From the NCBI GenBank assembly GCA_003058525.1, contig QBVD01000020.1, forward strand, positions 1 through 48,087: a stretch of DNA of 48,087 nt, in the 5' to 3' direction. Position 1 is the stretch's first letter. Each line of letters begins with the position of its first letter. The notes under the pieces were generated by a model that had not been told where the DNA came from, searched no databases, and was given only the letters and a program-made list of their open reading frames with translations. Made by a program: the position numbers and the translations under genes. Origin of the DNA: a gamma proteobacterium symbiont of Ctena orbiculata (GTDB lineage: Bacteria > Pseudomonadota > Gammaproteobacteria > Chromatiales > Chromatiaceae). Shown piece by piece: positions 1 through 48,087 of this stretch.

Positions 1-245
1 TCGACTCTGCTGGAGCTGTTTTTTTACCCAGCAAGGCAGAATGAGCGAGGTTTAGCCGTGCTAAATGAGCGAATGATAACGCCGCTGGGTGGAAAAACAG
101 CCCCAGCCCTTCGGGTTGTGCCTGAAAATGCGCCACTCGGCGTTGCTCGTCACTCATTTGGAATCACCAAACCTCACTCCTCGCGCCTTGATTGGCGCAT
201 TTTCAGACACAACAGAGCCGATTGGATTAGTGTTAACAGGCCCTA
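1..245 (+). mobile_element. MITE-like element, right part (copy A)
   Basis: This non-coding stretch matches the complete element at 33990-34286 in the same orientation. It shares the internal blocks CAGCAAGGCAGAATGAGCGA and CCCCAGCCCTTCGGG and the right terminal repeat ending GTTAACAGGCCCTAG at 231-245. The left end lies outside the window. No transposase is present, so it would depend on an enzyme supplied elsewhere. A 62-codon open frame inside it is a by-product of the repeat and not a gene. The element ends directly at the first codon of the truncated alkA remnant. Confidence 0.75.
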
Positions 246-629
246 GTGACTGAGGACCAGGTCTTACGTGATGCCGGCCTGTCATTCCGCAAGATTGAAT
301 ACGCCAAAGGCATGGCGGAAGCCGTCGTGTCAGGCAGATTTGATATCGATGGTCTGGCTGCGATGAGTGATGATGATGCGATAGCCAGCATCACCGCAAT
401 CCGGGGATTTGGTCGCTGGAGTGCCGAGATCTACCTGATGTTCTCACTGCAGCGACAGGACATCTTTCCCGCCGACGACCTGGCCTTGCGCGTCGCAGTG
501 GGCCAACTGAAAAACCTGCCGAATAAACCGTCGGTCAAACAGGCGCGGGAACTGGTCACCCATTGGTCGCCGTGGAGAAGTGTGGGTTCGCTGTTTTTAT
601 GGCACTACTACCGGGGTGCCCCCACATAA
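246..629 (+). pseudogene. AlkA-type DNA-3-methyladenine glycosylase, C-terminal remnant
   Basis: The 127-residue frame carries the C-terminal half of an AlkA/HhH-GPD base-excision glycosylase: the helix-hairpin-helix around GFGRWSAE, the conserved acidic motif PADDLALR holding the likely catalytic Asp, and the late WSPWRS...FLWHYY segment. Family members are usually about 200 residues or more, so roughly the first 80 are missing. The frame opens with a GTG exactly where the MITE-like element ends, without a visible ribosome site. I infer that insertion or recombination of the element removed the 5' half. A functional short protein is unlikely because the N-terminal helices of the fold are absent. 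Confidence 0.8.
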
Positions 630-655
630 GCGGACAGAATTAACTCGGTGAATCT

Positions 656-1012
656 CTACGATGAGTATACGAGCAACAAACCTATCGCCGCAGGAAGGGC
701 CTGAATCAACAGGATCTTTCTGCTGGCGGTTGTCGCACCGTAAACACCGGCAAGCAGCACACAGCTCAGAAAGAAGATCTTCACGCCCGTGCCATCCGCA
801 CCCAGGATAACCCCCCACAAGAGCCCGGCAGCCAGAAAGCCATTGTACAAGCCTTGGTTGGCCGCCAACACTCGCGTAATCGCCGCGGTCTCTCTGCTAT
901 GACCAAACACACGCATTCCCAACGGCTTGTCCCAAAGGAACATCTCCAGCACAAGAAAAGCGATGTGTTGGAGAGCGATCAGACCGACCACGATGTCTGC
1001 GATCACTGGCAC
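656..1012 (-). CDS. DUF1304 family small membrane protein
   Basis: The 118-residue protein has four hydrophobic segments (about residues 3-25, 51-71, 76-95 and 98-116) and matches the DUF1304 pattern: LQHIAFLVLEMFLW near the start, then ANQGLYNGFLAAGL. Members are inner-membrane proteins of unknown function. The gene is convergent with the alkA remnant, 26 bases away. The next gene on this strand, a flavin reductase at 1113, lies 100 bases upstream, so the two may be co-transcribed. Family assignment is from the motif pattern; the function is unknown. Confidence 0.8.
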   Translation of the reverse strand: MPVIADIVVGLIALQHIAFLVLEMFLWDKPLGMRVFGHSRETAAITRVLAANQGLYNGFLAAGLLWGVILGADGTGVKIFFLSCVLLAGVYGATTASRKILLIQALPAAIGLLLVYSS

Positions 1013-1112
1013 TCCTTATCTATGAATCCGTCTGGCAAGCTTTGCCATGATGCCCGTCATGCCTGGCAAAAGCATACACTGAATATCGAACATGGAATTA
1101 TAGCGTGGGCCT

Positions 1113-1694
1113 TTATTTGGCATTCAGTTTACCCACTGTATTCGCCAGCTTACGGCCAAGCGCCAAAACAGCTTCTTGTTTACGCTCGTCCACCAGCGAT
1201 CCATCATCATTGAAGGCCTTAAATGCCTGTGGAACGGTCTGCTGGTCAGGCAAAACCGTAACACCTATATTGGCGAGCAACATCCTTAAAAAAACCAATC
1301 CACGAAGCCCGCCCAAGGCCCCTGGAGATGCAGCCAGGATTACAGCCGTCTTACCTCGGAAAGCCACCAGCGGCGGCTCATCTTCGGATTCGGCACGGGA
1401 TGCCCAATCGATAACGTTCTTAAGCAATGGGCTGAACGCGCTGTTATATTCCGGAGACGCGATAATGAAGGCATCGTGATCCATCAGAAGTCTTTTAAGT
1501 TGAAGTGCATTCTCCGGAATCCCTTGTTCGCGCTCAAGATCCTGATTGAAGAGCGGCATCGGGAAATCCACCAAATCGATCCGCGTAACATCCGCCCCGG
1601 CCGCTTCGGCCCCCGCAGCGGCAATCGACAGGATCTTTTTATTGAAGGATCCATTCCTGCTGCTGCCTGCGAATGCGAGAATTCTTGGTGCCAT
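1113..1694 (-). CDS. NADPH-dependent FMN reductase family protein
   Basis: A flavodoxin-like reductase of about 193 residues, of the family that includes ChrR/YieF and azoreductases. The FMN phosphate loop is visible at the N-terminus (LAFAGSSRNGSFNKK) and the family motif SPEYNSAFSPLLKNVIDW in the middle, followed by GKTAVILAASPGALGG, which contacts flavin. Such enzymes reduce quinones, chromate or azo compounds with NAD(P)H; the substrate cannot be told here. I chose the ATG at 1694 because it has an AAGGGGGG ribosome site just upstream. A longer frame to 1721 adds nine residues that do not fit the fold. Confidence 0.85.
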   Translation of the reverse strand: MAPRILAFAGSSRNGSFNKKILSIAAAGAEAAGADVTRIDLVDFPMPLFNQDLEREQGIPENALQLKRLLMDHDAFIIASPEYNSAFSPLLKNVIDWASRAESEDEPPLVAFRGKTAVILAASPGALGGLRGLVFLRMLLANIGVTVLPDQQTVPQAFKAFNDDGSLVDERKQEAVLALGRKLANTVGKLNAK

Positions 1695-1982
1695 ATACCC
1701 CCCTTGGGAATGCCTGAGCATTTGTCTCCGGACTGGACCTGATGGAATCAGTGTAGCGCTACTTCTGCCTTCTGTAACCGCTCAACGACTGCTACGACAG
1801 CGAGGACCATGCCACGCACTGATTGCCGGCTGATTTTTCCTCTATTCATTTGATCCCTCAAATAGCCAATCCTTCATAATCCAATATGCTTAAGTGGTAA
1901 GCTGTGACGAAATTCGGCAGCCTCTACCCGGACCTGTCAACCGCCACCGAAAAACTTGCCTGCGCCATATGGACCTGCACAG

Positions 1983-3932
1983 ATGAAGCTACATTTCTCC
2001 GCAGAGCATCCGGAATCATTGTCCGAGCTGCTACTGGCCCGGGCACGACGGGTACTCCTGTACGGCCCACCCGGCATCGGTAAGAGCACGCTGGTAAAAG
2101 CCTTGGCGGGATCACTGCACAAGGCAGGCAGACCGGTCCACTGTCTCGCGGCGGACCCGGGGATGCCGGCATTCGGTATCCCGGGCGCGGTCAATCTGGG
2201 CCTATGGAAACAGGACGCATGGGAGGTTGTCGGTCGCGCGGCTGTCTGTAGTCTCGACGCCGCCCGTTTCCGCCTGCCACTGATCGAGGCCGCCGGTGAA
2301 TTGGCCAACCAGGTGGAAGGCGGCACACTGTTGCTCGACACACCCGGGGTTGTGCGGGGTGTGGCGGGGGCTGAACTCCTGACATCACTGGCACACCGTG
2401 CGGATGTGGATCTGGTGATGGTGTTGATGCGCGAGGGACAGCCACTCCACCTCAGTCAGGAACTGCGGGCGCTGGCCGCCGAGGTTGTGGCTGTCGAGGC
2501 TTCAGCGTCGGCGAGCCGGCCGGGAAAGGGCCTTCGCGACCGGCAGCGAACACGCCACTGGGACGACTATCTGTCCCATGCGAGCAAGGTGGATATCGAC
2601 TTGTCCGAAGTCGCTGTCCTGGGGACACCGCCCCGCCAGGCAACCGAAGCCTGGGTGGGCAAGCAGGTTGCGTTTCTCGATGGATCCCGCACTGTCGGTA
2701 TGGGTGAGGTGGTTGACATGGGAGAGGAGAGACTCCGGATCCTGCTACCCCCTGATAACAGGCGGACAGGGGTTATCTTGGTGCGCGATGCCGTCCGGGA
2801 CGAGTCGGGATTGCTGGTCACCGGCAAACGCTTTGCGGAAAGCGTGGTACGTTACCTCCCCCCCTCCGATCTGGTGCCCGACGACAAGCTGCCGCAGGAT
2901 ACCGGACCCCGGCCCATGGTTCAGACCCCGAGTGCTACCGCAGTCTTGATGAACGGTGTGTTCGGCGATCCACAACTCCATCTCCGCCTGGCACACCAGC
3001 GGCGCAGCCTGCTCTTCGACCTGGGCGACGGCGCACGGCTCCCGGCGCGGATCGCACACCAGGTCAGCGACGTCTTCATCAGCCACACCCATATGGACCA
3101 CATCTGCGGCTTTCTCTGGCTGCTGCGATCGCGTATCGGCGAATCGGCAAGATGCCGGCTGTATGGGCCTCCCGGCCTCGCTACGCAGATAGAGCATCTG
3201 ATCAACGGCATCCATTGGGACCGGATCGGTGATCGAGGCCCCAGATTCGAGGTCACTGAACTGCATGGCGAACAATTGATCCGCTTCAATCTGCAGGCTG
3301 GTTCGGCAGGCATTCGGCCAAACGGTGAGACTGTGATCAAGAATGGTATCCTAGTCGATGAGCCCGGATTTCACGTGCGCGCCGTCACCCTCGAGCACGG
3401 CATACCCGTCATCGCCTACGCCTTCGAACCTGTGCCGCAGATCAATGTGCTCGAGGAGAAACTCAGTGAACACGGACTGCAACCCGGTCCCTGGCTGACC
3501 AGGCTGAAGCAGCTGATGAATGAACAGCGGCTGGATGAGTATCTTTCCCTGCCGGATGGAACCAGCGAGACGGTTGGCGCCTTGGCCGCCACCCTCACCC
3601 TGACCACGCCCGGCAGCAAAATCGTCTATGCCACTGACCTGGCTGACACGCCCCATAACCGCGATCGACTCACCCTGTTGGCCAGGCAGGCACACACCCT
3701 GTTCTGCGAATCCCCATTCATGCAGAAGGATGCCACGCAGGCCCGACGCACCGGCCACCTGACCACCACCGCCTGCGCGGAGATCGCCAACAGCGCCGCT
3801 GTCCGCCACCTGATTCCGTTCCATTTCTCCCGCAGGTATGAGGGCACGTCATGGCAGGTGTATAACGAGATCGCGGCAAACTGCCCACATGTCGTGATAC
3901 CGGCCACGACAGACAGCGCAAACCATGAATGA
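1983..3932 (+). CDS. Clp1-like P-loop domain fused to RNase Z-type metallo-beta-lactamase
   Basis: A two-part protein of 649 residues. Residues 1 to about 310 look like a Clp1/Grc3 polynucleotide 5'-kinase: Walker A GPPGIGKST at 28-36, a Walker B-like LLLDTPGVV, and a following beta-rich region. From about residue 320 the sequence is an RNase Z-like hydrolase, with the metal motif HTHMDH at 368-373, a later Asp in YATDLAD, the GHLTTT segment and a final HFSRRY. Together these suggest RNA 3'-end cleavage and 5'-end phosphorylation in one chain. The RNA target is unknown. An in-frame TTG at 1956 would add nine residues; neither start has a strong ribosome site. Confidence 0.75.
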   Translation: MKLHFSAEHPESLSELLLARARRVLLYGPPGIGKSTLVKALAGSLHKAGRPVHCLAADPGMPAFGIPGAVNLGLWKQDAWEVVGRAAVCSLDAARFRLPLIEAAGELANQVEGGTLLLDTPGVVRGVAGAELLTSLAHRADVDLVMVLMREGQPLHLSQELRALAAEVVAVEASASASRPGKGLRDRQRTRHWDDYLSHASKVDIDLSEVAVLGTPPRQATEAWVGKQVAFLDGSRTVGMGEVVDMGEERLRILLPPDNRRTGVILVRDAVRDESGLLVTGKRFAESVVRYLPPSDLVPDDKLPQDTGPRPMVQTPSATAVLMNGVFGDPQLHLRLAHQRRSLLFDLGDGARLPARIAHQVSDVFISHTHMDHICGFLWLLRSRIGESARCRLYGPPGLATQIEHLINGIHWDRIGDRGPRFEVTELHGEQLIRFNLQAGSAGIRPNGETVIKNGILVDEPGFHVRAVTLEHGIPVIAYAFEPVPQINVLEEKLSEHGLQPGPWLTRLKQLMNEQRLDEYLSLPDGTSETVGALAATLTLTTPGSKIVYATDLADTPHNRDRLTLLARQAHTLFCESPFMQKDATQARRTGHLTTTACAEIANSAAVRHLIPFHFSRRYEGTSWQVYNEIAANCPHVVIPATTDSANHE

Positions 3933-3998
3933 TACTGCACAACTGAACCTTACCGTCACCTGGAATAGATCAGAGAAATCACCCGCGAGGATAAAGGA

Positions 3999-4178
3999 TT
4001 ACTTTCCTGTTCTATCCACCGGGCCGGGTTTGATCATTAATGCAAAAGGGATCGCAAGCGGACCGAAGGCCGCGCCCAGAACCGCCCACAATACCGGCCT
4101 GCCTCCACGCGATTTAGCGATCTGGTGACAAATAAATATGCTGGCGATATTTATTGCCAGTAAAACATAGATAGCCAT
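3999..4178 (-). CDS. 59-residue putative two-helix membrane protein
   Basis: A short minus-strand frame from ATG at 4178 to TAA at 3999. It encodes two hydrophobic stretches, residues 2-17 (AIYVLLAINIASIFIC) and about 29-49 (rich in Gly, Ala and Pro), separated by a basic loop KSRGGR, which is what a small double-spanning inner-membrane protein looks like. No homologous family is recognised and no good ribosome site is seen. A competing plus-strand frame at 3925-4128 has no such structure. The gene is convergent with the kinase/RNase Z fusion. Confidence 0.45.
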   Translation of the reverse strand: MAIYVLLAINIASIFICHQIAKSRGGRPVLWAVLGAAFGPLAIPFALMIKPGPVDRTGK

Positions 4179-4266
4179 TGTAATCTAAGTATGCAATTCG
4201 GATTGATCCCGCTGGCGATTGATTTCAGTTCATCATGTAAGAATCGAAGTTTTTTAAAAATAATCC

Positions 4267-4890
4267 CTAGTTGCTCGCTTCCCTGATAAAACGATAGTAG
4301 GTAAATTGCTGCGACTTGTTTGCCGGCGTTATATGCATCTCGTTTTTTTCTTCCACCAACTCGAACGCCACGCCCAACTCACGCTTTAGTTTTGATGCAT
4401 CATATTGCACGATATCCAAACCACTGCACTTTTTCGTACCCCCGATCGCAAACGCTGCGATAATCAGATGGCCTCCTGGTCTCAATGCCAGCTTCAACGC
4501 CTCCAAATAGGCATCCCTGTCCGATTTATCGGTCAAGAAGTGAAACACAGCCCGGTCATGCCAAAGCGAAAACAGGTGGGGTGATTTGAATTCTGTAATA
4601 TCGGATTCGAACCACTCGATTTCACCTGCCGCATCTCCCAGTCGCTGTTTAGCGACAGCCAGCGCCCTATCGGAGATATCCAATACAGCCAGGTTTGTAT
4701 AACCTTGCCTATACAGGTGATCGACCAGTACCGACGCACCACCCCCTACATCGATGATCGCCCCGTCCCTGGCAACCCGGCAGCGATGGATCAATTCCAA
4801 CGATAGCTTTGGTTCTGTCTGATACCAGCTGACTTCCGAGGGAGGTTTCTCCCGATATATTTTTTGCCAGTGCGTTTTTCTGTCAATCAC
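4267..4890 (-). CDS. class I SAM-dependent methyltransferase
   Basis: About 207 residues with a Rossmann-type methyltransferase core. Motif I reads IIDVGGGASVLVDHL, followed by the acidic end of strand 2 (LAVLDIS), motif III-like WFESDITEF, DRAVFHFL, and a late LRPGGHLIIAAFA. This arrangement is common in small-molecule methyltransferases of the thiopurine/tellurite-resistance type, but the substrate is unknown. I chose the GTG at 4890 because GGAGG lies upstream and the protein then begins MIDRKTHWQKIY, as homologous proteins do. A TTG at 4983 would add 31 low-complexity residues. Confidence 0.8.
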   Translation of the reverse strand: MIDRKTHWQKIYREKPPSEVSWYQTEPKLSLELIHRCRVARDGAIIDVGGGASVLVDHLYRQGYTNLAVLDISDRALAVAKQRLGDAAGEIEWFESDITEFKSPHLFSLWHDRAVFHFLTDKSDRDAYLEALKLALRPGGHLIIAAFAIGGTKKCSGLDIVQYDASKLKRELGVAFELVEEKNEMHITPANKSQQFTYYRFIREASN

Positions 4891-5107
4891 TTCAACCCGG
4901 CCTCCAATCAATGCCCTGGTCAACCCTCTGGAAGCGTCGTCTACACCGGGATCGGTTGACGAACTATAGGTGACCTGTCGCAACCCATTCCTCCGGGGTA
5001 ACTCAATGGTTCCTGGGGCTAATTACAGCTCCAGGTACGGGGCTTCAGATTAAAGTATAGAGCCAGACTGGCTTTTCCATTGGAGGTATCGGTTCAATCA
5101 GCGGTCG

Positions 5108-5211
5108 ATCAATAGCGAAACGACTGCAGCACTTCATATCCCAGTTCCGGTTTCCATCCCCAGGAATAGTTTCGCAGGTCATAGAGCGCCGCCCGTTCCG
5201 CTTCGGCGGCC
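5108..5211 (-). repeat. left direct repeat: orphan copy of the 3' end of the gene at 12018-12494
   Basis: These 104 bases match 12017-12120 in the same orientation with four mismatches by hand alignment. On the minus strand they contain the last 33 codons and the stop of the secreted-protein gene whose full copy lies beyond the CRISPR array. Homology begins one base past the stop codon and ends at the first base of the tracrRNA terminator region. No start codon or upstream part of the gene is present here, so it is a non-coding footprint. It marks the left border of the CRISPR-Cas cassette. Confidence 0.9.
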
Positions 5212-5242
5212 TAAAAATAAAGGCCGGGTAAAGACCCGGCCT
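5212..5242 (-). terminator. rho-independent terminator of tracrRNA
   Basis: The stem pairs 5221-5229 with 5234-5242 (GGCCGGGT/ACCCGGCC core, four-base loop). On the minus strand it is followed by TTTATTTTTA. It closes the tracrRNA and ends exactly at the border of the left direct repeat. Confidence 0.85.
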
Positions 5243-5310
5243 CTCATCTGTTGGCAATTCTGCCTTGTTAGTAGCCAAGAAACAGAACGCGATTTCCGAT
5301 TTGAAACTTA
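5212..5310 (-). ncRNA. tracrRNA of the type II-C CRISPR-Cas system
   Basis: On the plus strand 5287-5304 is an 18-base perfect match to positions 13-30 of the crRNA-sense repeat, so the minus strand carries the complementary anti-repeat. A second complementary block (5267-5275) pairs with the repeat's first eight bases with one bulged base, leaving an internal loop as in other tracrRNAs. Next comes a short hairpin GGCA/TGCC (5253-5264), then a GC-rich terminator (5221-5242) followed by a T-rich tail to 5212. The RNA is therefore about 95-100 nt, divergent from cas9. A weak TTGGAA-17-TAGTGT promoter candidate lies just upstream. The exact 5' end is inferred. Confidence 0.85.
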
Positions 5311-5327
5311 ACACTAACAAAGATCGT

Positions 5328-5333
5328 TTGACA
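5328..5333 (+). promoter_or_regulatory. candidate -35 box for cas9
   Basis: A perfect TTGACA lies 59 bases before the cas9 start. No convincing -10 hexamer is found at 16-18 bases from it, so the promoter call is weak. A GGGAG ribosome site precedes the cas9 ATG. Confidence 0.3.
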
Positions 5334-5391
5334 TTCCAAATACAAGACAGGACCCTTAGCCGGTGGAGAATAAAAAAAGGGAGTAATTACC

Positions 5392-8300
5392 ATGAAGTAT
5401 CGCCTCGGACTCGATATCGGCACTCACTCGATCGGCTGGGCGATCGTCGCACTGGATGATGCAAACCCACCCAAGCCGGCGTCGCTGGTACGGATCGGAT
5501 CGAGAGTTTTTCCCGACGGCCGTGATCCCCAATCCGGCGAATCCCTGGCGGTCAACCGGCGGGAGCCGCGTTCCCAGCGGCGCCGGCGCGATCGTTTTCT
5601 GCGCCGTCAGCAAGCCTTTCTCGACCATCTGATTCGTTACGGACTCTTACCGCAGGGGGAGAAAGCGCGTAAAGACCTGCAGCCGCGCGATCCCTACACT
5701 TTACGCAAAAAGGGCTTGGACGGCGCACTTTCACTCCATGAGTTCGGACGCGCCCTGTTCCACCTCAATCAACGGCGCGGCTTCAAGAGCAATCGCAAGG
5801 CGGACCGCAAAGCGGGGGAGTCGGGCAAGATCAAACAGGCCGCCGACCGCTTCGCCGCGGAGGAGCTCTCCCGCTACCGTACCGTGGGCGAGGCGCTCTA
5901 CCACCGCCTGGCGGAAGGCAAGGGCAGCCGCGCCCGGCTGCAGGGCAGCGGCGTCAAGGCGGCTTACGACTTCTATATCACCCGCGAGATGATCGGCGAC
6001 GAGTTCGACGCCCTCTGGGCGAAGCAGCGGAGCTACCATCCCGAACAACTGCACGACCAGGCCCGGGCGACGCTAAGGGATATCCTGCTCCGTCAGCGCC
6101 CCTTGAAATCCCCGCCCGTCGGTAAGTGCTGGCTGGAGCCGAGCGAGACCCGGGCGCCCCTGGCGCTGCCCTCGTCCCAGCGTTTCCGCCTCTACCAGGA
6201 GTTGAACCACCTGCGGTTGATCGACCTCTCCACCGGCGAGGAGCGCTCCTTGAGCCGCAGGGAGCGCGACGATCTGGCCACCTATCTCGCCAGCCGCGCA
6301 AAGGCCAAGTACCAGGCGCTCAGGCAGCACCTGTTCGGCAAAGAGAACCGGGATGCCTTTGTCTTCACCATCGAGCAGGGCGGTCTGCGCAAGGAGCTCT
6401 ACGGCGATACCAGCGCCCATCGTCTGGCCCACAAGAAAGGTTTCGGCAAAGCCTGGTTCGACCTGCCGCCGGCCGAGCAGGACGCCATTGTCGAACGGCT
6501 GCTGGAGACCGAAGAGGAAGCAGCGCTGACCGATTGGTTGAAACAACGCTACGGGCTCGATCAGGCAGCGGCAGACTATCTGGCCGGCGTCCCGCTGGAC
6601 GAAGGCCACCTGCGCTTCGGCCGCACGGCGATCGGCCGGGTCCTTCCCCATCTGATCGAAGGCTGGAACCAGGCGGAAGACCAGCCGTTGACTTACGACC
6701 AGGCGGTGAAGGCGGCGGGTTACGAGGACCACCGGGCAGCGGCGGGAAATGCGCTGCTGGAGCGACTCCCTTACTACGGGGAGATCCTCTGGCGCCATAC
6801 CCAGGAGATGCCCAACGCTACCGACCCGGACGAAAAGGAGTACGGCCGGATCACCAATCCCACCGTGCATATCGGCCTCAACCAACTGCGCAAGCTGGTC
6901 AACGCCGTCATCGACCGCTACGGTCCGCCGGCGCAGATCAGCGTGGAGCTGGCGCGTGAACTCAAACTCAGCCGTGAGCAGAAGCGGCGCGTCAACCGGG
7001 ATAACGTCGAAAACCGTGAACGCAACGAGCTGCTGAACAAAGAATTGATCGAAGAGTGGAAACAGCGTCCCACCGCCGCCAACCGTCTGCGCCTGCGCCT
7101 GTTCAAGGAGCTTGGCCCGCTTGCGCCGCGATGCCCCTACACCGGCGAACTGATCAAGCCGACCCTGCTCTTCAGCAACCACTATCAGGTCGACCATATC
7201 CTGCCCTTTTCAAAAACCCTGGACGACAGCTACAACAACAAGATCCTCGCCACCCGGGAGGGCAATGCGGCCAAAGGCAACCGGGACCCCTACAGCTACG
7301 CCGCCGAGACCCCCGGCGTGGACCGGGAGGCGATGCAGGCGCGGGCCGAGGCCCTGCCCTATGAAAAGCGCAAGCGCTTCAAGGAATCCGCCTACACCAA
7401 ATGGCTGGGGAACTTCGACGAGTTCGCAGGGGAGGACGGAAAAGGCTTTCTCGCCCGACAGCTCACCGACACCGCCTATCTCTCCCGTGTATCGCGCCAC
7501 TACCTGCAATCGGTCTGCGGACGGGTGGATGTCACCCCCGGCCGGTTGACCGCCCTGCTCCGGGGCAAGTGGGGCTTGAACGCCCTGCTGAATGAGGGGA
7601 ACCGGAAAAACCGGGATGACCATCGCCACCACGCCATCGACGCCGCCGTCGTGGCGGTCACCGACCGGGGTCTGCTGCAACGCATCGCCACCCGGGCGGG
7701 GCGGGCGGAATCCCGGGGCGACGAGCGGATCTTCGCCGACCTGGACCGGGAGATGCCCTGGCCCGACTTCCGCCAAGCACTGGAGAAGGCCCTGACCCGC
7801 TGCGTCGTCTCCCACAAACCGGACCACAACCCCCAGAGCCAGCTGCATGAAGAGACCGCCTACGGCATCGTCGACGGCCCCACCGACAAGGGCGTCTACA
7901 CGGCCCGCCATCGCGTTTCGCTCGCCAGCCTGAAGGGACCGAAGGACCTTGCCCTGCTGGAGAGCGCCCGGCTGGCGAGAAAGCTGGAAAAACAGCTGGC
8001 AGGACTCGACGGCAAGGCGTTTCAGGCGAGGCTGGCCGAGCTGCAGGGCCGCGAGGACTACCCCAACAAAGTCCGGCTGCTGCGCAAGATCTCCGGCGTC
8101 ACGGTGCCGCTGAGAGGCACCGCCATCAGCCCTGATCCCAGACGTAGGCCCGCCTACCCCGCCAAACTCTACAAAGGGGGCGCCAACTATTGCTACGAAC
8201 TCTTCGTCAACGAAAAGGGTCGTTGGGACGGCGCGTTGATCACCAGTTTTACCGCTAACCAACCCGCCTATCGGGCATTCATGGGAAGTGATAAACAGTT

Positions 8301-8592
8301 TCGGCAGGAGACGTTTAACGGCATGCCCCTGCTCATGCGGTTGATCCGTGACGACCTTATTGCTATTGAAGAAAGTCCCGGCAACAGGTGTATTATGCGA
8401 ATCGTTCTGTTGACTGAAGGCAAAGTAGTCATGGCAGAGCATTTTGAAGCCAATGCCGATGCCAGAAACCGCGACAAACAATCCCCATTCAAGTATTTGA
8501 CCAAATCGCCCGATAAATTACGTAAGCTCCGTGCCCGCCGGGTCTTCGTCGACCTGCTGGGGCGGGTGAAGGACCCCGGTTTCAAGGGGTGA
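5392..8592 (+). CDS. cas9: CRISPR-associated endonuclease Cas9, type II-C
   Basis: The 1066-residue protein has the size of compact type II-C Cas9 (the Neisseria enzyme is 1082). RuvC-I is GLDIGTHSIGW with Asp8, followed by an Arg-rich bridge helix (RREPRSQRRRRDRFLRRQ, about residues 56-73). RuvC-II is SVELAREL with Glu519, the HNH site is VDHILPFS with His602, and RuvC-III is HHAIDAAVVA with His747 and Asp750. All catalytic residues are present, so an active dual-strand nuclease guided by crRNA and tracrRNA is expected. The start has a GGGAG site 8 bases upstream. cas1 follows after 27 bases. Long minus-strand open frames inside it are shadows of GC-rich codon use. Confidence 0.97.
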   Translation: MKYRLGLDIGTHSIGWAIVALDDANPPKPASLVRIGSRVFPDGRDPQSGESLAVNRREPRSQRRRRDRFLRRQQAFLDHLIRYGLLPQGEKARKDLQPRDPYTLRKKGLDGALSLHEFGRALFHLNQRRGFKSNRKADRKAGESGKIKQAADRFAAEELSRYRTVGEALYHRLAEGKGSRARLQGSGVKAAYDFYITREMIGDEFDALWAKQRSYHPEQLHDQARATLRDILLRQRPLKSPPVGKCWLEPSETRAPLALPSSQRFRLYQELNHLRLIDLSTGEERSLSRRERDDLATYLASRAKAKYQALRQHLFGKENRDAFVFTIEQGGLRKELYGDTSAHRLAHKKGFGKAWFDLPPAEQDAIVERLLETEEEAALTDWLKQRYGLDQAAADYLAGVPLDEGHLRFGRTAIGRVLPHLIEGWNQAEDQPLTYDQAVKAAGYEDHRAAAGNALLERLPYYGEILWRHTQEMPNATDPDEKEYGRITNPTVHIGLNQLRKLVNAVIDRYGPPAQISVELARELKLSREQKRRVNRDNVENRERNELLNKELIEEWKQRPTAANRLRLRLFKELGPLAPRCPYTGELIKPTLLFSNHYQVDHILPFSKTLDDSYNNKILATREGNAAKGNRDPYSYAAETPGVDREAMQARAEALPYEKRKRFKESAYTKWLGNFDEFAGEDGKGFLARQLTDTAYLSRVSRHYLQSVCGRVDVTPGRLTALLRGKWGLNALLNEGNRKNRDDHRHHAIDAAVVAVTDRGLLQRIATRAGRAESRGDERIFADLDREMPWPDFRQALEKALTRCVVSHKPDHNPQSQLHEETAYGIVDGPTDKGVYTARHRVSLASLKGPKDLALLESARLARKLEKQLAGLDGKAFQARLAELQGREDYPNKVRLLRKISGVTVPLRGTAISPDPRRRPAYPAKLYKGGANYCYELFVNEKGRWDGALITSFTANQPAYRAFMGSDKQFRQETFNGMPLLMRLIRDDLIAIEESPGNRCIMRIVLLTEGKVVMAEHFEANADARNRDKQSPFKYLTKSPDKLRKLRARRVFVDLLGRVKDPGFKG

Positions 8593-8619
8593 GACCGATG
8601 ACGGATAGAGGAAAGTCCG

Positions 8620-9540
8620 ATGCCCGGACGCATCATCGAGATCGGCGAGAGCAACCGCTATCTCTCGCTCAAGCGCGGCTTCATGGTGATCAGCCACCGT
8701 GGTGGGGAACTTGCTCGGGTGCCGTTGGACGACCTGGCGGCGGTGATTGCCTCGGGCCACGGCACCACCCACTCAAGCAACCTGCTCGCCGCCCTGGCCG
8801 AACGGGGGGTGCCCTTCGTGCTCTGCGCCGGCAACCATCTGCCGGTGGGTATGCTGCTGTCGGTGGACGGGCACTTTCAACAGGCCAAGCGCATCGACGC
8901 CCAACTGACCAGCCGACGCCCCCAACGTAAAAGACTCTGGCAGACCCTGGTCAGGGCCAAGCTGCAGATGCAGGCGGCAGCGCTGCGATCACTTGGTCGA
9001 CCCCATGCGCCGCTGAGCGCCCTGGCAATCAAGGTGCGCTCCGGCGACCCAGAGAATGTCGAGGCCCAGGGCGCGCGGCGTTACTGGAACCTGCTCTTCG
9101 GCAATGAATTCCGGCGCGATCGCAACGGCGAAGATCACAACCGGCTGCTCAACTACGGCTATACCGTCCTGCGCTCCGCCGTCGCCCGAAGCGTCATCGC
9201 CGCCGGGCTCCATCCCAGCCTGGGGCTACATCACCACAACAGCTACAACGCCATGCGCCTGGTGGACGACCTGATGGAACCCTTCCGCCCACTGGTCGAT
9301 CTGCGGGTTCACGCTCTGGTGCAGGCTGAGCGGCTCACACTCGACACCCAGGACAAGGGGCAGCTTGCGCGCCTGCTCTTCCACGACCTGGAAACCGCGG
9401 CAGGCACCACCCCGGTGATCAGCTGTCTGCAGCGGCTGGCCGTCTCCCTGGCGCAACACTATCTGGGGGAGTGCCGTACCCTCGACCTGCCGCTGCTGAA
9501 GCCGCTGCCGGACCTCACGGTCTTCGCGCGACTCCCATGA
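8620..9540 (+). CDS. cas1: CRISPR-associated endonuclease Cas1
   Basis: The 306-residue integrase subunit inserts new spacers together with Cas2. The metal-binding residues of the family are visible: Glu148 in VEAQGARRYW, the histidine cluster 204-206 in GLHHHN, and the acidic pair in LVDDLMEPF. The N-terminal beta domain begins RIIEIGESNRYLSLKRG, typical of type II Cas1. It follows cas9 by 27 bases and its stop overlaps the cas2 start (ATGA at 9537-9540), so cas9-cas1-cas2 form one operon. No cas4 or csn2 is present, which defines subtype II-C. Confidence 0.97.
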   Translation: MPGRIIEIGESNRYLSLKRGFMVISHRGGELARVPLDDLAAVIASGHGTTHSSNLLAALAERGVPFVLCAGNHLPVGMLLSVDGHFQQAKRIDAQLTSRRPQRKRLWQTLVRAKLQMQAAALRSLGRPHAPLSALAIKVRSGDPENVEAQGARRYWNLLFGNEFRRDRNGEDHNRLLNYGYTVLRSAVARSVIAAGLHPSLGLHHHNSYNAMRLVDDLMEPFRPLVDLRVHALVQAERLTLDTQDKGQLARLLFHDLETAAGTTPVISCLQRLAVSLAQHYLGECRTLDLPLLKPLPDLTVFARLP

Positions 9541-9866
9541 GCCAGCTCTCGGCATACCGGCTTATGTGGCTCATGACCCTGTTCGATCTGCCGGTGACGA
9601 CAAAGGCCGAACGCAAGGCGGCTACCGGGTTTCGTCATTTTCTGCTCGACCAGGGCTTCGAAATGGCGCAATATTCCGTCTATATGCGCCTCTGTTCGGG
9701 CAAGGAGCAGGCGGAAACCTACTGCCGGCGGATCCGGGAAAACATGCCGGACGGCGGGCGCATCGACATCATCACCATCACAGACAAACAGTATGAGAAT
9801 ATCGTCAGTTTCGTCGGCAAGGTCAGGCAGACGCGGAAAAATCCGGAACAATATTCGCTCTTCTGA
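9537..9866 (+). CDS. cas2: CRISPR-associated protein Cas2
   Basis: The 109-residue ferredoxin-like protein has the Cas2 signature MTLFDLPV with the conserved Asp17 at the end of the first strand, the central YSVYMRLC strand, and a late RIDIITITDKQY strand. It forms the dimeric core of the Cas1-Cas2 integrase. I chose the ATG at 9537, which overlaps the cas1 stop. An upstream in-frame start at 9471 would add 22 unrelated residues inside cas1. The CRISPR array begins 71 bases downstream. Confidence 0.95.
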   Translation: MSQLSAYRLMWLMTLFDLPVTTKAERKAATGFRHFLLDQGFEMAQYSVYMRLCSGKEQAETYCRRIRENMPDGGRIDIITITDKQYENIVSFVGKVRQTRKNPEQYSLF

Positions 9867-9937
9867 TCAAACCGGACTGTTTTTTCCTGACCGGAAAACG
9901 GAAAATCCCGGTAAAGACCGGGAGTTGCGTGAATTGG
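9867..9937. other. putative CRISPR leader between cas2 and array
   Basis: This is a 71-base non-coding stretch next to the first, perfect repeat. The far end of the array has decayed repeats, so new spacers probably enter here. It holds the minus-strand terminator hairpin. Confidence 0.5.
9896..9922 (-). terminator. hairpin terminator for minus-strand array transcripts
   Basis: The inverted repeat CCCGGT (9907-9912) / ACCGGG (9917-9922) with a four-base loop is followed on the minus strand by ATTTTCCGTTTTCC. The stem and its loop resemble the tracrRNA terminator (GGGTCTTTACCC there, CGGTCTTTACCG here). Its T-rich side is right only for transcription coming out of the array on the minus strand. 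Confidence 0.6.
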
Positions 9938-11622
9938 AGTCTATCAAATCGGAAATCGCGTACCAGCTACAACTATGCAATGGCTAACTTATTTGTTTTG
10001 GACAGTCTATCAAATCGGAAATCGCGTACCAGCTACAACCAATCCCGAATAACCCATCAGTCCACATATAGTCTATCAAATCGGAAATCGCGTACCAGCT
10101 ACAACTGTAAGGCTGTGTCTATGGGGATTTGCTTCAGTCTATCAAATCGGAAATCGCGTACCAGCTACAACGAAACAGTCTTCAAAAACCCCGAGTTTGG
10201 TAGTCTATCAAATCGGAAATCGCGTACCAGCTACAACTCGAAATAACACGCCAGCAGTGAGCCTTTCAGTCTATCAAATCGGAAATCGCGTACCAGCTAC
10301 AACACCAATGCAGTTGCCCATCTAATAATAGTAAGTCTATCAAATCGGAAATCGCGTACCAGCTACAACTAAACATAGCTTTAGCATAAACAAGCTCAGA
10401 GTCTATCAAATCGGAAATCGCGTACCAGCTACAACGCAGGCGCGCTTTGCGATATCCGATCCAATAGTCTATCAAATCGGAAATCGCGTACCAGCTACAA
10501 CTGTGTAGCCTTTGCCTATGGTCGCCCCGTAAGTCTATCAAATCGGAAATCGCGTACCAGCTACAACAGGGCAACATCTCGATCGACGAAAGTGAGGAGT
10601 CTATCAAATCGGAAATCGCGTACCAGCTACAACTATCGGACCCATCACGCCCCTCACAAAGTCAGTCTATCAAATCGGAAATCGCGTACCAGCTACAACG
10701 TAACCGGCTGTGACGGTTGGTATGACCTGAGTCTATCAAATCGGAAATCGCGTACCAGCTACAACATATAAGATATACATCTATGAGGAACCAAAGTCTA
10801 TCAAATCGGAAATCGCGTACCAGCTACAACAGGTATTTGTGTTGGTGGTGTGACGTTAAAAGTCTATCAAATCGGAAATCGCGTACCAGCTACAACGAAA
10901 TAACTGACGCATACTGGCTGAATGACAGTCTATCAAATCGGAAATCGCGTACCAGCTACAACAGGACAAACCCAGGGGTTCCAGCAGCCCGCAGTCTATC
11001 AAATCGGAAATCGCGTACCAGCTACAACATAATGATTGTGGTTGGCTATATGAGGTAAAGTCTATCAAATCGGAAATCGCGTACCAGCTACAACAATCTC
11101 TCAATGCGCCTTGTAGATAAATACAGTCTATCAAATCGGAAATCGCGTACCAGCTACAACGAAAGCAAGGAAATACTGGTAACTAATATAAGTCTATCAA
11201 ATCGGAAATCGCGTACCAGCTACAACTGGTAGCAGCGTCGAGCTGTCCAGAGATACAGTCTATCAAATCGGAAATCGCGTACCAGCTACAACAGCTGTGG
11301 GGTGAAACCGATCAGGACGATGAGTCTATCAAATCGGAAATCGCGTACCAGCTACAACATCAAGCGGGCGCATGAGCGAATAACCAAGAGTCTATCAAAT
11401 CGGAAATCGCGTACCAGCTACAACTGAAATGCGCCTGCACTGAATTGCATAGCGAGTCTATCAAATCGGAAATCGCGTACCAGCTACAACTCAACAGCTA
11501 ATTTCAAAGACCCGCATTCCAGTCTATCAAATCGGAAATCGCGTATCAGCTACAACCTGGTGTGTGGTGGGTATGGTTAAGATCTAAGTCTATCAAATGG
11601 GAAATCGTATACCTAGTCTCTC
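9938..11622 (-). CRISPR. type II-C CRISPR array, 26 repeats / 25 spacers
   Basis: Repeats of 36 bases start at 9938 and recur every 66 bases. Spacers are 30 bases, except one of 29 before the repeat at 10795. Repeats 1-24 look identical, repeat 25 (11521) has one change, and repeat 26 (11587) is degenerate and breaks down after about 24 bases. Read on the minus strand the repeat begins GTTGTAGC, as in Neisseria II-C repeats, and ends TGATAGACT, an extended -10 element next to each spacer. The decayed end is distal to cas2. Spacer targets cannot be named without a search. Confidence 0.98.
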
Positions 11623-11770
11623 ACTATCCCATACCTCATTAAATAATTGGCAATCCTGCTTTAACACGCTACGCTATGCCGGTCCGCGGGACGTCGTTCA
11701 AGACAACGGATTTTTCAGGGCCTGCGGCAAAGGAAAACATCTTGGACCGATTCAAGGAGTAGTAGTTATC

Positions 11771-11935
11771 ATGTCTCAAAATTTAATCTCCGCGGAGTTT
11801 ACTACGGAAGAGCAGGCTGCCGCGCTTGCCGCCATACAGCAAATCCAGTCACTGCCCTTTCTCATCGGGCTCAGTAACGGTGAAAAACGCAAACTCAACA
11901 AGATGGGCGTTCTCGTGAACCTTAGCGATGATTGA
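11771..11935 (+). pseudogene. short ORF, probable truncated conserved protein
   Basis: A 54-codon frame with a good ribosome site (AAGGAGTAG, ATG at 11771). The product, beginning MSQNLISAEFTTEEQAAALA and containing LPFLIGLSNGEKRKLNKMG, resembles from memory the N-terminus of a longer conserved bacterial family (about 180 residues). Here it ends soon after the KMG motif. No continuation is obvious in the 80 bases that remain before the direct repeat. I infer a remnant cut off at the cassette border, but a genuine small protein cannot be excluded. It is the only gene between the array and the right direct repeat. Confidence 0.5.
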
Positions 11936-12016
11936 TGAATGACAGGACAGACTGAACTGATGATTATCGGACAGGTAGTTCACACCCTGCCGTGACTCGA
12001 ATCGACGCGTTCACGC

Positions 12017-12120
12017 ATCAATAGCGAAACGACTGCAGCACTTCATATCCCAGTTCCGGTTTCCAGCCCCAGGAGTAGTTGCGCAGATCATAGAGCGCCG
12101 CCCGTTCCGCTTCGGCGGCC
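12017..12120 (-). repeat. right direct repeat flanking the CRISPR-Cas cassette
   Basis: This is the in-gene copy of the 104-base repeat found at 5108-5211. It is the 3' end of the secreted-protein gene and continues into the rest of that gene, so this is the ancestral copy. Recombination between the two copies would remove 6909 bases, including tracrRNA, cas genes and array, and leave the gene whole. Confidence 0.9.
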
Positions 12121-12494
12121 GAGCGCGGGCTGTAGCCGCAGCCGTAGCTGGTGCGGGTGCGCCCCGTCATTGTGGTATAGGTGGTCTTGACTATGACCAT
12201 GTGGGCATGGCGCAATCCGATACCGGCCTGGGCGTGAACGTCTTGCCCTTTCTTGCGGTAACCCTGTTCGATCAGCTTCTGTTTGGCCTTGTGGATGGCC
12301 GACTCGACGCTCTCGTCCGGAGCGGCCACCCATTCGATGGCCAGGGAGTTGCCGAGACGCTTTGCCACGGCACAGCCGGCGCCCGCCATGGCGTCATCTG
12401 CCCAAATCAGCGTCATCAGTGTAAGCAGGAACAGGGTGAAAGCACTTCGTTCAACTGCCGGTCTGCATCGATTCCAGTGTTTCCCAACGCTCAT
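12018..12494 (-). CDS. hypothetical secreted protein
   Basis: 158 residues starting at the ATG at 12494. The N-terminus has a signal-peptide pattern: a basic segment with KHWNRC and VERS, a hydrophobic stretch AFTLFLLTLMTLIWA, then ADDAMA as a likely cleavage site near residue 37. The mature part has an alpha segment (ESAIHKAKQKLIEQGYRKK) and a Cys/Gly/Tyr-rich strand with SYGCGYS. No family is recognised. The start overlaps the end of uup by 44 bases, so the two are probably co-transcribed. Its last 103 bases are duplicated at the left border of the CRISPR-Cas cassette. Confidence 0.7.
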   Translation of the reverse strand: MSVGKHWNRCRPAVERSAFTLFLLTLMTLIWADDAMAGAGCAVAKRLGNSLAIEWVAAPDESVESAIHKAKQKLIEQGYRKKGQDVHAQAGIGLRHAHMVIVKTTYTTMTGRTRTSYGCGYSPRSAAEAERAALYDLRNYSWGWKPELGYEVLQSFRY

Positions 12495-14352
12495 AGGCCT
12501 GATCCAGTTCCAGTTGCACCGCGGACATCTGCTGCTGAAGCTCTGCGACCAGTTCCCCCTGGGTGCGATAGAGGTCCGGATCGCCCAGCCTGGTCTGTAA
12601 CTCGTCGAGCCGCACTTCAAGTACTTCAATCCTCCGAGGCAGCGCATCGAGCTCCCGCTGGTCTTTGTAACTCAGCTTCTCACTCTTCTTTTTCGGCCTC
12701 TCCGGAACAGACTTGACCCCGGCCCCGCCCTTTGGTTTCGACTCCACTGATTGCCTGGCTCGGGCATGCGCCTCCCAGTCACTGAAACCACCGACATATT
12801 CCGCCACCCTGCCTTCACCTTCGAAGACCAGGCAGCTGGTCACCGCATTGTCCAGAAACTCCCGGTCGTGACTGACCAGCAGCAGGGTTCCCGGGTAGTC
12901 GGAGAGCAACTCCTCAAGCAACTCCAGCGTCTCCACATCCAGATCGTTGGTCGGCTCGTCGAGCACCAGCACATTGGCCGGCCTGGTAAACAGCTTGGCC
13001 AGCAACAGACGGTTGCGCTCACCGCCGGAGAGCGCCTTCACAGGGCTTCTGGCACGTTCCGGGGTAAACAGGAAATCCTGCAGGTAACCGATGATGTGCT
13101 TGCTTTTTCCGCCGACATCCACCTTGTCGCTGCCGCCCCCCACATTATCCTGTACCGAACTTTCCTCATCGAGCTGACCGCGCAGCTGGTCGAAATAGGC
13201 CACCTGCAGCTGGGTGCCGAGTTTGACCCTGCCCGTATCGGGCCGCAGTTCTCCCAGCAGCAGGTTCAACAGGGTTGTCTTGCCGCAGCCGTTGGGGCCG
13301 ATGATACCCACCCGGTCACCGCGCAGGATGGTGGTGGAGAGATCCCGCACCACCGGTTTCTCCTCCCAGGCGTAACCGATATCCTCGACCTCCACGACCA
13401 GCTTACCTGAACGCTCTCCCGCATCGATCCGCATCTTTACCCTGCCCTGCTGATCGCGCCGCTTCTGCCGTGCCTCACGCATTGCCTTAAGCGTCCTGAC
13501 CCGACCCTCGTTGCGGGTGCGCCGCGCCTTGATACCCTGACGAATCCAGACCTCTTCCTGGGCAAGCCGTTTGTCAAAACGCTGATTAGCCTGTTCTTCC
13601 GCATTCAACAGTTCCTGCTTGCGGCGTAAAAAATTGGCATAGTCACCCGGCCAGTCGGTCAAGCTGCCGCGATCCAGTTCCAGAATCCGGCTCGCGATCC
13701 GACGCAGGAAGGCCCTATCATGGGTGACGAAGAGGATTGCACCCGGATAACCGAGAAGAAATTCCTCCAGCCATCGGATGGCCTCGATATCGAGGTGGTT
13801 GGTGGGTTCATCGAGGAGCAGCAACTCAGGCTCCATCACCAGGGCCTGGGCCAGCAAGACACGCCTCTTCAGGCCTCCCGACAGCGCACTGAACCGGGTA
13901 TCGGCATCCAGACCGATCCTGGATATGACTGTCTCCACCCGTTGCTCCAGTTGCCAGCCCTCAACGGCCTCGAGTTCATGCTGCGCCTTCGACAGCGATG
14001 ACAACAGGCTGTCATCGCCCGTCTCCGCAAGCTGATGGCTTATTTTGTGGTAAGCCTTGATCTTGTCGGCAAGTTGACCGACGCCGTCCGCCACCACATC
14101 GAAGACACTCCCCTCGACCTTATCCGGCACCTCCTGGATCAGATGCGCAATCCTTGTCCCGCTGCTCACGACACGCTCCCCGTCGTCCGGGACGATACCA
14201 CCTTGAATCACTCGCATCAGGGTTGACTTGCCGGCCCCGTTACGGCCGAGCAGCGCAATCCTCTCCCCCTTCTCGATGTTGAGGTCGATGTCATCCAGTA
14301 ACGGCCGATCGCCATAGCTGAGCTGCAGCCTGCGCAGGGTTATCAGCGGCAT
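12451..14352 (-). CDS. uup: ABC-F family ATPase Uup
   Basis: The 633-residue soluble protein has two ATP-binding cassettes and no membrane segment. The first has Walker A GRNGAGKST and signature ALSGGLKRR; the second has Walker A GPNGCGKTT and signature ALSGGERNR; each is followed by a LLLDEPTNHLD- or VLDEPTNDLD-type Walker B. A charged linker (about 510-560) leads to a C-terminal coiled coil (LDALPRRIEVLEVRLDELQ). Length and layout match E. coli Uup (635), which binds DNA and ribosomes and affects transposon excision. The secreted-protein gene overlaps its 3' end. It is divergent from trpB2. Confidence 0.93.
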   Translation of the reverse strand: MPLITLRRLQLSYGDRPLLDDIDLNIEKGERIALLGRNGAGKSTLMRVIQGGIVPDDGERVVSSGTRIAHLIQEVPDKVEGSVFDVVADGVGQLADKIKAYHKISHQLAETGDDSLLSSLSKAQHELEAVEGWQLEQRVETVISRIGLDADTRFSALSGGLKRRVLLAQALVMEPELLLLDEPTNHLDIEAIRWLEEFLLGYPGAILFVTHDRAFLRRIASRILELDRGSLTDWPGDYANFLRRKQELLNAEEQANQRFDKRLAQEEVWIRQGIKARRTRNEGRVRTLKAMREARQKRRDQQGRVKMRIDAGERSGKLVVEVEDIGYAWEEKPVVRDLSTTILRGDRVGIIGPNGCGKTTLLNLLLGELRPDTGRVKLGTQLQVAYFDQLRGQLDEESSVQDNVGGGSDKVDVGGKSKHIIGYLQDFLFTPERARSPVKALSGGERNRLLLAKLFTRPANVLVLDEPTNDLDVETLELLEELLSDYPGTLLLVSHDREFLDNAVTSCLVFEGEGRVAEYVGGFSDWEAHARARQSVESKPKGGAGVKSVPERPKKKSEKLSYKDQRELDALPRRIEVLEVRLDELQTRLGDPDLYRTQGELVAELQQQMSAVQLELDQAYERWETLESMQTGS

Positions 14353-14465
14353 CGAAGAACCCGGGTGAATTCATTCATGACATATCTCAATTAAAAAGCT
14401 TCATCCTACGCTGATCCAATCTGCTCTGCTGGTAAAAAACCAATCGTTATGTGATTATCGCCATG

Positions 14466-14489
14466 TTAGGGCACGTTAACAGACCCTAA
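14466..14489. repeat. mini-palindrome related to the MITE ends (copy F)
   Basis: The imperfect palindrome TTAGGGCACG...AGACCCTAA looks like the two outer ends of the CTAG-ended element joined with almost nothing between. It lies in the uup-trpB2 divergent spacer. It could be a deletion or excision footprint. Confidence 0.45.
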
Positions 14490-14507
14490 TAAATCGGTAG
14501 TTTCATT

Positions 14508-14534
14508 TATATCCTGCTTCGTTACCAGGATATA
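14508..14534. promoter_or_regulatory. inverted repeat in the uup-trpB2 spacer
   Basis: TATATCCTG (14508-14516) and CAGGATATA (14526-14534) form a perfect 9-base inverted repeat around 9 bases, about 97 bases upstream of trpB2. It may be an operator or a terminator-like hairpin. No regulator can be assigned. Confidence 0.35.
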
Positions 14535-14630
14535 TAAAAACACCCATTCCAATCCAACAAGATCTGCATCATGGACGGGCTATCAAATCACTATTTGGGA
14601 CTCGGGCCAAGTAGCGGGAGACGATAACTT

Positions 14631-15980
14631 ATGAAGACCAAGATTCTGCTGAAAGAGGCAGATATGCCGACCCATTGGTATAACATCGTGGCTGATATGC
14701 CCAATCCACCGGCGCCAATCCTTGCCCCCGACGGCTCTCCGGTAACTCCGGATGCGCTCAGCGCAATTTTTCCTGACGCCATTATCGAACAGGAGGTGAG
14801 CGCACAACGTTGGATCCCTATTCCCGATGAGGTCCGTGAAGTGCTGCGTCTGTGGCGGCCATCCCCCCTATATCGCGCAGAACGTTTGGAAATGGCGCTC
14901 AAGACACCCGCCAAGATCTACTTCAAGAATGAAGCAGTCAGCCCGGCGGGATCGCACAAACCGAATACCGCGGTCGCGCAAGCCTATTACAACAAAATGC
15001 AGGGCATCAAACGACTCGCCACCGAAACGGGGGCGGGGCAATGGGGCTGTTCCCTGGCCCTTGCCGGGCAACTGTTCGATTTGGAAGTCAGGGTCTATAT
15101 GGTCAAGGTCAGTTATCAACAAAAACCCTATCGTCGCTCGATGATGGAGACATGGGGCGCCGAGGTCTTTCCGAGTCCTACAGACATGACCCAGTCGGGC
15201 CGTCATATCCTGCAACAGGATGCCGACTCTCCCGGGTCATTGGGTATCGCCATCTCCGAAGCGGTAGAGGAGGCTGCCGGCCGGCCGGATACCAACTACG
15301 CCCTGGGTTCGGTGCTCAATCATGTATTGCTGCACCAGACCATTATCGGCGAAGAGGCGAAAAAGCAGCTAGAGCTTGTCGGGGACTACCCCGATGCGAT
15401 CTACGCTCCCTGCGGAGGGGGCTCGAACTTCGGCGGGATCGCCTTCCCGTTCTTTGCCGACAAGGCGGCAGGCAGGGAGATCGATCTGGTCGCCGTTGAA
15501 CCGACCTCATGCCCCACATTGACCAAAGGGGTATACGCCTACGATTACGGCGATACGGAGGGCCTCACGCCTTTGACGAAGATGTATACGCTGGGCCACG
15601 ATTTCATGCCACCCGGCATCCATGCCGGCGGTCTACGCTATCACGGCGATTCGGCGCTCGTCAGCCAGCTCTACAACGAAGGGCTATTGAGCGCAGTGGC
15701 CATCCCCCAACTGGAGACTTTCGAAGCCGGCGAACTCTTTGCCAAGACCCAAGGCATCATTCCCGCGCCTGAGTCCTGTCATGCGGTTGCCGCCACCGTT
15801 CGGGAGGCGAGACGTTGCGCCGAAACGGGTGAGGCGAAGACCCTGCTCTTCAACCTGTCCGGTCATGGACATTTCGATATGAGTTCCTATGACCGCTACT
15901 TCAAAGGAGAACTGGAAGACTTCGACTACCCGGACGATGCGATTCGGGCATCACTCAGCCATTTGCCGAAGGTGGGTTGA
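14631..15980 (+). CDS. trpB2: TrpB-like pyridoxal-phosphate enzyme (TrpB2 type)
   Basis: 449 residues. The long N-terminal extension (MPTHWYNIVADMP...) and the PLP-lysine motif SPAGSHKPNTA (Lys110) are typical of the TrpB2 branch of tryptophan synthase beta chains. The phosphate-binding loop CGGGSNFGG and the C-terminal FNLSGHGHFD are also present. TrpB catalyses condensation of indole with serine. TrpB2 forms usually work without stable TrpA, and no trpA is nearby, so indole salvage is a plausible role. The gene is single. It converges with a response-regulator gene across a hairpin at 15994-16026. Confidence 0.9.
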   Translation: MKTKILLKEADMPTHWYNIVADMPNPPAPILAPDGSPVTPDALSAIFPDAIIEQEVSAQRWIPIPDEVREVLRLWRPSPLYRAERLEMALKTPAKIYFKNEAVSPAGSHKPNTAVAQAYYNKMQGIKRLATETGAGQWGCSLALAGQLFDLEVRVYMVKVSYQQKPYRRSMMETWGAEVFPSPTDMTQSGRHILQQDADSPGSLGIAISEAVEEAAGRPDTNYALGSVLNHVLLHQTIIGEEAKKQLELVGDYPDAIYAPCGGGSNFGGIAFPFFADKAAGREIDLVAVEPTSCPTLTKGVYAYDYGDTEGLTPLTKMYTLGHDFMPPGIHAGGLRYHGDSALVSQLYNEGLLSAVAIPQLETFEAGELFAKTQGIIPAPESCHAVAATVREARRCAETGEAKTLLFNLSGHGHFDMSSYDRYFKGELEDFDYPDDAIRASLSHLPKVG

Positions 15981-15993
15981 ACGGCGTTTGAGA

Positions 15994-16026
15994 GCCTGGG
16001 ATTTACGCCCGCTGTGACTCCCAGGC
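15994..16026. terminator. hairpin between converging trpB2 and response-regulator genes
   Basis: GCCTGGGA (15994-16001) pairs with TCCCAGGC (16019-16026). There is no T run, and the 3' arm lies inside the end of the minus-strand gene, so a terminator role is only suggested by its convergent position. Confidence 0.3.
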
Positions 16027-16995
16027 CATGCGTAACCGGTTCAGGTCGTGGCACGCCTGATCCCAGTTCAGGTCATCCCCGGAGTGCTGCAGCTTCTCGA
16101 TCAACTGGTGGATACCTGCGATCAGGGGTTGCAGGCGTTCCCGCTCCTTCTGCCTGTTGCCTTGTTGCTGCAGGCTGAAGATGCGGCTGTTGACGACCTC
16201 CACAAGCAGTTTGAGATTGTCCCGCCAACGCTGGTAACGCGTCTGGTCATGGACAGGCATATTGCGCACAAGCACGGAAACCGATTCTGTGTTGAACAGC
16301 GAACGGTGGCCGAAATCGATGATTTTGCCATTATCATAAAGGCTCTCCATCATCTCCTGGTCCAACATGCCGACTTCACCCGCATGGGAAAAGTAGTGTC
16401 CGCTCTCAACCAGCCTCACTATCACCCTCAAACCGAAACGATCAAAGGTCTCCAGCAAGCCCTCACCCAGGGTACGCAAATCATCGCAATCGAGGCTGTT
16501 ATCGATAAAATCGGCGAGTAGGTTCAGTTCGATACAGGCTGCCAGAGAAGCCTCCATCTCCTCCTGGGCAAGGAGGGCGCGCTCCCGGGCCGCTTCCAGA
16601 TCGTGACGGTTATTGAGGGCAATACGAATCTTCGCCAGCAGTTCATCCACATCATAAGGCTTGGTGACATAATCATCAGCTCCGGCCTGATAGCCGGCAA
16701 GGCGTTCGCTGAGGCGGGACAAGGCCGACACGAAGACTATGGGGATCATGGATGTGGCGGGATCCGCCTTGATCCGGCGGCACACAGTCAGACCATCCAT
16801 CAACGGCATATCCACATCCAACAGGATAAGATCGGGTGTGCTTTGCGCCACCTGTTCAAGACAAGCCTGGCCATTGGCCGCCAAAGAGACCTGATAGCTA
16901 TAGCTTAATATCTGATCCAGGCTTCGCAGATTCTCCGGTTGATCATCGACCACCAGGATATGCTGTGCTGAAGCCTCTACCGGTTTGGTTGACAT
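16003..16995 (-). CDS. response regulator with uncharacterised C-terminal domain
   Basis: About 330 residues. Residues 12-130 are a receiver domain: acidic pair VVDDQ, phospho-acceptor Asp in LILLDVDMP, Thr/Ser in FVSAL, and Lys in VTKPYD. A helical linker (EAARERALLAQEEMEAS) leads to about 180 residues with no recognised output domain, ending in a helical stretch EKLQHSGDDLNWDQACHDL. No helix-turn-helix, GGDEF or HD-GYP motif is present, so it may act by protein contact. No partner kinase is adjacent. I chose the ATG at 16995, preceded by GGAGGAGG; a GTG three bases earlier is possible. Confidence 0.8.
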   Translation of the reverse strand: MSTKPVEASAQHILVVDDQPENLRSLDQILSYSYQVSLAANGQACLEQVAQSTPDLILLDVDMPLMDGLTVCRRIKADPATSMIPIVFVSALSRLSERLAGYQAGADDYVTKPYDVDELLAKIRIALNNRHDLEAARERALLAQEEMEASLAACIELNLLADFIDNSLDCDDLRTLGEGLLETFDRFGLRVIVRLVESGHYFSHAGEVGMLDQEMMESLYDNGKIIDFGHRSLFNTESVSVLVRNMPVHDQTRYQRWRDNLKLLVEVVNSRIFSLQQQGNRQKERERLQPLIAGIHQLIEKLQHSGDDLNWDQACHDLNRLRMAWESQRA

Positions 16996-17322
16996 CACCC
17001 TCCTCCATGTACGGACTCCCGCTATTATTGCAAGAATTCCAATTACATGTCCTGTTGTTTACTGATGAAATATGCATTCCCATGGCCGGTTTCCACATCT
17101 TGTAACAATTCGATTGCCAACCCCGGCACGCCGGCACCGCGGCTATCATCAAGAAGCTGGACCCTAAGCAAGAATTCACCCTCACTTATGCCCCCGGATT
17201 CCCTTTTGGTGGCCGAAAAGCCGCCCGCCGAATGGCTCTATCCACACTCTCTCCGATCTGGTATTGTTGACTGAACTACCCTGTTTTTCAACGCTTATGC
17301 GGGTGATAACGGTTCATCCCTT
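16996..17322. other. non-coding spacer between divergent regulators
   Basis: These 327 bases separate the response regulator (minus) from the Crp/Fnr gene (plus). Short open frames on both strands have no ribosome site or recognisable product. I see no clear operator or RNA gene. Confidence 0.4.
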
Positions 17323-18045
17323 ATGGACGAACATGCAATGGTTAAAAATGTCACTTTCACGGATGCCAGGGATGGTGTGGCTGACTGTTTGAAGTGCTCC
17401 CTGCGCGAGTCTGTGCTGTTTGCCAATCTGGAAGAGAAGGATTTCGAGAAGTTACACGATCCTATCGATCAATATACCCTACCGGTTGGCTCAACACTCT
17501 ACCGCGCAGGTGATAAGGGCGAACGTATGTACACGGTACGTTCGGGGGTCCTGAAGCTTGTACAGTACCTGCCTGACGGCAGCCAGCGGATTGTCCGCCT
17601 GATCCGATCCACCGATATTACGGGATTGGAGTGCATCGTAGGCGAAACTTATCAGCATGACGCGGTTGTACTTCATGAGACCGAGGTCTGTGCCCTGCCG
17701 GTGCGTGTGGTGGAGAGCCTGAGCAAGGAGAATCCCGCCCTCCACCGGGAACTGCTCAATCGCTGGCAGCGCGCCCTGAAGGAGGCCGATGCCTGGTTGA
17801 CCGAACTCTCCACAGGGTCCGCTAAACAGCGGGTGGCCCGTCTGCTGTTGCGCCTCGTCAAGGATACGCAGATGAGCGAATGCAACCTGTTTGCCCGGGA
17901 AGACATGGGCGCCATGCTGGGTATCACCACCGAGACGGCCAGTCGTACGATCGCTGAATTCAAGCGCCAGAGTCTGCTGGTCGAAACCAACTCCAACCAT
18001 TTCCTCCTGGATATCCCGAATCTGCATAGAATCGCAGAAGATTGA
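17323..18045 (+). CDS. Crp/Fnr family transcriptional regulator
   Basis: 240 residues. The cyclic-nucleotide-binding-type beta barrel spans about 30-145 (RAGDKGERMYTVRSGVLKLV). A dimer helix and a C-terminal winged helix-turn-helix follow (LFAREDMGAMLGITTETASRTIAEFKRQSLL). Cys22 and Cys25 near the start (DCLKC) recall the first two iron-sulfur ligands of FNR, but the third ligand at the usual spacing is missing, so oxygen sensing through a cluster is uncertain. The barrel lacks an obvious cAMP-binding RxS motif. A conserved small protein gene follows after 72 bases and may be co-regulated. Confidence 0.88.
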   Translation: MDEHAMVKNVTFTDARDGVADCLKCSLRESVLFANLEEKDFEKLHDPIDQYTLPVGSTLYRAGDKGERMYTVRSGVLKLVQYLPDGSQRIVRLIRSTDITGLECIVGETYQHDAVVLHETEVCALPVRVVESLSKENPALHRELLNRWQRALKEADAWLTELSTGSAKQRVARLLLRLVKDTQMSECNLFAREDMGAMLGITTETASRTIAEFKRQSLLVETNSNHFLLDIPNLHRIAED

Positions 18046-18117
18046 CCTTTTTCAATGCCTGCAGCAATCCGCTATCTTATTCTGCTCTCCTGACTCATCA
18101 GGTAAGGGAGAGGTAAG

Positions 18118-18573
18118 TTGAAACAGGTCGTCAAGGAGATCGGGTTTCCGATCTTCAGCATTGAAATGGACTTTTCGGAATGCAGATTCGACACAACCGA
18201 AGAGATTGTCGCCTATCTTGTGGAACAGGTGAAGTCACATAAAGCTGCACGCTATATCACGACATTCGACCACCTGAAACACACCTCGGAACTAGCGGAA
18301 GGCATTGTCGCTGAGCATATCGTCGCCGCATATAATATTGTCTTCTGTTTCGGCTTCAGCCTGCAGGATGCCGAGCAGTTGGCCACACGGCCCCGCTCGC
18401 TCGGTGTCTGTGAAACGGACAACCGTGTCACACTTTCGTTTATGGAAGCCCCCATGCCGGTTGCAAATGCTCTCATGGAACAGTGGACGAGATCCCTGCT
18501 GAGCGATGAGCACCAGTCCTCTCAGCATGCCACATCACAAGGTCATCAGGAAGATGTGCAATTGCACTCTTAA
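18118..18573 (+). CDS. conserved hypothetical cytosolic protein
   Basis: 151 residues from a TTG start at 18118 preceded by AAGGGAGAGG. The sequence shows an N-terminal FPIFSIEMDFSE strand, a YITTFDHLKHT segment, VFCFGFSL, ATRPRSLGVCE and a VTLSFMEAPMP segment. I recall this pattern from an uncharacterised bacterial family often found in sulfur- and nitrogen-metabolising proteobacteria, but the function is unknown. A Ser/Gln/His-rich tail (about 130-151) is probably disordered. Its position after the Crp/Fnr gene suggests a link to the same response. Confidence 0.7.
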   Translation: MKQVVKEIGFPIFSIEMDFSECRFDTTEEIVAYLVEQVKSHKAARYITTFDHLKHTSELAEGIVAEHIVAAYNIVFCFGFSLQDAEQLATRPRSLGVCETDNRVTLSFMEAPMPVANALMEQWTRSLLSDEHQSSQHATSQGHQEDVQLHS

Positions 18574-18710
18574 CTATCGACGACCATAGCCCTGCACACC
18601 CGAGAAACAATCCCACAACCACAATAGGGCGCGGGGTCACACGCGTACTTGACAGGCGATCTTATCGTTACGACTTGCACACCCCGATGGTCATCCCGGG
18701 GAGGTGGCCG

Positions 18711-19202
18711 TTACATCTCCATCTCCAGATCGTCAATGATAGTATCGATACCGGCCTGCGCGCACTCCTCATCGGTTTCTCCAGACGGCGCGCCGCTCAC
18801 GCCCACGGCACCAAGCAGTTGACCTCCTGCCTGAACGGGTAATCCACCGGCAGACATGACCAGGCCATCGATTTGGCCGATGGGTGTGTTCGCACGACTC
18901 TTCAATGCTGAAGTCGCTGCGTTGAAGTTGGCAGCCGTAAAAGCCTTCATGCGGCTGATCGGCACCGTAATCTGGGCAGCGATTGTGTCACGCATAACTG
19001 CCTGTACCGTCCCGTCCCGGTCAACTACCGTGACGCCGATCTGGATACCCTGTTTACGGCATGCCTCAATCGCACCCAGGGCGATCCGGTTCGCCGACTC
19101 CAGTGCAAGGCGCTTGACACTGACACTCGGTGCGGCTTCATCCGCCACCACACCCATCGAGATACCGTAGCATAGGGATATGGCTATCATCACTCTCTTC
19201 AT
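18711..19202 (-). CDS. GlcG/HbpS family periplasmic protein
   Basis: 163 residues with a signal peptide (MKRVMIAISLCYGISMGVVADEA, cut near residue 20) and a single GlcG/HbpS domain: VTVVDRDGTVQAVMRD, ISRMKAFTAANF, then VMSAGGLPVQAGGQLLGAVGVSGA. Members of this family bind haem or small ligands outside the cytoplasm and often accompany redox or transport genes. An acidic C-terminus (IIDDLEMEM) ends the protein. It lies downstream of ispG on the same strand with 97 bases between, so it may have its own promoter. The ligand is not known. Confidence 0.85.
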   Translation of the reverse strand: MKRVMIAISLCYGISMGVVADEAAPSVSVKRLALESANRIALGAIEACRKQGIQIGVTVVDRDGTVQAVMRDTIAAQITVPISRMKAFTAANFNAATSALKSRANTPIGQIDGLVMSAGGLPVQAGGQLLGAVGVSGAPSGETDEECAQAGIDTIIDDLEMEM

Positions 19203-19299
19203 AGTTTCCTCCGGTATGTTTGTGTTGTTTGCGATCCCTTTCCATTGATTTCGATTTAGGGCCGGGATACGGTGATGAAATCAGAAGTTCATCATTTTT

Positions 19300-20514
19300 T
19301 CAGTAGTGTTCTCTGACATAGTCATCCACCAATGCCATGAATTGCCCTGAGATATCATCGCCTTTAAGCGTAGCCACCTTTTCGCCATCCACATACACCG
19401 GCGCCGATGGCGATTCGCCGGTTCCCGGCAGGCTGATACCGATATTAGCCTGTTTGCTTTCCCCAGGCCCGTTCACCACGCACCCCATCACTGCTACTGA
19501 CATTGTCTCGACCCCGGGATGCTCCTTGCGCCACTCCGGCATCATGTTGCGCAAGTTGTTTTGCACATCCTTGGCGAGCTGCTGGAAATAGGTGCTTGTG
19601 GTACGACCACATCCAGGGCAGGCAACCACCATTGGTGTGAATGCACGAATACCCATCGATTGCAGCAGTTGCTGGGCGACAATCACCTCCTCGGTTCTCG
19701 CCCCACCGGGTTCCGGGGTCAGTGAGATGCGTATGGTGTCACCAATACCCTCCTGCAGCAGCACCGCAAGGGCGGCACTGGAGGCGACGATACCCTTGGA
19801 GCCCATCCCCGCTTCGGTCAACCCCAGGTGGAGTGCATAGTCGCATTTAGCCGCCAACGTTCGATACACCGCAATCAAGTCCTGGACACCACTCATTTTA
19901 CAGGAGAGTACGATACGGTCAGCCGGGAGCCCCACTTCCTCGGCACGCTGAGCGCTCTCAAGGGCCGACACCACCATCACTTTATGCACCATCTCGACAC
20001 TGTCGAGAGGTTTTTCAGCCCGGGTATTCTCATCCATCAGGCGCGCTACCAGACCCTTGTCCAGACTCCCCCAGTTGACGCCGATACGCACCGGCTTATC
20101 ATAACGGCAGGCGGTTTCAATCATGCTGGCGAATTGACTGTCGCGCTTCTCGCCGCTGCCGACATTACCGGGGTTGATGCGGTATTTAGCCAGTGCCTCG
20201 GCACAAGCTGGATGGTCCCTGAGCAGACGATGGCCGTTGAAGTGAAAATCGCCGATCAGCGGTACCGCTATACTCTGGCGCACCAGACCATCGCGAATCT
20301 TCGGAATCGCCCCGGCCGCCGCCTCGTTGTTGACAGTCAGACGCACCAGTTCCGAACCGGCCTGGGCGAGTGCCTTGATCTGCTCCACACTGGCATTCAC
20401 ATCCGCCGTATCGGTGTTGGTCATCGACTGCACCACTACGGGATTACCGGCGCCGATCCGTACCCCACCGACCAGTACACCCTGGGTTATGCGTCTGTTG
20501 ATTTGCACAGTCAT
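19300..20514 (-). CDS. ispG: 4-hydroxy-3-methylbut-2-en-1-yl diphosphate synthase
   Basis: The 404-residue iron-sulfur enzyme of the non-mevalonate isoprenoid pathway converts methylerythritol cyclodiphosphate to HMBPP. The N-terminal TIM-barrel region starts with [14 protein letters not shown]. The cluster ligands are seen in ACPGCGRTT (two Cys) and [10 protein letters not shown] (one Cys), and the following Glu is the fourth ligand. The length exceeds the E. coli protein (372), mainly in the barrel-to-C-terminal connection. Unlike in many gammaproteobacteria, no rodZ or hisS lies next to it in this window. Confidence 0.96.
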
Positions 20515-21079
20515 TGCCTCACTTCCATCTGCCGAGTGCGCAGCATATCAAATCCAGTCAATGTATATTATTACTCAGACGCCCTATAAGGTAGCGGTCA
20601 GGGTCTCAAGAGTGCTTGAGACAGCCCCCTGCTTACCTAACTCTAGCTGATACCCACAATATTCAGCCACTGAATCGGTGACTTGGTGATAGTGAGATGT
20701 AAAAGCAATCCGCGAATAGTCGCGAATGATTTTTATGTCCGCAGATGACCGCGAAGATATTTAATTATCGTACAACAAAGTGTGGCACAGCCCCTAACAG
20801 ACCGCCTCCATACAGGACCGTCAAAAACGCTGGATTTGCCTTCATTTGCGCACTTATTAAGATTTGCGTCTATTTGCGGCTTGCTTTTAAACACCCACCG
20901 CGAAGGAGAGGCAGGTTGAGAACGGATAACTGAGAATGGTGGGCAACCAAACAACCCCAAGAAATCTACGGTTGGACCTGGGAACAAAATTATCGATATA
21001 GGACTTCAAAGATTGTTACCGACAAGGCAAAAAAAGCCCGGCTACAAACCGGGCCTCTCCTTTCCGCAATGGCAAGAAA
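20515..21079. other. 565-base intergenic stretch with degenerate repeats
   Basis: There is no gene here. It holds the ispG promoter side, a degenerate member of the GCGTCCATTTGCGG repeat family (words TTTGCGTCTATTTGCGGC at about 20861-20881 and CCGCGAATAGTCGCGAATG at about 20711-20729), and the SQR terminator at its right end. Confidence 0.55.
21029..21055 (-). terminator. rho-independent terminator of the SQR-like gene
   Basis: The stem GCCCGG (21036-21041) / CCGGGC (21049-21054) is followed on the minus strand by seven T. It lies 25 bases after the stop of the flavoprotein gene. Confidence 0.85.
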
Positions 21080-22375
<1,296 letters not shown>

Positions 22376-22505
22376 TTATGGGATTGCGGTAAAGCCGGGA
22401 GAGGAGGCAAAAACCGCTTTTGATAAAAAACGCTAAGATTATACCCAACCTACTGAAAATTAAAATTATTTAAGTATTTTGCGATGAGCTAATATTGACA
22501 GGATT

Positions 22506-23290
22506 TCAGACCTGCTGTGTGATCGGCAGTCGAAACCAATCTGTAATATCATGCTGGGATGCGATGCAAAACCGATCGCTCAGGTCGGGCAACTGCCGAA
22601 GTATCAGCTCAGTCACCAGTCCGGGGGAGTTGTTCTTCTCACTCAGATGGGATGCTACCACGTGTTGTAGTCGGGACGTTTGTAAACGCTTCAGCAGTCC
22701 AACTGCCTGGTGATTGTTCAAATGGCCATGGGATCCCCCGACCCTTGCCTGCAGACTGGGGGGATAGGGCCCATTCGCCAACATCTGCGAATCATGATTG
22801 AATTCAAGCACCAGACTGTCGCATGCCTGCAGAATACCTGCGATATGCGGCGTGATATAACCTGTATCCGTAAGTAGTCCCAGCGTGCCCCCCCGGCACG
22901 AAAAAGAAATTGGCAGGGCTCTCTGGAGTCATGAGGGACCGGATAGGGTGCCACAGCCAGGTCGCCAATGGACCACCACCCGGTATGGCTGTCAATCTGG
23001 TGCAGAGTGGGCAACTTACCGTAATTGGCACCATGGAATGTCCCCGCAGTCATCCATACCGGAATACCATAACGCCTGGCCAGGGGACCCAGGCCCCGGA
23101 CATGGTCCGTATGCTCATGGGTGACAAGAATAGCGGTCAGAGAATCCGCCTCAATGCCCAGTCCGCTCAGGCGACGCTCGATTTCGCGGGCTGGAAACCC
23201 GCAATCCACCAGAATTCTGACTGACGCGGTCTCGATAACCAGGGCATTTCCCTGACTGCCGCTACCCAGTAAGGCGAATCGTAACGACAC
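22506..23290 (-). pseudogene. WalJ/YycJ-like MBL-fold hydrolase, frameshifted
   Basis: From ATG at 23290 the frame reads a metallo-beta-lactamase start (LLGSGSQGNALVIET, LVDCGFPAREIERRL) with the metal motif THEHTDH, as far as QFLFRAGG. There the reading frame is lost at a run of seven C (22888-22894, G on the coding strand). The rest continues in another frame: LGLLTDTGYITPHIAG, LEFNHDSQML, SHGHLNNHQAV, to a TGA at 22506. One extra G would restore a protein of about 262 residues, the normal family length. It may be a true mutation or a homopolymer sequencing error. It precedes nothing on this strand and follows bamC by three bases. Confidence 0.8.
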
Positions 23291-23293
23291 GCC

Positions 23294-24436
23294 TCAGCGA
23301 ATCTGCTCGTGTATCATAGTGAGAATTCTTGCGGCCGCCTTGATGTCGGCTTCAGCACCGTCCTGGTCTCTGATCTGCACCCGTGTTCTTTCATCGAGTT
23401 CGGAGAGTTTGACCTGGTATTGCGTCTCTTTATCGATTCTGTCTTCATCATTCCGCCAAAAAGCCAGCTTGGAAAAGAACCCCTTGTCTTCCTGGCCCGC
23501 TCCCGATAACTCGCTGTAACGAACGAAATAGATGCCGGATGAGCGATCCCGATCCTCCACCGCAAAGCCGACACGATCGAGCGCAACGCCGGTCAGTCGC
23601 CATGCGCGGGCAAAGCCCTCATTGATCCACAGCTCGGAGCGTTCCCCGGTTTTAATCAATTTGGAACGCTGTTCCCTCTCATCTCCCCGAGCCAGGGCCT
23701 GTTCCGCATTCTCATTCGCCATCCCGAGATAGACCATGATACTGCGTAGCATCGCAGCCTCGATACCCGGATCATTGGGCCGGGGGGTCCAGTAGGTTGT
23801 GTCGGCATTACCACTGAAATCCTCTTTCAGCTTCTCCTCCATGCCTCGATGAGTCAGATAGAGTTCGGTGGTTCCGCGCGCAAACCCTTTCTCCAGGCGT
23901 ACACGAAACTGGTCGCGCGTGGCCGATGAATAGATACTGCCCAGGGTCTTGCGAAAAAACTCGGTAATCGGACCTTGCTTAATATCTGCACGACTCTCGA
24001 GCCAGTCGGTTTTCATGACACCGATGGTCGGGTCCTGCTCCACCAACAGGAGCCCGTGACCACGCCAAAACTCGACGACTTTTGACCACACGTCTTGCGC
24101 TTCCGCATTGATAACAAGCCACCGCTGATCGCCGTCGCGCTCAACCCTTATATCGTTAAATTCCGGCAAAACCTCATCTTTTGCAGATATGGCCGTACCC
24201 CCGCCACCACCGCGTTTATTGGCATACTCTTCATACGATGCCCCGGCACCGGGTATCGCCATGGCATCCTGTATTGACGAACGACTGAGGTCCGGTGGCA
24301 CCTCAAGATCATCAACCGTCTCCTTCTGAGAACGGTAGACTCGTTCAGAGTCGGAAAAATAGCCACCACCGGAGCTGCATCCGGTCAGCGTGAAGGCCAG
24401 AGAAATGATTATCAGAAAAGCGAAAGCTGATTGCAT
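23294..24436 (-). CDS. bamC: outer membrane protein assembly factor BamC
   Basis: 380-residue lipoprotein of the BAM complex, which inserts beta-barrel proteins into the outer membrane. The lipobox is LTGC at residues 17-20 after a hydrophobic signal. The unstructured N-terminal lasso with DLEVPPDLS, which contacts BamD, and two helix-grip domains follow (for example LVINAEAQDVWSKVVEFWRGHG and LWINEGFARAWRLTGVALDRVGF). It lies downstream of dapA, the arrangement seen in E. coli. A Gly-rich stretch (NKRGGGGGT) near residue 75 is unremarkable. Only three bases separate it from the WalJ-like gene. Confidence 0.92.
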   Translation of the reverse strand: MQSAFAFLIIISLAFTLTGCSSGGGYFSDSERVYRSQKETVDDLEVPPDLSRSSIQDAMAIPGAGASYEEYANKRGGGGGTAISAKDEVLPEFNDIRVERDGDQRWLVINAEAQDVWSKVVEFWRGHGLLLVEQDPTIGVMKTDWLESRADIKQGPITEFFRKTLGSIYSSATRDQFRVRLEKGFARGTTELYLTHRGMEEKLKEDFSGNADTTYWTPRPNDPGIEAAMLRSIMVYLGMANENAEQALARGDEREQRSKLIKTGERSELWINEGFARAWRLTGVALDRVGFAVEDRDRSSGIYFVRYSELSGAGQEDKGFFSKLAFWRNDEDRIDKETQYQVKLSELDERTRVQIRDQDGAEADIKAAARILTMIHEQIR

Positions 24437-24584
24437 GTCTAAGAATATCGTCTGGTAATTATGTGTTGCCTATGACAATGGAAACGAGCGATAAGTTTGA
24501 AACAGAATCACTACACATTGACGAAGACACAATGAAGCCATTCAAGTACGCACGGCCCGTACTGAATACTCATCTGGTGAATGG

Positions 24585-25460
24585 TCATAGAATTTCAGCC
24601 TGATGCATTGCTTGTAAAACCTCATCTTCCGCCGACGGGCTCAGCCACGTCAGCGGCAACCGGATCCCACGATTCGCCAACCCCAGTTTCATCATTGCCC
24701 ACTTCACAGGAATGGGATTGGATTCCACGAACAGCGCACTATGCAATCCAGCCAGCTTCGCATCGATCGCACGCGCCTCTTCATCCCTGCCGGCCAGAGC
24801 GGCAATACTCATTTCGTGCATCAGGCGCGGAGCCGCATTCGCAGTCACCGAGATGACGCCGTGTCCGCCCTGTAACAGGAACTCGCAGCCAGTGGCATCA
24901 TCGCCGCTGTAAAACTCAAATGAGTCATCACAAAGCTCACGCAGCCGATGTAATCGCGACAGATCACCGGTTGCCTCCTTGACTCCGATGATGTTCGGCA
25001 CCTGCGCCAACCTGGCGATTGTCTCAGGCAGCATATCGCAGGCAGTACGTCCCGGCACATTGTAGAGAATCTGGGGAATATCAACCGCCTCGGCAACCGC
25101 CGTATGGTGTTGATAGAGCCCTTCCTGAGTGGGTTTGTTGTAGTAGGGGGTCACCAGAAGACAGGCATCCGCACCCGCCTCCTTGGCGCATTGAGTCAGA
25201 GTGACGGCTTCCCGGGTCGAGTTGGCACCGGTACCCGCAATCACAGACACCCTGCCGTCGACATAGTCGACCACCCGCCGGATCACATCGCAATGCTCCT
25301 CTTCGTCCAGGGTGGCGGACTCGCCGGTGGTGCCGACAGCGACGATCGCGTCAGTGCCTTGCCGGATATGAAACTCCACAAGCGCACGCAAAGCGGCATC
25401 ATCCAGGCTGCCGTCCTCCACCATGGGAGTGATCATTGCTACCATACTGCCGTGAAACAT
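24585..25460 (-). CDS. dapA: 4-hydroxy-tetrahydrodipicolinate synthase
   Basis: 291-residue aldolase-type enzyme that condenses pyruvate with aspartate semialdehyde in lysine and diaminopimelate synthesis. The family start [13 protein letters not shown], the GTTGESATL substrate loop, YYNKPTQEG with the catalytic Tyr, and the Schiff-base lysine in GVKEATGD are all present. The start at 25460 was chosen because it matches the family N-terminus and has GGGGTGCGGGG upstream; a longer frame to 25523 adds 21 unrelated residues. It is divergent from gcvR and followed by bamC after 148 bases. Confidence 0.95.
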
Positions 25461-25635
25461 CGCCCCGCACCCCGATTCATTGAATAATCGGCAATGGTAT
25501 CCTGTGGCTTGTGATGATGACAAGTAGCATGGGAAAACCGCCCCCGGATAGTTGTAAAAATATCGCTAGACGCAGATAACAGGTGTTACACTCTATGCTT
25601 AATTCCCAATAACCATACGACACTAAGCAATTTTT

Positions 25636-26175
25636 ATGTCTACGCCAAAGAATTATCTTGTCATCTCAGCGCTTGGAAAAGATCAGCCTGGGATCGTCAA
25701 AGCCCTTTCGAAAAAGATACTTGATGAAGGTTGCAATATTACCGACAGCAGAATGACGGTCTTGGGGGGGGAATTCGCCATCCTGCTGCTGATCGAGGGT
25801 CCCTGGAACACCCTGGCGAAACTTGAATCTGCCGTACCCGAACTACAGGAGGACCTGGGACTCACCATCATCTGCAAACGTACGGAAGGTAAGGTGCGCA
25901 GCAGCAACCTCCTGCCTTACATGGTCGAAGTGGTCTCCATGGACCATCCCGGTATTGTCAATCAGTTGGCTGAATTCTTCTCTGAACGTGATATCAATAT
26001 AGAGGATATGGTAACCAACAGCTATTCGGCGGCCCACACAGGCACCCCCATGTTTTCGGTACACATGAGTGTCGGCATACCCTCCGAAATCCACATTGCC
26101 GCCCTGCGGGAAGAGTTCATGGATTACTGCGATGCCTTGAATCTGGATGCCGTCATAGAACCCATCAAGGGCTAA
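25636..26175 (+). CDS. gcvR: GcvR-type double-ACT regulatory protein
   Basis: 179 residues made of two ACT domains. The first starts YLVISALGKDQPGIVKALSKKI and the second MVEVVSMDHPGIVNQLAEFF, each with the ligand-binding DxPGIV turn. In E. coli GcvR blocks the activator GcvA when glycine is scarce. There is no DNA-binding domain. Its place between dapA (divergent) and bcp is the usual gammaproteobacterial order. bcp begins 17 bases after its stop, so the two share a transcript. Confidence 0.9.
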   Translation: MSTPKNYLVISALGKDQPGIVKALSKKILDEGCNITDSRMTVLGGEFAILLLIEGPWNTLAKLESAVPELQEDLGLTIICKRTEGKVRSSNLLPYMVEVVSMDHPGIVNQLAEFFSERDINIEDMVTNSYSAAHTGTPMFSVHMSVGIPSEIHIAALREEFMDYCDALNLDAVIEPIKG

Positions 26176-26192
26176 AGAGGAAGCTGCGTATT

Positions 26193-26678
26193 ATGCCTGC
26201 CATCACCATCGGAAACCCCGTGCCCGATATAGAGCTGCCCGTTACCGGTGACAAGTACATCAAACTCACCGACTTTCATGGAAAACCCATCGTTCTCTAT
26301 TTCTACCCTAAAGCCAGTACCCCTGGCTGTACCCAGGAGGGGCTGGATTTCAGCGCCTTGATTGCTAAGTTCAGACGTCAATCCGCCATTATCCTCGGAG
26401 CCTCCAGGGACAGCCTGAAGGCCCAGGAAAATTTCAAGCAAAAACAAGGATTTCCATTCGATCTCATAGCCGACAAAGAGGAGAAGCTTTGTCACGCATT
26501 CGATGTAATAAAAATGAAATCGATGTATGGCAGGCAGGTACGCGGCATAGAACGCAGCACCTTTCTGATCGACGAAAGTGGATATCTGCGCTGGGAGTGG
26601 CGTAAGGTTAAAGTCAAGGGGCACGCAGAGGAAGTCCTGGACACCTTGAAGGCGATGCGAGCCGGAAAACTTGCCTGA
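26193..26678 (+). CDS. bcp: peroxiredoxin, Bcp/PrxQ type
   Basis: 161-residue thioredoxin-fold peroxidase that reduces hydrogen and organic peroxides. The active-site motif is YFYPKASTPGCTQEGLDF with the peroxidatic Cys. The usual resolving Cys five residues later is absent (Leu/Asp here), so this protein would work as a 1-Cys type or use another resolving residue; a later Cys occurs in KLCHAFDV. The C-terminal strand STFLIDESG is typical. It follows gcvR closely. Confidence 0.92.
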   Translation: MPAITIGNPVPDIELPVTGDKYIKLTDFHGKPIVLYFYPKASTPGCTQEGLDFSALIAKFRRQSAIILGASRDSLKAQENFKQKQGFPFDLIADKEEKLCHAFDVIKMKSMYGRQVRGIERSTFLIDESGYLRWEWRKVKVKGHAEEVLDTLKAMRAGKLA

Positions 26679-26748
26679 GCATTATCGTTCCTATTCTCAA
26701 TCAGCGAAAACACCCATGTCTGCGGTGGTGGGTAGTCTGTTCACCACT

Positions 26749-26763
26749 GTTAACAGGCCCTAA
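26749..26763 (+). repeat. solo right end of the MITE-like element (copy B)
   Basis: GTTAACAGGCCCTAA here matches the outer 15 bases of the right terminal repeat of the element at 33990-34286. No internal part is present. It stands 18 bases before the PIN-PhoH gene. Confidence 0.5.
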
Positions 26764-26780
26764 GATAAACCGATACACAG

Positions 26781-28190
26781 ATGTCAGAAAAACGATCCAA
26801 CAATACCCGTCTTTTCGTCCTCGATACCAATGTACTGATGCATGACCCATCCGCCCTGTTCCGCTTCAAGGAGCACGATATCTACCTGCCGATGGTGGTG
26901 TTGGAAGAGCTGGATAAGGGAAAAAAGGGTATGTCTGAGGTTGCAAGGAATGTCCGCCAAACCAGCCGTTTCCTCGATGAGTTGATGGGCAATGTACCTC
27001 AATCCGCCATTTGTGACGGCATTCCTCTAAACACCCTGCAGCTGAATGGCGGTATCGAGTCCCTGAGCGGCCATCTTTTTTTCCAGACCAAGCCAATCAG
27101 CGGTGACCTGCCCTCGACACTGCCGGGCAATACGCCCGACAACACAATACTCGCGACAGCCCTCAGCCTGCAGTCGGAATACCCCGAAAGAAAAATCATA
27201 CTGGTATCGAAGGATATCAACCTGCGCATCAAGGCGGCCGTGGTCGGCATTCATGCTGAGGATTATTCCAATGACAAGGTCCTGGAGGATGTCAATCTCC
27301 TCTACAGCGGCATGGAGAGTCTGCCGGGGGGGTTCTGGGAGCAGCACACCAAAGAGCTCGAGTCATGGCAGGAGGAGGGACGGACCTTCTATCGGATCGT
27401 TGGACCCGATACTGAAGCCTGGTATCCCAGCCAATGCCTGCACCTGCCGGGAGATGAGGGCTTTCAAGCCATCGTCAGAAAGAAAGAGGAGAACAATGCA
27501 ACCATTGAACTGATGGAGGATTTCACCAATCCCAAGCACGCGGTGTGGGGCATCACGGCACGCAATCAGGAGCAGAATTTCGCCTTGAATCTGCTGCTCG
27601 ACCCGGAGCTTGATTTCGTCTCACTGCTGGGCACGGCCGGCACCGGTAAAACCCTGCTCACCCTGGCTGCCGGCTTGGTGCAGACACTTGACCTCAATCT
27701 CTACCGCGAAATCATCATGACCCGGGTTACGGTACCGGTAGGCGAGGATATCGGCTTTCTACCCGGTACTGAAGAAGAGAAGATGACACCCTGGATGGGC
27801 GCGCTGATGGATAATCTGGAGGTTCTGACCCAGACAGAAGGGGGTGAGTGGGGACGCGCCGCCACTGAAGATCTGCTGCGCAGCCGGATCCGTATCCATT
27901 CCCTCAATTTCATGCGGGGCCGTACCTTCTTAAACAAATACATCATTCTCGATGAAGCCCAGAATCTGACCCCGAAACAGATGAAGACACTGGTCACCCG
28001 TGCCGGACCCGGCACCAAGATCGTCTGCCTCGGCAATGTGGCCCAGATCGATACACCCTACCTGACAGAAACGACATCTGGCCTGACCTATGCCGTCGAC
28101 CGGTTCAAGAACTGGCCCCACAGCGGGCATATAACCCTGCAGAGGGGGGAGAGATCGCGGCTTGCGGATTATGCATCTGAAAATCTATAA
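26781..28190 (+). CDS. PIN domain - PhoH family ATPase
   Basis: 469 residues with two parts. The N-terminal PIN nuclease (about 10-150) has the acidic motifs LFVLDTNVLMHD and ILATAL, with VVLEELDKGK between. The C-terminal PhoH-type ATPase (about 240-469) has Walker A LGTAGTGKTLL near residue 284 and Walker B IILDEAQNLTP. Such PhoH2/YlaK proteins are described as ATP-dependent RNA unwinding nucleases, with the PIN part cutting RNA. No antitoxin gene lies directly upstream. The gene stands alone and converges with the hybrid sensor kinase. Confidence 0.9.
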   Translation: MSEKRSNNTRLFVLDTNVLMHDPSALFRFKEHDIYLPMVVLEELDKGKKGMSEVARNVRQTSRFLDELMGNVPQSAICDGIPLNTLQLNGGIESLSGHLFFQTKPISGDLPSTLPGNTPDNTILATALSLQSEYPERKIILVSKDINLRIKAAVVGIHAEDYSNDKVLEDVNLLYSGMESLPGGFWEQHTKELESWQEEGRTFYRIVGPDTEAWYPSQCLHLPGDEGFQAIVRKKEENNATIELMEDFTNPKHAVWGITARNQEQNFALNLLLDPELDFVSLLGTAGTGKTLLTLAAGLVQTLDLNLYREIIMTRVTVPVGEDIGFLPGTEEEKMTPWMGALMDNLEVLTQTEGGEWGRAATEDLLRSRIRIHSLNFMRGRTFLNKYIILDEAQNLTPKQMKTLVTRAGPGTKIVCLGNVAQIDTPYLTETTSGLTYAVDRFKNWPHSGHITLQRGERSRLADYASENL

Positions 28191-28270
28191 GCCTTAGGTG
28201 AATAGAGGTACTCACCCAAACCAGCTGCAAAGGGTATAGGGTGGGACCCTGCCCCATCAATAAGGATTGG

Positions 28271-28292
28271 CTAGGGCATTAACAGTCCCTAA
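28271..28292. repeat. mini-palindrome related to the MITE ends (copy C)
   Basis: CTAGGGCATTAACAGTCCCT followed by AA combines the left tip and the right tip of the CTAG-ended element. On the minus strand it provides the TAG stop (28289-28291) of the hybrid kinase. Confidence 0.5.
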
Positions 28293-31141
28293 TGAATACT
28301 GCCCCGATCAATGATCGTCTTCAGTTCTGAAATGGTTCGGCGATATATATCTGCGGTTTGGTTATAACTACTGATCAATCCCGAGGTATCATTCTGACGC
28401 CCCTTGAACTCCAGTTCTCGGGCAAGGATGGAGAGCTCCATCGCCCCCACATTGGCGCTACTCGATTTTAACGGGTGGGCTGACTTCACCAGGGCATCCA
28501 TGTCACGATCCTTCACGGCATCCCGTATACCATGCATGAGCCCGGGCGCACTTTTTAGATAGCTCTCGAGCACGGAAACGAATTCGTCCTCCATGATCTC
28601 ATACAACTCCTCCAAAACGGTGCGGTCTATCATGCCACTGACTGGCATACTGCTGTCTCCTTCGCTCTGTAATCTTTCGCTCGATGTATCGATCGATTCC
28701 ATCGATAACTCTTCACCACCGCTGACCTGTTCCACCACCAATCGCTCCTCACCCTGGCCGATCATCTCCTCCATGGGCAGCCACTGACGCAACATATTCT
28801 CAAGTTGAGCCGGTTTGACCGGCTTCGAGAGGTAATCATCCATGCCGACCGCCAGACATTTTTCCCGATCCCCCGCCATGGCGTTCGCAGTCATGGCAAT
28901 CACCGGCGTGCGCATCAGTCCATGGGTAGCCTCCCTGTCCCTGATCGCCTCAGTCGCCTCATATCCATCCATGCGCGGCATCTGGCAATCCATCAGGACC
29001 ACATCGAACTGTTCCTGATGCATGGCCTCCATCGCCTCCATGCCATCATTTGCTGTTATCGGTGAAAGCCCCGCCTTCTGCAGCATTTTCTTCACTACCG
29101 CCTGATTGACCGGGTTATCCTCAACCACCAGCACGCGTCCCGCGAGTCGGGTGTGTTGCATCATTGCTTCGCGGTCCTCCTCCCTATCGCTCCCCGGCTG
29201 CCTAATACCTTCCTCGCCACCCTGCTTGTCAAGCCAGTTCAAGTGATCGTCAGGCAAACGAGGAACCGGAACCTCTTCGGGTGTGGTGGACGCCGTCGAT
29301 ATTTGCTCCACATCGAAGATTCTATACAGCCGCTGTTTGATATCCTTGCTTCTGCCGCTACTGCTCAAACACTCTATCGACAAGCCCTCGAGCGTTTCGA
29401 TGCTCTCTACCGGAACATTGATCGCCAAAACATTGACATCTCTCATGTGGGCAATCTCACGTGCGGAATTGACAACCTGAAGCAGATTAACACTGGTGAA
29501 CTCAGCATCGATCACGAGCAGTTCATAGCGCCAACTGGCGCCCAGATTTGCTGACGTTTTCAGTTTGGATAGCGCGTCGTACTGGTCATCCGTTTGCTCC
29601 AGTATCATCCCCATTTCTTTTAGAGAATTCGCCAATACCTTGATTTCAGGGTTATTTTTTTCAGCCAACAATAGAGTGCGGATATCATTGAGATTTCGTC
29701 GGCTGGAAGGAATCTCCTGCAGTGACTTTCTCATCGGCAGAATAAACCAGAAATAGGATCCCCTTCCTATCTGAGACTTCACGCCGATCCGTCCCCCCAT
29801 CAGTTCGGTCAGGCGCTTGCAAATGACCAGGCCCAATCCTGTTCCACCATGTTTTCTGGTGGTCGATGCGTCAGCTTGAGAAAACGGTTCGAAAAGACGC
29901 CGCACGTGTTCATCCGACATCCCCATACCGGTATCTCTTACGGCAAACAACAATTCCACCTCTGTCCGTGTCGACTGACGGCTGGAAACCTCCACGGAGA
30001 CTTCGCCCTTCTCGGTGAATTTTACTGCATTGCTGACCAGGTTGGTCAGGATCTGACGAAGCCGGATTGGATCTCCACGCACGATTCTCGGCACATCCCG
30101 GGCAATATTATATGTAAGCTTCAAACTGCGCCGATCAGCGGCGTTTTTCATCAATGACGTCACCTGACTGACGACATCCTTTAAGGTGACATCAATAAAC
30201 TCCAGATCCAACTTGCCCGCTTCGATCTTGGAGAAGTCGAGAATATCGTTGATGATACTGAGCAACACCTGGGAAGAGTTGAGCGCAGTGGTGACAAATT
30301 GCTTTTGTTCACCATTCAGTTTAGTCTCCAACAGCATTTCAAGGATCGGCAGGATACCGTTCAGCGGAGTCCTGATTTCATGACTCATTGTGGCCAGGAA
30401 CTCTGACTTAGCGAGATTTGCACTCTCAGCAGCCTCTTTGGCCAGGAACAGCTCCTGCTCCACTGTTTGTCGCTGATCATTCTCCACGATCAGACGACTT
30501 CTCATTTCGCTGAGCTCGGTCTCGGAAGCGACCATGCGTTCATGCAGCAACACGCGGTTAGCGGCAAGCAGCAGGAAACCCTGCTGATACACCATCATCC
30601 AGGCTGATAGTATCAACAACGCCAAGGCATAGGCGATCATCCCGATCAGAAATTCATCGGATACGAGATCTTTGTTTCCTGAAATGCTGAGAAACACGAG
30701 TGCGGAAGCGGTCAGGACGAAAATGATGCTGAAAAAGGTATCTATGGTCAGCAGCAACGCAGTGAGAAGAAAAACCGTACCGATCAATACCAGATCTATG
30801 ACCAGGTAATCGGTCTCCATGGGATGGGTCAGCAGATGGATCAGTGCGGCGGCCCATAACAATCCCAGCATAAAAATGCCGGGCAACAACGCATAACGCC
30901 ACATCTGTATGCGTTCCAGGGCACTTCTGCGCACAATAAAGGTCAGCACGGTCTGACCTACCAGGACCACTGTCAGCAAACCACCCCAGATCAACCCCAA
31001 CGGGATTTCCCAGGCCCTGTTTAGATAAAAGAAGATCAGTCCGGCAATAAGGTTGGCAATAATAAGCGTGGTACCGTTTGCATATAACAACCGGACCCGC
31101 TCTTTTTTTATTTTAATCGCTTCTTCGTTTGGATCTGTCAT
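28289..31141 (-). CDS. hybrid sensor histidine kinase with receiver and HPt domains
   Basis: 950 residues. Several hydrophobic segments between about 20 and 195 form a membrane sensor without a large periplasmic loop. A coiled coil follows (ASETELSEMRSRLIVENDQ), then the HisKA box MSHEIRTPLNG with His254, and a HATPase with NAVKFTEKG, DTGMGM and GTGLGL. A region at about 500-620 resembles a degenerate receiver. A true receiver (VVEDNPVNQ, Asp718 in VLMDCQMPRMDG) and a C-terminal HPt domain with His889 (SAHPLKSSSANVG) complete a BarA-like phosphorelay. The output regulator is not adjacent. Its stop codon lies inside a repeat tip. Confidence 0.92.
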   Translation of the reverse strand: MTDPNEEAIKIKKERVRLLYANGTTLIIANLIAGLIFFYLNRAWEIPLGLIWGGLLTVVLVGQTVLTFIVRRSALERIQMWRYALLPGIFMLGLLWAAALIHLLTHPMETDYLVIDLVLIGTVFLLTALLLTIDTFFSIIFVLTASALVFLSISGNKDLVSDEFLIGMIAYALALLILSAWMMVYQQGFLLLAANRVLLHERMVASETELSEMRSRLIVENDQRQTVEQELFLAKEAAESANLAKSEFLATMSHEIRTPLNGILPILEMLLETKLNGEQKQFVTTALNSSQVLLSIINDILDFSKIEAGKLDLEFIDVTLKDVVSQVTSLMKNAADRRSLKLTYNIARDVPRIVRGDPIRLRQILTNLVSNAVKFTEKGEVSVEVSSRQSTRTEVELLFAVRDTGMGMSDEHVRRLFEPFSQADASTTRKHGGTGLGLVICKRLTELMGGRIGVKSQIGRGSYFWFILPMRKSLQEIPSSRRNLNDIRTLLLAEKNNPEIKVLANSLKEMGMILEQTDDQYDALSKLKTSANLGASWRYELLVIDAEFTSVNLLQVVNSAREIAHMRDVNVLAINVPVESIETLEGLSIECLSSSGRSKDIKQRLYRIFDVEQISTASTTPEEVPVPRLPDDHLNWLDKQGGEEGIRQPGSDREEDREAMMQHTRLAGRVLVVEDNPVNQAVVKKMLQKAGLSPITANDGMEAMEAMHQEQFDVVLMDCQMPRMDGYEATEAIRDREATHGLMRTPVIAMTANAMAGDREKCLAVGMDDYLSKPVKPAQLENMLRQWLPMEEMIGQGEERLVVEQVSGGEELSMESIDTSSERLQSEGDSSMPVSGMIDRTVLEELYEIMEDEFVSVLESYLKSAPGLMHGIRDAVKDRDMDALVKSAHPLKSSSANVGAMELSILARELEFKGRQNDTSGLISSYNQTADIYRRTISELKTIIDRGSIH

Positions 31142-31342
31142 GCCCGATTGCCCGGGTTATAAAACCCCCACCATATGTGCATAAATTAGCATATTAAGCC
31201 TGGACAAGTGTAGCAAATCTATGCAATTAAAGCCTGTTGTCGCACTTGTTTCTGCAGCGTCACCAATTATAGTAGTGTCGAATGATCTTCTTTCTGTCAG
31301 CAATAGTGAGACATTCGACCGTCACTCAAACCTGCGTACGCC

Positions 31343-32023
31343 ATGATAACCGATCCTGCAGTCATTGATGAGCTAATCAGACAGTTTCACTTTTTACAGT
31401 GTGCCGATGCCGATTTCGTGCGGCATTTTTTTGGCAGTACTAAAGTCATACATCTGCCAGCTGATCAACCGATATGCCAGCAAGGCATGCAGTGCAGCCA
31501 CCTGGCACTGGTGATCGAAGGTACCGCCAGGATCTATAAGATCGGTGAAAACGGCAGAGAGATTACCCTCTATCGGATTGGTCCCGGGGAAAGCTGCATC
31601 CTAACCGCCTCCTGTATCATGAGCCAAAAGCCCTTCCCGGCTTTTGCCGTCAGCGAACAGCCAATACAGGCCGTCATCATATCGACATCCGATGTCGTAC
31701 GCTGGTCAAATAGTGAGCAAGCCTGGAGAGATTATCTGTTCCGGCTTATCAGTGAAAGACTCAGTGATGTGATCAGCGTTGTCGAAGAGGTCGCTTTCCG
31801 GCGAGTGGACCGCAGACTCGCAGGCTACCTGCTGCAGAATACCGACAACGTCAGTAACCGCATGCAGGTCACACATCAATCGATTGCTCACGATCTCGGC
31901 ACTTCCCGTGAAGTGGTGAGTCGAATATTAAAGGACTTCGAGCAACAGGGTTTGATCTCAATCACCCGGGGCGCAATAACCCTGGAGGACCGGGATCATC
32001 TGAATGAAAAAAGCACTGAGTAA
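31343..32023 (+). CDS. Crp/Fnr family transcriptional regulator
   Basis: 226 residues with an effector-binding beta barrel (about 15-125; PICQQGMQCSHLALVIEGTARIYKIGENGREITLYRIGPGE). The C-terminal helix-turn-helix is VTHQSIAHDLGTSREVVSRILKDFEQQGLI. Cys residues near 17, 45, 51, 89 and 95 are scattered and do not form the FNR cluster pattern. GESCILTASCIMS resembles regulators found beside DUF2892 or rhodanese genes in sulfur bacteria. A DUF2892 gene follows on the same strand after 154 bases, which suggests it is a target. Confidence 0.88.
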   Translation: MITDPAVIDELIRQFHFLQCADADFVRHFFGSTKVIHLPADQPICQQGMQCSHLALVIEGTARIYKIGENGREITLYRIGPGESCILTASCIMSQKPFPAFAVSEQPIQAVIISTSDVVRWSNSEQAWRDYLFRLISERLSDVISVVEEVAFRRVDRRLAGYLLQNTDNVSNRMQVTHQSIAHDLGTSREVVSRILKDFEQQGLISITRGAITLEDRDHLNEKSTE

Positions 32024-32177
32024 CGACTCAACCATGCATGACAGTGTGTGACTTTGTCACATACTAAGCTGATTGCTCCAGGTATGCTCAATCCTCAACG
32101 ACGCCGGGATGCTCGTAGCACATCCATTTAGCGGGGGCGTATCGCTTTTGACCAGTCAATAAATTAAGGAGCGGATC

Positions 32178-32372
32178 ATGACTCAAAATATCGGCAGTAT
32201 TGAACGAATAATCCGAATCGTCGCAGGTTTGGCGATTCTCGCCTGGGGTTTTCTTCTGAGTGACCCCATCAACTGGTGGGGCGCAATCGGTGCGGTTCCC
32301 CTGGTCACCGGCCTCGTCTCCTTTTGTCCCCTGTGGACACTGTTCGGAATCAACACAAAGAAGACGGCCTGA
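32178..32372 (+). CDS. DUF2892 family inner-membrane protein
   Basis: 64 residues with the DUF2892 (YgaP-like) pattern: NIGSIERIIRIVAGLAILAWGF, then two membrane helices and a final CPLWTLFGINT segment with the conserved Cys-Pro. A clear AAGGAG ribosome site precedes the ATG. Members are often fused to or adjacent to rhodanese domains, so a part in sulfur handling at the membrane is possible. It follows a Crp/Fnr regulator and converges with the PerM-type gene. Confidence 0.88.
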   Translation: MTQNIGSIERIIRIVAGLAILAWGFLLSDPINWWGAIGAVPLVTGLVSFCPLWTLFGINTKKTA

Positions 32373-32422
32373 AGAAACGGCCAGGCGATAAATTTACGCT
32401 AATCCTACAGCCCTGGCGCAAG

Positions 32423-33493
32423 CTAGGGCTTGTCAATCACCTCTTCCTCGATTCTCTTTGGCCAAGCGACCAAAACAGCCTGTACCAATGTGGCCAGGGG
32501 AATTGCGAAAAAAACACCCCAAAAGCCCCAGAATCCGCCAAACACCAGGATGGATACAATGATCGCAACCGGGTGCAGATTGACCACCTCGGAAAACAAC
32601 AGAGGCACCAGCACATTACCGTCCAACGCCTGGATGACGAAATAAGCCATAGCCAGCCACGCAAAGTCACTGCTCCAGCCCCATTGAAACCAGGCGATGA
32701 AGAGTACAGGGATAGTGACCACAGCCGCCCCGATGTATGGAATGATCACTGAAAGCCCAACCATCATTGACAGCAGAAGAGCATAATTCAATCCAAGCAA
32801 TCTGAATGTGACGAAGCTGACCGCCCAGATAATGACGATTTCCCAGAACTTACCCCTGACATAGTTGGCTATCTGTTTATCCACATCGTTCCAAACAGTA
32901 CCTGCAAAGCGTCGATGCCTGGGCAGATACATCACAAACCAATCGATGATCAGGTGTTTGTCCTTCAAAAAAAAGAACACCAGCAGCGGCATCAGAATCA
33001 GGTAGACGATCAATGTGATCACACCGACGACCGAGGCGAGGGACCAGGTGACGGCCTGTTGTGCAAATGAGGCGATCTCATTCCTTATCTGTTGGATAAG
33101 CTGATCAACCTGCTCCTGTGGAATCAGATCGGGATAGCGTTCCGGCAGTTGCATCAGTGCTTGCTGCCCCATGGAAATCATAATCGGCAACTGCTGCAGA
33201 AACTCTGTCACCTGGTTGGACAGGAGCGGCATCAGGCCAAACATGACCAGCGTGACAAACAACAGGAACAGGATAAATACAATCAGTACTGAGGGAAATC
33301 TTGGAAATGAGCGTTTCTCCAACTGAGAGATAACGCCCTCCAGCAGATAGGCAATAACGATGCTCGCCAACACCGGGGCGAGCATATCCCCCATGGTGAT
33401 GACGATACCAAAAAAGAGCAGCAGAAAAAGCGTCAGGAAGACGATCTGAGGATCGGAAAAGTAACGCTTGAACCAATTTGTTACAACCTGCAT
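32423..33493 (-). CDS. AI-2E/PerM family permease
   Basis: 356 residues with about eight membrane helices in the AI-2E transporter pattern: paired helices at the start (IVFLTLFLLLFFGIVITMG), a long polar helical segment at about 90-140 (QQLPIMISMGQQALMQLPERYPDLIPQEQ), then a hydrophobic half with ALDGNVLVPLLFSEVVNLHPV and FGGFWGFWGVFFAIPLATL, the most conserved family region. Substrates for the family include autoinducer-2 or ions and differ between members. The gene at 33529-33912 lies 35 bases upstream in the same direction. Confidence 0.88.
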   Translation of the reverse strand: MQVVTNWFKRYFSDPQIVFLTLFLLLFFGIVITMGDMLAPVLASIVIAYLLEGVISQLEKRSFPRFPSVLIVFILFLLFVTLVMFGLMPLLSNQVTEFLQQLPIMISMGQQALMQLPERYPDLIPQEQVDQLIQQIRNEIASFAQQAVTWSLASVVGVITLIVYLILMPLLVFFFLKDKHLIIDWFVMYLPRHRRFAGTVWNDVDKQIANYVRGKFWEIVIIWAVSFVTFRLLGLNYALLLSMMVGLSVIIPYIGAAVVTIPVLFIAWFQWGWSSDFAWLAMAYFVIQALDGNVLVPLLFSEVVNLHPVAIIVSILVFGGFWGFWGVFFAIPLATLVQAVLVAWPKRIEEEVIDKP

Positions 33494-33528
33494 AGGACTA
33501 CCTACCTGAAGGCACTACCGGGGGTCTG

Positions 33529-33912
33529 TTAACGATCATCAAGATAATTTTGGTAGTGCCGGGCAAACAGTACCTCCAACTCATCGATGACCGATACGGC
33601 ATCACGTCCCTGCATCATATGGGCCATCATCAATGACGACGTTTCATCAAGCAACCGTTCTCTTTCGAGCATGAAATAGCTTTCTGAAAGACGCTTGATG
33701 GCCTTCACAACAGACTCCTCCTGAGGCCGTTCGATCTGCATTGGTTCATGAATCCCCTCTTCCTCCGGCTCACCCTCGACACTCTCCTGACTCGACAGAA
33801 AAGCGGCAAAGGAAAGCAGGGTCTGTCGTTGCTGAGAGTCCAATCGATCGAAGAGGTCCAGTAACCGCTGCTGGTCAGACGCTAGTTTCTGCTGTTTTGG
33901 AACAAAATGCAC
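33529..33912 (-). CDS. conserved hypothetical protein
   Basis: 127 residues, soluble and acidic, from a GTG start at 33912. The N-terminal part is helical (LLDLFDRLDSQQRQTLLSFAAFL). An acidic linker (EGEPEEEG) is followed by a second helical part with SYFMLERERLLDETSSLMMAHMMQGRDAVSVIDELEVLFARHY. This type of small protein is common next to PerM-like permeases in gammaproteobacteria, as far as I recall, but no function is known. It is probably the first gene of an operon with the permease. Confidence 0.7.
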   Translation of the reverse strand: MHFVPKQQKLASDQQRLLDLFDRLDSQQRQTLLSFAAFLSSQESVEGEPEEEGIHEPMQIERPQEESVVKAIKRLSESYFMLERERLLDETSSLMMAHMMQGRDAVSVIDELEVLFARHYQNYLDDR

Positions 33913-33989
33913 AATGATTCCGTCCTCTGCGTCGTTATCGATAAGACAACGCTGTTACAATGACCGGGCCGCTAGTGTATTGTCATACA

Positions 33990-34286
33990 CTAGGGCCTGT
34001 TAACACTAATCCAATCGGCCCTGCCGGGACTATTTTTTCGCCCAGCAAGGCAGAATGAGCGAGGTGTAGTTACGCTACATGAGCGAAGATAACGCCGCTG
34101 GGCGGAAAAATAGCCCCAGCCCTTCGGGGTGCGCCTGAAAAAGCGCCACTCGGCGTTGCTCGTCGTTCATTTGGATTCACCAAACCTCTCTCCTCGCGCC
34201 CCGAAGGTAGTGCCCTTGGGGTGCGCCTTGAGTGGCGCTTTTTCAGGCACAACAGGGCCAATTGGATTAGTGTTAACAGGCCCTAG
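33990..34286. mobile_element. complete MITE-like element with ~26-bp terminal inverted repeats (copy D)
   Basis: About 297 bases bounded by CTAGGGCCTGTTAACACTAA at the left and its reverse complement ending AACAGGCCCTAG at the right. The terminal match extends to about 26 bases. The interior has further self-complementary blocks, including CGCCACTCGGCG and GCGCC...AGTGGCGC, and no coding capacity for a transposase. CTAG at both tips may be the duplicated target. Its right tip contains the TAG stop codon of the LysR gene. Related copies are at 1-245 and 40683-40742. Confidence 0.85.
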
Positions 34287-35191
34287 AGCTGCTCCTCGGC
34301 GTGATCTTCACAATAACCTCTGGCAAAGTCGAGCAGCTCTTCCATGGCACGCAGCCGGAATTTCTGCTTTTGATGAACAAAAGAGAAAGGACGCTCCAGC
34401 TTCGGCATCAGATTGATGGCGCGCAAGGTATCCAGTTTCAACTCTTTCTGGATAGTGGCACGGGAGACCACGGAGACCCCCATCCCCGCTTCAACTGCAC
34501 CTTTCACCGCTTCCGGGCTGCCCAGCTCCATAGAGATGTCCATCGCAGTATCGCAGGAGTTGTTTTCAAGATATTCATTGATCACTTCCCGGGTGCCCGA
34601 CCCCTCTTCACGGCAAATAAACGGGTATTCAAGAAGTTTCTTTATCTCTACCGATTCAAGATTGGCCAGGTCATGATTGGGTGGCACGATCGCAACCAGA
34701 TGATCCTCACGACACATCTCCACTACCAGATTCTTATTGCCGACCGGGGCTTCGACAACACCCAGATCGATTGTGTTGTTCTCGACCATCGAGACGATGC
34801 CGTCTGAGTTAGAGACCCGCAAGTGGATGGTGACCTCCGGGTAACGGGCGCCGAAATCACCCAGTAGTGCGGGCAGCATATATTCGGCGATCGTTGTACT
34901 GGCGCCGATTGTCAGTGCTCCCCTGATTTCACCCGTCATCTCACGAACGGAGTTTTCCATATCGGCATAGAGATCAAAAATCCGGTCAGCGTACCCATAC
35001 ACACGTTCACCAGCCTCTGTCAGACTGATGCGATTATGGGTACGGTCAAACAGGCGGGTATTGAAATACTCCTCAAGCTGGCGTACCTGGAAGGTCACGG
35101 CCGGCTGAGTCATATGCAGGGTTTCCGCCGCTTTGGTGAAACTCAATAGACGCGCAACCGTATGAAAAACTTGTAATCTTCGATCCGCCAT
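34283..35191 (-). CDS. LysR family transcriptional regulator
   Basis: 302 residues. The N-terminal winged helix-turn-helix is VFHTVARLLSFTKAAETLHMTQPAVTFQVRQLEEYFNTRLFDRT. The effector domain begins GALTIGASTTIAEYMLPALLG and contains EEGSGTREVI, typical of regulators related to CbbR/CysB-like activators of carbon or sulfur metabolism. The target is not known; the divergent neighbour is a FadL-type porin 325 bases away. The stop codon TAG is the end of the MITE-like element, so the last residues may differ from the ancestral protein, though the length is normal. Confidence 0.9.
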   Translation of the reverse strand: MADRRLQVFHTVARLLSFTKAAETLHMTQPAVTFQVRQLEEYFNTRLFDRTHNRISLTEAGERVYGYADRIFDLYADMENSVREMTGEIRGALTIGASTTIAEYMLPALLGDFGARYPEVTIHLRVSNSDGIVSMVENNTIDLGVVEAPVGNKNLVVEMCREDHLVAIVPPNHDLANLESVEIKKLLEYPFICREEGSGTREVINEYLENNSCDTAMDISMELGSPEAVKGAVEAGMGVSVVSRATIQKELKLDTLRAINLMPKLERPFSFVHQKQKFRLRAMEELLDFARGYCEDHAEEQL

Positions 35192-35516
35192 TGTATTTAT
35201 GGTCCTATCAACCAGCCTTTAATCTAGATAAACTCAATTTATACCATATCTCATCAGGCTATGGGAGTTGTTAAGGCAAACTGACAGGGATGAGGCGATA
35301 TTGGATGAAAACGTTATGGAAAGCACCGCTCAAGATGTAAATTCAGGACTTGAAAACATGGTAATTCGATGAAAAATCCTCTAGCCTCACAAAAACAGTC
35401 CCAATGCGGCTCCAATGGGCACGCCTATGTCGCATCAGAACGGCCCGGCTCACCGACAAGTATGCAGGGGTGATCGGGACAGGTTTACAATAATTGATAA
35501 TCACGGCGGAGGAAAT
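35192..35516. other. divergent spacer between LysR and FadL-type porin genes
   Basis: 325 bases without a gene, AT-rich next to the LysR start. It should hold both promoters, but I cannot point to convincing hexamers or a clear LysR box. Confidence 0.4.
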
Positions 35517-36818
35517 ATGCGGACACACTATAAGAAAACCCTTCAGATTTCACAGCTGGCGCTGGCCTGCAGTGCAGCCTTGCTGACGATGAATCAGGCA
35601 GCTCAGGCGTCAGGTTTTGCGGTTCCCGAATTGAACATTACCGGCCTTGCCCTTTCCAATGCCATGGTTGCAAACCCTGATTCCCTCTCAGCCATCGCCT
35701 ATAATCCCGCTGCCATGGCATTTCATACGGGTAGTGCCTTGGAACTTGGCCTGCTGCTGGTTGTGCCAGACCTGAGCGTCGATACGGGATCCGGAACCGT
35801 AGACAGCGAGGCAAACGATACCGTAGCGATTCCTGCCTTTACCGCCTTTACACAGCTCAATGAAACCTGGTCTCTTGGCCTGTCCGTCAACGCACCTTTT
35901 GGATTGGAGACTGAATGGCCCGCGGGAACATTCGATGCACAGTATCCACCCGGTACCACCATACCGACACAGAGCAAGCTGGAGATTGTCGCTTTCTCCC
36001 CCAGTGTGGCCTACAAAATTAACGAGAATGCCAGCCTTTCCGGTGGTGTCGACTACTATTGGATGCGAGAAGTCATCTTCAACGGTGATATCAATGCCGG
36101 CATGCCGGGTTCAAATCCCGCAGCCGACCTGGAAGGTGACGGTCGCGGTGTGGGCTTCAATCTGGGGTTCATGGTCGACCAGGGCAGGTGGAGCTTTGGC
36201 GGCAGTTACCACTCAGAGGCAAATATTCCGGTAGAGGGCACGGTCGAACTGCCGGCGGGTGCGCTACCCTCTTTCCTGACGAACAAGGTAAATGCCGATC
36301 TCAAATTACCCTGGCGTCTGCAGGTCGGGGTTAGAAACCAGGCTACGGACAAACTCGCCATTGAGTTCGATGTCACGCGAACGGGCTGGAGTTCGTTCGA
36401 TAAACTCGTCGTCGACCAGGATCAACTGGGCACCAATATCGTCACCAGTCTCAACCAATGGGATGACGCCAATGCCTACCGGATCGGTATCAGCTACGAT
36501 TTCACCCAGGCAACCCAACTGCGCATCGGATACACCTTCGATGAAACGCCGCAGGATGATAAGTTTTACAGCCCACGCATACCCGATGCGGATCGCCAAC
36601 TCTTCAGCCTGGGAGTGGGACACACCCTGAGCAACGGCTGGACCATCGATGCCGGTTATATGTATGTCAAATTCGATGACAGAACGCTGGATATCGATCC
36701 GACTTTCGTTCATGCGGCACCGGATGCCGGCGAAACCAACGGTACCAGCGCCGTCAATGGTGATTATGAATCGAGTGTCCACCTGTTTGGCATCGGCATT
36801 AAGAAACACTTCATGTAA
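35517..36818 (+). CDS. FadL/OmpP1/TodX family outer-membrane porin
   Basis: 433 residues starting at ATG 35517, which has a perfect GGAGGAA ribosome site. The signal peptide ends near QAAQASGFAVPE. The FadL N-terminal hatch motif is seen as GLALSNAMVANPDSLSAIAYNPAAMAFHTGS, including the NPA element. Amphipathic strands follow and the chain ends with a strand and terminal aromatic region (HLFGIGIKKHFM). FadL proteins carry long-chain fatty acids or other hydrophobic compounds through the outer membrane; the substrate here is unknown. A strong terminator lies 25 bases after the stop. A longer frame from 35415 would hide the signal peptide. Confidence 0.9.
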   Translation: MRTHYKKTLQISQLALACSAALLTMNQAAQASGFAVPELNITGLALSNAMVANPDSLSAIAYNPAAMAFHTGSALELGLLLVVPDLSVDTGSGTVDSEANDTVAIPAFTAFTQLNETWSLGLSVNAPFGLETEWPAGTFDAQYPPGTTIPTQSKLEIVAFSPSVAYKINENASLSGGVDYYWMREVIFNGDINAGMPGSNPAADLEGDGRGVGFNLGFMVDQGRWSFGGSYHSEANIPVEGTVELPAGALPSFLTNKVNADLKLPWRLQVGVRNQATDKLAIEFDVTRTGWSSFDKLVVDQDQLGTNIVTSLNQWDDANAYRIGISYDFTQATQLRIGYTFDETPQDDKFYSPRIPDADRQLFSLGVGHTLSNGWTIDAGYMYVKFDDRTLDIDPTFVHAAPDAGETNGTSAVNGDYESSVHLFGIGIKKHFM

Positions 36819-36842
36819 GCAGACACCGTTTACTTTAACATC

Positions 36843-36874
36843 GAGCCCCGGGTACCCGCTCGGGGCTTTTTTTT
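36843..36874 (+). terminator. rho-independent terminator of the FadL-type gene
   Basis: Stem AGCCCCG (36844-36850) / CGGGGCT (36861-36867) is followed directly by a run of eight T (36867-36874). Confidence 0.9.
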
Positions 36875-36909
36875 ACCTTTTCCGCAGATCGTTACAACGC
36901 AAAACAAAA

Positions 36910-37113
36910 GCCGCAAATGGACGCTAATCACCGCAAAATATCGCAAATGGTATGACAGTATGCGTGGTTACCACGCAATCCATTACCTTTTCAATTAAAT
37001 CAAGAATTCCTAAGGTTACAGAATCCTTGGCATTTGGTTTGAAATTCGTTGATCGGATTCCTTGGCAGACAATTTGCGTTTTTTATTTGCGGTGATTAGC
37101 GTCCATTTGCGGC
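36910..37113. repeat. 204-base repeat element with perfect 28-base inverted ends
   Basis: GCCGCAAATGGACGCTAATC at 36910-36929 and the next eight bases recur inverted at 37086-37113 without mismatch. The interior has no open frame. A degenerate relative lies around 20711-20881. It is a non-autonomous repeat of unknown origin, placed between two convergent transcription units. Confidence 0.75.
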
Positions 37114-37170
37114 ATGTTCTTCCAACTGTTTTCCTTCCCGATAAGGGGTAGAACCTTTATTCTGCGCCAA

Positions 37171-37197
37171 AAAAAACGCCGCCCTTTTGGGGCGGCG
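37171..37197 (-). terminator. rho-independent terminator of the rhd-tusA-dsrE2 cluster
   Basis: Stem CGCCGCCC (37177-37184) / GGGGCGGCG (37189-37197) is followed on the minus strand by seven or eight T. It lies 24 bases beyond the dsrE2 stop. Confidence 0.9.
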
Positions 37198-37220
37198 CCG
37201 TGACTGCATTTTACAACGGG

Positions 37221-37703
37221 TTAGATGTAAAGGCAGATATCACTGGTACCCGCAAATTCAAAGAAGCGTGCGGCACCCGCATATTCGATACCGTCTATGA
37301 ACTCGCTGGTGTTCATCTCAAACAGATCGACCGTCATTTGACAGGCGATCAGCTTGACTTCGGCTTCCTGGCAAAGCTCGCGTAATTCGGTGAGATCCGC
37401 TACCCCTTTGGAGGCCATCTTTTTCTTCATCATACCGGTCATCATGCCCTGCATTCCCGGCAGAGCCAGACCCAGTACCGGAAACCACTTATCCATACCC
37501 ATCGGCATCGGCATACCGGGATTTCCCAGTGGCGTCACCTCCAGGTCGAGATTCTTTTTCAGAAGCTGCAGGCCATAGAAGGTGAAAAATATTTCAGTGT
37601 CATAGCCAAGGGCGGCAGCGGTGGAGGCCAGAATAAACGGAGGATACGCCCAATCAAGGGAACCTTTAGTTGCGATTATGGCTAACTTTTTTTCGTCTGA
37701 CAT
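37221..37703 (-). CDS. dsrE2: DsrE2-like sulfur-relay protein
   Basis: 160 residues of the DsrE/F fold. LAIIATKGSLDWAYPPFILASTAAALGYDTEIFFTFYGLQLL starts the domain; the Met-rich middle (GMPMPMGM, MMTGMMKKKM) and Cys in LIACQMTVDLFEM are typical of DsrE2. DsrE2 proteins are membrane-associated partners of TusA in sulfur oxidisers. The Cys in RELCQEAEVKLIACQ could carry persulfide. It is the last gene of the rhodanese-tusA-dsrE2 cluster, 25 bases after tusA, and is followed by a terminator. Confidence 0.92.
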   Translation of the reverse strand: MSDEKKLAIIATKGSLDWAYPPFILASTAAALGYDTEIFFTFYGLQLLKKNLDLEVTPLGNPGMPMPMGMDKWFPVLGLALPGMQGMMTGMMKKKMASKGVADLTELRELCQEAEVKLIACQMTVDLFEMNTSEFIDGIEYAGAARFFEFAGTSDICLYI

Positions 37704-37728
37704 TGTGTTGTCTCCTGAATAACTCCAA

Positions 37729-37959
37729 TCAGGCCTTCTTGATCAGAAATTCAAATTTACCGCCGACCTCTTTAGACTCCATCAACTCATTGCCGGTCTG
37801 GTTGGCGAACGCCTCAAAATCCTTCACTGAACCTGGATCGGTAGCGATGATGTGCAACACTTTGCCGGATTCCATACCATTCAGGGTTTTCTTTGCACGC
37901 AGAATAGGCAGTGGACAATTGAGCCCGCTTGCGTCCAGTTCTTGATCAAAATCTGCCAT
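37729..37959 (-). CDS. tusA: TusA family sulfur carrier
   Basis: 76 residues with the TusA signature LDASGLNCPLPILRAKKTL; the Cys of the NCPxP motif carries persulfide sulfur. The C-terminal strand FEFLIKKA is usual. In sulfur oxidisers TusA passes sulfur from rhodanese to DsrEFH or heterodisulfide-reductase-like systems. It lies between the rhodanese and dsrE2 genes, all on the minus strand. A GGAGGT ribosome site precedes the start. Confidence 0.95.
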   Translation of the reverse strand: MADFDQELDASGLNCPLPILRAKKTLNGMESGKVLHIIATDPGSVKDFEAFANQTGNELMESKEVGGKFEFLIKKA

Positions 37960-38110
37960 GGTATGACCTCCAGCTATAATCTTAATGTGGTTATGTTTGT
38001 CGTTAATAAACAGACGGACCTTTATATGTCATGCGTCTGACAAACGCAAGTGACCGGGCAGCCCGAATGTCAATGAATACTGCGCTATCACCGATAGCCA
38101 GTGTCGATAA

Positions 38111-38440
38111 CTAACTCGCCAGTCTGGCGGCCAGTTGAAAGCCCGATCTTGCCCAACCCAATATGCCACCACGCAGATTGATTGCGTTCAGGAATCCCTG
38201 CTGGGCCAGATAGGCACATGCATGATAGGAACGCGCTCCGCTGTGACAGTAGAGTATGATCGCTTTGTCTTTTGGCAAATCGCTGATTTTCAAAGGTATT
38301 AGATGCATCGGCAGATGTTCTGCATCTGGCAGTACCCCCTGAGCGATTTCACCCGCGCTACGGATATCCAGCAGCAGGAAGTCATCGCCCTCGTTGATAC
38401 GGGCCTGAAGATCGTGAGCATCAATTTCCTGAATCATCAC
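38111..38440 (-). CDS. single-domain rhodanese (rhd of rhd-tusA-dsrE2)
   Basis: 109 residues with one rhodanese domain. The substrate strand is FLLLDIRSAGEIAQGVLPDAEHLPM and the active loop is ILYCHSGARSYHA with the catalytic Cys in CHSGAR. It would form a Cys-persulfide and pass sulfur to TusA. It lies 151 bases upstream of tusA in the same direction and is divergent from cysG. The order rhodanese-tusA-dsrE2 is conserved in sulfur-oxidising bacteria and archaea. Two start Met are adjacent; either could be used. Confidence 0.9.
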   Translation of the reverse strand: MMIQEIDAHDLQARINEGDDFLLLDIRSAGEIAQGVLPDAEHLPMHLIPLKISDLPKDKAIILYCHSGARSYHACAYLAQQGFLNAINLRGGILGWARSGFQLAARLAS

Positions 38441-38618
38441 TTGCCGTTTCGCCTTTTCAAAACTAGTAACAGGGTTAATTAGTATATTAATGTGTTTAAA
38501 TATTGCAAGTTATATTACCTCAGTTAAGCTTAGGTTTTTCAGGGTGATTGAGTCATGATAGAGTCACGGTCAATAAAACCAAACTCGTCGAATATTACAC
38601 TATCTGGTTGTTTTTATT

Positions 38619-40043
38619 ATGGAATTTTTCCCTATTTTCCTCAATCTGAAGAATCGCTCCTGCCTGGTCGCGGGTGGTGGGGCCATTGCTGAAAGAAAAA
38701 CGGCGCTGCTGCTGAGATCGGGTGCCGATGTGACTCTGATCTCCCCCGATCTATGCCACAACCTCACCACCTGGCGTGATATGGGACGATATACACACCT
38801 GGCCAGAGAGTTCCGGGATGAGGACTTGTCAGGGCAACATCTCGCCATCGCGGCCACCAACGACTCCGCGGTAAACCGACACATTGCCGAGATAGCCGGC
38901 AATCTGCGCATACCGGTCAATGTGGTCGATCAACCGGAACTGTGCAGTTTCATCGTACCCTCAATCATTGATCGCTCTCCGGTTGTCGCCGCAATCTCCA
39001 CGGGTGGCGCCTCACCCGTCCTGGCGCGTCTGATCCGCTCCCGTCTCGAATCCTTGATACCTGCAGGTTATGGTCGCCTGGCACAACTCTGCAATCGCTT
39101 TCGACAACGGGTAAAGGAGCGTTTCGCAGAACCCGCAGAGAGGCGGCTGTTCTGGGACCGCATTCTCCAGGGGGGAGTTGCTGAACGGGTATTCTCCGGT
39201 CATGACGACGAAGCCGACCAGTTGATGGAAAAGGCACTGAGTATACCCATTTCACCCGATGAGACAGGAGAGGTCTACCTGGTCGGCGCCGGCCCCGGCG
39301 ACCCGGATCTGCTGACTTTCCGTGCCCTGCGTTTGATGCAACAGGCAGACGTGGTTATCTATGACCGCCTGGTGGCCAAACCGATTCTGGATATGACCCG
39401 TCATGACGCAGAGCACATCTACGTCGGTAAAGAGCGTGACAAACACACCATGCGTCAGGAAGAGATCAACCAACTGCTCGCAAAACTCGCCAAGCAGGGT
39501 AAGCGGGTATTGCGACTGAAAGGTGGAGATCCCTTTATTTTCGGACGCGGCGGTGAGGAGATCGACACCCTGGCCGCAGAGGGGGTCCCATTCCAGGTAA
39601 TACCAGGCATAACCGCCGCTTCCGGCTGCGCCTCCTATGCCGGCATACCCCTGACCCACAGAGACTACGCCCAGTCGGTGACATTTGTTACCGGCCATCT
39701 GAAAGACGGCAGTATGAATATCAACTGGGAAATGCTGGCACAACCGAATCAGACCATTGTCTTCTATATGGGTCTGGTTGGCCTGCCTGTCATCTGTCGA
39801 GAACTACAGAATCATGGTGTCGGCGGGGGAATGCCGATCGCATTGGTTCAACAGGGCACAACACATATGCAACGGGTATTCACGGGGACGCTTGACACGA
39901 TTATGGATATCGTTGAACAGGAACGTCCAAAACCGCCAACCCTGATCATCGTCGGCCATGTAGTGGAGTTGCAGGAAAAACTGGCATGGTATGAAGCGCC
40001 GCCCCATTCGGAACAGGGCGCCACCTCGCCGGTCGACTATTGA
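38619..40043 (+). CDS. cysG: sirohaem synthase CysG (fused)
   Basis: 474 residues with both halves of CysG. The N-terminal part (1 to about 205) is the precorrin-2 dehydrogenase/ferrochelatase: MEFFPIFLNLKNRSCLVAGGGAIAERKTALLL with the NAD loop, and the STGGASPVLARLIRSRLE segment. The C-terminal part from about 214 is uroporphyrinogen III methyltransferase: VYLVGAGPGDPDLLTFRALRLM, VIYDRLV, GGDPFIFGRGGEE and VIPGITAASGCASYAGIPLTHR. It makes sirohaem for sulfite reductases. In this context the likely user is a dissimilatory (reverse) or assimilatory sulfite reductase outside the window. It is divergent from the rhodanese gene. Confidence 0.95.
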   Translation: MEFFPIFLNLKNRSCLVAGGGAIAERKTALLLRSGADVTLISPDLCHNLTTWRDMGRYTHLAREFRDEDLSGQHLAIAATNDSAVNRHIAEIAGNLRIPVNVVDQPELCSFIVPSIIDRSPVVAAISTGGASPVLARLIRSRLESLIPAGYGRLAQLCNRFRQRVKERFAEPAERRLFWDRILQGGVAERVFSGHDDEADQLMEKALSIPISPDETGEVYLVGAGPGDPDLLTFRALRLMQQADVVIYDRLVAKPILDMTRHDAEHIYVGKERDKHTMRQEEINQLLAKLAKQGKRVLRLKGGDPFIFGRGGEEIDTLAAEGVPFQVIPGITAASGCASYAGIPLTHRDYAQSVTFVTGHLKDGSMNINWEMLAQPNQTIVFYMGLVGLPVICRELQNHGVGGGMPIALVQQGTTHMQRVFTGTLDTIMDIVEQERPKPPTLIIVGHVVELQEKLAWYEAPPHSEQGATSPVDY

Positions 40044-40074
40044 ACATGCCAATCGATCGAACATGAGGGCTAAC

Positions 40075-40163
40075 GTAGGGTGCGGCTTGCCGCACCAGTT
40101 ACCTGCTCAAACAGCATAATGGAGGGATTTCAGATAGTTTCGGTGCGGCAAGCCGCACCCTAC
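40075..40163. repeat. REP-like inverted pair between convergent genes
   Basis: GTAGGGTGCGGCTTGCCGCA at 40075-40094 plus two bases recurs perfectly inverted at 40142-40163, giving 22-base arms around a 45-base loop. Each arm is itself palindromic (TGCGGC-TT-GCCGCA). The pair lies between the ends of cysG and the rhodanese gene and could stop transcription from both sides. Confidence 0.85.
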
Positions 40164-40205
40164 GCATGTTGCAAGCGCCACCTGGTCTCTGCAGGGTGGG
40201 CGCCG

Positions 40206-40673
40206 TTAGACCTTTGGTCTGAGTTGTTCCTCGCGTAGTTTGGGTGTGAAATAGTCATCGGCCTGCTCGATTTCGACCGCCTTGCCCAGCTTGTCCACAA
40301 GAGGTTGTTCATAGTCGTTCCAACCCCGAAGACCGGTTTTCAGAGAGACTACATTCTCATAACCCAGTACATGCATGGAATATGCGGCGAGTACACTGCG
40401 ATAACCGGAGCGGCAGACAACGATGATTTCACGCTGCCGCGCATTCACCAGTTCCGGAACCGTCTCCTCATAGTCCCATTCGCATGCCGACTCGAGAATA
40501 CCTCGGGGTACGGCGAGCGAACCCTCGATATGCATCGCGTCATACTCATAGGGTTCACGCACATCGACAATCAGTAACCCGGGGTTGTCTTGCATCCGTT
40601 CTTCCAGATCCCAAGGCATTATCTCTTTGACATCAGTGAGACTGTCACTGATCAAGTTTAAGAAGTTTTTCAT
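40206..40673 (-). CDS. rhodanese-like sulfurtransferase
   Basis: 155 residues. One rhodanese domain spans about 15-125: LLIVDVREPYEYDAMHIEGSLAVPRGILE and the active loop VVCRSGYRSVLAAYSMHVLGYENVVSLKTGLRGWNDY with the catalytic Cys in CRSGYR. The C-terminal acidic tail is short and has no second domain. It is separate from the rhd-tusA-dsrE2 cluster and reads the opposite way from cysG. The role in sulfur transfer is inferred from the family and its surroundings. Confidence 0.9.
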   Translation of the reverse strand: MKNFLNLISDSLTDVKEIMPWDLEERMQDNPGLLIVDVREPYEYDAMHIEGSLAVPRGILESACEWDYEETVPELVNARQREIIVVCRSGYRSVLAAYSMHVLGYENVVSLKTGLRGWNDYEQPLVDKLGKAVEIEQADDYFTPKLREEQLRPKV

Positions 40674-40682
40674 CTATCTTTC

Positions 40683-40742
40683 TAGGGCCTTTTAACACTG
40701 ATCCAATAGGCTCTGCTGAGACTATGTTTTCGTCCGGCAATG
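40683..40742 (+). mobile_element. left fragment of the MITE-like element (copy E)
   Basis: CTAGGGCCTTTTAACACTGA and the next ~40 bases align with the left end of the complete copy at 33990, with several changes, up to TCCGGCAA. Beyond that the sequence is unrelated. No right end is present. Confidence 0.6.
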
Positions 40743-40887
40743 CAATGAAACCTCAGATTGGCACGGGGGTTCCTGCCGTATGGGGACGTTCCGCTATTTT
40801 CCCTCGATTGAAATGATTGAAATCGTAGATGACAGAAAAACCTATTTTCTGTTTTCATGCCCTGATAAATGTCATGCATGACACAAG

Positions 40888-41538
40888 TCAAAGTTGTCCA
40901 CGAGAACAGAGATTCTGCTCTACTGCGATCACTGCTGCCTCAACCCTGGAATGGACCTCCAGTTTACGCAGTATCGCTTTTACGTGTAATTTTACCGTAC
41001 CGTCAGAAATACCCAGATTGCGGGCGATGACCTTATTGCTCTGACCATCAGCCAAGTGGCAAAGGATCTCCCGTTCACGGGGCGTCAGCTCATCCAATGA
41101 AGAGGTCGGTGGTGAGCTGCCTTGACTTTCCCCCTGTACTGCCTTAGCCAACACCCCGGTCAGCTCTTTTGCGACAACCGTCTGCCCCTGTTTAATCTGC
41201 TGCAGCGCATCAATCAATTCATTGGGTTCCATATCCTTCAGCAGATAACCCTGGGCGCCATTTTGCAGGGCCTCAATGACATCCGACTCTTCACGGCTGG
41301 TCGTCAGCATGCTGATTGGCATATCCGGATAGTGCTTACGCAGCACGCTCAACACCTCGGTGCCGGTCATGTCAGGCATACGCATATCGAGAAGCACCAC
41401 ATCCGGACGCTCCGTCGCCACAGTCTCGATCCCCTTCAGGCAATCGCCAATGGCGATGACATCGATGCCACGACGCTCCAGCAGCTCCTGCAAGCCGATA
41501 CGGAAAAGGGCGTGATCATCTATCAGTAATACCCGCAT
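40888..41538 (-). CDS. NarL/FixJ family response regulator
   Basis: 216 residues. The receiver starts MRVLLIDDHALFRIGLQELL with the phospho-acceptor Asp in DVVLLDMRMPDMTG and Lys in YLLKDMEPNEL. The C-terminal LuxR-type helix-turn-helix is LTPREREILCHLADGQSNKVIARNLGISDGTVKLHVKAILRKL. The sequence is close in style to NarL. It starts 6 bases after the kinase stop, so the pair is one transcript and very likely one phosphotransfer pair. Confidence 0.93.
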   Translation of the reverse strand: MRVLLIDDHALFRIGLQELLERRGIDVIAIGDCLKGIETVATERPDVVLLDMRMPDMTGTEVLSVLRKHYPDMPISMLTTSREESDVIEALQNGAQGYLLKDMEPNELIDALQQIKQGQTVVAKELTGVLAKAVQGESQGSSPPTSSLDELTPREREILCHLADGQSNKVIARNLGISDGTVKLHVKAILRKLEVHSRVEAAVIAVEQNLCSRGQL

Positions 41539-41544
41539 CTTGTT

Positions 41545-43218
41545 TCACCTCTGTAGACTTGCTTCATTTTTTTCATTGCGGATCACCAACTCTACCCGGG
41601 TACCCTCACCGGGTTCACTCTCGATCGACAATTCACCACCGACTCGCCTGGCCCGCTCCTCCATAATAGATAGCCCGATGTGTTCTCCAGGATTTCCCTG
41701 CGGCACTGCTCCCTCAAAACCCACACCGTCATCCTCCACCAGAATCAGATAACTACCCGGACTGCGGCAACGTAGCAAGACGCGGATTGTGTGGGCTTTG
41801 GCGTGTTTACGAATATTGGCCAACGCTTCCTGCACAATTCGCAGCGCCTGCATCTCCTGGCTGGTATCCAAATCCGTTTTAAGGCAATCGGGTTGAAAGA
41901 AGGCAGGTATGCCTGTCTCCTGATTGAAACGCTCTACCAGCTTGCTCAGCGCCGGCACCAACCCCCGTTGGTCAAAGGGAGCCCGGAAGCTGTTGATCAG
42001 CTCCCTTAACTCGTCATGGGCCTCATCCAACCCATTGTGCATTCTTTGCGCCTCCTGGATTGCCTTCTCGGAGATCGGATTGTTTTGCAGCGTTTCCTCC
42101 AGCATACGGACCTGAAAGCGCAAGCTGGCAATGGTTTGCGCCAACGAGTCATGCAGTTCATGGGCCAATGAGGTTCTCTCTTCGACGATCGACAAGCGCC
42201 ACGCTTCCGAGTCCGACCGCTGTTTGGCGACCGCCATACCAAGATGACTGCCAATGGTGTTCAGGATATCAAGCACGTCCTCCCGGCCGTCGTAGATGCC
42301 GGGTTTGTCCACATACAGATGATAGAATCCAAGTACGTCACCGTGATACCACATAGGCACCGATACACGCTCAACCTCATTCGCCCCGTACATGGTCCGG
42401 TTATTTCTGCGGGAGCAGACACGGGCATCCTGGGTGCAGAGAATATCACCCGGAGACAGTGCGATGCCGCACTGACAGAGTTTTATCGGCAGCATCTCCT
42501 GTTCATTGTAGAGCCTTCCCTGTAGGTCGATACAGCCGACCTGGCGTACCCGGTCATCCTGCAAAACCAGGTGCACGGTGGCTGAACGGGCGTTTACCAT
42601 GCGCTTGAAGACACCCATATACTCCAATAGCAGCTCGTCAAGATTTTCCGACTGATTGATACCCGCCGCCACATCGTACAACACTTGCAGGGAGGTGGTC
42701 TTCTGGGCGAGTCGTGCTGTCTGGCGGGCCACCCGAACCTCCATATCCTCGTAGATGTCGGTAAGCTCCTCGCTGAGACTATCGATATCGCGGGCCATGC
42801 CGCTGAGCACACCGGTCTGTTCATGACCCTTGCTGGCAACCGGTTCGCCCTGACAGACCTGATTGACGAATTGTTCCAGTGACGACAGTGGATGCAATAG
42901 TTGACTGCGAAGGCGTATCAGCACCAATATCAGGGAAAAGAGTGTCAACACTATGCTTAACAACAGTACAACCTGCAATGTGGAACGTCCCTGCTGATAA
43001 CTGAACATTATCAATACAGTAAACAGGCTTGCCACGACACTGCCACCCAAAATCGATATGGGCAGGAGCAGGTTACCGGTAAATAGGATTCTCAGGCTTG
43101 GCCAGTGCTTCGAATCGATCAAACCCTCGATCCAGTTTAATTTATCTTGCGGACGATCATTACCCCCGGCAATGTCAGGGACTTTGTTCATCGACAGCTG
43201 TTCCTCTTCGGCTTGCAT
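41545..43218 (-). CDS. NarX-like histidine kinase
   Basis: 557 residues. Two membrane helices at about 46-70 and 80-102 lie almost directly together, so the periplasmic nitrate-binding domain of NarX is missing. A HAMP-like region and a coiled coil precede a GAF-like domain (about 175-345) with a Cys-rich stretch, LCQCGIALSPGDILCTQ and VCSRRN. The HisKA_3 box is LAHELHDSLAQTIASLR, and the ATPase has DDGVGF and GLSIMEERA. A redox or intracellular signal is more likely than periplasmic nitrate (inference). The Met nine residues in (43191) has the better ribosome site. cca lies 32 bases upstream. Confidence 0.9.
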   Translation of the reverse strand: MQAEEEQLSMNKVPDIAGGNDRPQDKLNWIEGLIDSKHWPSLRILFTGNLLLPISILGGSVVASLFTVLIMFSYQQGRSTLQVVLLLSIVLTLFSLILVLIRLRSQLLHPLSSLEQFVNQVCQGEPVASKGHEQTGVLSGMARDIDSLSEELTDIYEDMEVRVARQTARLAQKTTSLQVLYDVAAGINQSENLDELLLEYMGVFKRMVNARSATVHLVLQDDRVRQVGCIDLQGRLYNEQEMLPIKLCQCGIALSPGDILCTQDARVCSRRNNRTMYGANEVERVSVPMWYHGDVLGFYHLYVDKPGIYDGREDVLDILNTIGSHLGMAVAKQRSDSEAWRLSIVEERTSLAHELHDSLAQTIASLRFQVRMLEETLQNNPISEKAIQEAQRMHNGLDEAHDELRELINSFRAPFDQRGLVPALSKLVERFNQETGIPAFFQPDCLKTDLDTSQEMQALRIVQEALANIRKHAKAHTIRVLLRCRSPGSYLILVEDDGVGFEGAVPQGNPGEHIGLSIMEERARRVGGELSIESEPGEGTRVELVIRNEKNEASLQR

Positions 43219-43250
43219 AGACAGACTCTATCACGAACCCGGAATTACGG

Positions 43251-44396
43251 TCAGTTTGACCCGCGGGTTTGGCTCATCACCTCTTCCAATCTGACCACAC
43301 GCCAGGCAAACAGTGCATCACCCAGTGCCTGCCCCTCCAGTCCGGAACGGACCAGTTCCTCAGGCATAGGTGAACCCAGAAGTTCAGCCGAATATTCCAA
43401 TTTGGGTAACAGACTTTCCACCTGCTGCGGCCACAAACCGTGCGATGCCGCAACAAAGCGGCGAAAACGCACGGGTTGTCGCTTTGGATTGAGGGTCGCC
43501 ACGAATCGGAGTAATTGCTCGGCTTGTTCCGGTTCCTGGGAGAGCCGATGGAATCGCAACAAGTCGTGCAGTAATTGCCGATCCGCTTTTTCGATGCGCA
43601 GTTGCCGCATCCATTGATCCGGTTGCGCGAGGCGCGAGACGGTATCGAACAATGCCACGCCACACCGAACTACGGGATCTTCGCTCTCATTTGCAACCCG
43701 CTTCAGTGGCGCCGTAAATTCGTCCCTTGTCTCTTCTCCATGGCCACCTGAAACCATCCCTTCTGCCAGCTCTGGAAGCAACCGTTGCAGCGCTCCACAA
43801 CGATGCAGGACTTCAAAAAAGCGCCAGGGTTGCGGGGTTGAGAATGCACCCTTCATCTCCCGCCAAATGCGTTCCGCATTCAAGCTCAGCAGGTCATCTG
43901 AAAGCGCCATCTTTTTCATCAGGGCATGGGTTCCGTGCGCCACCCGAAACCCCCAACAACCCAACTTGGCGGCGAATCGCGCAATCCGCAGCAGACGTAC
44001 CGGATCCTCGGTAAATGCGTTTGTAATATGACGTAGCACGCCACTGTCGAGATCATCACGCCCACCGCAGATATCGATCAAATCTCCACCCTCAGTCATC
44101 GCCATGGCATTGATGGTCAGATCTCTTCGCAGCAGGTCCTGTTCAAGCGTGATATGCGGGCCATATTCGACCTGAAAACCTTTATAACCGGTCGCTGTCT
44201 TCACCTCGGTGCGTGCCAAGGCATACTCCTCACCGGTTTCGGAATGCAGGAACACAGGAAACTCACTGTCGGCACGCCGAAAACCGGCGTCCAGCATCTC
44301 ATCAGGGGTTGATCCGACCACGACCCAGTCACGCTCAGTGACCACCAGATCCAATAGCTGGTCACGCACCGCACCACCGACCAGGTAGATCTTCAT
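43251..44396 (-). CDS. cca: CCA-adding tRNA nucleotidyltransferase
   Basis: 381-residue class II enzyme that adds CCA to tRNA 3' ends. The catalytic head shows KIYLVGGAVRDQLL and RDWVVVG, followed by the conserved DLLRRDLTINAMAM and the nucleotide-choosing EDPVRLLRIARFAAKLG. The C-terminal part is helical and shorter than in E. coli Cca (412), without a recognisable HD phosphohydrolase motif. It reads into the NarX-like gene with 32 bases between, so the genes may be co-transcribed. Confidence 0.95.
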   Translation of the reverse strand: MKIYLVGGAVRDQLLDLVVTERDWVVVGSTPDEMLDAGFRRADSEFPVFLHSETGEEYALARTEVKTATGYKGFQVEYGPHITLEQDLLRRDLTINAMAMTEGGDLIDICGGRDDLDSGVLRHITNAFTEDPVRLLRIARFAAKLGCWGFRVAHGTHALMKKMALSDDLLSLNAERIWREMKGAFSTPQPWRFFEVLHRCGALQRLLPELAEGMVSGGHGEETRDEFTAPLKRVANESEDPVVRCGVALFDTVSRLAQPDQWMRQLRIEKADRQLLHDLLRFHRLSQEPEQAEQLLRFVATLNPKRQPVRFRRFVAASHGLWPQQVESLLPKLEYSAELLGSPMPEELVRSGLEGQALGDALFAWRVVRLEEVMSQTRGSN

Positions 44397-44505
44397 TCAT
44401 GCCACCCGTGGATATAGCCTTCCCCGGACTGGAAAGACATCACACCGACCGGCGCCCGCATCCACGGTGTGCGGTTGTGGACACCATATTGGTAGTGAAA
44501 CTTTA

Positions 44506-46329
44506 TCACGTTACTGAATCCGTGGTGGTTATCATTTCCAACGCCTGTCTCTCTTTTTGCTGCAGCTGCCACATCTGATGATAGAGACCGCCCATCCCGA
44601 GTAATTCATGATGTTTGCCCTGCTCCATGATGCGCCCCCCCTCCATGACCAGAATACGGTCGGCATCCACCACCGTGGAGAGACGATGGGCAATCACCAG
44701 GGTTGTATGGTGCTTCGCCACCTCTCCTAGTGTCTCCTGAATCGCCTGCTCTGTCTTGGTATCAAGCGAAGAGGTCGCTTCATCGAAAACCAGAATGCGC
44801 GGTCGTTTAAGCATCGCACGCGCGATGGCAACCCGCTGCTTTTCACCGCCCGACAGTTTCAGTCCGCGCTCACCCACAACCGTCCGGTAGCCGTCCGGCA
44901 ACAGCTCTATGAATTCAGCGATGTGCGCTATGCGTGCAGCTTCTTCGATATCTTCATGACTGGCATCCGGCCGGCCATAGGCAAGATTATAGAGAATCGT
45001 ATCATTGAAGAGCACTGTATCCTGCGGCACGATGCCAATCGCTGAACGCAGACTGCTGCGGGTGACGTGTCGAATATCCTGTCCATCGATCTTGATGCGT
45101 CCGTCGGTAACGTCATAAAACCGGAACAGGAGTCGAGACAGAGTGGATTTACCGGCCCCGCTATGGCCCACCACGGCCAGCTTCTCACCGGCAGCTATCG
45201 TGAAATCGACTTTATGCAGAATCTCCCTTTCCGGTTGATAGTGGAAATCGACCTGTTCGAACCTGACTTCCCCAGCAACCAGTTGCAACTGTTTGGCGTC
45301 CTTCGCATCGGTTATCTCCGCCTGCTCCTCGAGCAGTTTGAAGATGAGGTCCATATCGGCAAGCGAGTACTTGATCTGACGGTAGACCATGCCTAGAAAG
45401 TTAAGCGGTATAAACAGTTGCAACATAAACGCATTCACCAGCACCAGATCTCCGATCGACATACTCCCCTTCACTACGCTGTTGGCGGCTAACAGCATAA
45501 TGAAAGTTACCCCGATGGCGGTGATCCCACCCTGACCGAAATTCAACAGAGACATTGAGGTCTGGCTCTTTACTGCGTTATCCTCCCATTGTGAAAGCGT
45601 TTCATCGAAGCGCCGCAACTCCAACGGTTCGTTGCCGAAATATTTAACTGTCTCGTAGTTGATAAGGCTATCGAAGGCTTGATTGTTGGCCTGTGAGTCC
45701 AGGCGGTTCATGGTATGCCTAAACTCCATGCGCCACTCGGTAATCGCCAGGGTAAAGGCGACGTAGACAGCGACTGTGCCAAAGGTGATGAGGGTGAAAA
45801 TGACCTCATACTGGCTAAGCATGATCACTGCCACCAGGCCGAATTCGACCACCATGGGGATGATGCTGAACACCAGATAGTTAAATATCGTGCTAACAGA
45901 GCGCGTACCCCTCTCCAGATCGCGACTGATCGCACCTGTCTGACGCTGCAGATGAAACCGCAACGACAGTTCATGCAGGTGGGCAAGCACGCGGTTGGAG
46001 AGATTACGCATCGCTCGATATCGCACACGCGCAAAGATGGCATCCCTCAACTCGTTGAACAACGAGCTGCTGAGACGTAGCGCCCCATAGCCAAGCAGGA
46101 AAAAAAGCGGCAGTACCAACAGTGTTTCATCACCCTTATCCAGGGCGTCGACTATCTCTTTCAACACCAGCGGGATACCCACATTGGCCAGCTTAGCCAG
46201 CACCAGACATCCCAAGGCAAGCAAGGCCCGTCCACGGTACTCCCATAAAAATGGCAGCATGTTACGAAGATTGTGGTAGTCACGCCGGTCTTTGTGGACC
46301 TGAGGCTGGCTTTTGGATGAGTGGACCAT
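44506..46329 (-). CDS. Atm1/HMT1-type ABC transporter (permease-ATPase)
   Basis: About 607 residues. The N-terminal VHKDRRDYHNLRNMLPFLWEYRG leads to six membrane helices (about 20-300), with family-typical FHLQRQTGAISRDLERGTRSVSTIFNYL and NYETVKYFGNE. The ATPase has Walker A GHSGAGKSTLSR, signature LSGGEKQRVAIARA and Walker B ILVFDEATSSLD. Atm1-type exporters move glutathione-linked sulfur species or metals out of the cytoplasm, which suits a sulfur bacterium. I chose the ATG at 46329; a GTG at 46398 would add 23 residues that do not match the family. Confidence 0.9.
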   Translation of the reverse strand: MVHSSKSQPQVHKDRRDYHNLRNMLPFLWEYRGRALLALGCLVLAKLANVGIPLVLKEIVDALDKGDETLLVLPLFFLLGYGALRLSSSLFNELRDAIFARVRYRAMRNLSNRVLAHLHELSLRFHLQRQTGAISRDLERGTRSVSTIFNYLVFSIIPMVVEFGLVAVIMLSQYEVIFTLITFGTVAVYVAFTLAITEWRMEFRHTMNRLDSQANNQAFDSLINYETVKYFGNEPLELRRFDETLSQWEDNAVKSQTSMSLLNFGQGGITAIGVTFIMLLAANSVVKGSMSIGDLVLVNAFMLQLFIPLNFLGMVYRQIKYSLADMDLIFKLLEEQAEITDAKDAKQLQLVAGEVRFEQVDFHYQPEREILHKVDFTIAAGEKLAVVGHSGAGKSTLSRLLFRFYDVTDGRIKIDGQDIRHVTRSSLRSAIGIVPQDTVLFNDTILYNLAYGRPDASHEDIEEAARIAHIAEFIELLPDGYRTVVGERGLKLSGGEKQRVAIARAMLKRPRILVFDEATSSLDTKTEQAIQETLGEVAKHHTTLVIAHRLSTVVDADRILVMEGGRIMEQGKHHELLGMGGLYHQMWQLQQKERQALEMITTTDSVT

Positions 46330-46547
46330 GCTAATATTGGAAAGAGAGTGGATTGGAAGCGGAATTTTATCGAAATTAGTGCCAGTATGCGCTTTCACCT
46401 GCTGTTTTTCTGGTTTTAAGTCCTTTCACGCCATTTAAAATCGATTAAAATCAGCGCCAGCAGGAGCGATTGATAGTAACCAAAGCGCCGTTTCATACAC
46501 GAGGCTCAGCCTGGCAACCCCAAAACAGATACAGTTAGTGATTATCG

Positions 46548-46904
46548 ATGAGTGAAGATTGCAGTTACAACGAACTTTACCCCCTACAGGTACTGGATGA
46601 CAGCATGGAACCGGAATTTCCCGAAAAATGCATTATCGTTATCGAGCCTTCCGAAGTTTGCGCTACCGGTGCTTTCGTTGTGGCTGAAGCCCAAGGCGAG
46701 CGCTGGTTCCGACAATACATATCCGAGGGGGAGTCAGCTAAAAGATTGGTTGCACTGAAATCGGGTTATCCCGACATACCTCTCAAAGATGGCGAGTTTA
46801 AGATCATCGGCGTAATCGTGCAGCGTAACGTCGGACGCAAAGTCAAACACTACCACCCCTACGTACCCAACGGCATACCGCCTAAGCCGGTCGGTCTGGC
46901 CTGA
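46548..46904 (+). CDS. short S24/LexA-like peptidase-fold protein
   Basis: 118 residues. The S24 fold is seen from LDDSMEPEFPEKCIIVIEPSE, with the nucleophile-position Ser19 in DSM, through VVAEAQGERWFRQYI to FKIIGVIVQRN. There is no DNA-binding domain, unlike LexA or phage repressors. Where LexA and UmuD have their catalytic Lys (VKRL), this protein has Arg55 (WFRQY), so self-cleavage may be lost; Lys residues a few positions later (KRLVALKS) are another possibility. The membrane-fusion gene begins 14 bases after the stop, which suggests one transcript. Confidence 0.75.
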   Translation: MSEDCSYNELYPLQVLDDSMEPEFPEKCIIVIEPSEVCATGAFVVAEAQGERWFRQYISEGESAKRLVALKSGYPDIPLKDGEFKIIGVIVQRNVGRKVKHYHPYVPNGIPPKPVGLA

Positions 46905-46918
46905 ACAGCGATTCGCTG

Positions 46919-47977
46919 ATGAGGACCATACCCCATTACCTGAGCGCACCCGGCATCGCGCTCCTATCAATCCTGCTGGTTGGTTGTTCGCAGTCGTCAA
47001 CCGAGAGTGCGCATGGCAAACAAGTCAAGGATGAAGATAAGACACATCTGGTAGCCATCGAAGTTGTCGAGCTTCGGGCATTGGGCCCCGTCCATGAACG
47101 AAACGGTACACTGAAACCCCGTCAGACTGTTCGAATATTCAACCAGGAAGAGGGCAGAATAACCAAACTGCCATTTTTTGAAGGCGACAGTGTGGCTGGG
47201 GGTGAGACCATCGTCACGCTGGATGAGGAGCTGCTTAACTCGGAATTGGAGAAGGCGGTGGCCACCGCAAAACAGATGCGGTTAAACCTCAAACGCCAGG
47301 AGGAATTGGCGAAACGGCTGGCGGTATCCCAGGACGAGCTGGCGCAGGCACAGACAGATCTCAGCGTAGCCGAAGCGGAGAAAAGGGTGTTGCAGACAAG
47401 GCTGGGATACACGCGTATCAGCGCTCCCTTCGCCGGCGTTGTCAGCAAACGCCTGGTGGAGCCCGGGGATGTGGTTCCTCGCCACACCCACCTGATGACA
47501 ATCATTAATCCCGAGAGCCTGATCATCAGGATCCTGGTCTCTGACTTGTTGCTGCCCCAGTTGAATAGCGATGATCCGGTCACTGTACGGATAGATGGCC
47601 TTGGCGAACAGCCCTTCAGCGGCAGGATTCACCGGATCTATCCTGAACTCGATGAAAAGACACGCATGGGAACAATTGAGGTTGTTCTCGAACCGATCCC
47701 GAACGGTGCCCGTTCAGGTCAACTCTGTCGGGTCATGCTGCAGACCGCGACACGGGACCGAATCACTGTCCCTTTCAATGCACTGCAACGCGATACCGAG
47801 GGAGAGTTTGTCTTCAGGCTCGATGAGCGGCAGCAGGCACAGCGGGCGCTGATAAAAAGCGGCATGCGGATTGCCGACAGGATTGAAATCGTACAGGGTT
47901 TGGAGACCGGCGACCGGATTGTCACCAAAGGATTCCTGGAGCTCGAACCAGGCATGAAGGTAGAACCCGTAAATTGA
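46919..47977 (+). CDS. RND efflux membrane-fusion lipoprotein
   Basis: 352 residues with a lipoprotein signal (IALLSILLVGC, lipid Cys near residue 23). The HlyD/MFP plan follows: a first barrel-lipoyl strand with NGTLKPRQTVRIFNQEEGRITKLPFFEGDSVAGGETIVTLD, a short coiled-coil hairpin (about 100-160), a second lipoyl half YTRISAPFAGVVSKRLVEPGDVV, and a beta-barrel ending GDRIVTKGFLELEPGMKVEPVN. It would link an inner-membrane RND pump to an outer-membrane channel. The pump gene is expected just beyond the window end. Confidence 0.9.
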   Translation: MRTIPHYLSAPGIALLSILLVGCSQSSTESAHGKQVKDEDKTHLVAIEVVELRALGPVHERNGTLKPRQTVRIFNQEEGRITKLPFFEGDSVAGGETIVTLDEELLNSELEKAVATAKQMRLNLKRQEELAKRLAVSQDELAQAQTDLSVAEAEKRVLQTRLGYTRISAPFAGVVSKRLVEPGDVVPRHTHLMTIINPESLIIRILVSDLLLPQLNSDDPVTVRIDGLGEQPFSGRIHRIYPELDEKTRMGTIEVVLEPIPNGARSGQLCRVMLQTATRDRITVPFNALQRDTEGEFVFRLDERQQAQRALIKSGMRIADRIEIVQGLETGDRIVTKGFLELEPGMKVEPVN

Positions 47978-48078
47978 CCGGTTGCACGATATCCCCAGGC
48001 AACCAGGCGCAATACTTCCAGCAAAACATTTCCTATACTAATAGAAAAGTCGGACTCTCACACATGATTACACGTGTT

Positions 48079-48087
48079 GGGGGGGGG
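48079..48087. other. poly-G run at window end
   Basis: Nine G close the window. This may be a contig end or a sequencing artefact; no feature is called in 47978-48087. Confidence 0.3.

Follow-up and report, generated by a model that had tools for sequence, protein, structure and literature searches.

A type II-C CRISPR-Cas cassette, free of a detectable integrase, between two copies of a gene end in a Chromatiaceae symbiont of Ctena orbiculata

We found that the type II-C CRISPR-Cas locus of the symbiont genome analyzed here (G000) is enclosed by two direct copies of the 3' end of one host gene and carries no detectable integrase gene, and we regard this cassette as a real integrase-free CRISPR islet. 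Base comparisons with relatives show, at the sequence level, that the native end of the gene was displaced to the left border of the cassette and that a foreign allele now completes the gene. Coordinates refer to the window, i.e., the whole stretch of DNA analyzed (48,087 nucleotides), and the features are collected in Table 1.

The cassette and its flanking repeats

Alignment of the two repeat copies yielded 104 bp on the same strand with 4 mismatches, i.e., exactly 100/104 identical bases at an offset of 6909, in agreement with the approximate count that the initial annotation had made by hand. The identical runs between the copies are 49, 8, 5, 5, and 33 bp long, and the segment that the copies enclose measures 6805 bp. 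Similarity stops at the ends of the 104 bp, and no third copy was found in the whole G000 genome (4.74 Mb, 112 contigs, E ≤ 0.001). The right copy consists of the final 103 bases, including the stop codon, of a 158-amino-acid (aa) open reading frame (ORF) plus one base, whereas the gene body is absent at the left copy. The left boundary falls directly after the tracrRNA terminator, whose hairpin is followed by a T-run that ends at the repeat; both the coincidence of this boundary with the terminator and the start of homology one base past the stop codon, as proposed earlier, hold.

Table 1. Features of the cassette and its surroundings (window coordinates)
Feature	Position	Strand	Evidence or remark
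Methyltransferase gene, immediate downstream neighbor of the host gene at cassette-free sites	4267..4983	-	Adjacency in G009, G020, G015, G019, and G005; in G056 by collinearity
Left repeat copy, now an orphan, once the native 3' end of the secreted-looking gene	5108..5211	-	103/104 vs the single copy of G056; joined to native downstream DNA
tracrRNA region (limits by eye)	5212..5310	-	Anti-repeat at ~5285-5310; hairpin and T-run of the terminator extend to the repeat boundary; sequence and fold
cas9, 1066 aa	5392..8592	+	TIGR01865, E=6.8e-179; HNH_4 and RuvC_III
cas1, type II (NMENI) family	8620..9540	+	TIGR03639, E=1.8e-70
cas2 (start codon uncertain, first in-frame ATG at 9537)	9534..9866	+	TIGR01573, E=4.3e-17
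CRISPR array, 25 repeats of 35 bp and 24 distinct spacers of 30-31 bp	9939..11556	.	Repeat/spacer count
Truncated 5' gene fragment (leader and ~46 codons)	11663..11909	+	Family in five other genus genomes; DNA 83% identical to G013
Joining DNA from the fragment to the rebuilt gene end (~107 bases)	11910..12016	.	11900-12016 matches nothing in 21 other genus genomes
Right repeat copy, foreign 3' end now completing the gene	12017..12120	-	100/104 vs G056, 101/104 vs G009
Host gene, 158-aa ORF, secreted by appearance	12018..12494	-	No Pfam or NCBIfam match
uup (ABC-F ATPase), upstream neighbor of the host gene	12451..14352	-	NF050005, E=2.3e-271

The locus was assigned to type II-C since it encodes a Cas9 with HNH and RuvC domains, a type II Cas1, and Cas2, without a fourth adaptation gene (csn2/cas4), and possesses an array along with a tracrRNA whose anti-repeat was called by eye. 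The tracrRNA itself, likewise recognized by eye, gave no Rfam match at the gathering threshold, and the 126-nucleotide (nt) fold has a z score of −4.2; tRNA and Rfam scans of the window returned no matches. There is no ORF of at least 70 aa between cas2 and the array, and a further degenerate array repeat starts at about position 11588. The GC content of cas9 is 63% versus 56% in the flanks, with a mean of 57% for the whole segment. In line with the earlier statement that no integrase lies inside, none was found among the ORFs of the segment: the scan covered cas9, cas1, cas2, and the small ORF, and the other ORFs, which overlap these or the array, were judged by eye. A search for Cas9 relatives in viral contigs was without result, the array had no match in phages, and the spacers matched the fetched loci three times, over 15 to 16 bases each.

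The initial annotation listed tracrRNA, cas9, cas1, cas2, the array, and one small ORF as the entire content of the segment. All of these components are present, but the small ORF is a truncated fragment of a longer gene, and unmatched DNA follows it (Table 1). Its family occurs in five other genus genomes at 72 to 93% identity across 34 to 47 residues and is longer in these relatives, being cut off here at about position 11909; the fragment is the only copy in G000. The small ORF was accordingly rejected as a CRISPR accessory gene.

The host gene, which overlaps the end of uup, was matched in 22 of 22 genus genomes, including G000 (the match in G008 is partial and lies at a contig end). Downstream of it is a variable junction with at least five different contents in the genus; the next genes across the genus include the methyltransferase, a lysylphosphatidylglycerol-synthase-like gene, a citrate-transporter-like gene, a short-chain dehydrogenase gene, and others. 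The contigs of G018, G007, G010, and G014 end 0.6 to 1.4 kb downstream of the host gene, which hints at repeats or mobile DNA there. Elsewhere in the window, a stretch of about 250 bp is repeated 34 kb apart (1-246 and 34015-34286, 81 to 92% identical in three pieces), with an inverted arm at 33990-34023; it looks like a dispersed intergenic repeat.

Empty sites in relatives and the origin of the two gene ends

The site without the cassette is seen in G056, a conspecific of G000 whose genome is assembled in one contig, which gave no match to cas9 and has a single copy of the gene end. Window positions 244-5211 are 98.7% identical and positions 12017-17060 are 97.3% identical to G056, and the two flank alignments overlap on G056 by exactly 104 bases, the empty site. 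The sister species G009 is empty as well, its flanks meeting with a 102-base overlap of two blastn pieces. Relatives with a single intact copy and without the CRISPR locus, the check that the initial annotation had suggested, are thus available within the species and outside it. They bear out the proposed integration at the 3' end of a gene that rebuilt the gene.

No second match to the host gene was present in any of the 21 other genus genomes (in G008, the gene is incomplete and lies at the end of a contig). An orphan copy in CRISPR-free relatives, which the initial annotation had named as a refuting result, was thus not encountered. Likewise, cas9 had no match in 20 of these 21 genomes; in the exception, G017, both cas9 matches lie on contigs other than that of the host gene. 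A possible donor, i.e., a genome with CRISPR at the host gene, was seen in 0 of the 21. The simplest reading of these data is one insertion in the G000 lineage. As a separate observation, contig C31 of G017 (L082) carries broken cas9 remains at 9978-10716, 64 to 79% identical to the cassette cas9, and beside them a single sequence like the repeat of the cassette array (9925-9967), and a distant second cas9 of G017 lies on C98.

To assign the two gene ends, we compared each of them with the relatives. The left copy differs from G056 at 1 of 104 positions and the right copy at 4, whereas relative to G009 the numbers are 7 and 3, respectively. The four mismatches between the copies span 12066-12087. 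The left copy agrees with G056 at three of them, and the fourth shows three different bases in the left copy, the right copy, and G056; the right copy is identical to G009 at each of the four. Furthermore, the left copy is joined to native downstream DNA, and the right copy is joined to the native gene body. Since the left copy is closer to G056 and adjoins native downstream DNA, these sequence comparisons show it to be the native gene end, displaced to the left, and the gene to be completed by another allele that is associated with the 6805-bp segment. The minimum extent of the foreign allele is the part of the gene end that bears the four differences. The initial annotation had taken the right copy for the natural end of the gene and the left one for an orphan; the left copy is indeed an orphan, but the orphan is the native end and the right copy is the foreign one.

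All four differences between the copies fall on third codon positions and are synonymous, for which the chance is about 0.006, given that 27% of random changes would be silent, and the host protein of G000 is identical to that of G056. Because all four are silent, both alleles most likely diverged inside working genes.

Possible routes of insertion

The best explanation for the cassette appears to be recombination anchored in the host gene, to which we assign a probability of about 0.45, with a slight lean over an insertion of the integrase type. The donor DNA would be chromosomal and would come from a close relative in which a CRISPR locus already followed the host gene. The incoming DNA would have recombined by homology inside the host gene, and its other end would have been attached immediately upstream of the native gene end with no long stretch of homology, either through homology-facilitated illegitimate recombination or through single-crossover insertion of a circular form. 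No component of the segment would need mobility of its own.

A foreign tract that passes the repeat into the gene would fit a run of nine consecutive differences between G000 and G056, from 12066 to 12623, at which G000 has the G009 base. This run is weakly suggestive, its end having been chosen where it breaks and the run not being clearly beyond chance. In the right flank beyond the repeat, G000 agrees with G009 at 30 sites, the opposite is true at 16, and neither applies at 2; the corresponding numbers for the left flank are 6, 10, and 1. In addition, G056-private changes in four later blocks are at least as numerous as those in the block adjoining the repeat, and the five differences of the run that lie past the repeat may simply be mutations of G056. 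Recombination is further favored by the empty sites of G056 and G009, the base pattern of the two copies and their silent differences, the GC content of cas9, the lack of an integrase among the ORFs of the segment, and the variable junction downstream of the host gene without gene-end duplication in the 20 other genus genomes tested. Also in its favor, at five other loci the type II-C unit has no neighbors in common with the cassette except for an ATPase-domain similarity of about 28% (ORFs of at least 90 aa). What argues against recombination is that the end of homology one base past the stop codon would be a coincidence here, whereas an element specialized for gene ends would be expected to show it. 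The missing donor, with CRISPR at the host gene in 0 of the 21 other genus genomes, and the insert size and deletions usual for known homology-facilitated illegitimate events (see below) also weigh against it.

Such an element, a genomic island or a cis-mobilizable element, is a serious candidate with somewhat better than one chance in three: a tyrosine recombinase would have used the 3' end of the gene as its attachment site, the 104-bp copy carried by the element would have restored the gene, and the integrase gene would later have been deleted or would act from elsewhere. Integrase islands typically show a repeat of such length, a restored frame, silent differences, and a boundary just past the stop codon, all of which are found here. 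The cassette further resembles islands in having direct repeats at both ends with a single copy at the empty site and in lying at a gene 3' end that is restored by an element-borne end. All four differences are located on the element side of the 33-bp identical run that forms the 5' edge of the repeat, where a crossover would be expected. Next to the rebuilt gene, the array side of the segment is disrupted, as seen in the truncated fragment, and an integrase could have been lost there. However, the integrase gene expected inside an island was not found in the segment, and duplication of the gene end at the host gene was absent from all 20 other genus genomes tested (four with less than 1.4 kb of downstream sequence). 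No integrase was present among 20 ORFs picked downstream of the host gene in relatives, where one weak Y1_Tnp match stayed below the cutoff. Moreover, the host gene had no match in phage, plasmid, and viral-contig collections, and a search for the pattern of its end in viral contigs gave none either.

It is improbable that the insertion predates the split of G000 and G056 and that G056 is an excision product that kept the bases of the orphan. Exact excision via the 33-bp stretch would give the repeat sequence of G056 apart from one base, but a gain and a loss are needed versus one gain, and G009 and 18 of the 19 other genus genomes searched are without a cas9 match, the cas9 of G017 not being on the contig of its host gene.

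Duplication in place (through slippage or as a target-site duplication), with the orphan drifting afterwards, is very improbable. The repeat itself would fit this scenario and nothing further does: the orphan and G056 share three bases unlike the present gene and unlike G009, all four differences are synonymous, and repeated reversions in the gene would be required. A transposon target-site duplication was rejected, for the orphan carries G056 bases and 104 bp is far beyond the length of such duplications. The least probable account is an assembly or binning artifact: G000 is a 112-contig draft, but both flanks are adjacent and collinear in the one-contig conspecific G056, the longest exact run common to the copies is only 49 bp, and the listed contamination of G000 is 0.08%, so that an assembly error behind the repeat pair is unlikely.

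Under the preferred recombination within the gene, later recombination between the two copies could remove CRISPR-Cas, the gene staying intact and its protein sequence unchanged. Such excision by homologous recombination appears plausible because the copies contain identical runs of 49 and 33 bp and differ only synonymously.

Other Cas9 loci and known mobile CRISPR systems

We surveyed 49 loci with Cas9 or its remains, including this cassette (790,811 bases), and, as controls, 32 loci without Cas9 (537,784 bases), 21 of them at the same host gene. A weak match in G037 was omitted, as were L083-L085 and L114, whose regions entered the set as other fetched loci. Same-strand repeats of at least 40 bases lying more than 4 kb apart were detected at 5 of the 49 loci, this one included, versus 0 of the 32 controls (Fisher one-sided p = 0.074), and at 4 of 48 when the cassette was left out (p = 0.12); flanking repeats cannot be seen at five of the 49 loci, which are shorter than 5.3 kb, or at several others, where the unit lies at the end of a contig. 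At 1 to 4 kb, repeats occurred at L118, L123, L162, L164, and L179 among the 49 and at L029, L040, and L045 among the controls. Gene-end repeats at other Cas9 loci are not significantly above the controls, and their recurrence is not shown. A permissive search beside the unit (48 loci, both strands, all distances above 300 bases) gave matches for 27 of 79 pieces versus 9 of 96 random control pieces; most matches were weak and some were on the opposite strand, the controls came largely from other taxa and included coding DNA, and we attach little weight to the excess.

Individual loci provided leads only. At L115 (G204:C22:1500-21400), a 97-bp gene end (836-932/13265-13361) encloses CRISPR, and its copies have 7 coding differences, all nonsynonymous, with a stop in the orphan, which marks the duplication as old or decayed. 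A second repeat at L115, a 128-bp ubiB-like end on the cas9-start side (11671-11798/15961-16088), has a partner that does not enclose CRISPR. At L118, an 87-bp phosphorylase gene end lies on the cas9-start side, and a HipA-like gene, not CRISPR, is located between the copies. At L160 (G555:C81:13300-33200), a whole small secreted-looking gene is present twice (4381-4803 and 12003-12482, 73% alike), flanking a type II-C unit whose Cas9 is 57% identical to that of the cassette. The gene-end copies examined at these loci are 73 to 91% identical, i.e., more diverged than those described here. Finally, 51-bp intergenic repeats, 94% alike, directly flank an array-cas9 unit at L178 (G882:C1:550000-569900; 7177-7227 and 11762-11812), in which the cas1 and cas2 of the cassette had no tblastn match.

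Type II-C loci of the same bacterial family, in G027, G555, and G436, encode Cas9 proteins 57 to 59% identical to that of the cassette and possess cas9, cas1, and cas2, with an array seen in G027 and G555. They reside at other genomic places than the cassette. A comparable gene-end repeat is absent from G027 and G436, and in G555 the unit is flanked by the two whole gene copies of L160.

Cis-mobilizable elements (CIMEs) derive from integrative and conjugative elements (ICEs) and are flanked by attL and attR without an integrase of their own. The cassette resembles them in its attL/attR-like repeats and the lack of its own integrase; unlike for CIMEs, no integrase-bearing element sharing the 104-bp ends was found at the site in the genus (20 downstream ORFs scanned, the contigs of 4 genomes ending within 1.4 kb).

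In Vibrionaceae, according to the available part of one report, CRISPR-Cas occurs on genomic islands, namely, VPI-6, GI-24, and type II-B islands at tRNA genes; such islands bear attL/attR and an integrase, and others are Tn7-like (PMC6360697). The same part reports excision of VPI-6 and an excision assay for GI-24 (PMC6360697). As with these islands, which are bounded by att sites, the CRISPR-Cas segment of G000 is missing from related strains, and a prophage-borne CRISPR case described there has a 156-bp direct repeat at its ends (PMC6360697). The integrase islands and the prophage for which the available part gives sizes measure 25 to 63 kb (PMC6360697), whereas the cassette, with 6.8 kb, is almost only CRISPR-Cas and has no recombinase that we found.

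Homology-facilitated illegitimate recombination, described in naturally competent bacteria, resembles the present case in having homology on one side and a nonhomologous join on the other (PMC3240628, as far as available). The events in that text usually insert about 1 kb and delete about 1 kb of recipient DNA (PMC3240628), in contrast to a 6.8-kb cassette with a duplicated gene end. Duplications bordered by repeats are stated to arise after transformation in the accessible part of another paper (PMC3784515), and the available excerpt on a type II-C locus in Macrococcus mentions no such repeats (PMC6008420). Among titles and the starts of abstracts in the open-access literature, no recombinase-free type II-C locus between gene-end duplications was found, which is weak evidence of novelty, and a query on recombination hotspots in the same literature was without match.

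A general scheme could be imagined in which type II-C units that lack a recombinase of their own move repeatedly between genomes by inserting at the 3' ends of ordinary genes. Each transfer would bring a gene end, the old end would stay as a scar by the tracrRNA, and the resulting repeats would allow scarless later loss. We consider this scheme improbable.

The movement and loss of compact recombinase-free CRISPR loci between strains have mostly been inferred from phylogeny. In the cassette described here, the empty site, the native end, the incoming end, and both junctions are all readable, so that the typing of conspecific strains can test gain, its direction, and possible loss. An exit of the cassette via its flanking repeats, if it can occur, would provide a simple route to an on/off polymorphism of immunity within the species.
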